Shown here piece after piece: positions 1-64,000 of a stretch of DNA of 64,000 nucleotides. Each line of letters opens with the position of its first letter. Positions within the stretch are counted from its first letter, which is position 1. Where the stretch lies: NCBI GenBank assembly GCA_025655455.1, contig JAHXIV010000028.1, positions 1-64,000 on the forward strand. The letters run 5' to 3'. The translations under genes were made by a program, and so were the position numbers. The notes under the pieces were generated by a model. It saw nothing but the letters and a program-made list of their open reading frames with translations. It was not told where the DNA came from and did no database searches. Origin of the DNA: a gamma proteobacterium symbiont of Taylorina sp. Its GTDB lineage: Bacteria; Pseudomonadota; Gammaproteobacteria; GRL18.

Positions 1-137
1 TGTTCGACAACCAATAATCTTTGCTTAAGCAACTTTTGTTTTACGCGTAAGCGAGTACAACCGAGGAACCGGATGCGAGAAAACCGCACGTGCGGGTCTG
101 TGCGGGGGGCGCTGGGTAACTGGTGTTCCTACCGTGA
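1..137 (+). mobile_element. 3' end of a group II intron (domains V and VI)
   Basis: A compact hairpin at about 64-99 (an ACCGGATGCG arm, AGAAAAC loop, CGCACGTGCGGGT arm) resembles group II intron domain V. It is followed by a G-run and a second hairpin at about 105-130 whose GGGGCGCTGG and CTGGTGTTCC arms pair around a GTAA loop, as in domain VI. The 3' splice junction probably lies near 135-138. No intron-encoded reverse transcriptase is visible because the window starts inside the element; a short frame ending at about 29 could be its last codons, but this is not provable. The identification rests on the characteristic order of the two hairpins, recognised by eye. Confidence 0.6.
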
Positions 138-157
138 GAGGGCAATATAACGAATAG

Positions 158-694
158 ATGATCACAACATTAACCACGAAAACAACAGCAATTGAAGCCC
201 ATATTATTCTTGGTCGTTTACAAGCGGAAGGTATACCTGCATTTATTGCTTTTGAGCATCATATTTGGGCAAATTGGATGTTATCGAATGCTTTAGGTGG
301 TGTCCGAGTTCAAGTTCTTTCATCAAGAATCAAAGACGCAAATGTTGTAATTTCAAATATTGAAAATGGTGAATTTCAAAAATATCTTGAAGCAGAAACA
401 GGATGTTTAGAAAAAGAGCATTGTCCATCATGCAATAGCAATGCAGTAAAAAATATCATATGGCCTTGGAAAATTGCATTTTTATCTTTATTTATTTTCA
501 CTGTTCCAATTCCATATGTTCAGAATCAAATGAAATGTGTTGAATGTAATCATGTTTGGAAAACACATAAACGAACTTACTCTGTTTCTGTCATGATTTT
601 TACTATTTTTCTGTTTGGAACATTATTATTAATTGGACTTGCTTTATGGTTCTTTTGGTGTAGGCTAAATTGCTCAGTAGCAAGATTTATTTAG
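158..694 (+). CDS. DUF2007-like protein with zinc ribbon and C-terminal membrane segments
   Basis: Residues 1-75 look like a DUF2007 (putative signal-transducing) domain: a run of the type T-x-I-E-A-x-I-x-x-x-x-L-x-A-E-G-I-P-A-F followed by a short LGGVRVQV strand. A zinc-ribbon-like CPSC and CVEC pair follows at about residues 90-130, with a hydrophobic stretch between the two pairs and a strong membrane segment at about 148-168. The function of the family is not established. The gene starts about 20 bases after the predicted intron end, so it may be the gene the intron landed beside. No clear Shine-Dalgarno sequence precedes the ATG. Confidence 0.6.
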   Translation: MITTLTTKTTAIEAHIILGRLQAEGIPAFIAFEHHIWANWMLSNALGGVRVQVLSSRIKDANVVISNIENGEFQKYLEAETGCLEKEHCPSCNSNAVKNIIWPWKIAFLSLFIFTVPIPYVQNQMKCVECNHVWKTHKRTYSVSVMIFTIFLFGTLLLIGLALWFFWCRLNCSVARFI

Positions 695-861
695 ACCCTA
701 ACAAAAGCATCCAATTTAAAAAGCGGTCGATGCGACTTCTTAAAATTTGGAATTTTGATTAAACTTAATGTCATCCTCGAAAGTTCAGTGGGACGACCAC
801 TTTTAAATTGATGCTAGCATTGTGCCACAATAAGAACAAATCCCGCCTATTTATCCAAAAT

Positions 862-890
862 TTGACAGTCATACTCCACTGGAGTATATT
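862..890 (+). promoter_or_regulatory. Promoter with palindromic operator for the higBA-type pair
   Basis: A consensus -35 hexamer (TTGACA, 862-867) and a near-consensus -10 (TATATT, 885-890) are separated by exactly 17 bases. The spacer contains a 17-base palindrome, ATACTCCACTGGAGTAT (871-887), with two perfect 8-base arms. This is the expected layout for an autorepressed toxin-antitoxin promoter, where the antitoxin HTH would bind between the two hexamers. The predicted transcription start falls on or next to the toxin ATG at 897, and no ribosome binding site is visible upstream of it. Confidence 0.7.
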
Positions 891-896
891 GTTTTT

Positions 897-1214
897 ATGA
901 TTACTATTGCAGAAACAGAGCAATTTCAAAAGAAAGTTTCCCAACTTCTCAGTGAATCTGAGAAAGAAGACTTGATTTCTTACCTCTCTGATAATCCAAA
1001 TGCTGGAGATTTGATTCAGGGAACAGGTGGAGTAAGAAAGCTTCGTTGGGCTAGGCGTGGCATGGGAAAAAGTGGTGGTACCAGAGTTATTTACTATCAC
1101 CATAGTGAAATGATGCCATTATTTGGAAAGAATGAAAAATCTAATTTATCCATGAATGAAAAACAAATGTTGTCAAAAGCAGTAAAACTCCTTATTAGTT
1201 ATTGGAGGCATTAA
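897..1214 (+). CDS. higB2: RelE/HigB2-type toxin
   Basis: This 105-residue protein has the HigB2 branch layout of the RelE/ParE superfamily: an N-terminal helix (EQFQKKVSQLLSESEKEDL), a basic strand KLRWARRGMGKSGGTRVIYY, and the C-terminal KNEKSNLSMNEKQML helix. Members of the family are ribosome-dependent mRNA endonucleases. The gene lies one base before the HTH antitoxin gene, giving the toxin-first order typical of HigBA. The ATG at 897 has no Shine-Dalgarno and sits where transcription should start, so translation may be leaderless. The reading frame is intact. Confidence 0.85.
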   Translation: MITIAETEQFQKKVSQLLSESEKEDLISYLSDNPNAGDLIQGTGGVRKLRWARRGMGKSGGTRVIYYHHSEMMPLFGKNEKSNLSMNEKQMLSKAVKLLISYWRH

Positions 1215-1215
1215 G

Positions 1216-1503
1216 ATGAGTAAAGCATTTGAAGAAATCTATGCAGGATTGAATGAAGCAATTGATCATGCAAAAGGAAAAAAAACAAAAGTCATTGAAC
1301 ATACTGCAACACCTGTTGATGTCAAAGCTATTCGAGCAAAAACAGGAATGAGCCAACAACAATTCTGTGCAACATTTGGTATTTCGCTCGGTACTTTGCG
1401 TCATTGGGAGCAAGGTTTAAGAACTCCCAGAGGAACAGCGTTAGTTCTACTTCGAGTTGTTGAAAAAAACCCTACAGCAGTCATTGATGCTATTGCAAGT
1501 TAA
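1216..1503 (+). CDS. higA2: HigA2/NadS-type helix-turn-helix antitoxin
   Basis: This is a 95-residue protein with an XRE-type HTH at about residues 40-75 (a DVKAIRAKTGMSQQQFC helix followed by FGISLGTLRHWEQGLRTPRG), characteristic of the NadS/HigA2 family that neutralises RelE-type toxins and represses its own operon. The start codon follows the toxin stop by one base, implying translational coupling; GGAGG just upstream (1203-1207) is a good ribosome binding site. The palindrome at 871-887 is the likely operator. Confidence 0.85.
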   Translation: MSKAFEEIYAGLNEAIDHAKGKKTKVIEHTATPVDVKAIRAKTGMSQQQFCATFGISLGTLRHWEQGLRTPRGTALVLLRVVEKNPTAVIDAIAS

Positions 1504-1723
1504 TTCTAAATTCAGGGCACAACAGGTTTTAAGAACCATTCACAATTAATAATGAAAGCACAAAATTGAACTTTTCTACTCATTATTTAATTATAAAAAA
1601 AGGACGTCAGTCAAAGGGAAGATGTTGTAGGCTATAGGTGACAGGCATAAAAAAAGGCTGGCAGATTAAACTGAAAGCCTTGGTATTACTAACTTATATG
1701 GTTGGCAGAAGAAAGTTTTAATC

Positions 1724-1931
1724 TTAGCCTTTTCCTTTCCTTTTAGCACTAGTTATTATTGTATCAGCTTCATCCTTAGTGCGACCTGTCAACCATATGA
1801 TTTAAATATTTCTCTGCGACCCGAGAAGTAACACCCATGAATTCAATATGGGTTCTAAAGACTTTTCTTAATGTGTGAGGTTTAAAATAAGGTAATTTAT
1901 GTTTTTCTCTTAATCGGCTAACTATTAGCAC
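1724..1931 (-). pseudogene. C-terminal remnant of a phage-type tyrosine recombinase
   Basis: Reading the minus strand from 1931 gives an open frame containing KPHTLRKVFRTHIEFMG and VAEKYLNHM, which match the HxLR box and downstream helix of P4-type integrases. That frame stops at 1776, but a one-base shift after LNH continues through GRTKDEADTI to a stop at 1724. There is no start codon and the N-terminal catalytic and arm-binding parts are absent. The rest of the 1504-1984 gap shows only AT-rich sequence with no recognisable gene. With the adjacent toxin-antitoxin pair and the intron end, this looks like the worn edge of an old integrated element. Confidence 0.6.
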
Positions 1932-1984
1932 TTATGAGAGTCATCAGCAGAAAAACAAGGAATGTGAATGGACTGGTTATTTTT

Positions 1985-2527
1985 TTATTGTTCATGAGTA
2001 ATATATTCCTGAGTACGCTGGTAAATTATAAATGAATAGTGATGGTGATTATTGTCGTCAGGCTCATTATCCTGATGGAAATTTTCCTGCCATTGTGTGA
2101 AATCAAGCTCTGGAAACCAGGCATCGCCTTCAAAATTGCCTTTCACCAAAGTTAAATATAAATAATCAGCTTTATCCAGCACCTGTTTATAGAGCATTGC
2201 ACCGCCGATAAACATTAATTCTGATAAACCTTCCTGATTAGCTTTCTCTATTGCTTCATCAACTGAAGTGACAATAATGGCTTCGCTAACAACTTCATTT
2301 TTTTGGTTCAGCGGCTGGTATAATTTATCACGACTGACTATGATATTTACTCGCCCCGGTAATGGTCTAAATGGCAAAGACTCCCATGTTTTTCTGCCCA
2401 TAACGATAGGTTTATTTAAAGTATTTTTTTTAAACCAGCCCAGATCAGCCGGCAAGTGCCAGGGTAGTTTGTTATTGCATCCAATAACATGGTTCTCAGC
2501 CATAGCAGCGATCAGTGATATCTTCAA
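1985..2527 (-). CDS. folA: Dihydrofolate reductase
   Basis: This enzyme of 180 residues reduces dihydrofolate to tetrahydrofolate with NADPH in the cytosol. Recognisable features are the N-terminal ISLIAAMAENHVIG strand, the substrate loop LPWHLPADL with the conserved acidic residue D28, the NADPH-binding IVMGRKTWESL segment, and the FIGGAMLY motif near residue 115. Length is slightly above the usual ~160-170, with a short C-terminal tail. It is a chromosomal-type enzyme. The gene stands alone upstream of a signalling cluster on the same strand. Confidence 0.95.
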   Translation of the reverse strand: MKISLIAAMAENHVIGCNNKLPWHLPADLGWFKKNTLNKPIVMGRKTWESLPFRPLPGRVNIIVSRDKLYQPLNQKNEVVSEAIIVTSVDEAIEKANQEGLSELMFIGGAMLYKQVLDKADYLYLTLVKGNFEGDAWFPELDFTQWQENFHQDNEPDDNNHHHYSFIIYQRTQEYITHEQ

Positions 2528-2583
2528 AAAAACCTCGGGAAAATTGTGCTAATTAATAATTGCATTATTATACAACAATATGG

Positions 2584-4467
2584 TTAAGACGAGCGTTTGA
2601 TACCTAACTTTTTCATTCTTGATCTTAGAGTGCTGGCAGGAATATCTAATATTTCAGCAACGCCTTTTTTCCCTCCTATCAGCCAGTTAAAATCATCCAG
2701 GATACTGATAATATAGTTTTTTTCATTTTCTGCCAGAGTCATATAGTTGTAGGTTCCCAGAGAGGTGTTTGTTGAGCTTAAAGTCGAATCCTCCGGCTTA
2801 AGCTCTTTATCTATGCTAATGGGTATCAATGCGTCATCTACTTCAATAATATTAGTTTTTGATAATATGGCTGAACGTTCAATCACATTTTGTAATTCAC
2901 GGATATTGCCCGGCCAGTGATAATCCATTAAAAGAGCCATACTTTCGTCAGAAACGCCTGATAGAGATTTACCCAGTTTTTGACTTAAAGAATCAATAAA
3001 TTTAACTAATAATAATGGAATATCAGATTTTCTTTCTCTTAATGCCGGGACTACGATTGGAAAAACATTTAATCGATAGTATAAGTCCATGCGAAATAGT
3101 CCATCTTCAACCATTTTTTTCAAATCCTGATTGGTTGCTGTGATGATGCGTACATCAACTTTGATTAACTCTCCACTACCAACACGTTGTATTTCCTGCT
3201 CCTGTAAAACTCTTAATAACTTAACCTGCACATCCATAGAAAGCTCAGCAATTTCATCAAGAAAGATAGTACCTTTATCTGCTAACTCAAAATGACCGGT
3301 TCTGTCACTGATTGCACTGGTAAATGCTCCTTTTACATGTCCAAAAAGTTCACTTTCCACCAGAGATTCAGGAATTGCTGCACAATTGACTTTAATCAAG
3401 GGTCGATCTTTTCTCTGACTGAATTGATGTACGGCACGTGCCATGGACTCTTTGCCTGTACCTGATTCACCATTAATTAAAACGGTTGTATCTGTTGCAG
3501 CCACCTGCATCAATTCGTCCAGAACCTTTTTTAGAATCGGGCTTTGACCAATGATTTCTCCAAAATTTTGTTCACTACGAATTTCCTTCTGTAAATAGGA
3601 ACTTTCAGCCTGTAAGGATATATTTTCCTGCAGCAGTTTTTCTTTTAGTTGCTCAACAGTCTGCAATGCTTGATTTAGTGCTTTATCCTGTTTTTTACGT
3701 TCAGTGATATTTTTAAAAACAATACAAACACTGCTGAGATCAATTTCACCTTCGATAGCACTTGCAGTGTATTCAACGGGGAAGCTCTTTCCATTTTTAT
3801 TCCAGAAGATATCATTATCACAATGACGTATCATTTGATCTTGAAGGGTGTTATAGATTTTATTTTGCTCAACAGGATTACGTTGGCCTTCTGCGTTAGT
3901 GTGCATTAATAAATTATGTAAATCCCTACTGATAATTTCTGCCTCTGACCAACCGGTAATTTTTGCTCCGGCAGGATTAATAAAAGTAATCAGCCCCTGT
4001 TTGTCAATCCCCATAAGACCTTCTCCCATGGATTCAAGGATTAATGCATTATCTTCTTCCAATTGTTTATTTTTCTTCTCCAGGCGCTGTTCAAGCTGTT
4101 TAATTTTAAGATGGGTTTCCACCCGGACAATCACTTCATCAGCCTGAAAAGGCTTGGCAATATAGTCTACTGCACCAACAGAAAAACCTTTCACCTTATC
4201 TTTCACATCATCCAGAGCGGAAAGAAAAATAATTGAAATGTCTGCCAGACTGGTTTGGGATTTAATTTTTTGACAGACTTCATACCCATCCATACCAGGC
4301 ATCATAATGTCCAGTAATATCAGGGCTGGGTGGACTTTTTTTGCAATACTCACTGCATCCACCCCATTTTTGGCTAATAGTAGTTTATAGCCCTTGCCTT
4401 CAAGTGTTTGATATAACACCTGCAGATTATCAGGATTATCATCAACTAATAATAAAGTTTCTGTCAT
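2584..4467 (-). CDS. Sigma-54-dependent response regulator (REC-PAS-AAA-Fis HTH)
   Basis: Domain order: a receiver at residues 1-120 with phospho-acceptor D53 (LILLDIMMPGMDGYEV), a short coiled coil, a PAS domain at about 140-255, a second coiled coil, a sigma-54 activator AAA domain at about 300-535 with Walker A GESGTGKE and Walker B GTIFLDEIAEL, and a Fis-type HTH at the C terminus (GVAEILDIPASTLRSRMKKL). It should activate RpoN promoters when phosphorylated. The sigma-54-contacting loop reads GAFTSA (residues 380-385) instead of the usual GAFTGA. The gene lies 25 bases downstream of the hybrid kinase gene, its probable phosphodonor, and the two are likely one operon. Its target genes are not evident. 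Confidence 0.9.
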   Translation of the reverse strand: MTETLLLVDDNPDNLQVLYQTLEGKGYKLLLAKNGVDAVSIAKKVHPALILLDIMMPGMDGYEVCQKIKSQTSLADISIIFLSALDDVKDKVKGFSVGAVDYIAKPFQADEVIVRVETHLKIKQLEQRLEKKNKQLEEDNALILESMGEGLMGIDKQGLITFINPAGAKITGWSEAEIISRDLHNLLMHTNAEGQRNPVEQNKIYNTLQDQMIRHCDNDIFWNKNGKSFPVEYTASAIEGEIDLSSVCIVFKNITERKKQDKALNQALQTVEQLKEKLLQENISLQAESSYLQKEIRSEQNFGEIIGQSPILKKVLDELMQVAATDTTVLINGESGTGKESMARAVHQFSQRKDRPLIKVNCAAIPESLVESELFGHVKGAFTSAISDRTGHFELADKGTIFLDEIAELSMDVQVKLLRVLQEQEIQRVGSGELIKVDVRIITATNQDLKKMVEDGLFRMDLYYRLNVFPIVVPALRERKSDIPLLLVKFIDSLSQKLGKSLSGVSDESMALLMDYHWPGNIRELQNVIERSAILSKTNIIEVDDALIPISIDKELKPEDSTLSSTNTSLGTYNYMTLAENEKNYIISILDDFNWLIGGKKGVAEILDIPASTLRSRMKKLGIKRSS

Positions 4468-4492
4468 GTGAAATTATTCCAAAACTGGTTTT

Positions 4493-7400
4493 TTAAGATT
4501 TTTCCAGGTTAAAGACAATGTTGTCTGCAATCTCTTTGATACCGTTAAAATCAAATTGTTTAATCATGCTGGATAATAATTCTCTCTCGTCAATGCTTAA
4601 ACAATTTGCTTGATTGATTTTTTGATGTAATATTTTTATCTGGCTGATATCACCTACATTGCTCGATAAAGTTATCTGTTCAAGTAGAGGTAATAATTCT
4701 TTGCAGTTAACAGCAGATCTTAAATGCTTATCCTCCATCCTTGTATTCTTATCTTTATTGGAGATAAATTCTATCTTCATATGCTGCTTGATTTTATTAA
4801 AAACTTCTGCAATATTAAATGGCTTGGCAATAAAATCATCCATACCAGTTGATCTGATTTGTTCTTTAAGTTCAGGAAAAACACTGGCGGTTACAGCGAT
4901 AATGATTGTTTTGGAACCTTTCTGTGCCGCTTCTCTGATTTTTAGTGATGCTTCAAGACCATCCATAACCGGCATTCTAATATCCATTAAAACTAATGGT
5001 ATATGATGTTGTAGTGTTAATTCAACAGCTTGCTGCCCATTTTCTGCTTCCATTGTTTTAAAGCCGGCTGCTTGAAGCAAGTGTTTTAATATATTTCTAT
5101 TATCTTTACGATCATCGACAATCAGAGCAGTAATTTCAGTATTTTCCGGCAGTTTTGGGATAATATTTTCATCATAAGAAGTGTCTTGTGAAATGAGCAG
5201 AACTTTTTCATCCACTTCAATTAAGGGTAGAGAGAATGAAAAGGAGCTGCCTTCTCCATAGATACTTTCAAGGTCAATTGTCGTTCCGCCCATTTCTTTA
5301 ATGAGTCTCTCACTGATGGCAAGTCCCAAACCGGTACCGCCTGCATCGATACCTTCTTTTGCCTGTTTAAAAGCATCAAAGATTGAGTGATGTTTTTCTT
5401 CCGGTATCCCAATACCGGTATCTGCGACAATAAACTGTATAGAGGAAGAGGATTTTGAAGGTTTTTTTTCTTCCAGCACTTCTAGTGTAATAGTGCCTGC
5501 ATGAGTAAACTTAACAGCATTGCCTAATAAATTAATAAGTACCTGACGTAATTTGGTCGCATCAGTTTTTATTCCCCTGGGTAAGCCTGTCTGCATGTTC
5601 AGCTTAAGTTTCAGGCCTTTTGCTGTTACTCTATGCAGTATCACATCATAAACATCATTGATTAATTTAGACAGATCAACTGGTGAAATATTAAAGTCCA
5701 TTTTTCCTGATTCAATTTTTGACAGATCCAGTACATCATTGATCAATGTTAATAAGTGTTGACCACAACTTTTTATGGCATCCAGACTTTCCATTTGACC
5801 GGAGGTAACATTTTGATCATTTTGTAATATTTGTGCATAACCCAGAACACCATTAAGCGGTGTTCTCAACTCATGGGACATATTGGATAAAAATTCACTT
5901 TTTGCCTTGTTTGCCTCTTCCGCTACTTCTTTAGCATTAATAATTTCCTGTTCTGTCAGCTTTCTTTCTGTTAAGTCCTGTACGCTGCCAATAAAAACCA
6001 ACTGTTCATTCATACTGGTTGCTGTGAGGGTAATTTCAGTGGGAAAAGCAAGTCCGTCAACTCGTTCAAAAATCAATTCAGATTGTTGAAAACCGCTTGT
6101 ATTGGCCTGCTCCATCAGCTGGTTAATGATATCAAAAGCCGTTTCACCAGTGGGCTGTATCGCCTGTGCCAGAGAGTATAAATAAGTGCCTAGCAACTCC
6201 TCTTTATGATAGCCAAATAAAGCTATAAAAGCATTATTACAATCTATAATACCATTTTGAGAATAAACAATATTGGCTTGTGAGGAATTCTCAAATAATA
6301 CTCTAAATTTTTCTTCCTCACGTTTTCTTTCAGTCACATCATGCGCCATACCTTCTAATGCAATAATGTGACCGGATTCATTTTTAATAGGGACTTCAAT
6401 GACTTCAAAGCGTAATAAACCATCATTTTTTGATAAAAGCTCCATGTCAAAGGCTTCCTGCTGCTCACCTTGCCAGGTCATTTTAACTATTTTTTTTGCC
6501 TGTTCATTGGTGCTGCTGTTAACAAAATATTGCTTATATGATTTTAAAAATTCTTTTGGAGTATAACCTAAAATTTCTTTGACTGAGGGACTGACATAGG
6601 AAACATTACCTTCCCTGTCATGGGTAAAATAAAAGTAGTGCCCTTTTAATCCCTGTACCATCCTGCTGAATCCCTCAGAGCGTGCCTTGCGTATATCCTT
6701 TTCACGCTGACTCAATTTTGATGCCATATCAGTGAAGCTTTCAGCCAGCAAACCAAACTCATCATTACTCTTGACTTTAACGACCGCATCAAGATGTCCT
6801 GCTGCTACGGATTTTACTCCAGCGGTCAGCCGTGCCAGCGGCTGTGTCATTTTTCCTATGACCAGCCAGACAGTAATGATAATAAGCAGCAAAGATAACA
6901 AGAGAACTCCGGCAATTTGTATACCCTGTTGTTTGACAGGAGCCAGAGCAATGGCTTCTGATACTCTGACGGCAATACTCCATTCAGTATTAATAATGGG
7001 ATAAAAAGCAACCCATTGAGGAATGTTATTTTCCCATGCTTTCAATCGTACAATACCCTGCTCTGCAGCAGTCATTTTATCAGCCAGTTGTTTTAATCCT
7101 TCATTATTAAATTTCTTTGCATCGAGATACATACTATTGGTCATAATCTGATCAGGATCGGGATGATAAATATAATCACCCTTTTTAGTGATAATAAAAA
7201 GATCCAGGTCAGCATTGACACCCTGATCGACTTTCTCTTCCAGGATTTCCATTTGAACATCTATCGTTGCAACACCTTTGAATTGTTTTTTATAGAAAAA
7301 AGGTACGGCATAGGTTGCCATTACAATTTCTCCTACCCCCTTATCAAAGTATGGATCTGTCCAGACAGGATGTTTGGCTTGTTTAGCCTTATCCCACCAT

Positions 7401-7831
7401 TGCCACTTACCGGAAGAATAATCTGCAATATCTGCAATATCTAATATTTGAATTTTATCTTTGGTACGATAGGCGTAAGGCGCAAAAAGTTCATTGCCGT
7501 AATCAGGATCCCGTTCAAAAGCAATAGCACTGCCATAGACAATTTTATTATGTCTTAAATTGGATCGAACCTGAGCGTAGAGTTGGTAGTTTGGAATAGC
7601 AGGGTTTTGTTCAATAATGGCTGCAGTTGAGCGTGCAATTTGTGCAGATTCACGTAAAAAACCAGAAAACACTCCGGCATAATGCTGAGTCAAACGGCGC
7701 ATATCATCTTCAACACTTGCTCGTGAATGCAATTGTAGTTGATAAATACCAAAGCCTAAAAGTGATAGATAGATCAGAGCTATTGGTAAGACGGTCAGGA
7801 GAATAATTTTAAATCTAATGGAGGAACGCAA
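4493..7831 (-). CDS. Hybrid sensor histidine kinase (dCache-HAMP-PAS-PAS-HisKA-HATPase-REC)
   Basis: A 1112-residue membrane sensor. The first membrane segment (about 10-30) is followed by a periplasmic double-Cache-like domain to about residue 300, with FVWTDPYFD-type Cache motifs, then a second membrane segment and a HAMP domain (PLARLTAGVKSVAAGHLDA). Two PAS domains (about 390-510 and 515-630) precede the kinase core, whose phospho-accepting H653 sits in MSHELRTPLNG. The ATPase domain has DTGIGIP and GTGLGLAI boxes. A C-terminal receiver carries D950 (LVLMDIRMPVMDG), and a tail of about 80 residues that may be a diverged Hpt-like helical segment follows. It is encoded just upstream of the sigma-54 regulator. 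Confidence 0.9.
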   Translation of the reverse strand: MRSSIRFKIILLTVLPIALIYLSLLGFGIYQLQLHSRASVEDDMRRLTQHYAGVFSGFLRESAQIARSTAAIIEQNPAIPNYQLYAQVRSNLRHNKIVYGSAIAFERDPDYGNELFAPYAYRTKDKIQILDIADIADYSSGKWQWWDKAKQAKHPVWTDPYFDKGVGEIVMATYAVPFFYKKQFKGVATIDVQMEILEEKVDQGVNADLDLFIITKKGDYIYHPDPDQIMTNSMYLDAKKFNNEGLKQLADKMTAAEQGIVRLKAWENNIPQWVAFYPIINTEWSIAVRVSEAIALAPVKQQGIQIAGVLLLSLLLIIITVWLVIGKMTQPLARLTAGVKSVAAGHLDAVVKVKSNDEFGLLAESFTDMASKLSQREKDIRKARSEGFSRMVQGLKGHYFYFTHDREGNVSYVSPSVKEILGYTPKEFLKSYKQYFVNSSTNEQAKKIVKMTWQGEQQEAFDMELLSKNDGLLRFEVIEVPIKNESGHIIALEGMAHDVTERKREEEKFRVLFENSSQANIVYSQNGIIDCNNAFIALFGYHKEELLGTYLYSLAQAIQPTGETAFDIINQLMEQANTSGFQQSELIFERVDGLAFPTEITLTATSMNEQLVFIGSVQDLTERKLTEQEIINAKEVAEEANKAKSEFLSNMSHELRTPLNGVLGYAQILQNDQNVTSGQMESLDAIKSCGQHLLTLINDVLDLSKIESGKMDFNISPVDLSKLINDVYDVILHRVTAKGLKLKLNMQTGLPRGIKTDATKLRQVLINLLGNAVKFTHAGTITLEVLEEKKPSKSSSSIQFIVADTGIGIPEEKHHSIFDAFKQAKEGIDAGGTGLGLAISERLIKEMGGTTIDLESIYGEGSSFSFSLPLIEVDEKVLLISQDTSYDENIIPKLPENTEITALIVDDRKDNRNILKHLLQAAGFKTMEAENGQQAVELTLQHHIPLVLMDIRMPVMDGLEASLKIREAAQKGSKTIIIAVTASVFPELKEQIRSTGMDDFIAKPFNIAEVFNKIKQHMKIEFISNKDKNTRMEDKHLRSAVNCKELLPLLEQITLSSNVGDISQIKILHQKINQANCLSIDERELLSSMIKQFDFNGIKEIADNIVFNLEKS

Positions 7832-7916
7832 TTGATCTTTTCACTTTTATTAAACCTTATTACAGAGTTTACTATATATTACTGGCAGAAAATAACCAGA
7901 TTTTGCTTTTTTGGGC

Positions 7917-10265
7917 TTAGGAGTAGAGCAACTTATTGATATCATATATCTTATTTTCTAAGTCCATATGTTTAACATCTGCATACACACCACTTTCTTT
8001 AAAAGGAGACATTGTATTGATGTCACTGGCAGTTATGATTAAATGATTCTGACTTAATATTATAAAATCATCACCCTGATATCGTAAGATCAATGAGTCA
8101 GGATATTTGCCTTTTATTGTTTGAGCCACGTTTATTAATAGTTGATTTCCTTTATCCCAGCTCTCAGAATGATTAAAATCAGTAAAATTCCTTAAAAGAA
8201 TAAAATTGACGCAGTTATAGTCTCTATCAGGGTTGGATAAAATAACCTGAAAATAACTTTCATTATATAATTCTGTTAATGCATCCTGAAAAAAGTAAGA
8301 AAAGCGTTTCTCTTCTAATTCAGAATGAGGTGTCTGAGTGGTTTGTTCGATATTAATATTCTGAAGCACCTCATAGGCCACCCTGGCTACTTCTGGATGG
8401 AACTGTGAACCGGACAATCTTAAAATTTCATCTAAAGCTTCGTTAATTTCTTTTCTTGGTTTGTAAATTCTATTGGTTGTCATCGCATCAAAGGCATCTG
8501 CCAGGATCATAATGTGAGAGATTATTGGAATTTCATCAGGTGATTTTGTTCTTGGATACCCCTTTCCATCATATCTTGAATGATGATACTTGATTATTTC
8601 AGCCAGATCTTTATACATTTCAACTTTTGAGAGCATATTATAACCTGCTTTTGAGTGCTGCTTAATCAATTCATATTCCAGTAAATTGAGTTTTCCAGGT
8701 TTGAGCAAGACAGCATCAGGAGTCGCAACTTTTCCTATATCATGTAAAATAGCGGCTTTTTCCAGACGATTAACATCTTCTGCAGCAATATTCATGGCAA
8801 TAGCAATTTTTTTACAGTACTGAGCGACTCTGATTGTGTGACCTGCAGTGTATGTGTCTCGTTGTTCGATAATATCAACAAAGGCCAGGATGGTTTCTTC
8901 ATAATTTGAAACTTTTTCATGTTCCATTTTTTTAAGCTTATTTTCCTGCTGACTGGCATGTAATATCAGACCAATATCAGTTGCCAGACTTTCCAGCACT
9001 TTAATTTCTTCCAGTTCAAAACCATCTTTTCTGTCAGTATAAACATTCATTGCACCTAATAGATCATTTTCATCATGAGTATTCAGTGGAATAGCAATCG
9101 TCCAGTAAATCTGAAAATCACTTTGTCTGCGACTTTCACCAGCTGTTTCTGAAATTTCATTAAATTGTTCAATGATGGTGCGATTTGTTTTAATTGCTTT
9201 TAATGCAGTTAAGTTTTTTGATTTCTCATCACCATCAAGATTATAGACAACATCATTAATAATTCTTTTTTCATCATTTGATTTATAGGCAACTTCAAGC
9301 AAATGATTATTAACCAGACCAATCCAGATAAAACGATAATTATGATGTTGGGCAAGTCGATCCACACTATCCTTCAGGATGTTATTTAATGAAAAAGAAG
9401 TGAGTAATAAAGCATTGACATCAGAAACCGTTCTTAATACCTCTTTCATATATTTTTCCTGCTGCACCATCACTTTTAATGAAAGCGTTCTTTCTTCTAC
9501 TTTTTTCTCAAGAGAGGCATTGAGTGTTTCAATTTCCTGTTGATGTCTATAGAACAATTCAATGAACCAGACAAAGAGTATGATGGCCAATGATGCAACA
9601 ATAATGATAATGACAGAAAAGTGAGTTGACTGTGATTCAAGCACGGCCATCTCCTGCTGGAAAATATCATTTGGAATGCTGACTCTAATTCCACCCCGAA
9701 CATCCCCTTCTTTATAACCCTGAATTTCATGACAGGTCAGACATGATTTTTTTACCAGCAACCTCCCCATAAAATTAAAATTTAAGCCCTTATTTGTAAA
9801 TTGATAATAATAAGGTTTATCTTTATGACTCTCAAAATAAGTGAGTGCTTCACGTTCAAAAAGATCTGCTATATTATCGGGATTCAATGGATTCAGACTG
9901 GTGATACGGTAAAAATATTTACGTTTTTTATTTGATATTTCTGATATCTGACGGGTCATCCAGGCAGGATTGATTTTTATTAATTGTGTTCCATCCATAG
10001 CAAGTAGTGTATTATTTTTTAAGTGTGGATTAGGCTTGAGTCCTTTTTTAGGTCTGACATAAACCCCACCAAACATTGCGTTCCATGCTCTGGTATCAAC
10101 CATATTATCAAAGTGTGCAATGGCTTCCTGAAGTAATTTCTGTTGGATTAGTGCTGTTTGCTTTTCTTTGACCTGGTGATTATTGAGCAGCATGATTATT
10201 GCTATCAGTAAAATAATAATAAGAACAATTATTTTTACCCGATTTTTGTTTATTTGTATATTCAT
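7917..10265 (-). CDS. Heme-binding Tll0287/DUF3365 sensor fused to GAF, HD-GYP and degenerate GGDEF
   Basis: The protein is 782 residues. After an N-terminal membrane anchor, the extracytoplasmic region resembles DUF3365 (Tll0287-like) and contains one c-type heme motif, C175-L-T-C178-H179, followed by GDVRGGIRVSIP. A second membrane segment and coiled coil lead to a GAF domain (about 275-425) and an HD-GYP phosphodiesterase domain with HDIGK and YDGKGYP. The last ~150 residues look like a GGDEF fold in which the signature has become YQGDDF, so it is probably catalytically inactive. It likely lowers c-di-GMP in response to a heme-sensed redox or gas signal. The start codon is three bases after the stop of the decayed cyclase, so the two were once co-transcribed. 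Confidence 0.85.
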   Translation of the reverse strand: MNIQINKNRVKIIVLIIILLIAIIMLLNNHQVKEKQTALIQQKLLQEAIAHFDNMVDTRAWNAMFGGVYVRPKKGLKPNPHLKNNTLLAMDGTQLIKINPAWMTRQISEISNKKRKYFYRITSLNPLNPDNIADLFEREALTYFESHKDKPYYYQFTNKGLNFNFMGRLLVKKSCLTCHEIQGYKEGDVRGGIRVSIPNDIFQQEMAVLESQSTHFSVIIIIVASLAIILFVWFIELFYRHQQEIETLNASLEKKVEERTLSLKVMVQQEKYMKEVLRTVSDVNALLLTSFSLNNILKDSVDRLAQHHNYRFIWIGLVNNHLLEVAYKSNDEKRIINDVVYNLDGDEKSKNLTALKAIKTNRTIIEQFNEISETAGESRRQSDFQIYWTIAIPLNTHDENDLLGAMNVYTDRKDGFELEEIKVLESLATDIGLILHASQQENKLKKMEHEKVSNYEETILAFVDIIEQRDTYTAGHTIRVAQYCKKIAIAMNIAAEDVNRLEKAAILHDIGKVATPDAVLLKPGKLNLLEYELIKQHSKAGYNMLSKVEMYKDLAEIIKYHHSRYDGKGYPRTKSPDEIPIISHIMILADAFDAMTTNRIYKPRKEINEALDEILRLSGSQFHPEVARVAYEVLQNINIEQTTQTPHSELEEKRFSYFFQDALTELYNESYFQVILSNPDRDYNCVNFILLRNFTDFNHSESWDKGNQLLINVAQTIKGKYPDSLILRYQGDDFIILSQNHLIITASDINTMSPFKESGVYADVKHMDLENKIYDINKLLYS

Positions 10266-10268
10266 AGT

Positions 10269-10602
10269 TTACACTTTGTTAAAAAAATAATATCCATTGC
10301 GTCCGGATTTTTTTGCCTGGTCGGCATTACTCATTAATGTTTCTATTCCAATATTATCTTCCGTAAATATAACTGAAGCGATACTGGCTGAAATATAAGT
10401 TTTATTTCCTAATAAGATAAATGCTCTATTCATGTTAGTTAAGATATTACTGATAACCATTGTCATATTGTCTTTTGATTTAATATTAGAAAGTATCACT
10501 GTAAATTCATCACCAGCCTGATGGCCTAAAGTATCATTCACTTCTTTAAATTTGTCGATTCGGGAGATTGGTCAAGTGATCATAATGGGCTTTATGTAAA
10601 AA
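10269..10602 (-). pseudogene. Decayed diguanylate cyclase (GGDEF domain with internal deletions)
   Basis: On the minus strand from 10602 the reading gives HKAHYDHLTNLPNR, the classic start of a GGDEF domain. The frame then changes and resumes as DKFKEVNDTLGHQAGDEFTVIL. The segment between the LPNR box and the metal-binding DKFKEVND box is missing. So is the segment between NDTLGHQAGD and the GGDEF signature; here the two GD-containing motifs are fused into QAGDEF. The remaining C-terminal half (SASIASVIF, NADQAKKSGRNGYYFF) is normal. An ATG at 10541 could still give a 90-residue product, but it would lack the active site. The gap from 10603 to 10895 holds no other recognisable gene. Confidence 0.75.
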
Positions 10603-10895
10603 TTACCTGCAATAATTAAAAATAATAAGATAAGCTGCAGGTAAAAAGAACGAGTAAGAATTGATTTGTTAGTATAATGAGCCTGCATTATTTATTTCTC
10701 TATTTATAGTAATACAAACTTAATAGAAGATACAGGAGATGATATTCACATCCCTCATCCACATTCTATGGACTTGTACGGTTAAAAGTCAATTAAATTA
10801 TTTAACGACAGGATGTCTTTGCTGATAATGTTTTTGTTTAGAAACTTGCCTGTGATAATATGATACTGGTATCAATGAACTAAGGTGTAATAACA

Positions 10896-13415
10896 ATGTC
10901 AGTAAAATCGTATTCTGAGATAAGTATCCAGTCTATTATGCATTCTCAGGTTTTAACTTGTTCAATTGATGATTCAATACAATCTGTCGCTGCAAAAATG
11001 CAGGCACAAAATGCCAGCTCTGTAATTGTCGTTAAGGATAATATTCCTGTTGGTATCTGGACGGAAGCTGATGCCTTAAAATTGGACTTCAATATTGAGG
11101 CATTATTTTTTCAGCCGATTAGAAATTTTATGTCAACACCTGTACAGACGATGAAGCAGCAGGTATTGGTTTCAACGGCTGCTTTGGCATTTCAGGAACA
11201 GGGAATCAGGCACTTTGTCGTTGTTGATGATGAAGGGGCGATGCAGGGTATTATCAGTCAAAGTGATATTATCTTTCATCAGAGTCCGGAAAGTTTCTTC
11301 CACGTACAAAAAATTAATAAGGTTCTGAATCCGGATTTTTTATCATTGGATCTATCTCTTTCTATTGCCTCGGCTATTAGTCAGATTTATAAATCTTCAG
11401 CATGTTCTGTGATTGTGACAGGTTTTGCTGATAATGAATATGGTATTATCACAGAGCGTGATATTGTCCAGGTTATTGCTAATGGGAATATATCTGATCG
11501 GTTGGAAAAAGTTGCCAATAAGCCGTTATTAACTATTCATAGTGAACAATCCCTGATTGAAGCTCAGCAAATGCTGGTAGAAAATAATATCAGGCATTTA
11601 GGTGTCATAAATAAGAACAAAGTTATTATTGGTATCCTGACATTTGAACATATATTAAAAGGGATTCAATATGAGTATGTTCATTATCTGGAGGATATTT
11701 TAAAGCAAAGAGATGATGCATTAGTGATTGCCAATAAAAACTTACTACTGGCACATAGTGTTTTAGAATCTACCCAGGAAGGGATTATGGTGGTTGATAC
11801 GCATGGAAAAATTGAAATGGTTAATCCTGCATTCTCAACTGTAACAGGTTACACAGAAGAAGAGGTGATTGGAAAAAATCCGAATATATTACGTTCAGAA
11901 AGGCATAATAATGAATTTTACAAGCAAATGTGGGAGCAGATTAATAAAGTAGGATACTGGCAGGGTGAGATTTGGAATAAACGTAAGACAGGTGAAATTT
12001 ATCCAGAGTGGCTTAGTATTAATACTATATTTGATGAAGATCGAGTGATTCAGGGCTATGCATCTATCTTTACTGATATTACCGAGCGGAAAAAAGTGGA
12101 AGAGCGGATAAAAAATCTGGCTTATTATGATTTTTTAACTAAATTGCCTAATCGTCGATTATTACTTGATCGTCTGGACATTGCCACCGCGAATGCCAAG
12201 AGACATAATCATATACTGGGTTTAATGTTTTTAGATCTGGATTTTTTCAAACGTATTAATGATACGCTGGGACATGCGGGTGGTGATGAGTTATTAAAGC
12301 AGGTGGCAGAAAGATTATCTTCTTTTATCCGTGAGGGGGATACATTAGCACGTATTGGTGGTGATGAATTTGTTGTGGTATTAGCAGAATTGGGTAAAAT
12401 CTCTGAGCTCACGCAATTTGCCAAACGAACTCTTGAACAAATGAAGAAGCCGTTTTACGTCATGTCCCAGGAATTATTTATCAGCTGCAGTATTGGTATC
12501 AGTTTATTTCCTGAAGATGGTGAAGATCCAGATACTTTATTGAAACATGCTGATACTGCTATGTATCGTATAAAAGATTTGGGCAGAAACGGCTTTGAAC
12601 TTTATGCAAAGTCAATGGATTCAAAGTCCATAGAGCGTTTATCTATGGAAACCAGTTTGCATAAGGCATTGGAGAAAAATGAATTTTTCCTGACTTATCA
12701 GGTTAAGGTTGATCTCTCTACAGGTAATATTGCCGGAATAGAAGCTTTAATTCGCTGGGATCATCCTGATCTGGGTATATTACAGCCAGACAGTTTTATT
12801 GAACTGGCCGAACAAACCGGTTTAATTTTACCCATTGGTCAGTGGGTTTTAGAAGAAGCTTGTCGTCAAAATAAACAATGGCAAAAAATGGGTTTGCCGT
12901 ATTATCGTGTGGCTGTCAATGTCTCGGTTCATCAATTTTGTCGAGAAGAAATTTTCTTATGGATTGAAAATGCATTGGAACTCTCAGGTTTGGATGCAAA
13001 ATATCTGGAACTTGAGATTACTGAATCATCTATTATGAAAAAGCTGGAACGGGCAAAAGTGACAATTAAGCAATTAAAAGAGACTGGCGTGTCCATTTCT
13101 ATTGATGACTTTGGTACCGGTTTTTCAAGCCTGGCTTATCTGAAAGAATTTACTATAGATTTTCTAAAAATTGATCGAAGTTTTTTAACCCACTTATTAG
13201 AAGAAAAGAAAGATCAGGCCATTGTTTCTGCAATCATCAGTATGGCAAAACACCTGGATATTAAGGTAATTGCTGAGGGTGTTGAATTAGAAGAACAGGT
13301 TGAATTTTTGAAAATGTCAGGCTGTGATGAAATTCAGGGTTTTTTGATTTCACGTCCAATGACTGCAGATAATGTAGTCACCTTGTTTGAGCAAAAATTA
13401 TTACCATCTTTATAA
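10896..13415 (+). CDS. CBS(x4)-PAS-GGDEF-EAL signalling protein
   Basis: Cytoplasmic 839-residue protein. Two Bateman modules (four CBS motifs, about residues 8-125 and 130-255) are followed by a PAS domain (about 285-400), a GGDEF domain with an intact R-I-G-G-D-E-F signature (488-492) and an EAL domain with an intact E616-A-L motif and DDFGTGFSSL loop. Both c-di-GMP synthesis and hydrolysis therefore look possible, with CBS domains sensing adenine nucleotides and PAS sensing another ligand. No membrane segments are seen. It is transcribed alone, convergent with the GMC oxidoreductase gene 11 bases away. Confidence 0.9.
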   Translation: MSVKSYSEISIQSIMHSQVLTCSIDDSIQSVAAKMQAQNASSVIVVKDNIPVGIWTEADALKLDFNIEALFFQPIRNFMSTPVQTMKQQVLVSTAALAFQEQGIRHFVVVDDEGAMQGIISQSDIIFHQSPESFFHVQKINKVLNPDFLSLDLSLSIASAISQIYKSSACSVIVTGFADNEYGIITERDIVQVIANGNISDRLEKVANKPLLTIHSEQSLIEAQQMLVENNIRHLGVINKNKVIIGILTFEHILKGIQYEYVHYLEDILKQRDDALVIANKNLLLAHSVLESTQEGIMVVDTHGKIEMVNPAFSTVTGYTEEEVIGKNPNILRSERHNNEFYKQMWEQINKVGYWQGEIWNKRKTGEIYPEWLSINTIFDEDRVIQGYASIFTDITERKKVEERIKNLAYYDFLTKLPNRRLLLDRLDIATANAKRHNHILGLMFLDLDFFKRINDTLGHAGGDELLKQVAERLSSFIREGDTLARIGGDEFVVVLAELGKISELTQFAKRTLEQMKKPFYVMSQELFISCSIGISLFPEDGEDPDTLLKHADTAMYRIKDLGRNGFELYAKSMDSKSIERLSMETSLHKALEKNEFFLTYQVKVDLSTGNIAGIEALIRWDHPDLGILQPDSFIELAEQTGLILPIGQWVLEEACRQNKQWQKMGLPYYRVAVNVSVHQFCREEIFLWIENALELSGLDAKYLELEITESSIMKKLERAKVTIKQLKETGVSISIDDFGTGFSSLAYLKEFTIDFLKIDRSFLTHLLEEKKDQAIVSAIISMAKHLDIKVIAEGVELEEQVEFLKMSGCDEIQGFLISRPMTADNVVTLFEQKLLPSL

Positions 13416-13426
13416 GTGCTCACAGC

Positions 13427-15112
13427 CTATAATTCAGCCAGGATTTTATCTGCGACTCTAAAGGCGTTTGCATAAATCGTCCAGGTATAGGGCACACTAC
13501 CTCCTGTAGGCATAAAGCTGCCGTCAGTTACATAGAGATTTTCAATATCATGAATACGACAATTTTTATCTAATACGGATGTTTTGGGATCATTGCCAAA
13601 GCGGCATCCACCAGCCACTAAATTAGTTGGCGGTGCACCTGCGGCAAAAGAAACCACATTTTCTGCCCCCATTGCATGCAATACATCGGCACTTTTATTG
13701 GCCAGATACCAGCCGGTTTGTAAATTTCTAAGATGTACATCAACTCTGACCTTAGCAGAGGGCAGACCCCATTTATCTTTAACATTTGCATCCAGAGAAA
13801 CAAAGGTATTGTCGGTGGGTGTCCAGTCACAAAAAGCTTCTACTTTTATATACCGGCCTCCGGTAAAATGTTCATGAATTTTATCTTTTAAAGGCTTGCC
13901 CCATAATAGACCCTGATTACCATTTATCTGTCGACTGGCACGAGAAACAGGATTTGGATGTAAATGAACAAAATCAATTGTGCCGCCCTTTTGCCGTGCA
14001 CCAAATTCTTTATCATCAATCACGTACCAATCCTGTATAGAGCGATTAATGAAGGTGCCGAATTGATGGAGTTCTCTGGTTTCCTGTGCGTCAAATGACT
14101 GATAGGTGAGACGACCTGAACCTGCCCCTCCTCCTGCAAATAATAGATTTTTACCTAATTGTCCCTGGTTATTGCCCAGACCGTTTTTGTGTTTAGGGCC
14201 GCTTGAGTTTAATAATAATCGGGATGTTTCAATTGCCTGACAGGCCACGACATAAATTTTTGCATCGACGCGCTGTTTTTCGCCCTGCTTGTTATAATAT
14301 TCAACCGCAGTAATTTTACCTCTGCTATCTGAAGTAATTTTACTGACCATTGATTCAGTGCGTATTTCACAGTGCCCAGTCTGCATGGCCTGATCAATTA
14401 AAGCTGCACGGGAACTTCCTTTGGCACCGGTAGAACAGCCATAGGAACCACAATACCCGGAATAACTACAGGCTGTACGTCCTTTATCAGAACGAGGAAT
14501 AATTGCTCTGGGCATAGGAATAGCGTGATAGCCTAATTTTTCACATGCCTTGTCAATGTGTTTGGCTATGGGGTGTTCTGCGGTTGGCGGATAGGGAAAA
14601 TCTTTACTGCTGCGGGGTTCCTGATGAGGATGATCGACCACTCGACCTGAAACACCGACCACCTTTTCAACCTTATCATAATAGGGTTCAAGATCATCAT
14701 AGCTAATCGGCCAGTCAACAATATTTGCACCATCAATTGATCCAAATTCAGAAAGCTGATGAAAATCAACCGGTTTTAGACGATGAAAAAATCCACTCAT
14801 AAAGTTACTGGAACCACCCACCAGACTGCCATTCCAAAAATCCCAGCCGGAATTATAAGTTGGTTTACTTTTCCAGCCGTTTTCACCACGGGGTAATTCA
14901 ACGACATGCTGCTGTTCACGTAAATCAGGCGTATAAATATTTCTTAATGAAGTGGTTAATTCGTCTTTTTTAAAATCTTTCTCTTTATAATATTTTCCTT
15001 TCTCCAGCACAACGACTTTATAACCAGCTTTTGATAACTCATAAATAATGGGGCCTGCACCTGCACCACTGCCTATCACACAAACATCATAATCATGGCT
15101 ATTATCTAACAT
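13427..15112 (-). CDS. GMC-family FAD oxidoreductase with altered catalytic motif
   Basis: 561 residues. The N terminus has the FAD dinucleotide-binding motif VCVIGSGAGAGPIIYELSKAGYKVVVLEKG and the central GGSSNFMSGFFHR box of GMC oxidoreductases. The C-terminal domain ends in NLYVTDGSFMPTGGSVPYTW. In typical GMC enzymes this region has a catalytic His in HxxGTCRMG and an Asn or His in the final motif. Here the first reads NLVAGGCRFGNDP and the second SVPYTW, so neither expected residue is present by eye alignment. Downstream of the Tat-exported subunit gene it resembles the large subunit of membrane-linked alcohol/sugar dehydrogenases; its substrate is unknown. Confidence 0.8.
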   Translation of the reverse strand: MLDNSHDYDVCVIGSGAGAGPIIYELSKAGYKVVVLEKGKYYKEKDFKKDELTTSLRNIYTPDLREQQHVVELPRGENGWKSKPTYNSGWDFWNGSLVGGSSNFMSGFFHRLKPVDFHQLSEFGSIDGANIVDWPISYDDLEPYYDKVEKVVGVSGRVVDHPHQEPRSSKDFPYPPTAEHPIAKHIDKACEKLGYHAIPMPRAIIPRSDKGRTACSYSGYCGSYGCSTGAKGSSRAALIDQAMQTGHCEIRTESMVSKITSDSRGKITAVEYYNKQGEKQRVDAKIYVVACQAIETSRLLLNSSGPKHKNGLGNNQGQLGKNLLFAGGGAGSGRLTYQSFDAQETRELHQFGTFINRSIQDWYVIDDKEFGARQKGGTIDFVHLHPNPVSRASRQINGNQGLLWGKPLKDKIHEHFTGGRYIKVEAFCDWTPTDNTFVSLDANVKDKWGLPSAKVRVDVHLRNLQTGWYLANKSADVLHAMGAENVVSFAAGAPPTNLVAGGCRFGNDPKTSVLDKNCRIHDIENLYVTDGSFMPTGGSVPYTWTIYANAFRVADKILAEL

Positions 15113-15188
15113 GGAATTTTCCTCTGTCTTATATGCAATTTTATTTTAGCAGAACAACAGAGGCAAATTGCATGTTTTGGCTGATGGC

Positions 15189-15776
15189 TCATAGTAAAAA
15201 ATATCTTGTCTCTATTGTGGGTCTGGGAAGGCCTGCCTGATGTTCTAGCCATTGCCAGCCGATTTCATTGGTGTTGCCGCCATAAACCGGATCAACTAAT
15301 AGTGCTTCAAATATATAACCAAGCACTGTCATAATCCAGGGCGTTCCATTGGGTGTTTTTTCAAATTTTCTTAAAGTGGCTTCACGCTGGGTTTGATCAA
15401 GTTCAAGAAATAATTTCTTGTGTTGCTTCCAGCAAATATCCTGTAATTCAATGAGTCCGTCTTTGACTAATTGTCGATCTTCATCATCACGACTTGCATC
15501 AGATAAAACGGCATATAAATAAGCCTGTGAATTGACTTCTTTAGCGCCCGGAGCAGTAGACTCTGAAGGAAACAAATGATTCTGCACGGCAATTATTGTT
15601 TTCCACTGACGCCGGCTCAAACCGGGATCAATCGTTTTTGTTGACTGAAAAAGGGTTGTATTGATTGGTGTGTCAGTAACACCTTCAACAGCAAACAAAA
15701 AGGGTGAGTGAGTGACCAGCATGGTGGTGCCCGAGGCAGTAAGAAAAGAACGTCTATTCATTTTAGTTTTATTCAT
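15189..15776 (-). CDS. Gluconate 2-dehydrogenase subunit 3-like protein, Tat-exported
   Basis: The 195-residue protein begins with a twin-arginine signal, MNRRSFLTASG, and contains the TIIAVQNHLFPS region typical of gluconate 2-dehydrogenase subunit 3 (small subunit) proteins. It ends with a helical stretch near GGNTNEIGWQWLEHQAG. Such subunits are needed for export or assembly of the partner GMC flavoprotein, which is the next gene, 76 bases downstream, and which itself has no signal peptide. No cytochrome c subunit follows, which differs from the usual three-subunit dehydrogenases. The ATG at 15776 may be preceded by two codons; the RR motif fits either start. Confidence 0.8.
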   Translation of the reverse strand: MNKTKMNRRSFLTASGTTMLVTHSPFLFAVEGVTDTPINTTLFQSTKTIDPGLSRRQWKTIIAVQNHLFPSESTAPGAKEVNSQAYLYAVLSDASRDDEDRQLVKDGLIELQDICWKQHKKLFLELDQTQREATLRKFEKTPNGTPWIMTVLGYIFEALLVDPVYGGNTNEIGWQWLEHQAGLPRPTIETRYFLL

Positions 15777-15826
15777 GTTAAGAATCTGGGGAAATTACCA
15801 TGGGCTATTTAAGAACTTATACTTGT

Positions 15827-16240
15827 TTATTGTTGATATTCAGCAATTGTACCCTGTAACATCCATAGCATCCACTGTGGTTTAATATAACCTGTTTTAG
15901 CAATTAATTGTTGCCCATTAGAATCTAAAATAATAGTTCCGGGGCGACCGACTTTTTTAAAACGACTGGCCAGCTCGGGATATTTTTCTTCATCTGCTTT
16001 AATCGCAATATAGTTTTTATTGAGTTCATCAATGACGGATTGATCTTTGTAGGTTGTTTGTTCCATTTTTTTACAAAACTTGCACCATTGTGCAGTCAAA
16101 TCAATTAGGATAAAACGATTATTCTGTTTTGCCTGGGTCGGGATGTCTTCTGACCAGACCTGCCAGTCAGGCTCATTGGCCTGACTGGATAAAAAATAAA
16201 AAATGCTCAAACAAGTCAGCATGATAACAATATTTTTCAT
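15827..16240 (-). CDS. Periplasmic thioredoxin-fold protein (DsbD-C-terminal-like)
   Basis: The start chosen is the ATG at 16240, giving about 137 residues that begin with a hydrophobic signal peptide (MKNIVIMLTCLSIFYFLSSQANE). A longer frame upstream overlaps the DoxX gene and has no good start. The mature part has the thioredoxin active site WCKFCKKME and a cis-proline loop (GRPGTIILD), as in the C-terminal domain of DsbD and related thioredoxin-7 proteins. It should handle thiols in the periplasm. Its position between doxX and the oxidoreductase genes suggests it keeps the four-cysteine DUF2282 peptide, or the flavoprotein, in the right redox state; that link is inference. Confidence 0.8.
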   Translation of the reverse strand: MKNIVIMLTCLSIFYFLSSQANEPDWQVWSEDIPTQAKQNNRFILIDLTAQWCKFCKKMEQTTYKDQSVIDELNKNYIAIKADEEKYPELASRFKKVGRPGTIILDSNGQQLIAKTGYIKPQWMLWMLQGTIAEYQQ

Positions 16241-16241
16241 A

Positions 16242-16703
16242 CTATTTACTTTGCTGATTAAAAAATTTATGACATAGCCAGTAATCAAGCGATAATTTAC
16301 CCGGGCCATGAAAGAAAGTAACGGCTAACATAAAACCCCACATATAATGATCATTGATTCCGGCAGGACTGATATCGCCATAAGAAATCATTGCGATATA
16401 ATTAAAAACAAATAAGGCTAATGCTGTTGGTCTGCTGATCAAGCCGACTAATAATAATATTGGTAAGGTCAGCTCTGCGGCCGTACCCAGATAGGCAGCA
16501 GCCTCCGGTGGTATGAGCGGGACATTGTATTCATATTGAAATAACATCATCGTGGTGTCCCAACTTTGTATTTTTGTTAGACCTGATTGGAAAAATACTT
16601 TTGCCACCCAGATACGTAATATAATATCCAGTATAGGAGAAGCAATGTTCAGCATTTTTGTCGCTGAACAATAAAGGTGACTGGTTTTACTGATTAAAGA
16701 CAT
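16242..16703 (-). CDS. DoxX-family membrane protein (BufD-like)
   Basis: Start taken at 16703, preceded by GGAA, giving 153 residues; an upstream frame to 16793 would run into the preceding gene. Four hydrophobic segments with DoxX features are visible: LRIWVAKVFFQSGLTKIQ, the PPEAAAYLGTAAELTLPILLLVG segment, and a last helix following HYMWGFMLAVTFFHGPGKLSLDYWL. DoxX proteins are quinone-reactive or accessory membrane proteins in several redox and metal systems, and a DoxX gene (bufD) is a usual partner of DUF2282 genes. The stop is one base before the thioredoxin-like start. Confidence 0.85.
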   Translation of the reverse strand: MSLISKTSHLYCSATKMLNIASPILDIILRIWVAKVFFQSGLTKIQSWDTTMMLFQYEYNVPLIPPEAAAYLGTAAELTLPILLLVGLISRPTALALFVFNYIAMISYGDISPAGINDHYMWGFMLAVTFFHGPGKLSLDYWLCHKFFNQQSK

Positions 16704-16773
16704 AACACATTCCAAATATTGAAAGGGTGAGGGATGGATACCTGAAGGGCAAACAGGTATCCATAACAGCTGA

Positions 16774-17031
16774 TTACTTCTTGGCAGCATCAACTAATTT
16801 TGCGCAAGTACCTTCTGGCACATAAATCCACTCTTCTGGATCCTTATCTACCTTAGCCATACCTGCACAAGCATGCTTGCTTGTTCCACAGTCGTTCATA
16901 CCTGCTTTAACAATACCGGTACACTTTTCGAATCCGGGCTTTCCAGCAAAAGCATTGGCAGAAAGTAAAGCCATGCTTAAAGCCATAAGACCTGAGAGCA
17001 AAGCATTTGTCATTGTTTTTGAATATTTCAT
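16774..17031 (-). CDS. DUF2282 four-cysteine peptide, bufferin (BufA1)-like precursor
   Basis: An 85-residue secreted protein with a clear Sec signal peptide ([13 protein letters not shown] cleavage region), then four conserved cysteines in the DUF2282 pattern: [28 protein letters not shown] and PEGTC. In characterised bufferins the same cysteines are modified to thiooxazoles by an MNIO (DUF692) enzyme and the product binds copper. No DUF692 or DUF2063 gene is present here; the next gene is DoxX. The peptide may therefore be unmodified or matured by an enzyme encoded elsewhere. It is the first gene of the operon, divergent from the two-component system. Confidence 0.85.
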
Positions 17032-17069
17032 ATATAAATAATCTCCAATAAAATTGTTCTTATGGGATT

Positions 17070-17088
17070 AGAGCCATCAGCCAATAAA
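17070..17088 (-). repeat. Partial copy of the ~90-bp dispersed repeat
   Basis: The sequence agagccatcagccaataaa in the leader between the DUF2282 gene and the response regulator gene is identical to the conserved outer arm (seen on the reverse strand) of the tandem repeat at 48362-48539. The rest of the element is degraded here. Another short copy of the arm lies at about 15175-15191 in the gap between the GMC gene and its partner subunit gene. Confidence 0.6.
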
Positions 17089-17251
17089 ATTGTAGAGCTA
17101 ATTTCAAGCAGACTCCGCACCCTGTTTGTAAAAAGAAAATCGTTTCTCTTATGAGCAGAAAGTATAGACTATGGTGTATTAATTTAATATGAACTGAACA
17201 TTAAATATAATTTAGTTTTTGGTAAAGGTAACTTATGCTACTATTGGCAGC

Positions 17252-17944
17252 ATGAAAATATTACTGATAGAAGATGATAAAAGCGTAGCTGAATTTATTA
17301 TAAAAGGCCTGATTGAAAAAAGTCATGTTGTTGACCATCGCCTGGACGGAAAAGAAGGCCTGTTCATGGCGACGACTGAAAGCTATGATGTTATGATTAT
17401 TGATCGTATGTTACCAGGTATTGATGGATTAACAATAATCAGGACATTGCGTGCCTCAAAAATCACGGCTTCTATTTTAATTCTTAGTGCGATGGCTGAT
17501 GTTGAACAGCGAGTAGAAGGTTTGCAAAGCGGTGCCGATGACTATCTGGTCAAACCATTTTCTTTTTCAGAACTGCATGCACGGGTTGAGATTTTAGGTC
17601 GTAGAAACAGCTCCAATGACTCACAGGTGACGGAGTTAATCGTTGCTGATTTAAAAGTAGATTTAATCAGCCATAAAGTAACTCGTTCCAGTCAAAATAT
17701 TGAGTTGCTGGCCACAGAATATCGACTCCTGGAATATCTGATGCGTCATGCGGGTCAGGTTGTATCACGTACCATGCTATTAGAGCATGTATGGGATTAT
17801 CATTTTGATCCGCAAACTAATGTGATTGATGTCCATATGAGTCGTTTAAGAAAAAAAATTGATAAACAATTTAATATTCCTTTAATACAAACAATACGTG
17901 GTTCCGGCTATGTCCTTAAAGTACCTGAGCCATCAGCTCAATAA
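17252..17944 (+). CDS. OmpR-family response regulator
   Basis: The ATG at 17252 gives 230 residues and places the receiver domain in register; a TTG 33 bases upstream is less likely. The receiver (1-115) has acidic pocket E7-D8-D9, phospho-acceptor D51 (MIIDRMLPGIDG) and the conserved KPF. The C-terminal winged helix (about 130-225) includes LLATEYRLLEYLMRHAGQVVSR, VIDVHMSRLRKKID and IRGSGYVL. It is of the CusR/CopR-like branch by appearance. It is divergent from the DUF2282 operon and followed by its kinase, so it likely controls that operon. Confidence 0.9.
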   Translation: MKILLIEDDKSVAEFIIKGLIEKSHVVDHRLDGKEGLFMATTESYDVMIIDRMLPGIDGLTIIRTLRASKITASILILSAMADVEQRVEGLQSGADDYLVKPFSFSELHARVEILGRRNSSNDSQVTELIVADLKVDLISHKVTRSSQNIELLATEYRLLEYLMRHAGQVVSRTMLLEHVWDYHFDPQTNVIDVHMSRLRKKIDKQFNIPLIQTIRGSGYVLKVPEPSAQ

Positions 17945-18046
17945 GAGCCTTCAGCAAATAAAATTTAGCCGCTGTCGCTTTGCAAACCTTTTTTTTACAA
18001 AAGAAGAAATTGCAAATAAGACGGGGGTAAAGTTTTATGTTTGATA
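17943..18046 (-). repeat. Full copy of a ~90-bp palindromic dispersed repeat
   Basis: The segment from agagccttcagcaaataaa through ccgctgtcgctttgcaaa and attgcaaataag to attttatgtttgataa-like sequence matches, on the opposite strand and along its whole length, the tandem units at 48362-48539. The copy fills the gap between the regulator and kinase genes. Its last bases, ttttatgtttgataat, supply the start codon and first codons of the kinase gene. Confidence 0.7.
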
Positions 18047-19407
18047 ATAGTCAAATCGTTAATAATTCATCTATTCGATTAATTTTTTCATATTCAGCAT
18101 TATATATTACATCATCGGTGATTCTGCTTATCTTTGTTTTCTGGTTTTCGGTTGTTTATATGAAACAACAGGTCGATCATCATATTGAATTTGATGCTAA
18201 AACCCTGATTTCAATTTATACACAATTTGGTCGGGAAAAAATGATTGAATCTATTCATGAACGTATTATGAATGAAGACTATGATTCCATCTATCTGCTC
18301 TATGATAACGACAAAAATATTTTATCCGGTAATTTAGCAAAAATTCCACCAAACCTCAGTAGCGGATGGCAGGAAATAAGTTTGAATGATTATCGATTTG
18401 TTAAAACTTTACATTCTGATCGTGCCCGTGTGATGAATAAAATGTTAGATGAGGATTTGTTTTTTCTTAATGGTTTAGATGTCAATGCTTTGGATTCACA
18501 AAAGAAGTTGTTGATTATGATTATGTCTATCGGTCTGGTTATTATACTGGTTACCGGATTACTGGGTGGTTTTATTATGAGTCGTAGTACCATCCGAAAA
18601 ATCAATATTATGAATTCCACTATACTCAAAATACAAAATGGTGATTTACAACTGCGTATTCCTCATAGCAATACGAATACAGACTATGATTTACTGGCCA
18701 CTAATATCAATAATATGCTTGATCAGATTAGGATATTAATTGCTGATATACAAAATATTTCTAATCATATTTCACATGATTTACGCACACCTCTGACCCG
18801 CATGCGTGGGAAGCTTGAGCATGTACTATTACATACCTCTTATGAGCAGACCAATAATATTCTGGATGCAATTGATGAAGCGGATACTTTACTATCTGCA
18901 TTTAATGCTATTTTGCGTATCAGTAAAGTAGAAAGTGGAGCGGCTAAAACTAATTTTACAGATTTATCCTTGAACAGGTTGATTGAGGATGTTGTTAATT
19001 TTTATGAACCATTGGCGACTGAAAAAAATTTAAGTATTCATACAGAACTATCTTCATCCATAGTAATCAAGGGAGATAGAGATATGCTGTTTCAAGCCCT
19101 GGCCAATATAATGGATAATTCAATTAAGTATTCAGATAAAGCTGGAAAAATTAATATATTACTGGCTGAAAAAAATAAGCAGATAATATTACAAATTGCA
19201 GACAATGGTAAGGGAATTCCTGAGTCAGAGCATGAGAATGTCTTTAAACGTTTTTTTCAGCTGACAAAACATCGCGGCAGTCAGGGGCATGGGCTGGGAT
19301 TAAGTTTGGTAGCCGCCATAGCAAAACTGCATAAGGCGCAGATTCAATTAAAAGATAATGATCCCGGATTAATTGTTGAAGTTTTATTTAGTTCAAAGCT
19401 TAAATAA
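18037..19407 (+). CDS. Membrane sensor histidine kinase
   Basis: 456 residues. Two membrane segments (about 17-40 and 158-180) enclose a periplasmic sensor of about 115 residues without a recognised family. HAMP follows (STIRKINIMNSTILKIQNGDL). The HisKA domain has phospho-accepting H247 in NHISHDLRTPLTR, and the ATPase domain shows the N box NIMDNSIKYS, DNGKGIP and GHGLGLSLVAAI. It is the evident partner of the preceding OmpR-type regulator. The ATG lies inside the end of a dispersed repeat; a GGGGG run (18022-18026) nine to ten bases upstream may serve as ribosome binding site. Confidence 0.9.
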   Translation: MFDNSQIVNNSSIRLIFSYSALYITSSVILLIFVFWFSVVYMKQQVDHHIEFDAKTLISIYTQFGREKMIESIHERIMNEDYDSIYLLYDNDKNILSGNLAKIPPNLSSGWQEISLNDYRFVKTLHSDRARVMNKMLDEDLFFLNGLDVNALDSQKKLLIMIMSIGLVIILVTGLLGGFIMSRSTIRKINIMNSTILKIQNGDLQLRIPHSNTNTDYDLLATNINNMLDQIRILIADIQNISNHISHDLRTPLTRMRGKLEHVLLHTSYEQTNNILDAIDEADTLLSAFNAILRISKVESGAAKTNFTDLSLNRLIEDVVNFYEPLATEKNLSIHTELSSSIVIKGDRDMLFQALANIMDNSIKYSDKAGKINILLAEKNKQIILQIADNGKGIPESEHENVFKRFFQLTKHRGSQGHGLGLSLVAAIAKLHKAQIQLKDNDPGLIVEVLFSSKLK

Positions 19408-19506
19408 AACTAACTGAATCTTTAACCTAAATAAATCAGTTGAACCTACTGCAAACGTCCAATGCACTGAATCTTCAGCCCTTTTCTAAATTATTACCAG
19501 TACTTT

Positions 19507-20715
19507 TTAAGGTGCAACAACCTTTTTAGTGACAGCCTTTTTCCTGGGTGCAACTCTCTTTCTGGTGACTACTTTCTTCTTTGGAGCGACAGTTTTCTTT
19601 GTGGCAACTTTCTTCTTTGGAGCGGCAGTTTTTTTAGTGATGACTCTCTTTTTGGGAGCGACAGTTTTTTTAGTGACGACTTTCTTTTTGGGAGTGACAG
19701 TCTTTTTAGTGATGACTCTCTTTTTGGGAGCGACAGTTTTTTTAGTGACGACTCTCTTTTTGGGAACAACAGTTTTTTTAGCTGGTTCTGCTGGCTTTTC
19801 AGTAGTTGCAACAGCAGCCTTCTTTAAGGTGAGCTTAGTTTTAGAGGTATCCACTTTTTGCTTGTTTTTATTAGCAGATTTTTTCTCTTGTTTTAGTTTC
19901 CCGGATTTTCTTTTCTTTTTCTTATCCGACTTCTTCTGCTTCGCTAGTTTTTCTTTAGCGGCAATTTTTTCCATTTGTGCAATTTTCTTCTTGGAGAACT
20001 TTTTCTTATCTTTTTTCTTGTTTTTCATATTTTTCTTCCCTATAATTTTATTACTTTCTTTTTGCTTGACAAGAGGATCTAATACTTTTGTTATTCGATA
20101 AAAGATGTCTTCTACCTCACCTGTTCCCTCAATAATTACATTTTTTGTTTGTTGTTTATAATATGAGATTAGTGGTTCAGTTTGTGACGTGTATATTTTC
20201 AAACGGTGAGTAATTGTTTCTTTATTATCATCGGCTCTTTGAATTAATTTCCCACCACAATTATCACAGACTTCTTTCAGGCGGGGTGCTGAAGTGTAAA
20301 TATTAAATAGTTGATTGCAATCTGCACAGATCCTTCGTCCTGTCAAACGACGCATTAAATCATCAAAGTTAATGTCAATAAGAATGGTTTTTTCTAATGG
20401 TTTATAAATGATGTTCAGCATATTATCCAATGCTTCAGCCTGGGGAATATTTCTTGGAAAACCATCCAGGATAAAACCGTGTAATGCATCTGGTTCTTTC
20501 AAGCGCTCTTCAATAATACCTAATACTATATCATCAGTAACCAGTTCACCCGCTTCCATTGCCTGTTTGGCTTTAATACCCAGCTTTGTTTCTTCCTGAA
20601 CAGCTTCACGTAAAAGGTCACCTGTTGATATTTGCGGTATACCATATTTTTTTACTAATAATTTTGCTTGTGTACCTTTACCAGAACCGGGGGCGCCTAA
20701 TAAAACAATTCTCAT
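19507..20715 (-). CDS. adk: Adenylate kinase with lysine-rich, histone H1-like C-terminal tail
   Basis: Residues 1-215 are a normal long-form adenylate kinase: P-loop GAPGSGKGTQ, AMP-binding STGDLLRE, DGFPRN, the LTGRR lid start, and a zinc-type lid with CADC and CDNC. The remaining ~185 residues are unusual. First comes a stretch almost entirely of K, S, A, E and Q, then about seven 12-residue repeats of the form KKTVAPKKRVIT. Such tails resemble histone H1/AlgP-like DNA-binding proteins and would be extremely basic. The frame is continuous with no internal stop, so a fusion is encoded as read. Converts ATP + AMP to 2 ADP; the tail might tether it to nucleic acid. Confidence 0.9.
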   Translation of the reverse strand: MRIVLLGAPGSGKGTQAKLLVKKYGIPQISTGDLLREAVQEETKLGIKAKQAMEAGELVTDDIVLGIIEERLKEPDALHGFILDGFPRNIPQAEALDNMLNIIYKPLEKTILIDINFDDLMRRLTGRRICADCNQLFNIYTSAPRLKEVCDNCGGKLIQRADDNKETITHRLKIYTSQTEPLISYYKQQTKNVIIEGTGEVEDIFYRITKVLDPLVKQKESNKIIGKKNMKNKKKDKKKFSKKKIAQMEKIAAKEKLAKQKKSDKKKKRKSGKLKQEKKSANKNKQKVDTSKTKLTLKKAAVATTEKPAEPAKKTVVPKKRVVTKKTVAPKKRVITKKTVTPKKKVVTKKTVAPKKRVITKKTAAPKKKVATKKTVAPKKKVVTRKRVAPRKKAVTKKVVAP

Positions 20716-21032
20716 TCTTTTCTCACGGATATTAAGTGTATAGAATTATAGTCTTTAAATATTGATAAGCCTTTAGCTAACTTATAATTTTCCAGGAGTT
20801 ATTATGATAACATCAAATATTAAATATGATGCCTGTAAAATTTTAAGCTATTTAAGAGTATTCATTCTAACGCAGAGTTTCATAAAGTAAAGTTATTACA
20901 TGATATATTATCCATTTTTTTTAATATTTTTATTTATAGTGATAAAATAACAACTCTCGGCAAATAAATTTATGTTTGATAAGAATTATTAAACAGCCTC
21001 GATGTAAAAAATAATAATGGTTTTTATAAATT
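20716..21032 (+). other. Intergenic region between adk and the moeB-like gene
   Basis: No standard gene is seen in these 317 AT-rich bases. A 28-codon frame (ATG 20804, stop 20890) has a good AGGAG ribosome site six bases upstream and a TATAAT at 20783-20788. Its translation is not recognisable, so it is only a weak small-protein candidate. Near 20957-20985 the sequence ggcaaataaatttatgtttgataag resembles one end of the dispersed ~90-bp repeat. Confidence 0.35.
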
Positions 21033-21791
21033 ATGAATGATGATCAATTACTGCGCTATTCACGACAAATTATGCTGCCCTCTGTTGGTTTCGAAGGTCA
21101 GGAAAAATTACTTAATGCCAGAGTTTTAATTATTGGTATGGGGGGGTTGGGCTCTCCCGTTGCAATGTATCTTGCAGCGGCAGGTATTGGACATTTAGTT
21201 ATTTGTGATTTCGATGATGTTGATCTCTCTAACCTGCAGAGGCAAATCATTCATCTTAATGAAAATCGTATTGGTGTCAACAAAGCAGAATCTGCAAAGC
21301 AAACATTAGAACAATTAAATCCTCAAATAAAAATTACAGCTTTAACACAGAAATTGGATAAAAAGAATTTAATAGAACAAGTACAATGTGCTGATGTTGT
21401 TGTTGATAGTACTGACAATTTTGATTCTCGTTTTATGCTTAATGCTATTTGCTTTGAACAACGAACTCCATTGGTTTCCGGAGCAGCAATTCGGATGGAG
21501 GGACAGGTCATAGTATTTGCTAATCAGGGAGAAGGACCCTGTTACCGTTGTCTGTATAAAGAAGATGGAGATGATACTGCAACCACCTGTTCAGAAAATG
21601 GTGTATTATCACCTGTTGTTGGAATTATTGGCAGTATCCAGGCGCTTGAGACTATGAAATTAATTATGTCTATTGGTAAACCTCTTGTCTCACGATTATT
21701 ATTACTGGATGCTTTTACAATGGATTGGCGTAGTTTAAAACTACCCGTTGATCGGGATTGCCCTGTGTGTTCAAAGCACTCAAAACAATAA
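21033..21791 (+). CDS. moeB: MoeB/ThiF-type adenylyltransferase
   Basis: This 252-residue E1-like enzyme adenylates the C terminus of a ubiquitin-like sulfur carrier (MoaD or ThiS). It shows the RYSRQIMLP start, the nucleotide motif GMGGLGSPVAMYLAAAGIG, D-x-D-x-V-x-x-S-N-L-Q-R-Q, and zinc ligands CYRCLYK and CPVCSKH. The full set and length fit MoeB best, but a ThiF role cannot be excluded without the carrier gene, which is not adjacent. It is followed after 55 bases by dusC on the same strand. Confidence 0.85.
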   Translation: MNDDQLLRYSRQIMLPSVGFEGQEKLLNARVLIIGMGGLGSPVAMYLAAAGIGHLVICDFDDVDLSNLQRQIIHLNENRIGVNKAESAKQTLEQLNPQIKITALTQKLDKKNLIEQVQCADVVVDSTDNFDSRFMLNAICFEQRTPLVSGAAIRMEGQVIVFANQGEGPCYRCLYKEDGDDTATTCSENGVLSPVVGIIGSIQALETMKLIMSIGKPLVSRLLLLDAFTMDWRSLKLPVDRDCPVCSKHSKQ

Positions 21792-21846
21792 TATCTTTTT
21801 AATTTATCTGAAGGCTTATCAAACCTAAAGTTAGCTGAGTGATCTT

Positions 21847-22830
21847 ATGCAAATATTGTTAGCACCAATGGATGGTTTGACTGATGTTTATGCCAGAGAA
21901 ATTTTAACAGACGTTGGTGGTTATGATTTTTGCGTAACGGAATTTTTACGTGTTACTGACACCTTATTTCCCAAACGTGTTTTTTATCGGCGTTTTCCGG
22001 AACTCAATCCTGGATTAATGAAATCAGGCCAACAAATTAGTCATACAAAATCAGGAGTACCTGTTTTTTTACAATTATTGGGTAGTGATAATAATGCCAT
22101 GGCGGATAATGCAGCAAAGGCTGTTCAATTAGGGGCACAAGGTATTGATTTAAATTTTGGCTGTCCTGCAAAAACAGTGAACCGCAGAGATGGTGGTGCC
22201 AGTTTATTACAATACCCTGATCGTATTCATCAATTGGTTAAATCGGTACGACAGTCTGTTCCACTACATATTCCAGTGACTGCAAAAATGCGTCTTGGAT
22301 ATGAGGATCAATTATTAGCTCACGATAATGCATTGGCGATTCAGGAAGGTGGTGCTGACTGGCTTACTATTCATGCCCGCACAAAAAAAGATGGCTATCG
22401 TCCCCCGGCTTATTGGGAGGCTCTGGCACCAATAAAACAACTATTATCAATTCCTGTTATTGCCAATGGAGAAATCTGGAGTGTAGAGGATTATTATTTA
22501 TGTCAGCGGCGTAGTACTTGTGAGAGTGTAATGCTGGGGCGTGGTGCTATGGTCAGCTTTGATCTGGCATTGCAGATAAAGTGCAGACTTCAGGGTAAAG
22601 AGATTGCTGCATTAAACTGGCCATCAGTTTGTAACTGTCTTGAAAAACTTTATCAGTTAATGGATCAAAACCATGAACTCAATAAAAAATATATCGCACC
22701 CCGTTTAAAATTGTGGATAAAATGGCTGATGCCTAATTACCAGCAAGCAGAGGATATTTTTAATACACTCAAACGTATAAAAGATCCTCAATCAGCCATT
22801 CAGTTGATCAGAGCAAGTGCCATTAGTTAA
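21847..22830 (+). CDS. dusC: tRNA-dihydrouridine(16) synthase
   Basis: An FMN enzyme of 327 residues that reduces uridine to dihydrouridine in tRNA. Typical features are the N-terminal APMDGLTD, LQLLGSD, the catalytic cysteine segment INFGCPAKTVNRRDGGASLL, KMRLGY, TIHARTK and VIANGEIW. The C-terminal helical domain and the FCVTEFLRVTDTLFPKRVF segment favour the DusC (U16) subfamily. The stop overlaps by eight bases the end of a small convergent gene. Confidence 0.9.
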   Translation: MQILLAPMDGLTDVYAREILTDVGGYDFCVTEFLRVTDTLFPKRVFYRRFPELNPGLMKSGQQISHTKSGVPVFLQLLGSDNNAMADNAAKAVQLGAQGIDLNFGCPAKTVNRRDGGASLLQYPDRIHQLVKSVRQSVPLHIPVTAKMRLGYEDQLLAHDNALAIQEGGADWLTIHARTKKDGYRPPAYWEALAPIKQLLSIPVIANGEIWSVEDYYLCQRRSTCESVMLGRGAMVSFDLALQIKCRLQGKEIAALNWPSVCNCLEKLYQLMDQNHELNKKYIAPRLKLWIKWLMPNYQQAEDIFNTLKRIKDPQSAIQLIRASAIS

Positions 22831-23005
22831 ACCTTGGTACATAGCCGACCCATTTACCATCCACAGTGCTTTCATCATTATTTGAATTCGTCACACTGAC
22901 TGAATGATCAGGATGAACTCTGACAGAAACTACGCCATCATCATCACAAGTGACCTGTGAACCATCTTCCATAGTACAACCAAAAACCATAATACTTCTT
23001 CTCAT
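22823..23005 (-). CDS. Small acidic protein of unknown function (60 residues)
   Basis: Not a family I recognise. The translation MRRSIMVFGCTMEDGSQ continues with a predicted beta-rich, Asp-rich body (CDDDGVVSVRVHPDHSVSV) and ends in GKWVGYVPRFN; it has no signal peptide or membrane segment. It is supported as a gene by a strong Shine-Dalgarno (GGAGAGG, six bases before the ATG) and by an FNR-like box 59 bases upstream of the start codon. It lies between dusC and the nir genes, and anaerobic expression is plausible. Confidence 0.6.
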   Translation of the reverse strand: MRRSIMVFGCTMEDGSQVTCDDDGVVSVRVHPDHSVSVTNSNNDESTVDGKWVGYVPRFN

Positions 23006-23063
23006 TTTTACCTCTCCTTATAATAACATACTAAATTAGTCAGGTATTATAATAATGTTTTTA

Positions 23064-23077
23064 TTGATATAAGTCAA
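23064..23077. promoter_or_regulatory. FNR/DNR-like box
   Basis: TTGATATAAGTCAA matches the FNR-type consensus TTGAT-N4-ATCAA in nine of ten positions. It lies between two small divergent genes (22823-23005 on minus, 23254-23439 on plus). At its distance from the minus-strand gene, a class II position (centre about -41.5) would place the transcription start near 23029. Confidence 0.5.
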
Positions 23078-23253
23078 TTAAAAGCATGTTATATTAATAT
23101 ATTAGGTAAAATATAGGATAAAAGACATTAGAGGTATAAACAGTCTTTACACTTTTACACTGTTCATATAAAATGTGCGCCCTTATTGTTATAGATAGAT
23201 ACTAGATGTCGGACAGGCATTAATTTTTTTGAAATTTAATTGAGACCAATATA

Positions 23254-23439
23254 ATGAATGTTAAAGATATACAAAAAATGGTTCGGGATTTAGGACTAAA
23301 GCCAGCTAAGCTGAAAAAAACAGAACTGATTCGCCTGATACAAAAAGAAGAAGAAAACGATGAGTGTTATGCAAGCTCTATGGCCAATTCTTGTGGACAA
23401 GATGACTGTTTGTGGCGTGCTGATTGTTTAAAAGCCTAG
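23254..23439 (+). CDS. Small SAP/Rho-N-like protein with four C-terminal cysteines
   Basis: The 61-residue protein has an N-terminal helix-extended-helix segment (MNVKDIQKMVRDLGLKPAKL then KKTELIRLIQKEE) like SAP or Rho N-terminal domains that bind nucleic acid. The C-terminal half has cysteines in C-x10-C-x4-C-x5-C, a possible metal site (CGQDDCLWRADC). The function is unknown. Placement next to nirJ and an FNR-like box suggests it belongs to the nitrite-respiration context. The start at ATG 23254 has only a weak ribosome site (GAGACC). Confidence 0.6.
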   Translation: MNVKDIQKMVRDLGLKPAKLKKTELIRLIQKEEENDECYASSMANSCGQDDCLWRADCLKA

Positions 23440-23459
23440 GAACTTGTCCTGATAAGTTT

Positions 23460-24605
23460 CTATTTACTGATGCCGATTTCTGCATCAGTCAGGTAACAGG
23501 CTGGATCTTCTGCCCAGAAGTTACTGCTTGTTTGCCAAGCTCTTACCCGTGTATTGCCATTACATATTTTTAAATACTGACAAGCTGCACATCGACCTTC
23601 TACCGGTCTGGGGCTTTGTTTAAGTCCTGCCATTAATGGATCAGATACGTCCTGCCAGATTTCTGAGAAGGGGCGATCCTTAACATTCCCTAAATTATAA
23701 TTCCACCACATTGTATCCGGGTGTACATTACCCAGATTATCAATATTGGAAATATTGACCCCGGATGAATTTCCACCCCATTGATCCAGACGGGCTTTAA
23801 TGGCATCAGCCTGTTGTGGATAATGTTCTTTTACCCAATGGTATAAGTAAAGACCATCAGCATCATTATTACCGGTCACATATTCGCGATGAATGCCCTG
23901 TTTTAATTCATTGATGCAATGATCAAATAAAAAGTCCAGTGATTTCCGGGTTGCCTGATGGTAAACATCATCCTTACGATTTTTATTACCACGTCCTGCA
24001 TAGTTAAGATGAGACAGGTAAAACTTGTCAACACCTTCGACTTCCATTAGTGTTAATAAATCGGGCAATTCATCAGCATTATCCTGCGTGAGCGTAAAAC
24101 GCAGGCCTACTTTAATGCCATGAGCTTTACACAGACGAATGCCTTTGATTGATTCTTTATAGGCACCCTCTTTGCGACGAAAAATATCATGCGTAGCTTC
24201 TATACCATCAATACTGATTCCGACATAATTATAATCCATGTCAGCAATTTGTTTGATATTGTCCTCAGTGATCAATGTGCCATTGGTGGAAAGGCCGACA
24301 TAAAACCCCATCTCTTTTGCATGTTGAGAAATTTCAAAAATATCATCTCTCAATAAGGGTTCTCCACCGGAAAGAATTAACACAGGTACGCCAAAGGCTT
24401 TTAAATCATCCATTACGGTATAGACTTCAGCTGTTGATAATTCACCCTTAAAATGTGTGTCAGCAGAAATTGAGTAACAATGCTTGCAGGTCAGGTTACA
24501 ACGTCGAATCAGATTCCAGATGACAACGGGTCCCGGAGGATTTCGTTTGACACCTGGCGGTGTTGGATTGAGTACTTCATTAAGATATTGAGAAATTCTA
24601 AACAT
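23460..24605 (-). CDS. nirJ: Heme d1 biosynthesis radical SAM protein NirJ
   Basis: 381 residues. The radical SAM cluster motif CNLTCKHCYS lies near residue 36-45 and is followed by ILSGGEPLLRDD and GLSTNGTL. A SPASM-like C-terminal region has CAACQYLKIC and a late cysteine in DPACYL. In heme d1 synthesis NirJ removes propionate groups from didecarboxysiroheme. It is the last gene of the nirCFDLGHJ operon, 18 bases after nirH, as in other denitrifiers. Confidence 0.95.
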   Translation of the reverse strand: MFRISQYLNEVLNPTPPGVKRNPPGPVVIWNLIRRCNLTCKHCYSISADTHFKGELSTAEVYTVMDDLKAFGVPVLILSGGEPLLRDDIFEISQHAKEMGFYVGLSTNGTLITEDNIKQIADMDYNYVGISIDGIEATHDIFRRKEGAYKESIKGIRLCKAHGIKVGLRFTLTQDNADELPDLLTLMEVEGVDKFYLSHLNYAGRGNKNRKDDVYHQATRKSLDFLFDHCINELKQGIHREYVTGNNDADGLYLYHWVKEHYPQQADAIKARLDQWGGNSSGVNISNIDNLGNVHPDTMWWNYNLGNVKDRPFSEIWQDVSDPLMAGLKQSPRPVEGRCAACQYLKICNGNTRVRAWQTSSNFWAEDPACYLTDAEIGISK

Positions 24606-24623
24606 TTTATATTTTCTAGTCTG

Positions 24624-25106
24624 TTATGTGTTTTTGTCTTTAAGACGCAGGCCGGTTTTTTTTAATATTTGTTTACTATAAAGCAACTCATAAGCAGAGC
24701 AATCTTTACCTAACAAAGTGACAATTTGCTGAATCTGCTGCATCACTTCCTCCTTATTTTTACCATGCACCATGGCAAATAAATTGTACGGCCATTCCGG
24801 TAAAAAACGCGGGCGTTCATAACAATGGCTGACAAATGACAGAGCACCTAATTGCTGACCCAGCTCATTAATTTTATCATCACTAACATCCCATACTGAC
24901 ATAGCATTGGCTGTATAGCCTAATTTATAGTGATTAGGCACTGCACCGATACGACGAATCTGGCCGTTTTCAAGCATATTGTTCATGCGTTGCTTGAGTA
25001 ATGTTACTTCAATATTAAGTGTTTTGGCTATAATCTCATAAGGATTTTTTACCAGCGGTAATCCGGATTGTGTTGCTGTAATAATTTTTCTATCCAGGTC
25101 ATCCAT
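24624..25106 (-). CDS. nirH: Siroheme decarboxylase subunit NirH (Lrp/AsnC-like)
   Basis: The 160-residue protein has an N-terminal AsnC-type HTH (DDLDRKIITATQSGLPLVKNPY) and an effector-like domain with RRIGAVPNHYKLGYTANAMSVW and CYERPRFLPEWPYNLFAMVHGK. These motifs mark the NirL/NirH branch of siroheme decarboxylases, which act on siroheme rather than as regulators. The assignment as NirH rests on gene order (D-L-G-H-J). Confidence 0.88.
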   Translation of the reverse strand: MDDLDRKIITATQSGLPLVKNPYEIIAKTLNIEVTLLKQRMNNMLENGQIRRIGAVPNHYKLGYTANAMSVWDVSDDKINELGQQLGALSFVSHCYERPRFLPEWPYNLFAMVHGKNKEEVMQQIQQIVTLLGKDCSAYELLYSKQILKKTGLRLKDKNT

Positions 25107-25152
25107 TACTTCTCTTCCAAATTTTTGTATCCCAAAAGCCTATGCCTGCCTC

Positions 25153-25602
25153 TTATGCTTGAAAATGCAGGCCGACAAAAAATTCCTGCAGCTTGGGCAT
25201 ATTATAGACCTTAAGCCCTGTTTTTTCTTCAATTGAACGGTTGACTTGATCAATTTTCTGTAAAGATTCTGTGGCGAGAACAAACCACATATTAAATTCA
25301 TGATCACGTTCATAATTATGTGCCACTTCAGAAAATGAATTGACAATAGCTGCTACTTCATCAAAATGTTCTGCAGGAACACGAATAGCGCAAAGGCTGA
25401 AGTTACCGCCTAATTTTTGGATGTCATACATGGGGCCAAAGCGGGTTAGAGTCTTATTTTCCAATAATAGTTCAAGGCGTTTGAGCAGATCTTCTTGTTG
25501 GATTCCCAGTTGTTCTGCAACCTGCTGATAGGGATTGTCTACTATAGGGAAATTACCTTGCAGTGAGTTAATAATCCGGCGATCAATTTCATCCATAGGC
25601 AT
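25153..25602 (-). CDS. nirG: Siroheme decarboxylase subunit NirG (Lrp/AsnC-like)
   Basis: 149 residues; AsnC-like HTH at the start (IDRRIINSLQGNFPIVDNPY), then RFGPMYDIQKLGGNFSLCAI and VAHNYERDHEFNMWFVLA, the NirD/NirG-branch signature. The start overlaps the end of nirL by 14 bases (or 8 if the second Met at 25596 is used), so translation is coupled. Works with the other three subunits to decarboxylate siroheme. Confidence 0.88.
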   Translation of the reverse strand: MPMDEIDRRIINSLQGNFPIVDNPYQQVAEQLGIQQEDLLKRLELLLENKTLTRFGPMYDIQKLGGNFSLCAIRVPAEHFDEVAAIVNSFSEVAHNYERDHEFNMWFVLATESLQKIDQVNRSIEEKTGLKVYNMPKLQEFFVGLHFQA

Positions 25603-26212
25603 GGTTGATAGAAACAGGTGTTTTATCCTGATGAACTAATTTTGCAATTGAAGGATTATTAATTAAATTTTTTCCCAACAGAGGAGCAACGGGGTAGTTG
25701 ATAGATTCAAAACTATTATTTGCAAAGCTTTGCTTATTAAAATAGTGTGCACCACGCTGTTTAAACTGACGAGTACTGAATAGAGGTGTATGTTTAATAT
25801 TTTGCAGTTCTAAAATATCAACGATGTCTGCCAAACGCTGTAGAACAAAATCACGGTCTTTGCCGTGAATCATAGAAAATAGATTATAAGACCAATCCGG
25901 CATACGGCGAGGACGCTGGTAACAAAGAGTGACGCAATCAAAAGAAGCAATACGCTGTGCAATTTCATCAACACGCTGATCGGGTATATCCCAAACGACC
26001 ATGGCATTAGCTGTAAAGCCTAATTCACGGTGACGTACAACAACTCCCATGCGTTTAATGGTACCATTTTCGTTTAGCTGAGCCAGGCGATCCAGCACTA
26101 CCTGTTCAGAAACCCCTATTTGTGCTGCAATACGGGCAAAAGGTTTATTGATTAACTCAAAGCCACCCTGAATAATTGTAATTAATTGCTGGTCTAATGA
26201 ATCTAATGTCAT
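25589..26212 (-). CDS. nirL: Siroheme decarboxylase subunit NirL (Lrp/AsnC-like)
   Basis: The ATG at 26212 is chosen because the homologous region starts there (MTLDSLDQQLITIIQGGFEL) and AGGT precedes it. A GTG 33 bases upstream lacks a ribosome site. The ~207 residues include RMGVVVRHRELGFTANAMVVWD and CYQRPRRMPDWSYNLFSMIHGK, the NirL/NirH-branch motifs. About 45 residues after the end of the catalytic domain (NKQSFANNSFESINY onward) have no counterpart in nirH and look like a linker-like tail. Confidence 0.85.
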   Translation of the reverse strand: MTLDSLDQQLITIIQGGFELINKPFARIAAQIGVSEQVVLDRLAQLNENGTIKRMGVVVRHRELGFTANAMVVWDIPDQRVDEIAQRIASFDCVTLCYQRPRRMPDWSYNLFSMIHGKDRDFVLQRLADIVDILELQNIKHTPLFSTRQFKQRGAHYFNKQSFANNSFESINYPVAPLLGKNLINNPSIAKLVHQDKTPVSINHAYG

Positions 26213-26268
26213 TTTATAATACCTGTTTACAATAAACTTTTTCACATTGAATTCGTGAACAAAGCACG

Positions 26269-26790
26269 TTAATGATCTGTCTTAAACATCGGACTTTCAA
26301 ACTCTGAGTCCTTGAAATCAGCTTCTTCAAAGCAAAGTGGAAACCCCAGGTTGATATGATAGTCATTTTCCATGGGTAAGTTAAGTACTTTTAAATTTGT
26401 TTGCTGTTCTATTTGATCAAGGACAAGTAAAACATCATCCTGAGAGGATGCCGTGACAACAAACCACAGATTATAATGGTGCTCGCGTTCATAGTTATGA
26501 TTAACCTGAGAAAAGCTATTAACGATTTGAGCCACTTCTTCCATTCGTTCAACGGGCACTGCCAATGCCGCCAATGTACTGCCGCCAACAGTTTTAGGCT
26601 TAAAAACAGGGCCGACACGGCTGATTAATCCTTTTTCCTTTAGTTCACTCAAACAATCTATTACTTCAGAACTGGTGACACTAAAGCCTTTTCTGGTCAG
26701 TTCTTTTGCCATTTCAGCATATGGCTTCGATACTAACGGTATGCCTTGTTGATAATCGTTAAGCAGGCATTTTTCTAGTGGTGTGAGCAT
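26269..26790 (-). CDS. nirD: Siroheme decarboxylase subunit NirD (Lrp/AsnC-like)
   Basis: The 173-residue protein has the HTH start LTPLEKCLLNDYQQGIPLVSKPY and the NirD/NirG motifs RVGPVFKPKTVGGSTLAALAVP and VNHNYEREHHYNLWFVV. A C-terminal ~20-residue acidic tail (FEEADFKDSEFESPMF) is extra. NirDLGH together remove two acetate carboxyls from siroheme in heme d1 synthesis. It begins 15 bases after nirF. Confidence 0.88.
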   Translation of the reverse strand: MLTPLEKCLLNDYQQGIPLVSKPYAEMAKELTRKGFSVTSSEVIDCLSELKEKGLISRVGPVFKPKTVGGSTLAALAVPVERMEEVAQIVNSFSQVNHNYEREHHYNLWFVVTASSQDDVLLVLDQIEQQTNLKVLNLPMENDYHINLGFPLCFEEADFKDSEFESPMFKTDH

Positions 26791-26805
26791 GCTAAAACCT
26801 GAATC

Positions 26806-28017
26806 CTATAGTCCGATACGATGGGCACGGGAACTAAAGAAAATACCGCTGGGCTTTTTAGCCGGTAAGCGCTTCAGCTCTTTAAGTGTCTTTGTATCAT
26901 AAATGATAATTTCATCATTATCTCTCACAGAGACCCAGACATGCTCACTTCTTGGAGTGAATTCCATATGCAAAATGCCCTTGCCGGGTTGAAATTGCTT
27001 AATAATTTCAAAAGTTTCAGAGTCAATTACCTGTAATATATTATTATCAGGAAAGGCAAAGTTGACCCATATTTGACGGTCATCAGGGCTGGCCATGGCA
27101 AAGACCGGTTGACTATGTACTTTGATACGTTTCACTTCCTGCCAGGTATTAATATCCACTACCAAAACTTCATGCAGTCCCACTGCAGGTAAAAAAGCAT
27201 ACTTTCCAGCAATTGCCCAGCCTTCCAGATGTGGCATTTTGTAAACAGGAAGCTTCTTTTTGCCCTTGCCATAATGACTTAATATTCGCTGTAATCCTTT
27301 TTCAGGATGCCATAAATCCAGCAGGCTCAATCCATCTTCACCAAATAGCCCGGCAATATAATAGCGGCCATTACTGCTGATTAAGCCGTCATAAGGTGCC
27401 TTGCCTGCATTAAGATATTTTTTAGTTGAGGTGCTGACAGAGTCTGCATTTTTTTCAACCTGGACTTGCCAGATTTCATTGCCGTCATAGAGACTAAAAA
27501 TAAATTGATTACCAGGGGCATCAACCAGACCAACCGTCTTGGATCGTAGATTACTTTCACCATATACGGCTGGAATGTCAGCCACTTTAGACAAATCATC
27601 TACTGAAAAAATATTCACACCACCTGGTTCATAATTGGATACTGCGACATAGCGACCATCCTGAGAAATTGCTCCGCCAATTGAATTGCCTGATTGCATA
27701 ATACGTTTAACAATCACTCCATTGAGCAGATCAATTTTAGTTAAGCCTCCATCACGACCAAAAACAAAAGCAAAACGGGCATCACGAGAGAATACAATAG
27801 AAGCATGAGAGAGATCGCCCAAGCCTTTAACACGACACAAGATAGATAAGGAAGTATTATTAACAATCAGTACAGATCCGTCCATGCGTTCGATAATAAC
27901 GCCCAAATCGCCTGTCGCCATTTTTTCCGGCATTTTGCAGGCTGAAAAACTCAATGAAGCGGCCAGCAGTGTTGAAAAAGTGATAGTTAAAATAAAAAAT
28001 AGTTTTAATTTCTTCAT
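26806..28017 (-). CDS. nirF: Heme d1 biosynthesis protein NirF
   Basis: The start is set at ATG 28017, two bases after the nirC stop; the longer upstream frame lies in nirC. The ~403-residue protein starts with a secretion signal (MKKLKLFFILTITFSTLL) ending at a cysteine in FSAC, so it may be a lipoprotein, although F is an unusual lipobox residue. The rest is a cd1-like beta-propeller with repeated blades (FSRDARFAFVFGRDGG, ISQDGRYVAVSNY, FTPRSEHVWVSVRDND) and no heme c domain. In denitrifiers NirF is a periplasmic d1-maturation factor. Confidence 0.92.
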   Translation of the reverse strand: MKKLKLFFILTITFSTLLAASLSFSACKMPEKMATGDLGVIIERMDGSVLIVNNTSLSILCRVKGLGDLSHASIVFSRDARFAFVFGRDGGLTKIDLLNGVIVKRIMQSGNSIGGAISQDGRYVAVSNYEPGGVNIFSVDDLSKVADIPAVYGESNLRSKTVGLVDAPGNQFIFSLYDGNEIWQVQVEKNADSVSTSTKKYLNAGKAPYDGLISSNGRYYIAGLFGEDGLSLLDLWHPEKGLQRILSHYGKGKKKLPVYKMPHLEGWAIAGKYAFLPAVGLHEVLVVDINTWQEVKRIKVHSQPVFAMASPDDRQIWVNFAFPDNNILQVIDSETFEIIKQFQPGKGILHMEFTPRSEHVWVSVRDNDEIIIYDTKTLKELKRLPAKKPSGIFFSSRAHRIGL

Positions 28018-28019
28018 AA

Positions 28020-28454
28020 TTATTGACTGTGTCTTCCAAGTTGTCCTGATTGTAATTGTTCTACTATCCATTGAATTTCACCCTGTGTCAGAAGTGGACC
28101 CCAGGGTGGCATAGGAGTATCTTTACGACCGTGGATAACAGCGTCCATTAGATACTGTTTGGGTAAAACTGCCAATCGTTTCGCCTCTAAAGAGGGACCT
28201 AAACCTCCCTTGAGTGTCATTCCATGGCAGGAACCGCAATCTTGTAACACAATATAAGTTAATTCTTTTTTCCTATTATCATCAGGTTCTTGAAAAGCAG
28301 CTGTGTTAAGCGCTGTAACTGAATTATCCTCAGCTTGTCCGGCAAAGGAATTGCTAACCTGGACTGATAATATGAGCAGTAAAATGATTATTTTTTTTAT
28401 CAAATTTTGAACAATATTTAATATTTGTATTTTAAATTTAATTTCTGAATACAT
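28020..28454 (-). CDS. nirC: Monoheme cytochrome c NirC
   Basis: The start is placed at ATG 28454, giving a signal peptide (hydrophobic IIILLLILSVQVSNSFAG) and about 105 mature residues. Longer frames to 28502 or 28574 exist, but the latter would start upstream of the predicted transcription start. One heme c motif is present, CGSCHG, with MPPWG providing the likely Met ligand. NirC is a periplasmic electron carrier or maturation partner for cd1 nitrite reductase. It is the first gene of the operon, reading away from nirS. Confidence 0.85.
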   Translation of the reverse strand: MYSEIKFKIQILNIVQNLIKKIIILLLILSVQVSNSFAGQAEDNSVTALNTAAFQEPDDNRKKELTYIVLQDCGSCHGMTLKGGLGPSLEAKRLAVLPKQYLMDAVIHGRKDTPMPPWGPLLTQGEIQWIVEQLQSGQLGRHSQ

Positions 28455-28586
28455 TGGTTCGTCAATAGCTTTAATTAAGGCATTACGATATATAAGCTTC
28501 ATCCTGAGTGCTATGATATAGATCAATACAGATAAGCTCAGTTTATAGGTCAACTTTAACATAAAACAGAACATATGTTGTAGTTA

Positions 28587-28600
28587 TTGATTTATATCAA
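28587..28600 (-). promoter_or_regulatory. Perfect FNR/DNR box for the nirCFDLGHJ operon
   Basis: TTGATTTATATCAA is a perfect match to TTGAT-N4-ATCAA. On the minus strand a TATGTT sequence at 28563-28558 is a plausible -10. With a start near 28552 the box would be centred at about -41.5, the class II activator position. A weaker relative, ATGATATAGATCAA, lies at 28513-28526. Confidence 0.75.
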
Positions 28601-28682
28601 TTAAATAAACAAAAAATATTCAATAAAAACTAAAATAAGCAGTTGAAATATAAGAAACAATCTAGTATTCTTTCTTTCAAGT

Positions 28683-28696
28683 TTGATGTAAATCAA
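28683..28696 (+). promoter_or_regulatory. Perfect FNR/DNR box upstream of nirS
   Basis: TTGATGTAAATCAA matches the consensus exactly and sits 147 bases before the nirS ATG, implying a leader of about 110 bases if the box is centred at -41.5. No strong -10 is obvious at that spacing. With the box at 28587 it forms a divergent, oxygen/NO-responsive regulatory region. Confidence 0.75.
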
Positions 28697-28843
28697 GGAA
28701 GTTAGCTTTTCAAAGAGGTTAACTTCAACATGTGATTTAGACTTAAATTTCCTTGCAACTTGTCTGTTGAAACAACTGCTTTAGGAAATCTTACTATTAA
28801 TAAACAATAAGTTACAAATAAACTCCATGGAGACTTATAATTA

Positions 28844-30478
28844 ATGAAAATTTTAAAAATGGGTAAATTAGCTGCTGCAGTTGCTTTTGCAGGTGCTATG
28901 ACAGCCCCGATGAGCATGGTTAATGCTGCAGAGCCGACATTGTCAGAAGCTGATTTTGAAAAAGCCAAGACATTATACTTTCAACGCTGTGCAGGTTGTC
29001 ATGGTGTTTTACGTAAGGGCGCTACCGGTAAAAACCTGGAGCCTAAAGCTACTAAGAAATTAGGTCAAAAACGTCTTGAAAAGATTTTGACTTATGGTAC
29101 TGAAGGCGGTATGAACAACTTTAATGACATCTTTAGTAAAGATGAAATTAAATTAATGGCAACTTATATCCAGTTGACACCACCTGTGCCACCTGAAATG
29201 TCTCTTGCTCTGATGCAGGAACGTACCAAGGTTTATATTGAGCCTAAAGATTACCCAACTAAGCCTATGCACGGCTTGAACTGGGAAAACTTCTTTGTTG
29301 TTATCGAACGTGATGCGGGTAAAATTGCCATTATTGATGGCGACACTAAAAAAATCGTTGCTCATCTTGATGCAGGTTATGCGGTACACGTGATTAAAGG
29401 ACAAGAGCATCACAATGTCGATAAATCGGCCGATGTTGATGGTCGTTTCTGGTATACCATTGGTCGTGACGGCAAGTTGAATAAATTTGATTTATGGCAA
29501 ACACCTAAGAAGATGTTAGTTGCTGAAACGCAAATTGCTTATGATGCACGTGATGTTGCAGTGTCTGGTGATGGTAAATACGTCATAGCCGGTGGTTACT
29601 GGCCTCCACATTTCGTTATTGTTGATGCCAAAACAATGAAGCCAGTTAAAGTTGTTTCAACTCGTGGTATGAATGTTGACGGTAACTATGTTGAGGAGTC
29701 TCGTGTTGCTGCTATCTATACTAATCCTAATGAGTCTTCTTTCTTAGTTGCGGCTAAAGAGCTGGGTCAGATGTGGCAGGTTGATTATACTGATCTGGAT
29801 GCATTGAATATCAAGCAGATTAACTCTGCCAAGTTCCTGCACGATGGATTCTATGATCCAACCGGTCGTTACTTCCAGATTGCTGCGAATGCTTCCAAGA
29901 AGATGGTTATTATCGATACTAAAGATGGTGGTGATTTAGAAGCCATGATTGATGTAGATAAACTACCTCATCCTGGTCCTGGTGCAAACTGGATTGATCC
30001 TAAGTGTGGTCCTGTTGGCGGCACAACTCACCTGGGTGTTGGTAAAGTCTCAGTCTGGGGTAATGATCCAAAGGGTCATCCTGATCAGGCGTGGAAACTT
30101 TGTTATGAAGTTGAAACTGATGGTGCTGGTGCATTTATCCGTACTCATGAAAACTCAGATTACTACTGGGCTGACCAGTTGAAGCATCCTGAGCCGGAAG
30201 TACAGCAAAGTGTTCAGGTTATCGACAAGAAGACCCGCAAAATTGTGAAAACAATTCAGGTAACTAAAGAGAAAGGTAAAGCTGCACTTCATATGGAGTT
30301 CAACAAAGCCGGAACTGAAGTTTGGGTTTCTGTCTGGAATCGTTCTGATAACAAGAACCCTACTGGTGAAATCGTAGTCTATGATGCAAAAACTCTGAAA
30401 GAGATTAAGCGTATTAAAGGTCTGACAACACCAACTGGTAAGTTCAACGTTTATAACCGTGTTCATCATAAAACATAA
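28844..30478 (+). CDS. nirS: Cytochrome cd1 nitrite reductase
   Basis: 544 residues. A signal peptide (about 1-29, cleavage after MVNA) is followed by a cytochrome c domain with C49-A-G-C52-H53 and the GATGKNL/LTYGTEGGMNNF segment, then the eight-bladed d1 propeller. Conserved parts include AGYAVHVIKGQEHH, SRVAAIYTNP, GHPDQAWK, and LHMEFNKAGTEVWVSVWN with propeller histidines. It reduces nitrite to nitric oxide in the periplasm. The ribosome site is weak (GGAGA, about 10 bases upstream). It is transcribed alone and ends at a strong terminator. Confidence 0.97.
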   Translation: MKILKMGKLAAAVAFAGAMTAPMSMVNAAEPTLSEADFEKAKTLYFQRCAGCHGVLRKGATGKNLEPKATKKLGQKRLEKILTYGTEGGMNNFNDIFSKDEIKLMATYIQLTPPVPPEMSLALMQERTKVYIEPKDYPTKPMHGLNWENFFVVIERDAGKIAIIDGDTKKIVAHLDAGYAVHVIKGQEHHNVDKSADVDGRFWYTIGRDGKLNKFDLWQTPKKMLVAETQIAYDARDVAVSGDGKYVIAGGYWPPHFVIVDAKTMKPVKVVSTRGMNVDGNYVEESRVAAIYTNPNESSFLVAAKELGQMWQVDYTDLDALNIKQINSAKFLHDGFYDPTGRYFQIAANASKKMVIIDTKDGGDLEAMIDVDKLPHPGPGANWIDPKCGPVGGTTHLGVGKVSVWGNDPKGHPDQAWKLCYEVETDGAGAFIRTHENSDYYWADQLKHPEPEVQQSVQVIDKKTRKIVKTIQVTKEKGKAALHMEFNKAGTEVWVSVWNRSDNKNPTGEIVVYDAKTLKEIKRIKGLTTPTGKFNVYNRVHHKT

Positions 30479-30508
30479 ATGATGAGCGTTTAATTAACGT
30501 GTTGTAAC

Positions 30509-30545
30509 AAAGCGGATATAGAGATTTCTATATCCGCTTTTTTTT
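30509..30545 (+). terminator. Rho-independent terminator of nirS
   Basis: A perfect 14-base-pair stem (30509-30522 with 30527-30540; AAAGCGGATATAGA arm) closes a four-base loop and runs into eight Ts. This separates nirS from the following multiheme gene. Confidence 0.9.
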
Positions 30546-30694
30546 GCTTTAAAACAATATTCCAAGTAAGCTATGTATCTGTAAGAAAATGCCTACAAAA
30601 TAATGGAGTGTTGTTTTAAGTCAAGGATATTTTCAGGCAAAACAGTCAGTCTTACAAATCATTATCAATTATACAATTTGGGCAGGGGTTAAAA

Positions 30695-33460
30695 ATGGAT
30701 TCACCAAGCTTTTTACGTCGTAAACTCTTTATGGGCGCTACTGTCGGCTCTGGAATATTCTTTATTGTATTGGGTATTATTTTATGGGGTGGTTTTAATA
30801 CCGCCCTGGAATTGACTAATAATGAGCAATTTTGTATTTCCTGTCATGAAATGAAAGATAATGTGTATCAGGAATATAAAACCACCATCCACTATGCCAA
30901 TCGTTCCGGTGTGCGTGCAACCTGTCCAGATTGCCATGTGCCCAAGGAATGGGTTTATAAGATGAAGCGCAAGATTCAGGCTTCAAATGAAATCTATCAT
31001 AAAATTTTAGGCACCATTAATACTCGTGAAAAGTTCCTGGGCAAACGTTTACAACTAGCCCAGAATGAATGGCGACGTATGAAGGCTAATAATTCCAGAG
31101 AATGTCGAAATTGTCACGACTTTGAGTCCATGAGTGTTGCCTATCAAAAACCTCGTGCCAGAAAACAGCATGAAAAAGCCTTGCAGCAAGGTGGTACCTG
31201 TATTGACTGTCATAAAGGTATTGCTCATCCTTCACCTCATAAAGAGATGGACGAGGAGGAGCTGGAAGCAATATCTCAACCGGATCCTTCTATGGCTAAG
31301 CCTAATGCAACATTAAGACAGCCGGTTAATAAAAAACAGCAAAAACTATTGGATTTATCAAATAATCCACCCAAGCCAAGAGTCATTACAAAAACTGTGA
31401 TTAAAGAAGTGATTGTACCGGGTGAATGTAAGGCAGGTGATGTTGCACCTTCAGCTTCTGCGGCGGCACCTGCTGCTGATGCAGGCTTTGGTATTGACTG
31501 GAATGATGTGCCCGATCGGACTATTACTATTTTCTATCCGGGTCAGTCCTCTATGGAGTGGATATTCAAGGGTAGTGAACATGGTGGTAAACGTCCATTT
31601 CAGGCAGGTGATACCTGTACCAGCTGTCATGATAAAGAAACTGCTGCTATGGGTGAGAAAATCGTTACGGGAGAAAAACTGGAACCGACCCCTATTCCGG
31701 GTAAACGCGGTAGTATCGCGGTAAAAGTTCAGGCAGCTCATGATGATGACTATCTGTATATGCGCTATGAATGGGAAGATACAGAACATACACCGGTACC
31801 TTTTGCCGATGGTGGAAAAATGGATCCGGATAATCAGGTCAAACTGGCACTCATGCTGACCACTGATGATGTCTTATACGCTGACAGAGCTGGCTGCTGG
31901 GGCACTTGTCATCATGACAATCGCAATATGCCGGTTGCTCCGGAGCAGTCAGCCATTGATGCCTATGCACAAAAAGATCAGGTGGATATGAGCAAGGGTC
32001 TGACCAAGTATATTACTGAGAGTCGTACCAAGGTTGAAATTAAAGGTCGCCGCGGAAAGATACTGGGCGGCTGGGATAAATTAAAAACAGCAGAAGAAGT
32101 TAAGCTTGAGCTAACGGAAGGACGCTTTATGGATCTGTATCGTTATCAGGCCGGTACCAATAAGTCTGAAAATGGTTCAATTTTAGCTGAACGTTTATTA
32201 AGTGATGGTGGTGTTGAATTCACTTCAAGCAGACAGGATAATATCTGGGTTGTTGAAATGAGACGTAAACTTAAAACAGATGTTACAGATGATATCCAGT
32301 TGGATCTGACTAAAGTTTATAATCTTGGTTTTGCTATTCATGATGATTATACCAACGGTCGTTTTCATCATGTTTCTCTAGGCTACAAACTGGGATTTGA
32401 TAATGCTGAAGCAGATGTCAATGCGGTGAAGAAGCAAGCCAGTGCCGTTGCAGCTCCTGCAGCTTCAGTGCCTGCTGCCAGCAGTGCTGCACCAGCAGCA
32501 AAACCTTCAGGTATTGACTGGAGCAAGGCTTCTGAGCGAGAAATTACAATTTTTTATCCAGGACAGTCTTCCATGGAATGGATTTTTAAGGGTAGTGAGC
32601 ATGGCGGTAAACGTCCATTTCAGGCTGGTGACACCTGTACCAGCTGTCATGATAAAGAAACCGCAGCTATGGGTGAAAAAATTGTGACTGGAGAAAAACT
32701 GGAGCCAACACCGATTCCAGGTAAACGCGGCAGTATCCCGGTCACCGTCCAGTCAATGCATGATGATGATAAACTTTATATGCGTTTCCAGTGGCTCGAT
32801 ACTGAACATACCCCTGTACCCTTTGCCGATGGTGGTAAAATGGATCCGGAAAATCAGGTGAAATTAGCCATGATGTTTGCCACAGATGATGTACTCTATG
32901 CCGACAGAGCAGGATGCTGGGGAACCTGTCACCATGATAACCGTGGTATGCCGGCGGCTCCAGAGCAAACAGTGATTGATGCCTATGAACAGAAAGGGCA
33001 AATTGACAGTTCTCAAGGAATTACCAAGTACATCACGGAAAGCCGCACTAAAGTTGAAATTAAAGGCCGTCGCGGCAAAGTGCTGGGTGGTTGGGATAAA
33101 TTGAAAACACCAGAAGAAGTGGCTCAGGAAGGTGCTGATGGTCGTTTTATGGATGTTCACCGTTATAAGGCGGGCACTAAAGTCTCAGAAAATGGTGCTA
33201 TTCTCTCCGATCGTATTATGGATGGCGGTCAGGAAATTGAATTTAATGCCGTTTTAGCCGATGGCATGTGGACAGTTGAAATGGTTCGTAATTTAAAATC
33301 CGATAATGCCACAGATTTAAATCTGAAATTAGATCAAGTTTATAATTTTGGCTTTGCAATTCATGATGACTATACCAATGGACGTTTCCATCATGTTTCT
33401 TTAGGTTATAAGTTAGGTTTTGATAATACTGAAACAGACTTGAATGCTGCAAAAAAATAA
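30695..33460 (+). CDS. NapC/NirT-type tetraheme protein fused to two tandem heme-binding (ethylbenzene dehydrogenase-like) domains
   Basis: 921 residues. One N-terminal membrane helix anchors a NapC/NirT-like domain (about 1-190) with four heme motifs: CISCH, CPDCH, CRNCH and CIDCH. A linker rich in K, P and A leads to two near-identical ~315-residue domains starting at residues 266 and 606 (GIDW), exactly 340 residues apart. Each resembles the heme-binding domain of ethylbenzene/DMSO dehydrogenase gamma subunits and has CTSCHD and a CWGTCHH (CX3CH) motif, an HTPVPFADGGKMDP loop and an HDDYTNGRFHHVSLGYKLGF end. The architecture suggests a quinol oxidase arm delivering electrons to periplasmic carriers, probably for nitrite reduction. 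A weak FNR-like TTGTTTTAAGTCAA lies at 30611-30624. Confidence 0.85.
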   Translation: MDSPSFLRRKLFMGATVGSGIFFIVLGIILWGGFNTALELTNNEQFCISCHEMKDNVYQEYKTTIHYANRSGVRATCPDCHVPKEWVYKMKRKIQASNEIYHKILGTINTREKFLGKRLQLAQNEWRRMKANNSRECRNCHDFESMSVAYQKPRARKQHEKALQQGGTCIDCHKGIAHPSPHKEMDEEELEAISQPDPSMAKPNATLRQPVNKKQQKLLDLSNNPPKPRVITKTVIKEVIVPGECKAGDVAPSASAAAPAADAGFGIDWNDVPDRTITIFYPGQSSMEWIFKGSEHGGKRPFQAGDTCTSCHDKETAAMGEKIVTGEKLEPTPIPGKRGSIAVKVQAAHDDDYLYMRYEWEDTEHTPVPFADGGKMDPDNQVKLALMLTTDDVLYADRAGCWGTCHHDNRNMPVAPEQSAIDAYAQKDQVDMSKGLTKYITESRTKVEIKGRRGKILGGWDKLKTAEEVKLELTEGRFMDLYRYQAGTNKSENGSILAERLLSDGGVEFTSSRQDNIWVVEMRRKLKTDVTDDIQLDLTKVYNLGFAIHDDYTNGRFHHVSLGYKLGFDNAEADVNAVKKQASAVAAPAASVPAASSAAPAAKPSGIDWSKASEREITIFYPGQSSMEWIFKGSEHGGKRPFQAGDTCTSCHDKETAAMGEKIVTGEKLEPTPIPGKRGSIPVTVQSMHDDDKLYMRFQWLDTEHTPVPFADGGKMDPENQVKLAMMFATDDVLYADRAGCWGTCHHDNRGMPAAPEQTVIDAYEQKGQIDSSQGITKYITESRTKVEIKGRRGKVLGGWDKLKTPEEVAQEGADGRFMDVHRYKAGTKVSENGAILSDRIMDGGQEIEFNAVLADGMWTVEMVRNLKSDNATDLNLKLDQVYNFGFAIHDDYTNGRFHHVSLGYKLGFDNTETDLNAAKK

Positions 33461-33489
33461 ATCTTAATATATAATTCTAAAAATATCGG

Positions 33490-33527
33490 CCCTTAACTTT
33501 TTATACAAAGTTAAGGGATTTTTTTTT
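33490..33527 (+). terminator. Rho-independent terminator after the multiheme gene
   Basis: An 11-base-pair perfect stem (33490-33500 with 33507-33517; CCCTTAACTTT arm) has a six-base loop and is followed by a run of Ts. It closes the nitrite block before dnaB. Confidence 0.9.
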
Positions 33528-33612
33528 AATCATCGTTATAATATCCCTATTCGACTATTACTTAGTCATTTGAATCTGCTTTATAATAAGGCAAATAATT
33601 TCAGAGTCAGTT

Positions 33613-34968
33613 ATGGATCAAATAACAGAATCACTCAAAGTTCCTCCCCACTCTATTGATGCGGAGCAGTCTATTTTAGGCGGCTTACTGATTAATAATG
33701 AATCCTGGGATAATATCGCCAGCATTATTAATGAAGAAGACTTTTATCGTCGTGATCATCGACTGATTTTCACCGAAATCCGTAACCAGATTGAAAAAGG
33801 AAAGCCCTGTGATGTGGTCACCTTATCAGAGCGGCTGGAATCTTTAAATACGCTGGATGATATTGGTGGGCTGGCCTATCTCGGCAGCCTGGTAAATAAT
33901 ACGCCCAGTGCCTCAAATATTCGTGCCTATTCTGAAATTGTTCGTGAACGTTCTGTTTTGAGACAACTCATCCAGATTGGTAATGATATTGCGGACAGTG
34001 CATTTAATACGGAAGGCCGAAAAAGTGATGATATTTTGGAAGCTGCTGAAAAAACAGTTTTTGAAATTTCAGATAAAGGTGCCAATGCAGGAAATGATTT
34101 CAAAGGCATGACTGATCTGCTGAAAAAGACAGTGGATAGAATTGATGAGCTATATCAAAATGGTGGTAGTTTTACCGGTATTCCTACAGGATTTACTGAT
34201 TTTGATAGCCTGACATCAGGTTTACAACCCGCTGATTTGGTGATAGTCGCGGGACGTCCATCAATGGGGAAAACGACTTATGCGATGAATATAGCTGAGA
34301 ATGCTGCCATTGATGCGGGTGTTGGTGTGGCTGTTTTTAGTATGGAGATGCCTGCAGAATCTCTCACATTACGTATGTTATCTTCCTTGGGTCGTATTAA
34401 TCAAACCCGGGTGCGTTCAGGACAGTTGGATGAAGACGACTGGCCGCGATTAACGTCTGCCGTATCTATTTTAAATGAAGCACAGATTTTCATTGATGAT
34501 ACCCCTGCCTTGTCCCCTACAGAAATGCGTGCCAGAGTCAGACGCCTAAAACGAAAACACAATATAGGTTTAATTATCGTAGATTATCTGCAATTAATGC
34601 AGATAAAAGGTAGTTCAGAAAACCGGGTCAATGAAATTTCAGAAATTTCACGGGGTTTAAAAGCATTGGCGAAAGAAATGAATGTACCCGTTATTGCATT
34701 GTCACAGCTTAATCGCGGCTTGGAACAACGCCCCAATAAACGTCCTGTAATGTCTGATTTGAGGGAATCTGGAGCCATCGAGCAAGATGCAGATTTGATT
34801 GTGTTTATTTATCGTGATGAAGTTTATGATGAGGATAGTCCGGATAAGGGGACGGCGGAAATCATTATTGCCAAGCATAGAAATGGTCCACTGGGTGTTG
34901 CAAGACTGACTTTTCTGGGACAATATACCAAGTTTGAAAACCATGCTACGATTGACTATGTTGATTAA
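33613..34968 (+). CDS. dnaB: Replicative DNA helicase DnaB
   Basis: The 451-residue protein has the N-terminal primase-interacting domain (PPHSIDAEQSILGGLLI), linker helix and RecA-like motor with Walker A GRPSMGKTT, the VFSMEMPAESLTLRMLSS segment, Walker B LIIVDYLQLM and LSQLNRGLEQR. Length and motifs are standard and no intein is present. It unwinds DNA at the replication fork. It is followed 14 bases later by alr, a common pairing in gammaproteobacteria. Confidence 0.96.
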   Translation: MDQITESLKVPPHSIDAEQSILGGLLINNESWDNIASIINEEDFYRRDHRLIFTEIRNQIEKGKPCDVVTLSERLESLNTLDDIGGLAYLGSLVNNTPSASNIRAYSEIVRERSVLRQLIQIGNDIADSAFNTEGRKSDDILEAAEKTVFEISDKGANAGNDFKGMTDLLKKTVDRIDELYQNGGSFTGIPTGFTDFDSLTSGLQPADLVIVAGRPSMGKTTYAMNIAENAAIDAGVGVAVFSMEMPAESLTLRMLSSLGRINQTRVRSGQLDEDDWPRLTSAVSILNEAQIFIDDTPALSPTEMRARVRRLKRKHNIGLIIVDYLQLMQIKGSSENRVNEISEISRGLKALAKEMNVPVIALSQLNRGLEQRPNKRPVMSDLRESGAIEQDADLIVFIYRDEVYDEDSPDKGTAEIIIAKHRNGPLGVARLTFLGQYTKFENHATIDYVD

Positions 34969-34982
34969 AACCAAAATGTCCT

Positions 34983-36143
34983 ATGAATAACGTTAGAAAG
35001 AAAGTCAGGGCAGAGATCAATCTTGCTAATTTAAGACACAATCTTGCCCGGGTAAGAGAGCTGGCTGCTGAAAGTCGGATTATCTCCGTAATCAAAGCCA
35101 ATGCCTATGGTCATGGTGTTTTTCCTATTGTGAGGGCATTAGAAAATAGTGATGTTTTTGCTGTGGCGAGATTAGACGAAGCCTTAGAGTTACGACATTA
35201 CTTAATTAAAGAAAATATAAATAAGCCTATTCTGATTCTGGAAGGTATTTCTTCTATTGATGACTATATTGAATGTGAAAAAGATGATTTAATTCCCACT
35301 ATTCACTGTTTAGAGCAATTTAAAATTCTGTTGTTATTCTTTGAAAAATATTCACACTCAGAACTTATCTACTGGTTAAAAGTTGATACGGGTATGCACC
35401 GTCTGGGCTTATTAGGAGATGACTGGAAAATAGTGCTTGAAGGTCTGAAAAGTTTAGAAACTATGCAATTACCGCAGGGAGTTATGTCACATTTTGCCTG
35501 TGCTGATGAAATGCATAATCCTGCCAATAAACAACAAACTTTACAATTTGAAAAATTTTATAGTGATATAGAAGAGTTTGCAGTAATTGAAAAAAGTATG
35601 GCAAATTCAGCAGCTGTATTATCCATGCCGGAAACACATTTTGGTTGGGTCAGACCGGGCATTATGCTCTATGGAGTATCTCCTTTTGAGGCAGATGCAG
35701 AAGCCAGAACAGGGCTGGATGAGCAATTAAAAGCAGTGATGACACTTTCATCCGAGCTTATTTCTATTAAAGCCTTAAAACAGGGCGACTGTATAGGCTA
35801 TGGTTCCAATTGGTGTTGCCCTGAAGATATGACTATTGGAGTGGTTGCGATTGGCTATGGTGATGGTTATCCTCGCCATGCGAAAGCAGGTACACCTGTA
35901 TTGATTCATGGTATTGAAGTGCCTTTGGTCGGTCGGGTCTCCATGGATATGATTACTATCGACTTGGGTTGTTTTTTTCCACAACATAATAAAATGAAAG
36001 CATTAGCTGATGTGAGCATTGGAGATAGAGTGATATTATGGGGTGATGGACTGGCTATTGAAAAAGTATCACAAAACTCCGCTACAATTGCTTATGAACT
36101 TTTATGTCAGATAACACAGAGAGTAGAATTTCAGTATGTTTGA
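34983..36143 (+). CDS. alr: Alanine racemase
   Basis: 386 residues, slightly longer than the usual ~360. The PLP lysine is K38 in VIKANAYGHG, and the catalytic tyrosine lies in CIGYGSNW. GVVAIGYGDGYPRH and GRVSMDMITID are also conserved. It makes D-alanine for peptidoglycan. The end overlaps the next gene by eight bases. Confidence 0.95.
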   Translation: MNNVRKKVRAEINLANLRHNLARVRELAAESRIISVIKANAYGHGVFPIVRALENSDVFAVARLDEALELRHYLIKENINKPILILEGISSIDDYIECEKDDLIPTIHCLEQFKILLLFFEKYSHSELIYWLKVDTGMHRLGLLGDDWKIVLEGLKSLETMQLPQGVMSHFACADEMHNPANKQQTLQFEKFYSDIEEFAVIEKSMANSAAVLSMPETHFGWVRPGIMLYGVSPFEADAEARTGLDEQLKAVMTLSSELISIKALKQGDCIGYGSNWCCPEDMTIGVVAIGYGDGYPRHAKAGTPVLIHGIEVPLVGRVSMDMITIDLGCFFPQHNKMKALADVSIGDRVILWGDGLAIEKVSQNSATIAYELLCQITQRVEFQYV

Positions 36144-36639
36144 TAAGAGTCTATTAATGCTGATAATAGTGATATTGAGTTTGTATAGTTCCTTGCTTTT
36201 GGCAGAGAGAGATCCAGGCCGGCCTGAACTACCCCGCATACAAGATCTCCAAGAAACTGCTCAATTATCTCAGGATAAAAAACTCCCTATATTAATGATG
36301 TTCGGTACTGATGAATGTCCATTTTGTGAACGTCTGAGAGAAGAATTTTTAATTCCTATGATTATTTCCGGTGACTACACGGAGAAAGTTATTTTGCGAG
36401 AAGTTCATCTTGGTTACGGGAGCAGCATAATTGATTTTTCCGGCAAGAAAATAACAGCACGCCAATTAGCAAAGCGTTATGGTGTCAGGCTTTTTCCAAC
36501 TACAATCCTGATTGACAGTCATGGTAAATTACTAATTGAACCAATCCTTGGAATCACAACACCGTCTTTATTTGGTGGAACATTGGATGATGGCATCGAT
36601 AAAGCTCTGGTATTATTAATAAAAAATTCAGGCTCCTGA
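36136..36639 (+). CDS. Secreted thioredoxin-fold protein
   Basis: 167 residues with an N-terminal signal peptide (LLMLIIVILSLYSSLLLAE), a thioredoxin-like core with active site CPFC (in FGTDECPFCERLREEFL), and the cis-proline strand FPTTILID. It belongs to the thioredoxin_2/SoxW-like group by appearance. A periplasmic disulfide or cytochrome-maturation role is likely but not specific. It is translationally coupled to alr (eight-base overlap), an unusual partner. Confidence 0.8.
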   Translation: MFDKSLLMLIIVILSLYSSLLLAERDPGRPELPRIQDLQETAQLSQDKKLPILMMFGTDECPFCERLREEFLIPMIISGDYTEKVILREVHLGYGSSIIDFSGKKITARQLAKRYGVRLFPTTILIDSHGKLLIEPILGITTPSLFGGTLDDGIDKALVLLIKNSGS

Positions 36640-36681
36640 TCCTGTCCGAGAATAAAAATCCTACTACAGAAAAGCCATTTT

Positions 36682-36717
36682 TGTCCTATTTCACTATCAT
36701 TTTCGTTAAATAGGACA
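36682..36717. repeat. Inverted repeat between convergent genes
   Basis: TGTCCTATTT (36682-36691) and AAATAGGACA (36708-36717) are perfect 10-base arms around a 16-base spacer. No T-run follows on either strand, so it is not a classical terminator. It could be a protein binding site or a Rho-independent stop with weak tail. Confidence 0.4.
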
Positions 36718-36781
36718 GCTATTCGCTTTTAAATGATAGAAAAAAATAATTTTAATACTGTGACTACACTTTTAAGTAAGC

Positions 36782-37975
36782 TCAAAGAGGGTGCTCCTCT
36801 TGCCATTGTGGTATCCACTCTAATAAATTGTCATAAGGCATAGGTCTGGCAATAAAGTAGCCTTGGGCAAAATCACAGCCTAATTCCCGGATAAGTTCCA
36901 GAGATTCTTTTGTTTCCACACCTTCTGCAACAATCTTCATGCCGAGTTTATGTCCGAGTATGATGCTCATTTCTATAATGGCTCTAGCTTCTTTATCCTG
37001 TAAAGCATCCATGACAAAGGAACGGTCAATTTTCATTTCTGTGAATGGTATACGGTAGAGTTGCTGTAAGGATGAATAACCGGTACCAAAGTCATCAATA
37101 GAAAGATTAAAGCCTTTCATACGGATGCGAGTTAAAATCTCTAATGAATTGACCAGATCAGCCATGATAGCAGTTTCGGTTAATTCTATAGTAATATCAC
37201 TGCTGGAGAGTGAATACTTAAGTAGATTGGATAGCAGCCATTCAGGAAATTCAAGACTTTTAATGTTATTGGCAGAAAGATTAACTGAAACAAAGGGATG
37301 CAATCCTTCAAGCCCACACTGTTCACACTGTTTAAATGATGTCTCCAGAATAAGTTGAGATAATTGATCCATTAATCCTGATTCTTCTGCCAGAGGGATG
37401 AAGGCATCAGGTGGAAGCAGGCCTTTTTCAGGATGTTTCCATCTCACTAATGCTTCAGTGCTGGAAAACTGGTTGTTATTAAGCTCTATTTTAGGCTGGT
37501 AATAGAGCACAAATTCTTTCTGTTTGATGCCCTGTTCAAGCTCAGCCTCAGTTATGCTGGTTGAAGCTATTTTGCTCTGTTGTTTTTTCTTTATCTCATC
37601 CGCTTTTATTGATAGCAGCAAAGTCTCTAAATCATCAATTTTAATAGGTTTACTCATACTACCCTTGATATTAAGACCCCGTTCTTTGGCTAAATTTTTG
37701 GCAGAATGTAAGACACTATCATCATAACCGCTCACTAAAATAATGGCTGCTCCCACCTGTTTTTCAGCCAGGTAACGTAAAACCTCCACCCCATCCATAT
37801 CAGGTAAAACCAGATCCAGTACAATAACATCCACTGCAGATATAAAGTGGCGTTCAAAGTCGAGAAAGGAAAGGTGTGACTGTACTGAATAGCCGCATCC
37901 CTCTGCGACATCGCACACAAACTCAGTAATGCCTGCTTCATCATCAATTACAACCAGCTGTGGTTTATTAGTCAT
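36782..37975 (-). CDS. REC-EAL response regulator (c-di-GMP phosphodiesterase)
   Basis: 397 residues. An N-terminal receiver (IDDEAGITEFV, phospho-acceptor Asp in VIVLDLVLPDMDG, SKP lysine) is joined by a short linker to an EAL domain with intact TEALVRWKHP, DDFGTGYSSL and AEGVET, so the domain should hydrolyse c-di-GMP. The start overlaps the preceding kinase gene by four bases, making the sensor kinase its obvious phosphodonor. Confidence 0.9.
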   Translation of the reverse strand: MTNKPQLVVIDDEAGITEFVCDVAEGCGYSVQSHLSFLDFERHFISAVDVIVLDLVLPDMDGVEVLRYLAEKQVGAAIILVSGYDDSVLHSAKNLAKERGLNIKGSMSKPIKIDDLETLLLSIKADEIKKKQQSKIASTSITEAELEQGIKQKEFVLYYQPKIELNNNQFSSTEALVRWKHPEKGLLPPDAFIPLAEESGLMDQLSQLILETSFKQCEQCGLEGLHPFVSVNLSANNIKSLEFPEWLLSNLLKYSLSSSDITIELTETAIMADLVNSLEILTRIRMKGFNLSIDDFGTGYSSLQQLYRIPFTEMKIDRSFVMDALQDKEARAIIEMSIILGHKLGMKIVAEGVETKESLELIRELGCDFAQGYFIARPMPYDNLLEWIPQWQEEHPL

Positions 37976-40953
37976 TCTGTTTCTCCTTTATCTCTCACTG
38001 ATTGATTAACTGCTTTACGAATACCTAAAGCTAATTCTTTAAAGCTATAAGGCTTGGCCAGCAAGTGAGCAGCAAATCGGGACTGACCATTTTTTACCAA
38101 TGCTTTTTTCGTAAAGCCTGATGCCAGCAATACTTTAATAGCAGGGTTGATGAGTTCTGCCTGTTCAGCCAGTTCATAACCATTCATACCACCAGGCATG
38201 ATCACATCACTGAAGAGTATATTAATCTCTTTATGTTGATGCAATAGTTTAACAGCCTCATGACCAGTGCCTGCTGATAAAGTTTTATAGCCCAGCTCTT
38301 TTAGCTGACTGCAGGCAACTATAATCAGTCCAGGTTCATCATCAACTACCAGGATTGTTTCATTACCCTCAGGTAAATCCATCTTCTCGTCAGCAACAGG
38401 ATGAGATGATTCAGATGTTGCTTTGCTTCGGGGTAAAAAAAGATGGAAGGAAGTGCCTATATCCACTTCTGAATAAACTTTTAAATGTCCTTTTGAACGT
38501 TTAAAAAAACCAAACACCATACTGAGTCCCAATCCTGTTCCTTTACCCTGAGCTTTGGTGGTATAAAAAGGTTCAAAAATATGTGTCATTTCTTCATCAG
38601 AGATGCCACATCCCGTATCAGTAATGATACATTCAATATAATCACCAGCTTTGACATCAGGATGTTGTGATACATAACTTTGATCCAGTGTTTTATTACG
38701 TGTCTCAATGGTTAAACGCCCTCCATCGGGCATCACATCCCGTGCATTTAGAACCAGATTAAGTATGGAATCTTTAAATGCTCCGGGATCAATGTCGGTT
38801 AAATACGGGGAAGCAACAAAGTGATATTCTACTGAAATTTCCGGGGTAACTGAGCGATTAATCAATCTGTCTACATCATTAATAATTTGATTAATATTGC
38901 TGGTTTTTTTAAGATGTTCCTGTTTGCGTGAGAAACCCAATAGCTGCTTTGTCAGATCAGCTGCCCGTAATGCAGCAGTATAGGCTGCATCCACCTTGCG
39001 CAGTGATATGTCATTGCCTTTAACCAGACGTTCAAGAAAACCCAGATTGCCAATAATGATCCCCAGCAAATTATTAAAATCATGGGCAATACCACCGCTT
39101 AGCTGACCGATTGCCTCCATTTTTTGAGCCTGACGTAGTTGTTCTTCAGTTTTATTTCTTATTGTAATATCCAGAATGAATGCAACAAAGACAGGCTGTT
39201 CTTTAAAATGAGAATATTGCAGGTTAACCTCGACCGGATAAGTTGAACCATCCTTGCGTTGATGAATCGTTTCAAAATTGAGAATTTTTTCCTGACCAGT
39301 GGTTAATGGCAAAATAAGTTCAATAAATTGTTTTTTAGACATGTCTTTTTTAATATCAAAGGGCGTTAGATTTTTTAGTTCGCTATTCGAATACCCCAGA
39401 TTTTGGCGGGCACCTTTATTGACATGAATAAAATGCAAATTTTTATCAAAAATATAAATCTCATTTTTTGAGTCTTCAATTAATGACCATAATTCTACTG
39501 TTTCCTGTGTTTGATTTTTTAGTTTTAATGCCATGCGGTTTGATTGAGTTACATCACGAAAGACAAGAACAACACCAATTATTATATTTTGATGGCTTAT
39601 AATGGGTGCTGCAGAGTCTTCAATGGTAATTTCTGAACCATCTTTTTTTATTAATAGTGTATTGTTTTCCAGAGAAATAATTTTTTCTTGTTTTAAACAT
39701 TTTTGAACCGGGCTTTCAATTCTTAAATGTGTCTCATCATTAATAATATTGAAAACAGTATCAAGTGCCTGTCCAATGGCCTCGGTATTACTCCAGCCAG
39801 TTAAATTTTCAGCAACAGGGTTAATGAAGATGATATGACCATTAAGATCAACTGAAATAACGGCGTCACCAATGGATCTTAGTGTGGTCAGTGTTTTTTC
39901 TTCTGATATTTCCAGAGTTTGTTTTACCTTTTGCAGATGCTGAGTCAAAGCCATAAGACACTTATTTTTTTGATGAAAGCGTAAAACAACAAGAGTCAGT
40001 GTTATTAAGATAAAAATAAGAGTAATCAATACAAACGCAGGATTTGTATTCACAAATTCAGCAATATCAAAACGTCCATAACTGGCATAACTTCCCACTT
40101 TCAGCTTTTTCATCAATTCATGAACAGGGTTGTAATCAAGTGGAATACTCCAGGCATGATGAGTGCTGATTTCAGAGTTAATACTGACTGATTTTATTGC
40201 CAGCAAATGAATGACAATGTCAGAAGCAATAATCGGGGATGCATGTTTAGCTTTGGCAAATGCCCATTCAGGGTATAAGGAAGTGCTGTGTAACAATGGA
40301 AATCCCGGTGTTTTCTGTAAATTGAGAATACGCAGTGCATCAGGAGTTAATTGTCCATTTTTTATCATTGTCTCAATGATCTCCGTACGTACAATCCCGA
40401 CATCCGCACGCCCGGAAATAACATCCTCAACAACCCCCTCATGGCTACCTGAAAAAATGACTTGTTTACAGTCTTTGTAGGCATCAATTCCAGAGATTAA
40501 TAATTCATTATAACCAATAAGCCAGCCGCCAAAGCCCTTCTTTGTCACTCCGGCGATTATTTTGTTTTTGATATCCTGTAAATTACTGATGTTATCATCA
40601 TGATTCCGGGAAAAAATAACAGAACCAAATTGATCCAGTCCCCCTTTCTTTATCATGGTCAGTATACGTGTTGCCCCATATAAATGTTCTAAATCAACAT
40701 AGGCAACAGGTTGGGTAATAACAAAGTCAATCTTTCCCCTTGAAAAAAGTAGATCCATTTCATCAATACTTTCAACGGGCAATAAGGAAAATGTATGCTG
40801 GGGTATTTTTTCCTGAAGATAATGAATGGTTGGCATCCAGTGCTCAACTGCCTGTTCTGCACCGGAATGGGCACGAACTGCAATGACGACATCATCTGCC
40901 AGAGTAAAATGGGAAAAGAATATTAAGGCTAAAAACAGTGTCTTTAGAGACAT
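37972..40953 (-). CDS. PhnD-like periplasmic sensor hybrid histidine kinase
   Basis: 993 residues. A signal peptide precedes a periplasmic binding protein domain of the PhnD/TtrS type (about 20-290: PTIHYLQEKI, SRGKIDFVITQP, GFGGWLIGYNELL, GRADVGIVRTEII). A membrane helix (about 310-330), two PAS domains, a kinase core with GQLSGGIAHDFNNLLG and GTGLGLSMVFGFFKR, and a C-terminal receiver (INILFSDVIMPGGMNG) follow. This PBP-sensor layout is known from tetrathionate and thiosulfate-type sensors such as TtrS, but the ligand here cannot be told. The C-terminal 4-base overlap couples it to the REC-EAL gene. Confidence 0.88.
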   Translation of the reverse strand: MSLKTLFLALIFFSHFTLADDVVIAVRAHSGAEQAVEHWMPTIHYLQEKIPQHTFSLLPVESIDEMDLLFSRGKIDFVITQPVAYVDLEHLYGATRILTMIKKGGLDQFGSVIFSRNHDDNISNLQDIKNKIIAGVTKKGFGGWLIGYNELLISGIDAYKDCKQVIFSGSHEGVVEDVISGRADVGIVRTEIIETMIKNGQLTPDALRILNLQKTPGFPLLHSTSLYPEWAFAKAKHASPIIASDIVIHLLAIKSVSINSEISTHHAWSIPLDYNPVHELMKKLKVGSYASYGRFDIAEFVNTNPAFVLITLIFILITLTLVVLRFHQKNKCLMALTQHLQKVKQTLEISEEKTLTTLRSIGDAVISVDLNGHIIFINPVAENLTGWSNTEAIGQALDTVFNIINDETHLRIESPVQKCLKQEKIISLENNTLLIKKDGSEITIEDSAAPIISHQNIIIGVVLVFRDVTQSNRMALKLKNQTQETVELWSLIEDSKNEIYIFDKNLHFIHVNKGARQNLGYSNSELKNLTPFDIKKDMSKKQFIELILPLTTGQEKILNFETIHQRKDGSTYPVEVNLQYSHFKEQPVFVAFILDITIRNKTEEQLRQAQKMEAIGQLSGGIAHDFNNLLGIIIGNLGFLERLVKGNDISLRKVDAAYTAALRAADLTKQLLGFSRKQEHLKKTSNINQIINDVDRLINRSVTPEISVEYHFVASPYLTDIDPGAFKDSILNLVLNARDVMPDGGRLTIETRNKTLDQSYVSQHPDVKAGDYIECIITDTGCGISDEEMTHIFEPFYTTKAQGKGTGLGLSMVFGFFKRSKGHLKVYSEVDIGTSFHLFLPRSKATSESSHPVADEKMDLPEGNETILVVDDEPGLIIVACSQLKELGYKTLSAGTGHEAVKLLHQHKEINILFSDVIMPGGMNGYELAEQAELINPAIKVLLASGFTKKALVKNGQSRFAAHLLAKPYSFKELALGIRKAVNQSVRDKGETE

Positions 40954-41235
40954 AGACTTAATCCATCCGCTTAGAAGTTAATAAAGATATATTATTAATT
41001 CTAGCTCAGATAATATATTTTTCAAGCTGAGTCTGTCAGACAATCATAATCAGACTGGGAATTTTTGCTTCCAATTTTTAACAATTGTAGATGTCCGTTA
41101 TCTGGAAATTAAATAATATTGTTGTTGTTCCTCTAATTAGTACTATAGGTCATTAGCTGATAATTTAATTTCCTGCCACCCATGGCAGTCATGTTTTTTT
41201 GTCACATGAAAAGTATGCATTTCTGTGATGAATCT

Positions 41236-43008
41236 TTATTCAGGTTTAACCAGTAGATAAAAAAGTACTAAATTGCTAATAAAAGAAATGATGGCAATAC
41301 TTTTCCATACCAGCATAGGGTTTCTTTCAATTAATGGGCTAACTGACATATTAAGAAAATGAGAATTAGGGTTTTGTAAATCATATAAAAACTCAAAAAC
41401 ATCTTCATGACGTAATTTGATATCGAGTGACAAAGATTTTTTTATTGCACCATCCATCCAGTTGGGTACCATAGGGTTGAGATGAATACTGGAAATATAG
41501 TTTAATTTTGATAATTGTCGATAATTAGCCTTTTCCGGCATATCCTGACCAAAGGGCAAAGCATTATTAAGTAGTTCATAAGTAATCACTGCCAATGAAT
41601 ATAAGTCACTGCGTTCACCACCGGACTGACCCAGATAAAATTCCGGGGCACTATAATTAACAGTACCTAATAAAGTATTCTGATCTTCCCCTGATTTTTT
41701 TAATTCCTCTATTCCGGCTATTTTAACTGAACCAAAATCAATAATTTTTATCTGATTGTCTACATCAATCATGATATTTTCCGGTTTAAGATCCTGATGC
41801 AGCATTTCCATGTGATGAAATGCCCGCAGACCCTTGGCAATTTGCTCTACTATGGGCAGAACTATACTAATGTCAGGTAGAGGATTTCTCTTCATCCATT
41901 CTCTTAAAGTGATGCCCTGTAAATATTCAGTCACATAATAAAGAGAATTGGTTTTGCTCTCGAGTTTGAGTATTTTAAGTACATAAGGTGAATTAATCCT
42001 TTTACCCGCCCACTCTTCATGTAAAAATTGCTCAATAAAGTGCTCGTCATCTGAAAAATTAATAGAGGGTGTCTTAAGAATAACGCTGCTATTTGTTTTT
42101 ATATGTTTTGCAGAATATATCTGGGTACGATTACTGGCATGAAGTTCTTCAATGACTTGATAGCCATCCAGTATCATTCCAGCTTCTAAAGGCGGTGGAA
42201 ATGGTAATTCATGGGCTTTTAATAATATCTCTTTCTCTTCAGCAAGCGGAAGATTATTCACTTTAAGAATCTGAATGCTGAGGTTATCATCACTGTGATT
42301 TTCTAATGCCTGTTGAGCGATCTCATGACATTGTCGGGTGAATAATGGTTCTGATTGATCATTGTCATAAGCATTGAGTTCAGAAGAAATTAATAATTTC
42401 TGAAGTTTTTTATGGGATAAAAAATCATGGATACCATCTGTAGATAGCACAAAGATATCCTCTTTTTCAAGGGTCAGTTTGTGGTAATCAATATCCAGAT
42501 GTAGATCAATACCCATGGCACGGTTAAGATAACTTTTTTCATCAGTTTTTGAATCCGATAGCCAGACACGATGATCTCTGGTGATTTGTTCTAATTCATT
42601 ATCTCTTAAACGATAAATTCGGGAATCACCAATATGAAATATATGTGCTGTATTTGATTTTAAAACCAGAATACTTAAAGTCGTCACCATACCGCGGGTA
42701 CTCTGATACTCAGTGTGGCCACGGCTATACAGCCAGCTGTTTAGAGCAGAAAGAATTTTTTGTGCAGAATTTGGAACAGTCCAGGAATCAGGGGTACTAT
42801 AATAATCATTAATAAAACCATTGATACAGGCATGGCTGGCTTCCTTGCCGGCATCACTGGAACTCATACCGTCAGCAATGGCAATGACAATACCTTTATT
42901 TTTCAGACTATGACCATGGGGTGTTTTACAGATCAGAAAATCATCATTATCATCCTTTATACCTTTATCACTATAGGCACCCAGGCTGATTTCCAATTTA
43001 TTGTTCAT
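41236..43008 (-). CDS. PP2C phosphatase fused to a Ser/Thr protein kinase, membrane-anchored
   Basis: The start is taken at ATG 43008 (590 residues); an upstream TTG would overlap narK. The N-terminal PP2C domain has SDKGIKDDNDDFL, IADGMSSSDAGKEAS and GDSRIYRL. The protein kinase domain (about 265-555) has HQDLKPENIMID, IIDFGSV and GTVNYSAPEF. A C-terminal membrane helix (SIAIISFISNLVLFYLLV) anchors it. Fused kinase-phosphatases of this type often sit next to nitrate transporter genes, as here with narK 31 bases upstream; a role in controlling nitrate uptake or reduction is inferred from that, not shown. Confidence 0.88.
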   Translation of the reverse strand: MNNKLEISLGAYSDKGIKDDNDDFLICKTPHGHSLKNKGIVIAIADGMSSSDAGKEASHACINGFINDYYSTPDSWTVPNSAQKILSALNSWLYSRGHTEYQSTRGMVTTLSILVLKSNTAHIFHIGDSRIYRLRDNELEQITRDHRVWLSDSKTDEKSYLNRAMGIDLHLDIDYHKLTLEKEDIFVLSTDGIHDFLSHKKLQKLLISSELNAYDNDQSEPLFTRQCHEIAQQALENHSDDNLSIQILKVNNLPLAEEKEILLKAHELPFPPPLEAGMILDGYQVIEELHASNRTQIYSAKHIKTNSSVILKTPSINFSDDEHFIEQFLHEEWAGKRINSPYVLKILKLESKTNSLYYVTEYLQGITLREWMKRNPLPDISIVLPIVEQIAKGLRAFHHMEMLHQDLKPENIMIDVDNQIKIIDFGSVKIAGIEELKKSGEDQNTLLGTVNYSAPEFYLGQSGGERSDLYSLAVITYELLNNALPFGQDMPEKANYRQLSKLNYISSIHLNPMVPNWMDGAIKKSLSLDIKLRHEDVFEFLYDLQNPNSHFLNMSVSPLIERNPMLVWKSIAIISFISNLVLFYLLVKPE

Positions 43009-43039
43009 AGTTTTTAAGTTACCGGTGGGAGTGAAGCAG

Positions 43040-44518
43040 TTAATTGACTTCAATCATTTCAACAGTACCATCTGGTAATACCTCAGCCATATGTCCCTCC
43101 GGCTCATCAATAAACTGAATAGCAAGCAGAACAAATAGTGCAGCACCGGCAATTGTCATAAAGAAAATTTGTGGTGATACAAAAGAGAGCACAGTTAAAA
43201 ATAGTACTGCACCCACATTGCCATAGGCACCAACCATCCCGGCAATCTGGCCTGTCATACGACGCTTAATCAGAGGAACCATGGCAAAAACAGCCCCTTC
43301 CCCTGCCTGCACAAAGAAAGAACACATCATTGTGACTGCCACTGCCAGCATCAGAGACCAGCTGGATTCAATTTGACTCATCACTAAGTATCCGGCAACC
43401 AGCCCTAATAGGAAAATGGTTAATGATTTTTTGCGACCAAACTTGTCACTGATGAGGCCGCCGCCCGGACGTGCAATGAGATTCATAAAGGCAAAGCCTG
43501 ATGCCAATAAGCCAGCCATGACAGCAGTGACACCATGTGATTCACTAAAAGTATTATAAAAGAACAATGGCAGCATGGAAACCACTGCTAACTCAGAACC
43601 AAAAGTCACCATATAGGCTAAATCAAGAATAGCCACCTGCTTAAACTTATAGCGATGAATTTGCGGGACTTCTGTTTTTAGATTTTCATTATTAATATGA
43701 AATATTTTATAAACATTATATAAAAATAATGCAGCAATGCCTGCATAAATAATATTTGCTGTTGCGGCCGCTAATAAATTGACACCGGCAGGTGACAGTT
43801 TCCAGGTTAATAAAGATAACGTAGCATACATAGGGATTGACATCAAAATATAAAAATATAAATCGCCTTTTGAAGTGACCTCCATTGCACCGATACGTTT
43901 AGGTTTAAAATAAGTGGAACCCTTAGGGGTATCTGTGACACTAAAAAAATAGATAACTGAATATACCAGAGCAATAACACCGGTTAAAGCAACAGCATAG
44001 CGCCAGCCCTCATCTCCGCCAAAGACAAGAGCAATGGTAGGCAGACTCATTGCAGCAGCAGCTGATCCAAAGTTACCCCAGCCGCCATAAATGCCCTCAG
44101 CCACCCCTACCTGTTTAGCCGGGAACCATTCACCCATCATGCGAATACCGATAACAAATCCAGCCCCTACAAAGCCTAATAAAAAGCGAGCCAGAGCCAG
44201 GCTTTCAAAACTATCAGCCACTGCAAACATAAAACAGGGAATACTGCCGAGCGCTAATAAGCTTGAATAGGTTCGTTTGGGACCAAACTTATCAACCAGC
44301 ATACCAATGATGATCCGTGCCGGAATGGTCAGAGCAACATTTAATATCAATATGGTCTTGATTTGTTGATCAGTCAGTCCCAATGTGCCTTTAATGGCAA
44401 TCAATAATGGGGCATGATTAAACCAGACAAAAAAGCTGATAAAAAATGCTATCCAGCTCAAGTGCAAAATTTTTATTTTTCCTGTAAAGGAAAATAAATT
44501 CATAGAATCTTTTGACAT
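43040..44518 (-). CDS. narK: Nitrate/nitrite transporter of the NarK/NasA MFS family
   Basis: 492 residues with about 12 membrane segments. The two nitrate-signature glycine motifs are present: [16 protein letters not shown] and [14 protein letters not shown]. The [20 protein letters not shown] and [19 protein letters not shown] loops are classic MFS A-motifs. It moves nitrate in or exchanges nitrate for nitrite across the inner membrane. AGGAGC gives a good ribosome site. The sequence TTGATTTATAATTA at 44587-44600 is half of an FNR-like box. No nar or nap genes are in this window. Confidence 0.92.
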
Positions 44519-44774
44519 TTCAAATGCTCCTAAAAGTTATACTAATAATGTTCTTTTAGCAGGAATTATGCCAATAAATTAACTTATTGATTTATAATTA
44601 AAATATTGTTTTTTTTGAGGAAAACCTGGAAATGAAAATACAGAAATAGAAATAAAACGATTATCATTGCACCAATATTGATCAATAAGTCATAGTTCAT
44701 TTCATTTGTTTGCCGTTATGCAGCAGCTTATCCAGTTACTCTAATGCAAGCATTTTAACCAATACCATTTTGTA

Positions 44775-45443
44775 TTAAAATGCTGTAATATTTTCCAGTA
44801 AATTGTGTTCTAATTGTTCAACTGTATCACAAATCATTATAGGTTTTTGCTCAAGCAAGTATTCAATGTCGTGAACACCATAACTTACACCAAGACTATC
44901 CATTTTAATATTATTTGCCATTTCTAGATCATAAACTGTATCACCAACCATAATAGCATCTGATGCAGTTAATGAAAACTCATCCAATAATTCGCATAGC
45001 ATTTGAGGATTTGGTTTAGAAAAAGTTTCATCTGCACAACGACTGGCATGTATGAAGGATCTAATACCTGATTCACCGATAGCATGCTCAAGACCCTGAC
45101 GACCTTTTCCTGTTGCAATAGCAATCATTACATCACATTGATGTAATTTTTTAATCATATTACTGATACCATCAAAAAGATGTGGCGCTGCTTGTTCTGG
45201 TGATAAAAAAATATGACGGTACAATTCTGAAAAATGTTTAATTTGTTGTGCATTTAATTCTGGATATAATTGCCTAACAGCTTCACCTAATCCCAAACCA
45301 ATAACATTTTTTAATGTGTCATCACTGCGATCCACAAGATTCAGTTGCAATAATGTGGTACGTAGTGTTTGTACAATTTTTTGCTGAGAATCCATTAAAG
45401 TACCGTCCCAGTCAAAAATAATCAGCTTATATTTTTTGTTCAT
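44775..45443 (-). CDS. HAD-family hydrolase, phosphoglycolate phosphatase-like
   Basis: 222 residues with the four HAD motifs: DWDGTLMDSQ (nucleophile Asp and general acid), AIATGKG, K in FSKPNPQM, and MVGDTVYDLEMA. The cap domain sits between motif I and II (subfamily IA). It may be Gph or a related small sugar-phosphate phosphatase; the substrate is not determinable. It lies 30 bases after icd on the same strand. Confidence 0.88.
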   Translation of the reverse strand: MNKKYKLIIFDWDGTLMDSQQKIVQTLRTTLLQLNLVDRSDDTLKNVIGLGLGEAVRQLYPELNAQQIKHFSELYRHIFLSPEQAAPHLFDGISNMIKKLHQCDVMIAIATGKGRQGLEHAIGESGIRSFIHASRCADETFSKPNPQMLCELLDEFSLTASDAIMVGDTVYDLEMANNIKMDSLGVSYGVHDIEYLLEQKPIMICDTVEQLEHNLLENITAF

Positions 45444-45473
45444 ATTATTTTTTAAATATTTTTATTTCGGTAT

Positions 45474-47702
45474 TTATAATAGTATTAAATTAAATGTTTT
45501 ACTAGGACGCATGATTTGTTTTATAAGTTCTCTATCAGGGTGATAGTAGCCTTTTAAATCAACGGAATTTCCCTGTAAGGAATTAATCTCAGCAATAATA
45601 ATTTGTTCTCTATTACTCAATTCACTCGCCATGACAGAGAAATGTGCTTGTAATTCAAGATCGGAGGATTGCTCAGCTAATGCCTGAGCCCAATATAAGG
45701 CCAGATAAAAGTGACTGCCTCTATTGTCTATTTCACCTACATGGCGTGAGGGAGATTTATTTTTTTGCAGGAATTCAGCGGTTGCCTGATCCAGTGTTTG
45801 TGCTAAAATCTGAGCTTTTTTGTTATCATAGTGACTGGCAATTTGTTCCAGAGACACACTGAGTGCAAGAAATTCACCTAAAGAGTCCCAGCGCAAATGA
45901 TTTTCTTTTAATAATTGCTGTACATGTTTGGGTGCTGAGCCTCCAGCCCCTGTTTCAAATAAGCCTCCTCCATTCATTAAGGGTACGATAGAGAGCATTT
46001 TAGCACTTGTGCCTAATTCAAGAATAGGGAATAAATCGGTTAAATAGTCCCGTAAAACATTGCCGGTGACAGAAATACAATCCTCGCCCTGTTTTATCTG
46101 ATTGAGTGAAAAATTAATGGCCTCTTGTGGAGACATAATGCGAATATCCAGATCGGAAGTATCATAATGTTTAAGAGATGCTTTTACCTTGCTAATCAGC
46201 TGTGAATCATGAGCTCTTTGATCATCAAGCCAGAAAATGGTGACTAATTTTGTTGTTCTGGCACGATTCACTGCCAGCTTTACCCAGTCTTGAATTGCTG
46301 CATCTTTTACCTGACACATACGCCAGATATCACCTTGTTCAACATTTTGTTCCAGCAGGCAGGTTCCGTCTTCATCGACAACACGAACAATGCCGTTGTG
46401 GGGTATAGCAAATGTTTTATCATGGGAACCATATTCTTCTGCCTTTTGCGCCATCAGACCTACATTTTGTACAGTACCCATGCTGGCAGGATCAAAAGCA
46501 CCATGTTGTTTGCAAAAATTAATGGTTTCCTGGTAAATACCGGCATAACATCGATCAGGAATAAGAGCTTTGGTATCATGCAATTTTCCATCACGTCCCC
46601 ACATTTTTCCTGAGGAACGGATAGCAGCGGGCATGGAGGCATCAATAATGATATCACTGGGTACATGCAGGTTGGTAATACCCTGTTCAGAATTTACCAT
46701 GGCCAATTCAGCATTAGTATCAAGGCAGTGCTGTATATCTGCTTTGATAAGCCGCTGTTGTTGTTGCGGTAGTTGTTTCAGTTTAACTAATAAATCACCC
46801 AAGCCGTTATTGACATTAACGCCCAGTTCATCAAATACAGCCTGATGTGTTGCAAAAACCGTTTGAAAATAGACTGAAACAGCATGCCCAAAAATAATAG
46901 GATCGGACACTTTCATCATCGTGGCTTTAAGATGAAGTGAGAGTAATATATTGTCGGTTTTGGCTGATTTAATTTGATCAATAAAAAATTCACGTAAGGC
47001 ACTTTTACTCATAACAGCAGAGTCAATAATTTCACCTTGTAAAAAAGGAGCATAATCTTTTAGTAAAACAGTCTTATTTTTTTTAGAGATGAGTTCAATT
47101 TTAAATTGACCATTTCTGTCCAGAGTGATGGAATTTTCAGTATCATAGAAGTCACCATGAGTCATACTGGATACATGAGTTTTTGAGTCTGCCTGCCATT
47201 GTCCCATTGAGTGAGGATTATTTTGAGCATATTTTTTTACTGCACCCGGCGCCCGTCGATCTGAATTACCTTCGCGCAAAACCGGGTTGACTGCACTGCC
47301 TTTAACTTTATCATAAGATGCCTGAATCTCTTTCTCATCTTTATTCTCAGGAGTATCCGGATAGTCAGGCAAGGGATAGCCTTTGGTTTGTAATTCCTTA
47401 ATGGCAGCTTTGAGCTGCGGGATGGAGGCACTGATATTAGGCAGTTTTATAATATTGGTATCATCTTGTTTAACCAGTTCTCCCAATTCGTTTAAGGCAT
47501 CTGAAGTTTTTTGAGTATCACTCAAATAGTCAGGAAAATAAGCAAGAATCCGGGCAGCAAGAGAGATATCCTTAGTTTCTATCTGAATCCCTGCTGAGCG
47601 GGTAAAAGCTTTCACAATAGGTAAAAAGGAGTATGTTGCTAATGCTGGGGCTTCATCAGTTAAGGTATAAGTTATTGTTTGCTTAGATGAACTTGATGTC
47701 AT
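45474..47702 (-). CDS. icd: NADP-dependent isocitrate dehydrogenase, monomeric type
   Basis: ATG 47702 ([19 protein letters not shown]) is preceded by CAGGA and gives 742 residues, the normal monomeric length; the frame upstream lies in the DUF423 gene. Conserved stretches include [39 protein letters not shown], the [13 protein letters not shown] region and [10 protein letters not shown]. It oxidises isocitrate to 2-oxoglutarate in the TCA cycle, producing NADPH. Confidence 0.96.
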
Positions 47703-47718
47703 TGAAAAATTCCTGATT

Positions 47719-48096
47719 TTAATTTGTTTTGTTAACAATAAAGGCTGCTGCAAATGAAAGCCATGCAAAAATAAAACACAGGCCTCCAACCGGCGTTATC
47801 ATTCCCAATGACTTAATGCCAAAAATACTTAGCCCGTACAGACTGCCTGAAAATAAAATAATTCCAGCCAAAAAGAGCCAGCCGGTTATGTTTAATATTT
47901 TATAATTGCGGGCATGAGCTGTTGATAATGCAGTTAAAATAAGTGCCAGAGCATGATACATCTGATAAGTGCTTGCGGTTTGAAATACGCTCAGAGCCTG
48001 TGCATCTAGAATATTCTTCAAAAAATGAGCGCCCATTGCACCAAAGGCAACAGAGAGCATCGCCAGGAATGCTCCTATAATGATAAAATGCGGCAT
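47719..48096 (-). CDS. DUF423 (YgdD-type) membrane protein
   Basis: The 125-residue protein has four membrane helices with [10 protein letters not shown] and [10 protein letters not shown] motifs and the late [16 protein letters not shown] helix, characteristic of DUF423. The function is unknown. It lies immediately upstream of icd. Confidence 0.9.
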
Positions 48097-48150
48097 AAAA
48101 CAACCTGATAAGTAAAAAAATTGATAATAGCAGATAATACAAAGATAAAC

Positions 48151-48345
48151 TCAAATTTTAATTTCTTCACCAGGTTTCAAGCCAAAATTTTCCTGTAGAG
48201 AGAATTCTCTGATTAACTGATCAACACTCTCCTGACCATGTTCACGAGCTACTTCATATAACAATACCCGTACTGAATTTCGATTATAACCACCTCCCAT
48301 ATCAACCTGAATACTGATCAATTCTCTCGCCCTGTCTATTGTCAC
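48151..48345 (-). CDS. Small conserved-looking protein of unknown function (64 residues)
   Basis: GTG at 48345 is the chosen start because AGGAG lies seven bases upstream; the TTG at 48369 has no such site. The sequence MTIDRARELISIQVDMGGG with RVLLYEVAREHGQESVDQLIREF and a LKPGEEIKI end suggests a compact helical protein. I do not recognise the family; no signal or membrane segment is present. The good ribosome site and codon structure support a real gene. Confidence 0.6.
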   Translation of the reverse strand: MTIDRARELISIQVDMGGGYNRNSVRVLLYEVAREHGQESVDQLIREFSLQENFGLKPGEEIKI

Positions 48346-48361
48346 TTTAATTCTCCTGTTT

Positions 48362-48539
48362 CTTATCAAACATAAAATTTTACCACTGCCTTATTTGCAA
48401 TTTAAATATGTTTGCAAAACGACAGCGGGCAGGTTTATTGGCTGATGGCTCTTATCAAACATAAACCTGCCCACTATCTTATTTGCAGGTGAAGATATTT
48501 GCAAAACGACAGTGGGCAGGTTTATTGGCTGATGGCTCT
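48362..48539. repeat. Two tandem ~88-bp units of a palindromic dispersed repeat
   Basis: Unit 1 (48362-48450) and unit 2 (48451-48539) share a start, CTTATCAAACATAAA, and a 42-base end that differs by one base (48411-48452 and 48498-48539). Across the units, ATAAACCTGCCCACT (48461-48475) and AGTGGGCAGGTTTAT (48511-48525) form a perfect 15-base inverted repeat. Other copies lie at 17943-18046, 17070-17088, 15175-15191 and 48978-48992. Confidence 0.85.
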
Positions 48540-48650
48540 AATACTCCTATTCTGACAAACTATTATAGACTTGGCAATCTTTACTTGACTAAAATGGTTG
48601 GTTATTATTAAATGTGCTTCAGGAGACCTCTGACATAGGAGAATATTAAT

Positions 48651-48971
48651 ATGCAGGAAATGAGTCCACAGCAAGTTTATGAATATTTGCAAACAACTAC
48701 TGAAAAACCATTGTTACTCGATGTACGGGAAAATTGGGAGTTTGATATTTGTCATATCGAAGACTCAGAACTGTTTCCAATGCATACCATTCCCGGTCAG
48801 TTGGATAAATTAGATCCTGATCAGGAAACGATTGTAATCTGCCATCATGGTATTCGCAGTCGTATGGTAGGACAATTTCTGGAACAGGCTCAGTTTAAGA
48901 ATATCATTAATCTTTCTGGCGGTGTGACTGCCTGGGCACAATCAGTTGATTCAAGTATGACAACTTATTAG
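48651..48971 (+). CDS. Single-domain rhodanese
   Basis: The 106-residue protein has LLLDVRENWEFDICHI and the active-site loop ICHHGIRSRM with a catalytic cysteine; the final NLSGGVTAWA motif is conserved. It transfers sulfane sulfur, for example to cyanide or thiols; the physiological acceptor is unknown. AGGAGA precedes the ATG. It stands alone between repeats. Confidence 0.9.
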   Translation: MQEMSPQQVYEYLQTTTEKPLLLDVRENWEFDICHIEDSELFPMHTIPGQLDKLDPDQETIVICHHGIRSRMVGQFLEQAQFKNIINLSGGVTAWAQSVDSSMTTY

Positions 48972-49004
48972 TGATCAAGAGCCTTCAGCCAAACTTGAAT
49001 TTGG

Positions 49005-49049
49005 CCACCATCATTTATAGTAATATTAAATTTCTATAAATGATGGTGG
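49005..49049. repeat. Perfect 16-bp inverted repeat after the rhodanese gene
   Basis: CCACCATCATTTATAG (49005-49020) and CTATAAATGATGGTGG (49034-49049) are perfect arms with a 13-base loop. There is no T-run after it. It follows a partial dispersed repeat (agagccttcagcca) and may function as a transcript end or mRNA stabiliser. Confidence 0.55.
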
Positions 49050-49089
49050 AATTGTTAAGTTACTTAGAAGTCGATATTAAAAACTCGGA

Positions 49090-49640
49090 GTATCAACAAA
49101 TTCCTACAAAATTATCCTGAAAACACTGACAGATAATATTTTTCATGTGCGTAAAATACATAATCAGTTACTTAATCAATAACAAATTCAGTAACACCTT
49201 AACCCGATGATCAAAACGCAAAGGAATTTATTATGAACAATATTAAAAACGGATTCAACGCACTGGCTTTAGCAGCAATGTTAGCTTTCTCAGGAGCGGC
49301 TTTTTCTTACAATTCACAGGAAATTAATATCAATACGGCAGATGCCCGGACAATATCTAAAAGTCTGAATGGTATTGGTTTAAAAAAAGCAGAAGCTATT
49401 GTGGCATGGCGCACCGAACACGGTACTTTTACAGAAACATCCAGTATTGAACAGGTTAAAGGCATTGGCCGGAAAACAGTAGAGAAAAATAAGGAATTTA
49501 TTCAATATTAAGTAATATGACAATGGATGCTCTTTCCAGGTGAAAACTCACTGGAGTATTCATTAATATTATCTGCAAAGTTTTTATTAAGGAAGACGTA
49601 TCAGATTTAACTGAATACGTGTGTACGCCAAGGATGGCTT
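49090..49640 (+). repeat. Left copy of a ~0.55-kb direct repeat with a comEA-like gene
   Basis: From atcaacaaattcctacaaaa to ccaaggatggctt this block matches 60878-61423. The gene is nearly identical in both. The upstream part (gtgcgtaaaatacataatca) and downstream part (gacaatggatgctcttt, gaatacgtgtgtacgcca) are also shared, with small gaps. The copies lie 11.8 kb apart in the same orientation. Confidence 0.85.
49233..49511 (+). CDS. Secreted ComEA-like helix-hairpin-helix protein, copy 1
   Basis: 92 residues: signal peptide (LALAAMLAFSGAAFSYN) followed by a double helix-hairpin-helix domain with ININTADARTISKSLNGIG, KAEAIVAWRTEHGTF and VKGIGRKTVEKN. Such proteins bind DNA in the periplasm; ComEA pulls DNA during competence. 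AAAGGAA gives the ribosome site. It differs from copy 2 at a handful of residues (here SQEI, R twice and E where copy 2 has AQET, Q, L and D). Confidence 0.85.
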   Translation: MNNIKNGFNALALAAMLAFSGAAFSYNSQEININTADARTISKSLNGIGLKKAEAIVAWRTEHGTFTETSSIEQVKGIGRKTVEKNKEFIQY

Positions 49641-49670
49641 CTCTCTTTCCCTTTGTCTTTACTAGAATAA

Positions 49671-49742
49671 AAGTATGAAGAACATGGATTTAGATATAGT
49701 AAAAAAGCTTATAAAGTTATTTTAGAGGAGCGAAAAAAATGA
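49671..49742 (+). pseudogene. C-terminal scrap of a toxin-like gene
   Basis: A 23-codon frame without a start reads KYEEHGFRYSKKAYKVILEE and stops with TGA overlapping the next ATG (ATGA). The sequence and overlap resemble the 3' end of a HigB/Gp49-like toxin gene preceding its antitoxin. The body of the gene is missing. Confidence 0.4.
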
Positions 49743-50017
49743 GTAATTTACAAAGTTTTGATAGTGTATGGGATGCTCTGGAAGATGACCCTATAATGGC
49801 AGAAAATATGAAACTTCGATCTACACTTTTGATAGCCATAATAAAAAATATTGAGAGTTCTAAACGAAATCAAACTGAAACAGCTTAGTTTTTAAATATT
49901 ACTCAACCTCGTGTCAGTTCACTTCTAAAAGGTAAAATTGAAGATTTTCGTCTTGATTCACTCGTAAATATTGCACATAGACTTGGTTTGCATATTGAGT
50001 TAAAAATTGCTGCATAA
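49739..50017 (+). pseudogene. XRE-type antitoxin gene with in-frame stop
   Basis: From ATG 49739 (AGGAG eight bases upstream) the frame reads MSNLQSFDSVWDALEDDP and continues, after a TAG at 49886-49888, as FLNITQPRVSSLLKGKIEDF to a stop at 50017. The second part is the recognition-helix region of HTH_37/HigA-like antitoxins (TQPRVS). The single nonsense codon splits the HTH, so the gene is probably dead, although a 49-residue product could still be made. Sequencing error at this one base cannot be excluded. Confidence 0.75.
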
Positions 50018-50280
50018 TAAATTTTTCTTCATGTGGCTTAAAAAATGAAGCGATAAAATGACTGATATCATTACAGAAAATCCTTATCACAATCCCCTCC
50101 CAGACAAGCTGTATACCTCAGTACTCACTTTGTACTTTACTGAAGCAGTATGCAGGATGAAAAATGTCTGTACTTAAGTTATAGTGTTATAACTATAAAA
50201 GGTTGGTTAAATTCATGGGATTTTATGAGAAAGAAATCGGCTAAGTTTATTATATTATTTTATAATCAAGGAGAATAGTT

Positions 50281-50508
50281 TTGGTGGATTATAGAACTCG
50301 AATTACTATTGAACCAGGAAAACGTTCAGGAAAACCCTGTATCAGGGGATTAAGAATTACAGTATATGATATTCTGAATATGTTGGCAGAAGGGATGAGT
50401 TATGATGAAATTATTGACGATTTTCCAAAAATAACCAAAGAAGATATTATGGCTTGTTTATCTTTTGCTGCAGAAAGAGAGCAAAACACATTTAGATTAA
50501 GTGCATGA
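50281..50508 (+). CDS. DUF433 antitoxin-like protein
   Basis: 75 residues matching DUF433: RITIEPGKRSGKPCIRGLRITVYDILNMLAEGMSYDEIIDDFP. These small proteins act as antitoxins to DUF5615 PIN-like toxins. Start at TTG 50281 or GTG 50284, both after AGGAG (50269-50273). The partner toxin is truncated to 12 codons. Confidence 0.8.
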   Translation: MVDYRTRITIEPGKRSGKPCIRGLRITVYDILNMLAEGMSYDEIIDDFPKITKEDIMACLSFAAEREQNTFRLSA

Positions 50509-50543
50509 GATTATTATTTGACAATAATTTGTCATACAAATAA
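50505..50543 (+). pseudogene. Truncated DUF5615 PIN-like toxin gene
   Basis: ATG 50505 overlaps the DUF433 stop (ATGA) and reads MRLLFDNNLSYK, the typical start of DUF5615 toxins (LLFDxNLS), then hits a TAA at 50541. No later frame restores the rest, so the toxin is gone and the DUF433 antitoxin is an orphan. Confidence 0.65.
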
Positions 50544-50654
50544 GAATTTGAGAATAATGATAAAGGACTTTTAGAAATAAATTGATTTTTTGGTTTAAGA
50601 AAAATAGTTTCATTGTGTAAATTTATAAAACAGTTAATAGTTGCAATACGTGCT

Positions 50655-50811
50655 GAGGTATACAGATTGATCTGTCTGGGGACGCTGTAAATACGTCCAT
50701 GTACGCTTAGGCTCGACATGATTGCCATGGACGGCAGAAATACACATGAGAGGCAGGATGCCGTAATTGCCCATGTCTCGCAAACCCCATCCAGACCAAC
50801 CTGTATACCTT
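50655..50811. repeat. Imperfect palindromic intergenic element
   Basis: The ends gaggtatacagattgatctg (from 50655) and ccagaccaacctgtatacct (to 50810) are inverted repeats of about 26 bases with four mismatches. The interior (atacgtccatgtacgctta, gattgccatggacggcag) has further hairpins. The right end plus the following ttactcactttgtacttt also occurs at 50102-50137. No coding capacity is seen in 50544-51007 otherwise. It looks like a MITE-like or structured repeat. Confidence 0.55.
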
Positions 50812-51007
50812 ATTACTCACTTTGTACTTTGTTTGATTCAGTGTTGTCTAAGAGCAGAAGTAAAATAAATTTGCTCTTAATTTTTTAATATTCATTTTGA
50901 GTAAATCTATGACAATTTAAATGAAGTTGACAATGGTAAATGTGAAGCAATTTTGTGTAAAATCCTATAGAATTTGCAACTACAACTAATTACTTATAAA
51001 ACTATAA

Positions 51008-52516
51008 ATGAAACAATATGAAGATGTAACACCAAATCCAGAATATTTGATTAAATCAATTGCCGAGCAAGGATATAGCCTAGAATCGGCTTTAGCAGAT
51101 TTAATGGATAACTCAATATCAGCTAATGCAGATAAGATAGAAGTATTGATAAAAATGGATGGAGATCCATTCACTTTATTTTTGGCTGATAATGGGGATG
51201 GGATGTCTGAAAGTGAGTTAAAAGCCAATATGCATTTTCCGAGTAATTCACCAGATGAAATTAGAAATAATTATGATCTGGGTAGATTTGGGCTTGGCAT
51301 GAAAACAGCTTCATTCTCTCAGACTAGAAGGTTCACGGTTCTCTCTAGAGAAGAAAACAAATCAGAATATAATGGAAGAACGTGGGACTTAAGTATTTTA
51401 AAAAATAATAAATGGCAAATAATTGTCAATACGCAAGAAGAAATTGAAAATTTAGTTAATGAATATAATGAACAGAGCAAAGAACACCTAAATAGTTTTG
51501 ACAACTATGATGCAAATACAATTGTTATTTGGTCTGGGTTATATAAATATGAAGACTATCTTGAGGAAAAAAACCGAAAAACTGCATTAAAAAGGGAAAT
51601 AACAGAAGTAACAGTTGATCATCTATCACTTGTATTTCATCGGTTTATGGAAAAAAAGAATAAACCTCTTAATATTCGCGTAAATAATGTTCGACTAAAA
51701 CCATTTAATCCTTTCCCAACTCAAGAGAAAGATCTTCGTTCTGTTGAATTTAAACAAAAAAAATTTGGTACAGATTCTATCAAGTTAGAAGGATTTGTTT
51801 TACCCTCAAGAAGTATTGAGGAGTCAAAAAAAAATATTACCCATTGGACTACACGATATCGTAGTCTTACAGATATGGAAGGTATTTATATTTATAGAGC
51901 TAATCGAATAATTTCATTTGGTGGATGGAATGGTATTGTAAAAAAAGCACCTCGGCTTCAACTGGCCAGGCTTAGGGTTGAAATTGGTAATAGTGTTGAT
52001 CATCTTTTACATTTAAATGTTTCCAAATCACAGGTAATTATTCCTCATGATTTAAAGGATGCTTTTGAAAATTATATCAATGATTTAAAAGATGAGGCAA
52101 CCAAAGAGTTCTACAATAGAAATATAAAACGGTTTCCAACGAAGAAAGAAAAAAAATTCAGTCTATTTTCAAGGTGTGCATCAAATAAAGGGATGTTGGT
52201 AGAAATAAATAATGAATTTCCAATTTTGCAAGAGCTGAAGAAGGAACTCTCTCAATCTGCACAAGCAAAATTAAATTTTTTGTTAAAGATGATTAATGCT
52301 CAAATTAACACAATAAGACAAACTCATGAAGATAAGGTATTTCTAGGATTAGAAAATAGTAATGAAATTTCTAAAGATGAAATACTTCTCACAATAAAAA
52401 GCCTAATGGACAATGGCTATGATGCTAAGCTAATTAAGAATGAAATCTTACCTAAAATTGGTTATAAAATTAATACGTTCCCAAAAGTGATTCTAGAGGT
52501 ATTAAATGACAAATAG
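51008..52516 (+). CDS. MORC/MutL-like GHKL ATPase of a defence cassette
   Basis: 502 residues. The N-terminal ATPase has the N box ESALADLMDNSISANA, G1 box DNGDGMSESEL and G2 box GRFGLGMKTASFSQ, followed by an S5-like fold region. The C-terminal half is lysine-rich and helical. GHKL ATPases of this kind occur in restriction-linked operons described by comparative genomics of MutL/MORC homologues. It is the first of four overlapping genes; no clear ribosome site precedes the ATG. The DNA is visibly more AT-rich than the chromosome around it. Confidence 0.85.
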   Translation: MKQYEDVTPNPEYLIKSIAEQGYSLESALADLMDNSISANADKIEVLIKMDGDPFTLFLADNGDGMSESELKANMHFPSNSPDEIRNNYDLGRFGLGMKTASFSQTRRFTVLSREENKSEYNGRTWDLSILKNNKWQIIVNTQEEIENLVNEYNEQSKEHLNSFDNYDANTIVIWSGLYKYEDYLEEKNRKTALKREITEVTVDHLSLVFHRFMEKKNKPLNIRVNNVRLKPFNPFPTQEKDLRSVEFKQKKFGTDSIKLEGFVLPSRSIEESKKNITHWTTRYRSLTDMEGIYIYRANRIISFGGWNGIVKKAPRLQLARLRVEIGNSVDHLLHLNVSKSQVIIPHDLKDAFENYINDLKDEATKEFYNRNIKRFPTKKEKKFSLFSRCASNKGMLVEINNEFPILQELKKELSQSAQAKLNFLLKMINAQINTIRQTHEDKVFLGLENSNEISKDEILLTIKSLMDNGYDAKLIKNEILPKIGYKINTFPKVILEVLNDK

Positions 52517-55500
52517 AGATTTTATTGATCAAATAAATATATTTTTACAAAATCTTTTTAATAATGAAAAAGAAAATAAAGGTTTTGTGGGAAGAGAATT
52601 TTATGAATCAGCATCTCTTAAGCTAAAAATAAAAGAAACATTAGATTCAATGTCTAATCTTGGTACTTTTCCAGAAATAAATAATGATAAATTCAATAAA
52701 TGTTATGAAGTTTCGATTAAAGAAATGCGACATCAAAATCAACAGGGTATGACTCCCAGTTGTTCTCTTTCTAATGAAAAAACAAAGAAAAATATATGGC
52801 TTACATCAGATAAAATTGAGCAACTTGGATGGAATAATGATGAGTTAATTACCTATAGAACAAGATATATTAGATATTTAAAAGAAATAGGGCGTTCAAA
52901 AAATTATATTGATGAAACAAAAAAGTCAAGCTTAGAAATAGTTAAAAAAATTGGAAATCCTCACTCAGAATATGAGTTTTTTACAAGGGGATTAGTTGTA
53001 GGTAGTGTTCAGTCAGGTAAAACAGCAAACTTTAATGCAGTAATAAATAGTGCTATTGATGTTGGTTATGGTTTGATAATAGTTCTATCTGGTATCATGG
53101 AAGATTTAAGAAAACAGACACAAAAAAGAATAGAGAAGGAGGTTGAAGGTAAATATATAGCTGGAAGATTTATTGGTGTAGGCTCTATTTCTTCTTTTGG
53201 CCCTATCGGAGAACACAAAGATGTAAATCAAATTTATGTTCCAACATCTACCGAAACAGATTTCAAGAAAACAATAAAAGAAGCTGATTTTTCATTAAAT
53301 AATATAAATATATTAATATGTAAAAAAAATACTAGTGTTTTAAAGAACCTTATTTTTTGGTTAGACAATTACTTAAATGTGAACAAGGATAAAATTGAGG
53401 TACCTTTTTTAATTATTGATGATGAAGCAGACAATGCTTCACTAAATAATCTGGGGCATAAAGGAATAGAGTATGCCTCTACAATTAATGGACATATTCG
53501 TTCATTATTGGCATTATTCAAAAAGAAAACATATATAGGTTACACTGCAACACCTTTTGGAAATGTTTTGCAAGATAGAAATAAAAAGTCTGTGAACGGG
53601 TGGACTATAAAAGATTCAGGTGAAAATAAAATTTTTGAGCAAGAATCTAGCTTATTTCCGCATGATTTTATTGAGTTGTTATTTCCTCCGCCAAATTATA
53701 TTGGAGCAAAGCATTTTTTTGAAACAAGATTAAATGAGATAAAAAAAATTGATCCACTTGTTCCTCTGGCTATTGATGACTACCTGGAGGCATTTCCACC
53801 AAGAATATATACAGATTCAGGCTTACCGACAACTATGATGGGTAAAGGGACTCGGGCAACAAAAAAAGATGATCCGTTTCCAAGATTTATTCCAGATTCA
53901 TTAAAAGAGGCTGTGATCTGTTTTGTTATCTCTACGGCAATTAGAATTAGTAGAAAACATGACATATTCCAGTCAAAGTTCTATCAGCCTCACAATACAA
54001 TGCTTATTCATATTTCACGTTTTACATTTTGGCAAAATCGAACAAAAGAACTGATTCAAAAATATATTGATAGTTTAACTCATGATTTAAATAATGATTC
54101 TTTAAGTGGCAAAAATTCAATATATACTAATTTTGAAAAAATTTGGAATAAACATTATTTCTATATAATTAAAAATATTTGGGATTATTTACCTGAAGAT
54201 TATGAAGATGACTTTTTGCAAGCTAAGAAATTTGAAGAAATTAAACCGCTACTTATCACAGCCATTGCCAATATAGAAGTAAAGGCAATAAATAGTGAGA
54301 CAAAGGATTTTCTTTTTTATCCAGATGATAGTGAAAAAAAATATATTGCTATTGGGGGTAATCGACTATCTAGGGGATTTACCTTAGAAGGACTCACAAT
54401 AAATTACTTTATACGTAATACTAATTTTGCAGATACTCTTTTACAAATGGGGAGATGGTTTGGATATCGTCCAGGATATATTGATTGTTGTAAATTATTT
54501 TCAACTCAAGATGCTCTGGATAAGTTTGATCAAACAACAGCAACGATTGAAGACCTAGAACAAAAATTTATTGAAATGAATAAAGAGCATAAAACGCCTG
54601 ATAAATATGCACTTAGAGTACTCTTACACCCAGGAGTATTGAAAATAACTCGACCTTCTATTTTAAAAAATACAAAACAAGTTAATTGGTCTTATTCTGA
54701 CCATCTAATTCAAACAACTAAGTTTGTTATCAATAAATTACAGATTGAAAATGCGTGGAAGCATTTTTCGTTACATATTGAAAAAATAAAAGATAAATTT
54801 GACATAAGATATGATGCGAATAATAAGCCTGATTATCTTGAATATCAAATTGAGGATATAAATGACTTATTTGAATTTTTTAATCTCCCCAATACATTTT
54901 ATGATCCAACTGATAAAGATGGTAATTATTTTTTAGGCCTAGAACAGTATATAAAACTTTGTAATGAACAAGAAAAACTTACAAAGTGGTCGATAGCTGT
55001 AAAAGTTTCTGGATCTGGAGCGGAAATTAATAGTTGTGATTCTGGATTACCTATTAATATCACAAAATCTATAAGGAGTGGAAGTAAACTAGGATCTCGC
55101 TGGTCAAATGAGTTGCTTCATAATCATGTTTTTGCTGCAGGAGGAGGATCGTCCAATATCTCTGGTAGTGAAAAAGATATGCAAATTAGATTAGAGCCTT
55201 CAGAAATTGTAACAGCAACAAAAGAATTTAAAATACAGTTGTTTAAAGATCTTAAAAATAAATACAAAGAGCTTTCAGATAATGCTATTCAAAAGAAAGT
55301 AAATAAAACTAAAGTCCCTGAAAAAATATTCCGAAAGCGTATGAGTGAAGAAGAAGGTGTATTGGTTATATATCTAATGGATTTAGAGTCAATTTTTAAA
55401 TATAAAAATCAAGATGTACATGAGTTGAATAAAATAAAAAGTACACTGGATACAAGTATTCCCTTGGTTGGGTATGTTATTGGAATTCCGGAAATTCAAA

Positions 55501-55598
55501 GTAATATTGGTGGAAATTATCTAGAAAGTATCTCTCAAGAGGAAGAAAGTGGCTTTGAATATGATGAGTTTGATGATTATAAAGAGATTTTAGAATGA
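52506..55598 (+). CDS. Z1 domain ATPase/helicase-like protein
   Basis: 1030 residues. Superfamily 2-type motor motifs are visible: Walker A GSVQSGKTANFNAV (about residue 165), LIIDDEADNASL, YIGYTATPFGN, and RLSRGFTLEGL with QMGRWFGYRPGY. The Z1 domain is characteristically found with MORC-like ATPases, PD-(D/E)XK proteins and DNA methylases. It probably remodels or translocates on DNA for the nuclease. It overlaps the ATPase gene by 11 bases and the next gene by four. Confidence 0.88.
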   Translation: MTNRDFIDQINIFLQNLFNNEKENKGFVGREFYESASLKLKIKETLDSMSNLGTFPEINNDKFNKCYEVSIKEMRHQNQQGMTPSCSLSNEKTKKNIWLTSDKIEQLGWNNDELITYRTRYIRYLKEIGRSKNYIDETKKSSLEIVKKIGNPHSEYEFFTRGLVVGSVQSGKTANFNAVINSAIDVGYGLIIVLSGIMEDLRKQTQKRIEKEVEGKYIAGRFIGVGSISSFGPIGEHKDVNQIYVPTSTETDFKKTIKEADFSLNNINILICKKNTSVLKNLIFWLDNYLNVNKDKIEVPFLIIDDEADNASLNNLGHKGIEYASTINGHIRSLLALFKKKTYIGYTATPFGNVLQDRNKKSVNGWTIKDSGENKIFEQESSLFPHDFIELLFPPPNYIGAKHFFETRLNEIKKIDPLVPLAIDDYLEAFPPRIYTDSGLPTTMMGKGTRATKKDDPFPRFIPDSLKEAVICFVISTAIRISRKHDIFQSKFYQPHNTMLIHISRFTFWQNRTKELIQKYIDSLTHDLNNDSLSGKNSIYTNFEKIWNKHYFYIIKNIWDYLPEDYEDDFLQAKKFEEIKPLLITAIANIEVKAINSETKDFLFYPDDSEKKYIAIGGNRLSRGFTLEGLTINYFIRNTNFADTLLQMGRWFGYRPGYIDCCKLFSTQDALDKFDQTTATIEDLEQKFIEMNKEHKTPDKYALRVLLHPGVLKITRPSILKNTKQVNWSYSDHLIQTTKFVINKLQIENAWKHFSLHIEKIKDKFDIRYDANNKPDYLEYQIEDINDLFEFFNLPNTFYDPTDKDGNYFLGLEQYIKLCNEQEKLTKWSIAVKVSGSGAEINSCDSGLPINITKSIRSGSKLGSRWSNELLHNHVFAAGGGSSNISGSEKDMQIRLEPSEIVTATKEFKIQLFKDLKNKYKELSDNAIQKKVNKTKVPEKIFRKRMSEEEGVLVIYLMDLESIFKYKNQDVHELNKIKSTLDTSIPLVGYVIGIPEIQSNIGGNYLESISQEEESGFEYDEFDDYKEILE

Positions 55599-56569
55599 TA
55601 ACTTCAAATGATTTAGATAATATATGGAAAACATTTATTTATTCGGGGGGTAGTGAATTTGAATTTTTAAGACTTGATAGTGGGATTTCCATTCCTGAGA
55701 TAAATATAGGTTTAAATTCGAAACATAACAGATGTCTACTGCTAGAATTGCCAAAAAATCATAATGTTGATTTTCAAACAACCATTAAACAAAATTTAAC
55801 TCTAAGCTTCTTTTATGATACAGATTACATCGTTTTAGAATTAACAGAAAGTGTATATTGTGATCTTTTTAATGATCTCATTATTTCTATATATCAGAAA
55901 ATATATTTAATGTCTGATGTAGATGAATATTCAAAAATATTTATTAGAATGTTTTATAAATGGAGTGAATTTTTTATTGAGGAAAAAACTGATAAATTAT
56001 CTCAAGGTATGATTAAAGGTTTATTTGGAGAATTATTTGTATTAAAAAATTTAATACTGGAAACAAACTCATCACATTTAAATGATGTGCTGAACTCGTG
56101 GAAGGGACCATTTGATGAAGGCCAAGATTTTATATTAAATAAAAAAAATATTGAGGTTAAATGTAAGAATTTATCAACTTTAAATATAAAAATATCCAGT
56201 GAATACCAACTTGAATCTGAAGATGGAAAGGTATTAGAGTTGTTGGTTTTATCTTTGGAAAACAATCCTATTGATGGTCAACCCTTAAGTTTATTACTTG
56301 CAGAGGTAAAAGAATTAGTCATAAATAAACTTGGAGATTATTCAATAATATTAGAGGCTCTTTCTCAAAAAAATATCACACAACATAATATTTTTCAATA
56401 TGACAACTTTCGTTTTCAAGTTCTTGAACAAATTATTTATAATTGTAATGAAGATTTCCCAAAACTTCTTAATTCAAATACCCCAAAAGAAATTAATAAT
56501 ATTAAGTATACATTGGGACTAAGTCACTTAAATGAATTCATTTTATCCATAAAAAAATTCGATGAATGA
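55595..56569 (+). CDS. PD-(D/E)XK motif protein (DUF4420-like)
   Basis: 324 residues. The nuclease-like core has KGLFGELFVLKNLI, then DEGQDFILNKKNIEVKCKN, matching the D-(x)n-ExK pattern with Q-D-F and E-V-K. This is the likely DNA-cutting subunit of the cassette. The ATG overlaps the Z1 stop (ATGA), and the stop overlaps the AIPR start by eight bases. Confidence 0.8.
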   Translation: MITSNDLDNIWKTFIYSGGSEFEFLRLDSGISIPEINIGLNSKHNRCLLLELPKNHNVDFQTTIKQNLTLSFFYDTDYIVLELTESVYCDLFNDLIISIYQKIYLMSDVDEYSKIFIRMFYKWSEFFIEEKTDKLSQGMIKGLFGELFVLKNLILETNSSHLNDVLNSWKGPFDEGQDFILNKKNIEVKCKNLSTLNIKISSEYQLESEDGKVLELLVLSLENNPIDGQPLSLLLAEVKELVINKLGDYSIILEALSQKNITQHNIFQYDNFRFQVLEQIIYNCNEDFPKLLNSNTPKEINNIKYTLGLSHLNEFILSIKKFDE

Positions 56570-58442
56570 TATAGAAGAACGTATAGAATTTAGAAGCACT
56601 CTGCTTGATGATTCACGGGATGATGAAGGGTTTATTTCGCCATCAAACTTACTATCTCAAATAATGCCATCTCTTCTGGATGCAAAATTAGTAGACTCTG
56701 AAGACTATACTGAAGCTTACTATACAAATGAATATGAGAATATACAAATTAATGCATATTCTATAAACGAGTCAGGAGAACGGCTCCAATTGTTCATTGT
56801 TGATGAAGATACTATTAATGAAAAGTCAGATTTAGTAGAGTTATTAATATCACAAAGAGTGGAGTATGAAAATCAATTCAAACGCGCAGAAAGAATTATA
56901 AAAAAAGCATTTAAGGGTAAGTTATTTGATTCTATTCAAGATTCAAGTAATGTGAAAGTATTAGCCTCAGAATTGGAATCTATTGAAGGGTTTGTAAAGT
57001 TTGATGTTATAGAAATATTTTTAATATCTTTAACTGCAACGGTTTCTTTTAGAGGAAATACGACTCAACCAAATAAAATATATTTTAAAGAAAATAAAGT
57101 TACCAGAACATATATAAGTGATAGAAAAAAAGAACAAAAAGAAATTCTTTTTTTAAAAAGACTTGTTGATTTGAATTTTCTTTTTGATGTTATGGTTTCT
57201 CGCGGTCATAGAGAAGTTTTGACTATTGATTTTGAAAAAACATTTAATTGTAGTATAGAAGTACTGAAGGCAGCTGAAGAGAAAAAATTTGAATCTTATT
57301 TATGTGTTATAGGTGCTGATATGTTATCTGAATTGTATAAGCATTATAGTAGTAGATTACTAGAAAAAAATGTACGTTCATTTTTACAATTTAGAGGTGT
57401 TAATTCTGGAATAAGGCAAACAATAAAAAATGAACCTGAGAAATTTATTGCTTATAATAATGGCCTTACAATTACATCAACTGAAGCTAAAACATTTGAA
57501 AGAAAGCGGAAGTTATATATAAAGTCACTTAAAGACTTTCAAATTGTAAATGGTGGTCAAACTACTGCGGCGATTTATTTTTCTAAAAAAGAGGGGGTAG
57601 ATGTAAGTAAGGTTAAAGTCATGGCAAAAATTAACGTTACAAAACAATCAAATGATAAAGAATTAGAGGAACTCATCAATAATATTAGTAAATTCTCCAA
57701 TGCTCAATCAAGAGTGTCAAAAGTTGATTTGAGATCTAGAAATCCACAACTTATAAAAATAAAAACATTAAGTGAAAGAATTCTTACGCCCAGTGGTAAC
57801 AAATGGTTCTTTGAGCGTTCTAAGGGTGAGTATAACACTTTGTTAAGAAAAGCCGGTAGTAACAAAGCTAGGATAAAAAAAGAATATCCTAATATTCGAC
57901 GTTTCTCAAAAGAGCAGATGGCAAAATTTTATTCTGCTTGGGGTGATGAACCTTATTTAGTGAAAAAAGGTGGGGAAAAAATTTTTAGGCACTTTATTGA
58001 AAAACTTAGTCCGGAAGAGCCAGTAATATCTCCAGTGATTGACAGAGAATATTATGAGGATTTGATCTCTAGAATAATCCTATTTAGAAAAATGGAAAAG
58101 GTTCATGGGCAAGGTAAAAATGCTATTGGTCAAATTAGGGCTGCAGTTATTCCTTATTCTCTTTCAGTACTTTATCAATATACTAGTGGCTCAAATATGA
58201 AATTTGATATGTCAAAAATATGGATGTACGAAAGTTTAGAAGATGATTTGGAAAAATTCCTATATGATCTTATGTTTTTGATGAATGATCTAATTAAACA
58301 ATATTCTTCAAGTGATGATTATGGTGAATATTCTAAAAAACCTGAGCTCTGGAATAGTATAAAAAATTGTAATCAAATAAAATTATTTATGAATACGTCA
58401 AATAGCCAAATGATTTTGAAAAAATATAGAGTTTGTATTTAG
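56562..58442 (+). CDS. AIPR family (abortive infection/phage resistance) protein
   Basis: 626 residues. The AIPR signature is seen around residues 300-345: EPEKFIAYNNGLTITS and KDFQIVNGGQTTAAIYF, followed by KVMAKINVT and a conserved ISKFSNAQSRVSKVDLRSRNP. AIPR proteins are linked to phage resistance, probably as nucleases or effectors. Fourth and last gene of the plus-strand operon. Confidence 0.85.
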   Translation: MNDIEERIEFRSTLLDDSRDDEGFISPSNLLSQIMPSLLDAKLVDSEDYTEAYYTNEYENIQINAYSINESGERLQLFIVDEDTINEKSDLVELLISQRVEYENQFKRAERIIKKAFKGKLFDSIQDSSNVKVLASELESIEGFVKFDVIEIFLISLTATVSFRGNTTQPNKIYFKENKVTRTYISDRKKEQKEILFLKRLVDLNFLFDVMVSRGHREVLTIDFEKTFNCSIEVLKAAEEKKFESYLCVIGADMLSELYKHYSSRLLEKNVRSFLQFRGVNSGIRQTIKNEPEKFIAYNNGLTITSTEAKTFERKRKLYIKSLKDFQIVNGGQTTAAIYFSKKEGVDVSKVKVMAKINVTKQSNDKELEELINNISKFSNAQSRVSKVDLRSRNPQLIKIKTLSERILTPSGNKWFFERSKGEYNTLLRKAGSNKARIKKEYPNIRRFSKEQMAKFYSAWGDEPYLVKKGGEKIFRHFIEKLSPEEPVISPVIDREYYEDLISRIILFRKMEKVHGQGKNAIGQIRAAVIPYSLSVLYQYTSGSNMKFDMSKIWMYESLEDDLEKFLYDLMFLMNDLIKQYSSSDDYGEYSKKPELWNSIKNCNQIKLFMNTSNSQMILKKYRVCI

Positions 58443-58444
58443 AA

Positions 58445-58470
58445 AAAATCCTATTTTTATAGGATTTTAT
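58445..58470. terminator. Bidirectional terminator between AIPR and the methylase gene
   Basis: AAAATCCTAT and ATAGGATTTT are perfect 10-base arms (58445-58454, 58459-58468) with a TTTT loop; A-runs and T-runs flank it, so it can act in both directions. The methylase stop codon lies across the loop. Confidence 0.8.
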
Positions 58471-60028
58471 AAATTATTTCAGCAATTGAATGAGCTAATA
58501 ATGGTGGAACTGCATTCCCAACCTGAACATATTGTTGAGTTCGAGTTCCAACAAAAAAATAATTATCAGGGAAAGTCTGTATTCTTGCTGCTTCTCTAAC
58601 TGTAAAGCTACGACATTGTAGCGGATCTGGATGGATGAAGTAATGACCATCTTTTGAAATATGACATGTAATTGTTGTCGCAGGTATGTTCCATGGTTGA
58701 ACTCTAAATCGATCTGAAAATTTTCCAGATTGAAAATTTTTGTGATTTGGCATCAGCTCAACTGGATAATCTTTTGATTTCGGGCTGAGTGAGTCGCATC
58801 CTTTACTATAAGCAACTTTTGCCCAGATGCTGCAAAATAAATACCTTTGTAAATCAGATGATATATGTCCTCTTGTTTCATGGTTACATATGTTTTGTCC
58901 TAATTTTTTATCATAATACCAATTTTCTAGATTTGCTTTACTCATACTTTGGTTATGTTTTAGGCCAAAATTATAACCTTGTCTCTGTTTAGGAGCTTGT
59001 AGAACTGTCATTATGTTTTCAAATTCTTTGGCAATATCATTTTTTGAGGTTTTCTTTAAAGCTTTAATTGTATTTTTAGCTTGGGATTTAATTGTTTTTA
59101 ACCAGTTATTATCATTGTTTTGTTCTTTTGACAAACCGCTTCGTAATTTAGGTAGGTCATTTATTACATCTACAACAGAAATATTTTCTTGCTTGTTAAG
59201 AATAAATTTATTATTCCACTTGTGAGTATGATCTTCGCGTATTCCTAATAGAATTACTCTATGACGACGTTGAGGTATACCAAAATTTTCACTTTTGATA
59301 ACAAAATCATTAGGTTTAATTTTTTTATTATCATCAACTGGAGTTACTAAAGAAAATATTTTATATTTATGTTTTGATTTATTTCTTCTGGGTTCAGTGT
59401 TAACTGCTTTGCAGGGGTCATGTAAATCATTAAAAATAGTTTCATATATAGATACACCATCAACTTTTGCTGATAACATGCCTTTGACATTTTCCATTAC
59501 AAATATCGTTGGTTGAAATAATGCAATTATCTTCAGATATTCTTTAAATAGAAAGTTCCTATGATCCTTTTCAGCACGATAGTCTTTTATACCTTTATTT
59601 CTTGCTCTACCCGCCAGAGAATACGCTTGGCACGGTGGGCCACCAATAAGGATACAATCCTTATCTCCCAGTGCGTTGTTGATTTTTTCAGTGATCATTT
59701 CATTATCTTTGCCAAGCTCCAGCTGTTGTGCTTCACTACATGCCTGTTTTAGTTCATTTGCATATTTTGGAAGACGATATAATCTATCTTCGGGATAATT
59801 TCCAAATTCTCCTTTTAGAAAACTATAATATTCAACAGGTTTATTATCATCAGAAAATTGGCGAAAAAATGAGCGTAGTTTTAAAGTTCTGTGAGCACTG
59901 CCTTCTTTTTCAATAGAGATGGCAATTTTAAATGGGTGATAACCCTTTTTATTTTTGAAAGAAGAAAAACCTTCGCCAAGTCCGCCTGGTCCAGCGAAAA
60001 GGTCGATTATTTTGATTGGTGAGTGCAT
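58457..60028 (-). CDS. DNA (cytosine-5) methyltransferase
   Basis: The start is taken at ATG 60028 (MHSPIKIIDLFAG), about 523 residues; a TTG 42 bases upstream is possible. Motif I IIDLFAGPGGLGEGF, motif IV GGPPCQAYSLAGRARNKG with the catalytic Cys, motif VI VMENVKGML, motif VIII QRRHRVILLG and motif X QVGNAVPPLLA are intact. An insert between motifs I and IV makes it longer than Dcm. It should protect host DNA; its target sequence is not predictable. It converges on the ATPase-Z1 operon and diverges from vsr. Confidence 0.92.
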   Translation of the reverse strand: MHSPIKIIDLFAGPGGLGEGFSSFKNKKGYHPFKIAISIEKEGSAHRTLKLRSFFRQFSDDNKPVEYYSFLKGEFGNYPEDRLYRLPKYANELKQACSEAQQLELGKDNEMITEKINNALGDKDCILIGGPPCQAYSLAGRARNKGIKDYRAEKDHRNFLFKEYLKIIALFQPTIFVMENVKGMLSAKVDGVSIYETIFNDLHDPCKAVNTEPRRNKSKHKYKIFSLVTPVDDNKKIKPNDFVIKSENFGIPQRRHRVILLGIREDHTHKWNNKFILNKQENISVVDVINDLPKLRSGLSKEQNNDNNWLKTIKSQAKNTIKALKKTSKNDIAKEFENIMTVLQAPKQRQGYNFGLKHNQSMSKANLENWYYDKKLGQNICNHETRGHISSDLQRYLFCSIWAKVAYSKGCDSLSPKSKDYPVELMPNHKNFQSGKFSDRFRVQPWNIPATTITCHISKDGHYFIHPDPLQCRSFTVREAARIQTFPDNYFFVGTRTQQYVQVGNAVPPLLAHSIAEIIYKIL

Positions 60029-60096
60029 ACTATGAATAAAATAGATTAATGTAACATTGCATTCTACCAAGAAATGAAATATAAACCAGGTTTTTT

Positions 60097-60552
60097 ATGG
60101 ATATAATTTCTAAAAATAAAAGATCAAAAATGATGAGTTCAATAAAAAATAAAGGAACTTGTCCAGAAATTGCTGTTAGAAAAAAACTATTTCATTGTGG
60201 TTATAGATATCGTAAAAATATGAAAGTAGAAGGATTCTATCCTGATATTATTCTACCAGGAAGAAAAATTGCGATTTTTGTTCATGGTTGTTTCTGGCAT
60301 CAGCATGAAGGATGCAAACTTGCATATTTTCCAAAGTCAAATATTGAAAAATGGAAGAATAAATTTAAATTAAATAAAACTCGTGATTTTAATGCACATA
60401 TGACGCTTAAAGTAAGTGGTTGGCGCATAGCAACTATTTGGGAGTGTGCCACTCGTAATGAAAAAATACTTAAGTTTACAATAAGTGAACTTTGTAAATG
60501 GATTGAAGGTGAACTTGATGAGTTTGATTCAAGTGAAATTTTGGAAGTTTAA
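60097..60552 (+). CDS. vsr: Very short patch repair endonuclease Vsr
   Basis: 151 residues with the complete Vsr pattern: KMMSSIKNKGTCPEIAVRKKL, GFYPDIILPGRKIAIFVHGCFWHQHEGC and GWRIATIWECA. It nicks beside T:G mismatches made by deamination of 5-methylcytosine and so belongs with the C5 methylase 69 bases away on the other strand. The ATG is preceded by CAGG. Confidence 0.93.
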   Translation: MDIISKNKRSKMMSSIKNKGTCPEIAVRKKLFHCGYRYRKNMKVEGFYPDIILPGRKIAIFVHGCFWHQHEGCKLAYFPKSNIEKWKNKFKLNKTRDFNAHMTLKVSGWRIATIWECATRNEKILKFTISELCKWIEGELDEFDSSEILEV

Positions 60553-60568
60553 TCCAGTACAACTATAA

Positions 60569-60838
60569 ATCAATTATATTTACCCAATCATAGCTGTAGA
60601 ACAAAAAAGACGAATAGAACTCACTAAAGATCAGACAGGAACAGATAAAATCAAAGATTCTGATAAAATATACTGGTTGTTTAAATTGGGTACAGCACTG
60701 AAATTAAAACCCCCTGTTATAAAAACAACGGTGCGTCGCTTTGAAGTAAAGTTGACCAGTGCGGCGGCTTTATCTGATATTAAACTTTGGTCGGAATTGC
60801 CGCAAAGATACTCTCTGTTGGGGAATGTTTTTGAATAA
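60569..60838 (+). pseudogene. 5'-truncated gene X (3' fragment of unknown gene)
   Basis: A 89-codon open frame without a start codon contains AVEQKRRIELTKDQTGTDKI and VKLTSAAALSDIKLWSELPQ and ends LLGNVFE. Its last codons and the first ~10 codons of a following gene are repeated at 62671-62761, directly before the uracil-DNA glycosylase. So X originally preceded that gene, overlapping its start. After the stop here a TTG frame (NKVILQSQL) is the remnant of the glycosylase N terminus, ending at about 60860. I do not recognise the X family. Confidence 0.6.
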
Positions 60839-60877
60839 AGTGATATTGCAGAGCCAGTTATATTCAGAAAGCAAAAC

Positions 60878-61423
60878 TATCAACAAATTCCTACAAAATC
60901 TGACAATAAGCACTGACAGATTAAATTTTTTATGTGCGTAAAATACATAATCAGTTACTTAATCAATTAAAGATAAATGTAACAAAACAATTAATTTAAA
61001 CATAAAGGAATTTATTATGAAAAATATTAAAAACGGATTCAACGCACTGGCCTTAGCTGCAATGTTAGCTTTCTCAGGAGCGGCTTTTTCTTACAATGCA
61101 CAGGAAACAAATATCAATACGGCAGATGCCCAGACAATATCTAAAAGTCTGAATGGTATTGGTTTAAAAAAAGCAGAAGCTATTGTGGCATGGCGCACCG
61201 AACACGGTACTTTTACAGAAACATCCAGTATTGATCAGGTCAAGGGAATTGGTCTGAAAACAGTAGAGAAAAATAAGGAATTTATTCAATATTAAGCGAT
61301 TTGACAATGGATGCTCTTTCTTAGTGAAAACTCACTGTAATATCAATTAATAATATCTTCAACGTTATAAGAAGGAAAACGTATCAGCTATCACTGAATA
61401 CGTGTGTATGCCAAGGATGGCTT
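60878..61423 (+). repeat. Right copy of the ~0.55-kb comEA direct repeat
   Basis: Matches 49090-49640 in the same orientation; begins at atcaacaaattcctacaaaa and ends at ccaaggatggctt. The junction to the preceding glycosylase remnant (60860-60878) is where a tandem duplication would have joined. Confidence 0.85.
61017..61295 (+). CDS. Secreted ComEA-like helix-hairpin-helix protein, copy 2
   Basis: 92 residues, same signal peptide and double HhH domain as copy 1 (NINTADAQTISKSLNGIG, KGIGLKTVEKN). The differences from copy 1 are few substitutions and no indels. Both copies keep an open frame and the same AAAGGAA ribosome site, so both may be expressed. Confidence 0.85.
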   Translation: MKNIKNGFNALALAAMLAFSGAAFSYNAQETNINTADAQTISKSLNGIGLKKAEAIVAWRTEHGTFTETSSIDQVKGIGLKTVEKNKEFIQY

Positions 61424-61484
61424 TAAATATTACTTATTATATGTTTTTATTGCTAAAGTGTAAATTGGAAGCTAATATAACAAT

Positions 61485-62630
61485 ATGCATATTATAAATA
61501 GAAGCATTGATCAGACCATTAAAAAAAGATTGCAAAATAACCCTGTTGTGGCGATTCTTGGTCCCAGACAATGTGGTAAATCAACCACAGCGCTCAATTT
61601 ATTAAAAGCCTATCCTAACTCGATTTATCTGGACTTAGAGAAAAAAACAGAACGGGCAAAATTAAATGATATCTGGGCTTTTTTTAATGCCAATAAAAAT
61701 AAACTCATTTGTTTTGACGAGATTCAACTCTTACCTGAAATTTTTTCACAAATGCGCTCATTTGTTGATGAAAATAAGTTCAATGGTCAATTTCTAATTC
61801 TTGGATCTGCCTCCAGAGATCTCATTCAGCAAGGCTCTGAAAGTCTAGCAGGAAGGATCTCCTTTATTGAGATGACCCCCTTTGAATTTTGTGAAGTCTC
61901 AGACAAAGTAAGTTACAAAGAATTGTGGCTTAAGGGAGGATATCCCAGAAGCCTGCTGCAAGGTGATATAGAAGAAAGCTTTAACTGGCGTGAAAATTAT
62001 ATCAGGACTTTTTTAGAACGGGATATTCCTCAGCTTGGTTTTAGAATACCAGCTAGAGTACTGGAACAATTCTGGACTATGCTGGCACACACACAGGGGC
62101 AGCTGATTAATTTATCAAAATTAGGGACTTCTCTAGGTGTTACTCATCATACTATTAAGAATTATCTCAGCATTTTGGAGGAAACTTTTGTTATTAGGCT
62201 GCTTACACCTTACCGTACTAATTTAAAAAAACGCCTCATCAAGTCACCAAAAGCTTATATTCGTGATACCGGAATTGTTCATGCCTTATTAAATATTGAA
62301 GACTTTAACAGCTTATTGGGGCACCCGGTTTATGGTTTTAGTTTTGAAAGTTTTGTCATTGAAAATCTGATTCGGCATTATCCAAAACATCAGCCTTCAT
62401 TTTACAGAACAGCAACGGGTGATGAAATTGACCTGCTTCTTGAAAGAGGGAATGAACTTCTGGCATTTGAAATAAAAGCGGCAACAGCCCCTAAAGTGGA
62501 AGATGGGTTCTGGAAGAGTATCGATGCACTAAAGCCGGATAAGGTGTTTATTATTGCCCAGGTTGAGTCATCATATCCTTACCTGGGTGATATTTGGGTT
62601 TATAATATAGAAGAATTTCTTAGGCTTTAA
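61485..62630 (+). CDS. AAA_14/DUF4143 ATPase
   Basis: 381 residues. Walker A GPRQCGKST at residues 27-35, Walker B LICFDEIQLLPEI, sensor LILGSASRDLIQQGSESLAGR, and a C-terminal DUF4143 domain with GFSFESFVIENLI and TGDEIDLLLERG...FEIKAA, which looks like a PD-(D/E)XK-type D-ExK core. The role of this common family is unclear; members are frequent in accessory regions. It sits between two exact copies of gaatacgtgtgtatgcca (61396-61413 and 62633-62650), which may be the edges of its insertion. Confidence 0.88.
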   Translation: MHIINRSIDQTIKKRLQNNPVVAILGPRQCGKSTTALNLLKAYPNSIYLDLEKKTERAKLNDIWAFFNANKNKLICFDEIQLLPEIFSQMRSFVDENKFNGQFLILGSASRDLIQQGSESLAGRISFIEMTPFEFCEVSDKVSYKELWLKGGYPRSLLQGDIEESFNWRENYIRTFLERDIPQLGFRIPARVLEQFWTMLAHTQGQLINLSKLGTSLGVTHHTIKNYLSILEETFVIRLLTPYRTNLKKRLIKSPKAYIRDTGIVHALLNIEDFNSLLGHPVYGFSFESFVIENLIRHYPKHQPSFYRTATGDEIDLLLERGNELLAFEIKAATAPKVEDGFWKSIDALKPDKVFIIAQVESSYPYLGDIWVYNIEEFLRL

Positions 62631-62670
62631 CAGAATACGTGTGTATGCCAGTAAAATTATTGGATAATAA

Positions 62671-62739
62671 GCTGCTGATGTTAATCTTTGGTCGGAATTA
62701 CCACAGAGATACCTGCTGTTGGGGAAAGTTTATGAATAA
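62671..62739 (+). pseudogene. Second 3' fragment of gene X
   Basis: After an in-frame TAA at 62668 the frame reads AADVNLWSELPQRYLLLGKV and ends at 62739, overlapping the glycosylase ATG by eight bases. It matches the end of the fragment at 60569-60838 and shows the ancestral gene X-glycosylase coupling. Confidence 0.6.
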
Positions 62740-63379
62740 AAATGCATTGCAGAAGCAGTTACAACGGCATCAGAATCATCTTGAACAATGCAGCTTATGT
62801 CCACAAATGTTTGGTCCGCCTGTTCATGGCTTAGCTGCAGTATCAAAAGTGATGTTAATTGGTCAAGCTCCCGGCTTTAAAGAAATTGAAGTTTTACGTC
62901 CCTTTGCCTGGACAGCAGGTAAAAAATTATTTTCCTGGTTTGAAGCTATTGGTATGGATGAGAGAAATTTTCGAAAACTTGTCTATATGTCCGCTATTTG
63001 TCGATGTTATCCGGGCAAGAAAATAGCCAGGCAAAAATCCTCACAGAAAACTAAAGCTCATGGTGACAGAGTACCGAATAATAATGAAATCAAGCATTGC
63101 TCCCAATGGTTAGCTGCTGAGATAGCTATTCTGAAACCGGAGTTAATTATTTTAGTGGGTAAATTAGCCATCAGTCAGTTTATGAGTTTTAAAAAATTAG
63201 ATGAAGTGATTGGCAAGCTGCATAAAATAAATAACAATGGTTTTGAATGCGATGCCATTCCTTTGCCGCATCCATCAGGTGCATCAACATGGCCTGTTAC
63301 AGAGCCGGGAAAGACTTTATTACAATACGCTATGATGCATATCAAAAAACATCCAGCCTGGATTCAGCTAAAACATTAA
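62732..63379 (+). CDS. Uracil-DNA glycosylase family protein (family 4/5-like)
   Basis: Starting at ATG 62732 (GGGGA eight bases upstream) the protein has about 215 residues. Features: CSLCPQMFGPP near the N terminus, the water-activating motif LIGQAPGFKE with the RPFAWTAGKKLFSW helix, CRCYPGK (further Fe-S-type cysteines), LIILVGKLAI, and the DNA-intercalating PLPHPSGAS. It removes uracil from DNA. A link to the nearby C5 methylase (deamination damage) is tempting but not needed. Confidence 0.85.
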   Translation: MNKNALQKQLQRHQNHLEQCSLCPQMFGPPVHGLAAVSKVMLIGQAPGFKEIEVLRPFAWTAGKKLFSWFEAIGMDERNFRKLVYMSAICRCYPGKKIARQKSSQKTKAHGDRVPNNNEIKHCSQWLAAEIAILKPELIILVGKLAISQFMSFKKLDEVIGKLHKINNNGFECDAIPLPHPSGASTWPVTEPGKTLLQYAMMHIKKHPAWIQLKH

Positions 63380-63425
63380 TCTCAAGGATGGCTTTCAATT
63401 TTTTTTCTATTAAATAAGGAACTAT

Positions 63426-63828
63426 ATGAAATATTCTGTTGATCCCACAGTTGATTGTGTTTTTAAAGCCATTGTTGGTTCTAATGAACATATTGACTTA
63501 CTTTTAAGTCGTGTTTCATGATTTTTCCGGCTTTCATAGTCATTTTGGTTGGTATGATGAGAAAAACAGGTTGAAATTAACAGAACATGCTAATATACAT
63601 ATTATAGAGCTTAATAAATGGGATAAATCACAGGTAGAGAATGATTTAGATCGATGGACTCGTTTTTTTAGAGAGGGAAAAGATCTCAATAATGCTCAAC
63701 TACCCAATTTTTGGGATGATCAAATAGCAACTACACCAATAGCATTGGGTCAAGTTCTGGCCATCCATCGAAAAAAAAGCTTTCTCTTTGCACCAAATCG
63801 GTTCATTTTCGATCTAAAACTTCCATAA
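63426..63828 (+). pseudogene. Internally deleted Rpn/PD-(D/E)XK transposase-family gene
   Basis: ATG 63426 opens a frame MKYSVDPTVDCVFKAIVGSN that stops at 63521. An overlapping frame from 63511 continues with FHDFSGFHSHFGWYDEKNRL and HIIELNKWDKSQVENDLDRW, both typical of this family. The catalytic middle (the D and ExQ/ExK region of about 80 residues) is deleted, and the C-terminal end is replaced by an unrelated short tail. Confidence 0.7.
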
Positions 63829-63951
63829 TTAAAAAAATAGTCTAGAATTCTTATTTTATCTAATTGATATATAATGTTATTTTGTTTTGGTATCTATATT
63901 GCTAGAAGAAGTAATCTATTTAAATTCAGATCCCACCGGAGCTATAAGCAT

Positions 63952-64000
63952 ATGCTGTTTGGACGTAGTAAAAAAAATCCGATTAAAATTGCCGATAAGA
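63952..64000 (+). CDS. Start of an unidentified gene cut by the window end
   Basis: ATG 63952 preceded by GGAGC opens a frame MLFGRSKKNPIKIADK that runs off the window. Too short to identify; the basic start suggests a cytoplasmic or peripheral membrane protein. Confidence 0.35.
   Translation, partial: MLFGRSKKNPIKIADK

Follow-up and report, generated by a model that had tools for sequence, protein, structure and literature searches.

The locus analysed here raises the question of how a copper-binding-type bufferin peptide (Buf1, DUF2282) is handled in a bacterium that lacks the proteins with which such peptides are normally made, the DUF692 (MNIO) iron enzyme and its DUF2063 partner. Canonical modification of Buf1 yields thiooxazoles from central cysteines. 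The products of MNIO enzymes absorb near 302 nm (PMC12668002). It lies in a window of 64,000 nucleotides, the whole stretch of DNA that was analysed, from a gammaproteobacterial symbiont of Taylorina sp. Buf1 without an MNIO is very rare in published surveys, with 21 instances in 4072 complete DUF2282 genomes, and these surveys suggested that modification is unneeded or that the function has been lost (PMC12452194). A first-pass annotation of the window proposed that the peptide may be modified or loaded differently, or may serve another purpose.

The five genes of the proposed cluster (13427-17031, minus strand) are all present, with the ends that the first-pass annotation had given them (Table 1). 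They are separated by gaps of 71, 1, 50 and 76 nt, in order from DUF2282 through DoxX, thioredoxin and the small subunit (GDH3) to GMC. The hairpin in the first gap has a counterpart at the same position in locus L001, where one of its pairs has changed from C:G to T:A, and the response regulator keeps the same divergent position there. This regulator, whose nearest relatives are heavy-metal (CzcR/SilR/CopR) regulators and yet which scores under the curated cut-off, probably controls the cluster; its kinase partner is likewise nearest to heavy-metal sensor kinases, with a score under the cut-off. Metal-type regulation is a trait shared with known Buf1 clusters, represented here by this heavy-metal-like two-component pair and in relatives by an ECF sigma factor.

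Table 1. Features of the DUF2282 locus and its divergent regulatory pair, in window coordinates
Feature	Coordinates	Strand	Evidence and remarks
GMC flavoprotein, without own signal	13427..15112	-	Sequence family and fold match to fructose/FAD-glucose dehydrogenase
Gluconate_2-dh3-type small subunit	15189..15776	-	PF13618 60 bits; twin-arginine MNRRSFL start
Exported thioredoxin-like protein	15827..16240	-	Thioredox_DsbH 66 bits; signal peptide; WCKFC
DoxX/HvfX-type membrane protein, 153 aa counted from ATG	16242..16703	-	PF07681 60 bits
Hairpin, 11-bp perfect, no U-run	16734..16764	-	Gap between DUF2282 stop and DoxX; z -1.8
DUF2282 (Buf1-type) precursor, 85 aa	16774..17031	-	PF10048 79 bits, E 2.6e-22, cut-off 22.4
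OmpR-type response regulator, divergent	17219..17944	+	TIGR01387 246 bits, cut-off 279
Sensor histidine kinase, partner of the OmpR-type regulator	18037..19407	+	TIGR01386 154 bits, cut-off 293

The DUF2282 peptide carries a Sec signal to approximately residue 30 and the four conserved cysteines previously ascribed to it (Cys37, Cys48, Cys55 and Cys76), and its relatives are 53-77% identical. With this precursor and DoxX, the locus resembles established Buf1 clusters (bufA1-bufB-bufC-doxX; the GIG operon of Legionella and Cupriavidus; Buf1 of Caulobacter), but it has neither MNIO nor DUF2063 and a linked thioredoxin-GDH3-GMC operon instead. The absence of both partners, initially noticed at the locus, extends to the entire genome (4.51 Mb, completeness 100, contamination 0.19), in which profile searches for DUF692/MNIO (PF05114) and DUF2063 (PF09836) returned zero matches while control genomes did match. 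A second DUF2282 gene in the same genome (C10, locus L083) stands alone, without DoxX or MNIO.

Trans modification, by an MNIO whose gene lies away from that of the peptide, has been proposed for spare precursors (PMC12452194), and in a 50-genome set the GMC family is also found in 27 of the 37 MNIO-bearing genomes. For the window's complete genome we reject this explanation, barring an unrecognised MNIO, and as a general account it is extremely improbable. MNIO is also missing from 12 other GMC-bearing genomes of that set, several of which are fragmentary MAGs, and the existing MNIOs are not paired with this peptide: the 20 MNIO loci examined in GMC-bearing genomes lie beside 6-Cys (Buf2) or GKCG-repeat precursors, or encode distant-type enzymes with no recognised precursor, and none of the 20 places an MNIO next to Buf1 in a genome with MNIO-less Buf1.

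The association of MNIO-less Buf1 with one GMC clade is strong. In a setting of mostly sulfur-oxidising Gammaproteobacteria, DUF2282 without MNIO almost always occurs with this clade. The main comparison covered 80 related DUF2282 loci, 38 without an adjacent MNIO and 36 canonical bufABC; the genome encodes a GMC of this family for 37/38 of the former versus 3/36 of the latter (p=2.5e-16), and in the three exceptions the GMC belongs to the other clade (57-59% identity). In an unbiased sample of the class, 11 genomes had no canonical locus and 71 had one; the linked clade was present in 5 of the former, the other 6 being without it, and in 0 of the latter (p=1.7e-5). Only two genomes in this sample, G000 and G087, combine a sound DUF2282 with no MNIO at all, and both have DUF2282 beside GDH3-GMC and DoxX. 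Within the window's order, DUF2282 and GMC are both present in 18 genomes, both absent in 4 and found singly in 2 (p 0.002). Peptide and module are linked in six different gene layouts, and in many genomes of the order the GMC operon lies away from the peptide gene. Beyond the class, the linked clade was found in none of 399 genomes of the phylum except the window itself. The DUF2282-DoxX-GMC linkage without DUF692, noted in a single locus, is conserved and exclusive. That a few lineages lost bufBC and share the GMC by chance, through common ancestry, is very unlikely: the DoxX tree needs just 3 to 7 switches to account for the orphan state, a number at which a sign test could not reach significance, but independent pairs on that tree go in the same direction or tie, with none against, gene layouts differ, and G087 belongs to another family with a layout of its own.

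The GMC protein groups with fructose and FAD-glucose dehydrogenases by sequence (phmmer E about 1e-37) and by structure (Foldseek E about 1e-37, TM about 0.7). It shares with fructose dehydrogenase of Gluconobacter and FAD-glucose dehydrogenase (GDH) of Burkholderia cepacia the fold, the FAD-binding motif, a Tat small subunit and three 3Fe-4S-type cysteines (Cys215, Cys221 and Cys226), which align with the cysteines of those enzymes and are present in 68/68 sequences. Unlike them, it has Leu (Leu498; 65/65 relatives) in place of the catalytic His of fructose dehydrogenase and Pro (Pro541; 62/65 relatives) in place of the second catalytic Asn, so ordinary alcohol oxidation is unlikely; a CxxC thioredoxin adjoins it, and no gene for a multihaem cytochrome c subunit lies within 13400-17260. 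In some relatives, the second gene upstream of the GMC operon encodes a monohaem cytochrome c. Gain of Cys503 (in 'GGCRFG') as a new flavin-site thiol was considered and dropped, since a cysteine is common at the equivalent place in other GMC enzymes (GTCxMG motif) and Cys518 is matched in the GDH of B. cepacia. The GMC tree has two clades, one that accompanies MNIO-less Buf1 and another, B, which is found without any DUF2282. Clade B shares the loss of catalytic residues, which therefore predates the link to DUF2282 and is not specific to a role with this peptide.

These observations bear on three further explanations. GDH3-GMC could be a true alternative maturase that modifies the central cysteines covalently after export (heterocycle or other oxidative change), with thioredoxin and DoxX in support. 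Its distribution is mutually exclusive with MNIO-DUF2063, as functional replacement predicts, the alcohol-oxidising residues are gone, and the residue that directly precedes the third Cys of DUF2282, and whose neighbour is a modification target in canonical Buf1 (PMC12452194), changes from S/G to A (40/47 versus 7/41). We nonetheless consider it unlikely, because in clade B, without DUF2282, the GMC has another substrate, and the thioredoxin points to thiol exchange, not ring formation. Moreover, we know of no GMC enzyme that modifies Cys in this way. Quite unlikely, too, is a re-purposed flavo-iron-sulfur GMC enzyme, Tat-exported with its small subunit and joined by an exported thioredoxin, that would be a non-homologous replacement of MNIO-DUF2063 and modify the DUF2282 metallophore cysteines in a periplasmic step that bypasses the cytosolic RiPP route. 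Finally, the peptide might be unmodified and act alone, with thioredoxin-GDH3-GMC as an independent envelope-stress enzyme, useful under the same conditions and merely co-inherited or co-regulated. The separation of operon and peptide gene in many genomes, the existence of clade B and the clustering of the association on the tree are what such independence would produce; the restriction to one GMC clade, the exclusion of canonical loci, the six linked layouts and the joint presence or absence within the window's order make it a somewhat unlikely account.

The remaining genes suggest what the module might do. DoxX had been listed among the genes carried instead of MNIO, and this part of the proposal does not hold: DoxX is a usual member of bufferin clusters (PMC12452194), follows DUF2063 in canonical loci and hence is not a stand-in for MNIO. 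The window's copy scores 56 bits against the NCBIfam HvfX model, under the cut-off of 80. The thioredoxin-like protein has its CxxC at 53/56, with both cysteines kept in 36/36 relatives; a thioredoxin lies close to GMC in 32/38 cases in the DUF2282-linked clade versus 7/30 in the other, and is absent from the G087 cluster. Next to GMC, loci of the Sedimenticola type carry a DsbA-like protein whose N-terminal domain is ScsC (copper resistance). The exported CxxC protein and this ScsC-type DsbA recall the Scs/Dsb periplasmic copper-thiol systems, from which the cluster differs in its flavoprotein and DUF2282 peptide, and in that no ScsB/DsbD-type gene was seen there. The small subunit, whose twin-arginine motif (RRx[FLV]) is kept in 88/91 relatives, is probably the Tat carrier of GMC; a PDB search with it returned only noise.

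The best explanation, which we hold tentatively, is an MNIO-independent Buf1 served by a periplasmic thiol-redox module. The DUF2282 peptide would be exported through Sec with four plain cysteines and act as a periplasmic buffer of a metal, probably copper, while the module would stand in for the cytosolic MNIO-DUF2063 pair. The CxxC thioredoxin would swap electrons with the cysteines of the peptide, its presumed substrate; GMC, with FAD and a predicted 3Fe-4S cluster, would reach the periplasm via Tat, carried by its Gluconate_2-dh3 partner, and accept electrons from thioredoxin or donate electrons to it, with DoxX as a possible membrane/quinone-side partner. The conserved redox parts, the ScsC-type DsbA-like protein, the co-occurrence statistics and varied layouts, the pairing of MNIOs with other precursors, the proximity of thioredoxin to the linked clade and the lost catalytic His and Asn count in favour of this module. 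Against it count the greater age of the GMC residue loss, the frequent separation of the GMC operon from the peptide gene, the thioredoxin-less G087 cluster, the six class genomes with neither a canonical locus nor this GMC and the few switches on the DoxX tree.

DoxX apart, the first-pass proposal of a different handling or use of the peptide survives in stronger form, given the lack of DUF692 and DUF2063 in the genome and the conserved, exclusive linkage. A literature search for GMC, DoxX and thioredoxin together found no report. The co-occurrence with the GMC clade suggests that Buf1 cysteines can also be handled by a second route, as yet unstudied. In a large group that includes relatives of Thiomargarita, Beggiatoa and Sedimenticola, the peptide is intact, no dedicated MNIO is present and one enzyme clade replaces the usual partners, providing a testable case of the same metal-binding peptide handled without thiooxazoles and a clue to the substrate of a GMC family lacking catalytic residues.

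All five genes of the cluster described by the first-pass annotation were found, in succession, in the window (see table). The DUF2282 peptide scores 79 bits against a cut-off of 22.4, and the four cysteines claimed for it, which are at positions 37, 48, 55 and 76, all lie downstream of its signal peptide. The annotation had also reported the bufferin maturase MNIO (DUF692) and its partner DUF2063 as absent. This holds for the whole 4.51-Mb, 100%-complete genome, in which neither PF05114 nor PF09836 gave a match, control genomes being positive. A second DUF2282 copy in this genome (locus L083) has neither DoxX nor MNIO among its neighbours, and the known modification route is therefore closed to both copies; because related genomes hold a DUF2282-DoxX locus with similar neighbours, DoxX may have been lost from L083. 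Only 21 of 4072 complete genomes with DUF2282 are without an MNIO (PMC12452194). DoxX had been presented as a contrast to usual bufferin operons, a reading we correct here, since it is a common gene of bufferin clusters (PMC12452194). In the nearest relative (L001), a hairpin with one compensating base-pair change occupies the equivalent place, and the response regulator-histidine kinase pair is present too.

Features of the window and of compared loci (L), including the layouts linking the DUF2282 peptide (BUF) to thioredoxin (TRX), small subunit (GDH3) and GMC genes
Feature	Locus	Coordinates	Strand	Remarks
DUF2282 peptide, DoxX, exported CxxC thioredoxin-like protein, Tat-signal Gluconate_2-dh3 (PF13618), GMC flavoprotein	window	13427-17031	-	
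Perfect 11-bp hairpin	window	16734-16764		between DUF2282 peptide and DoxX
Response regulator and histidine kinase	window			divergent from five-gene cluster; top NCBIfam matches heavy-metal families, both scoring under the curated cut-offs
Adenylate kinase	window	19507-20715	-	long C-terminal Lys/Ala/Pro repeat tail, 'KKTVAPKKKVVT', encoded by 36-bp tandem array
Adenylate kinase	L001	1299-2456		equivalent repeat tail
Signalling gene, HD-GYP-like and GGDEF-like sequence	window	7917-10541	-	apparently split
GGDEF-like short ORF of split gene	window	10269-10541		directly upstream of 782-aa ORF
Second DUF2282	L083 (contig C10, window genome G000)	9606-9932		solo; adjoins uracil-DNA glycosylase-like gene
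Layout 1, co-directional BUF-DoxX-TRX-GDH3-GMC	window, L001, L002, L020			L020 lacks GMC, which is on another contig
Layout 2, divergent	L051, L057, L069			
Layout 3, convergent	L059, L064-L067, L072, L073			DsbA-like gene immediately 3' of GMC; ScsC copper-resistance N-terminal domain (checked in L059)
Layout 4, TRX-GDH3-GMC-BUF	L077			
Layout 5, BUF-GDH3-GMC-DoxX	L120 (genome G087)			
Layout 6, TRX-x-GDH3-GMC headed by an ECF sigma-DUF3379 pair	L011			opposite BUF

Scanning of GTDB genomes yielded 80 related DUF2282 loci, which were classed by the presence of an MNIO within 2 kb before GMC was scored per genome. With 6 loci too near contig ends left out, GMC was present in the genomes of 37/38 MNIO-less loci versus 3/36 canonical bufABC loci (p 2.5e-16); the three exceptions carry a GMC of another clade (57-59% identity). 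The first-pass annotation had proposed looking for DUF2282-GMC linkage without DUF692, and this linkage is conserved. GMC also occurs in 12 of the 13 genomes of this set without any MNIO, the remaining one being a 1.7-Mb metagenome-assembled genome, as many of the genomes are, and gene absence in fragmented ones is weak evidence. The linkage takes six layouts. Many further genomes carry the TRX-GDH3-GMC operon at a distance from the peptide gene.

Even sampling of the class gave an unbiased set of 369 genomes, with DUF2282 in 97, MNIO in 222 and a GMC homologue (E below 1e-100) in 36. Classed from coordinates and 60 fetched loci, with canonical labels partly assigned by hand, 71 genomes have a canonical locus and 11 MNIO-less loci only; outside this split are 12 unresolved genomes, two with DUF2282 and DUF2063 and no adjacent MNIO, and G325, a weak DUF2282 fragment excluded from the count. 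GMC (at least 62% identity) occurs in 5/11 genomes with MNIO-less loci only versus 0/71 with a canonical locus (p 1.7e-5), and the six of the 11 that do not have it indicate that the module is not the sole solution. Within the class sample, a sound DUF2282 with zero MNIO genome-wide was found only in the window genome and G087, in both of which DUF2282 is clustered with GDH3, GMC and DoxX. Across 24 genomes of the window's order, peptide and GMC occur together in 18, neither in 4 and one alone in 2 (p 0.002). The DoxX tree needs seven state changes, three forced by supported branches; independent pairs sampled on it agreed in direction or tied, with none opposed, and were too few for significance.

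Other arrangements were also observed. In L214 (G119) and L235 (G094), DUF2282 is immediately followed by a DUF2063-type gene with no adjoining MNIO (and, in L235, then by a sigma factor), the partner protein staying beside the precursor and the enzyme lying elsewhere. L215/L248 (G263), where DUF2282-DoxX precedes genes for an SDR, a cyclase-like protein and a GMC only distantly related to that of the window, is an unrelated second instance of DUF2282 adjoining a GMC. In the lucinid symbiont Ca. Thiodiazotropha endolucinida, a DUF2282 gene ranks among the top 100 by transcription (PMC13137333, Table 1).

The GMC tree has two sides, both fully supported and told apart by eight sequence positions. 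The 38 sequences of clade A stem from genomes whose DUF2282 is MNIO-less plus a single genome that lacks DUF2282, and the clade was not seen beyond the class; of the 29 clade B sequences, 21 belong to genomes lacking DUF2282 and 8 to genomes that carry canonical bufABC. Since many clade A members were discovered through the peptide, the class-sample numbers matter: MNIO-less DUF2282 occurs in 5/6 clade A versus 0/30 clade B genomes (p 1.6e-5). Of the clade A loci, 32/38 have the thioredoxin close to GMC, as do 7/30 of those of clade B.

We also read 20 MNIO loci from genomes holding both an MNIO and an MNIO-less DUF2282 peptide (Buf1), and at none of the 20 does the MNIO adjoin Buf1. In the majority it follows a six-cysteine (Buf2-type) precursor; one (L187) follows a GKCG-repeat precursor, two (L180, L186) are of a distant type with no recognised precursor, and at L183 the precursor was not singled out. 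Canonical Buf1 carries modifications on its two central cysteines and a disulfide between the outer two (PMC12452194). Nearly all orphan copies, those without an adjacent MNIO, retain the four cysteines. The residue preceding the third is Ala in 40/47 orphans versus 7/41 canonical peptides, which mostly have Ser or Gly, a shift that lineage effects could cause.

By sequence and predicted fold, the GMC groups with the fructose dehydrogenase of Gluconobacter and the FAD-glucose dehydrogenase of Burkholderia (model pLDDT 80.6, lower around residues 209-228 and 535-540). Cys215, Cys221 and Cys226, invariant in 68/68 sequences, align with cysteines of both enzymes. Leu498 (Leu in 65/65) aligns with the His mutated in PDB 8k6j (H1147A), and Pro541 (Pro in 62/65) with the Asn mutated in 8xcn (N1190A), replacements that make ordinary alcohol oxidation unlikely. 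Clade B shares these replacements, which places the change before the link to DUF2282. The GMC is without an export signal of its own, and the small subunit bears a twin-arginine motif in 88/91 sequences, as expected if, by analogy with the FAD-glucose dehydrogenase family, the pair is exported together in folded form.

The findings on which we base a proposed mechanism are an intact, exported four-cysteine peptide, the absence of MNIO and its partner, the exclusive association with one GMC clade, and the CxxC thioredoxin, joined in one group by an ScsC-type DsbA. Covalent modification of the peptide by GMC is possible, and we know of no precedent for a GMC enzyme acting in this way. We propose that the peptide thiols would be handled in the periplasm by thioredoxin and GMC-GDH3, that DoxX may serve as their membrane partner, and that the metal bound is probably copper.

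Follow-up and report, generated by a model that had tools for sequence, protein, structure and literature searches.

The window, i.e. the whole stretch of 64,000 nucleotides that was analysed, contains a tandem duplication whose unit starts upstream of comEA and ends at about codon 10 of the uracil-DNA glycosylase gene (udg). We put the probability at roughly 0.7 that the duplication is an ordinary one, specific to the lineage, in a region of gain and loss of defence genes. The locus begins with a rhodanese gene (48651-48971), comEA copy 1, a low-GC relic stretch and the genes MzaB-C-D-E. A cytosine methyltransferase gene on the other strand, a Vsr gene, the first tail of a gene called X and the first udg start follow. 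The last part is composed of comEA copy 2, an AAA_14-DUF4143 ATPase gene, the second X tail, the intact udg and a remnant of the PDDEXK_2 transposase family. The repeated parts are listed here.

49091-49640, + strand: comEA block copy 1, with upstream region, comEA and a downstream region ending in the short sequence S; 88.1% identical over 555 bp to 60878-61423
49233-49511, + strand: comEA copy 1, encoding a 92-aa ComEA-like helix-hairpin-helix protein, 93% identical to the copy 2 protein
60575-60838, + strand: gene X tail copy 1, the C-terminal 87 residues of a putative McrC-like (DUF2357-PDDEXK_7) protein, the rest of which is missing
60831-60877, + strand: udg 5' fragment of about 10 codons, with TTG in place of ATG, and the hybrid joint (60861-60877)
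60878-61423, + strand: comEA block copy 2, with comEA at 61017-61295 and an HHH_3 match in the protein
62651-62739, + strand: gene X tail copy 2, decayed by a 4-bp deletion and stops; its last codons hold GGGGA and the udg ATG
62732-63379, + strand: intact uracil-DNA glycosylase superfamily gene (udg), 215 aa, PF03167 at 6.1e-26

The X-udg junction, which an earlier note on this DNA had located at 60785-60860 and again at 62686-62761, was found exactly there, with 61/76 bases identical and no gap. The second-best placement of the 60785-60860 query within 48600-64000 gave only 35/76 bases. A repeat search extended the junction to 60774-60860 and 62675-62761 (80% over 87 nt), and local alignment of the X-udg regions scored 89 against a maximum of 25 among 500 shuffles. 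The homology of X reaches leftward to 60575 in copy 1 (88 codons) and to about 62651 in copy 2, where the 4-bp deletion and in-frame stops are located. The comEA repeats reported in the same note are also real, with 88.1% identity over 555 aligned bases between 49091-49640 and 60878-61423. The comEA frames of the two copies differ at 12 codons (dN 0.028, dS 0.125), and both are still open, with a dN/dS of about 0.23. The span 60569-62761 takes in both X tails together with the udg start truncated in copy 1, the second comEA copy and the DUF4143 gene.

The comEA block followed by the X-udg 5' end is present twice, the two being adjoining and in the same order and orientation. At the hybrid joint, udg codons ~1-10 pass into the upstream region of comEA. 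The tandem duplication proposed earlier is therefore upheld, because the repeated order and the hybrid joint are the expected trace of a head-to-tail duplication. The divergence was comparable in both parts, with 14/97 differences in the comEA upstream region and 17/87 in X-udg (Fisher p 0.43). A single duplication event fits, since the two parts are similarly diverged. The divergence of 12-20% between the non-coding copies speaks against a duplicate created by the assembly. Separate copying of the X-udg junctions and the comEA blocks, by gene conversion or short template switches, would agree with the shortness of the repeats and with the entirely different segments between them. However, the two parts share order, orientation, one joint and equal divergence, and this route is considered very unlikely. 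A near-perfect palindrome (49005-49049; folding z -6.36 against shuffles) was observed between the rhodanese gene and comEA copy 1, about 41 bases left of the left edge of the duplication. Other repeats are also found in the window. Two adjacent stretches of ~935 nt (31490-32424 and 32510-33447), 75% alike, form a second tandem duplication. A tandem array of 36-nt units at 19505-19817 has copies 60-74% like the reference, and interspersed repeats of ~95-107 nt in both orientations (48361-48542, 15102-15203 and 17941-18047) are possibly small mobile elements.

The open stretch of X at 60575-60838 begins 22 bases past the Vsr stop. A HMMER search (E <= 0.01) of 96 genomes of relatives, own genome included, gave X matches in two, the own genome and G020, which belongs to the same family. 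The tail aligns to residues 693-777 of a 782-aa G020 protein (L049:1483-3831), at the C-terminus of a long frame, with 39% identity over X residues 1-85 (E 4.4e-9). This alignment scored 35.0 bits, against at most 7.0 for shuffled tails (107 hits reported from 200 shuffles). The G020 protein possesses DUF2357 (2.5e-54) and PDDEXK_7 (2.6e-36), and its gene lies 15 bases behind an AAA_5-like gene. In PADLOC, the AAA protein was assigned to PDC-M26A (7.6e-37) and its partner weakly to PDC-M26B. McrC is described in PMC11090510 as a DUF2357 domain (with PF04411) fused to a PD-(D/E)XK nuclease. Because the tail matches a DUF2357-PDDEXK_7 protein encoded beside an AAA gene, the best reading of X is that of a remnant of an McrC-like gene, and not of a host gene or a working member; the tie runs through a single full-length homologue, via a C-terminal extension outside both Pfam domains. 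The 'gene X' may thus be explained as the scar of a defence gene. Since X would be such a remnant, the duplicated unit appears to have carried defence cargo already before the duplication.

The X tail alone matched no Pfam family, and both the DUF2357 and PD-(D/E)XK domains are absent from it. No match was obtained in plasmid records or in genome contigs, and the tail is absent from three aligned plasmid-borne DUF2357 proteins (of 8 plasmid records found). A two-row X profile matched one of the 369 genomes of the class, the own genome. The full-length G020 protein gave no match in 24 genomes, among which there is no positive control. The matching stretch is ruled out as a widespread repeat, the X tail occurring at two places of the own genome at E <= 0.001. 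A third match in the own genome (E 0.146, C49) corresponds to a semialdehyde dehydrogenase frame.

The order comEA-X-udg had been taken as an ancestral one, and the relatives do not bear this out. A lack of adjacency of gene X and the glycosylase in relatives had been named in the earlier note as a refutation, and this lack does count against an order shared with relatives. With the own genome included, udg occurs in 8/24 genomes and comEA in 16/24; the udg orthologues within the genus are 71-77% identical. The two genes lie apart in the genus members examined, with ~93 kb between them on one contig of G005, and no X was detected in genus relatives (HMMER, 96 genomes). X, the G020 protein and comEA were also compared by tblastn with the loci fetched from L034 onward, among them 17 named udg loci extended by as much as 6 kb per side, and neither X nor comEA was found beside udg outside the own genome. 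The tblastn search is too weak for the X-G020 pair; HMMER, which recovered that pair, is the basis for taking X as absent in relatives. In six relatives, inspection by eye of the 250 bases ahead of udg revealed no X-like end. In five comEA loci of relatives, comEA lies behind a gene of 581-596 aa, which is an ABC transporter gene in the one tested. An empty site was also sought via the left flank, and none was found: comEA lies beside the rhodanese gene in 0/7 relative loci, and the 300 bases behind the rhodanese gene of relatives have no visible relation to the window. A genus-wide comEA-X-udg order is ruled out, as udg and comEA are not neighbours and X is absent in relatives; the comEA-X-udg unit was not found in the relatives examined, either un-duplicated or in any other form. 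The arrangement is thus peculiar to the own lineage, and its origin and its duplication both postdate the separation from the sampled relatives. No literature on this locus was found. The PDDEXK_2 transposase-family remnant behind udg lies at 63511-63828, and a piece 82% identical to it adjoins comEA in G008 (L044), where the relative orientation is reversed.

The segments inside the two copies carry different cargo, as had been stated earlier.

49641-51007, no strand assigned: low-GC relic stretch, with frames at 49739-50017 and 50281-50508
51008-58442, + strand: MzaB, MzaC (Z1), MzaD (DUF4420) and MzaE (AIPR), an MZA-type defence system by Pfam and PADLOC; GC 25-31%
58457-60070, - strand: C5 cytosine DNA methyltransferase, PF00145 at 1.3e-46
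60097-60552, + strand: Vsr-type very short patch repair endonuclease, PF03852 at 3.3e-25, Vsr in PADLOC
61485-62630, + strand: AAA_14-DUF4143 ATPase, the cargo of copy 2, PF13635 at 3.9e-48 and PF13173 at 3.3e-28, PADLOC candidate PDC-S01 at 8.9e-86

The homologues of MzaB, C, D and E were detected in order by PADLOC with E values of 2e-46, 1.2e-90, 2.1e-11 and 2.3e-60. In the relic stretch, the frame at 49739-50017, presumably antitoxin-like, is broken by an in-frame TAG, and the 75-aa frame at 50281-50508 is one which we take to be DUF433-like. The content of the two copies thus stands as claimed, with MzaBCDE-methyltransferase-Vsr in copy 1 and the DUF4143 ATPase in copy 2. The claim that defence genes were gained only after the duplication does not stand in full, as the McrC-like cargo would predate it. 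The GC content of the Mza-dcm-vsr block is 25-32%, against 36-38% for comEA, the X tail, DUF4143 and udg. This low GC fits a later arrival in copy 1; the block may either have arrived after the duplication or have been in the unit and then been lost from copy 2. No trace of either cargo beyond chance was found in the other copy (best E 0.084 for protein and 0.11 for DNA).

The same cargo bears on a merodiploid origin. In that case, a circular or linear piece from a sister species, bearing comEA, cargo, X and the udg 5' end, would have recombined by homology with the resident copy, and the two cargos would have been different from the outset. The strongly different GC of cargo 1 and the lack of anything detectable in common between the cargos suit this origin, and the dS of 0.125 could equally be the divergence of close species. 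On the other hand, the same illegitimate joint between truncated udg and the comEA upstream region must first arise in the donor molecule, and no extra donor is required, given the like divergence of X tails and comEA flanks. Besides, no mobility genes except the transposase-family remnant are found among the annotated genes of 48-64 kb. This origin is therefore regarded as rather unlikely.

For a duplication within the lineage, a course of four steps can be proposed. At first, an McrBC-like restriction operon would have lain between comEA and udg, with the end of its mcrC-like gene (X) overlapping the udg start (ATGAATAA); an mcrB-mcrC operon is the putative source of X. Second, a head-to-tail duplication from ~140 bp upstream of comEA to about udg codon 10 would have created the joint at 60861-60877. 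Third, both X copies would have been trimmed to their 3' ends; the Mza-methyltransferase-Vsr block would thereby have come to adjoin X at 60575 in copy 1, and the DUF4143 gene with a piece of comEA tail to adjoin X at 62651 in copy 2. Fourth, the X tail before the intact udg would have been kept, at least partly for the ribosome-binding-like sequence and start of udg. The repeats, the joint, the identity of the parts and the lack of the arrangement in relatives are shown, whereas the first and third steps and their order are inferred, as are the source of X and the reason for its retention; no outgroup fixes the order of events.

The fourth step concerns the small overlap of the two genes. The stop of X is overlapped by the udg start (GGGGAAAGTTTATGAATAA), and GGGGA just ahead of the udg ATG is likely a ribosome-binding sequence. 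Although X is broken in copy 2, some 20 codons at its end remain well preserved (LWSELPQRYLLLGKVYE; copy 1 has LWSELPQRYSLLGNVFE). The X end plausibly persists in copy 2 for the sake of udg, because these last codons contain the putative ribosome-binding GGGGA and the start of udg. This points to the possible survival of part of a restriction gene when a housekeeping gene draws its start region from the end of that part.

S (GAATACGTGTGTAYGCCAAGGATGGCTT) closes each of the two comEA blocks; its left 18 bases recur exactly behind DUF4143 and its right 12-13 bases recur behind udg.

49613-49640, + strand: S1, GAATACGTGTGTACGCCAAGGATGGCTT, end of the repeated comEA block
61396-61423, + strand: S2, GAATACGTGTGTATGCCAAGGATGGCTT, end of comEA block copy 2
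62633-62650, + strand: S3, the left part of S2 repeated exactly over 18 bp, directly past the DUF4143 stop
63383-63395, + strand: S4, the right part of S2 repeated over 13 bp, 4 bases past the udg stop; moderate evidence only

An exact 18-bp repeat accordingly flanks the DUF4143 gene on both sides (61396 and 62633). In the 4.5-Mb genome, GAATACGTGTGTAYGCCA (up to 3 mismatches) has three copies and CAAGGATGGCTT (exact 12-mer core) also has three, all of them here and on the same strand. The 18-mer is beyond chance, with 3e-5 expected per genome and 17 as the longest repeat in 100 simulated sequences. The 13-mer S4 is not compelling, as ~34 repeats at least 12 nt long would be expected in 15 kb of sequence, although the expectation for this particular GC-rich 12-mer is 0.001. 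Across 24 genomes, S-like words gave three two-mismatch hits outside the own genome against two control hits, which is the chance level. The exact repeats S3 and S4 need an extra event beyond the duplication model.

One candidate for that event is that S (GAATACGTGTGTATGCCAAGGATGGCTTT) is a recombination or insertion site, where a DUF4143 cassette left the 18-bp repeat on both sides and a further S copy, now split into S3 and S4, took up X-udg. The exact 18-bp repeat around DUF4143, its low genome expectation and the confinement of all three copies to this locus argue for it, and the end of the left half in S3 and the start of the right half in S4 meet at the same point of S, with CA in common. 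However, the S in the comEA blocks was inherited with the duplication, which leaves only S3 and S4 as independent; a repeat of 13 nt is common in 15 kb, S-like words outside the own genome stay at the chance level, and no recombinase gene is seen adjoining S. On balance, this origin is improbable. Very improbable is a broader form, in which S would be an attachment-like site behind comEA that captures single defence genes (the DUF4143 ATPase, X-udg) as cassettes and is regenerated at their boundaries, so that comEA-S arrays collect cargo. Integron cassettes with attC sites, prompted by the repeated boundaries, were set aside, as RNA from three S regions folds no better than shuffles (z -1.20, -0.86 and 0.61).

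The S repeats are read as marks of further insertion or deletion beside comEA, which do not by themselves make a site-specific hotspot; S is at most a candidate for a true recombination site. The insertion hotspot claimed earlier is supported only in part and is not shown as such: the short repeats (61396/62633, and more weakly 63383) hint at repeated breakage, and they do so at one locus of one genome only. The same flanks with different cargo were not found across genomes, comEA and udg being adjacent in no relative examined. Should the S repeats prove to be sites of recombination, it would become possible to test a simple cassette route for defence genes. As it stands, the locus represents ordinary genome turnover.

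The locus resembles three known systems. The X tail is like McrC of the McrBC type IV restriction system in that it aligns with the C-terminus of a DUF2357-PDDEXK_7 protein encoded beside an AAA gene. It differs from McrC in comprising 87 C-terminal residues in copy 1 and about 30 frame-shifted codons in copy 2, with no DUF2357 or nuclease domain. The cargo of copy 1, with MzaB-E, a C5 methyltransferase and Vsr, resembles the MZA and paraMORC restriction neighbourhoods; the theme of such a neighbourhood with a superfamily II helicase, a cytosine methylase and Vsr is treated in PMC2292703. Plasmid sets of the same make-up (MzaB-E, methyltransferase and Vsr) are found on p42f of Rhizobium etli and on the Agrobacterium plasmid pDG3-1d. 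The plasmid-borne MZA sets of Thalassospira and Neorhizobium start with a sigma-70-like gene. In contrast, no ORF of that size is present before mzaB in 49640-51007, and the methyltransferase gene lies on the other strand, behind mzaE, unlike in the known MZA sets. Finally, the locus has in common with lineage-specific tandem duplications in defence islands the head-to-tail repeat, the hybrid joint and the turnover of cargo, and the short S repeats are its only special feature beyond these.
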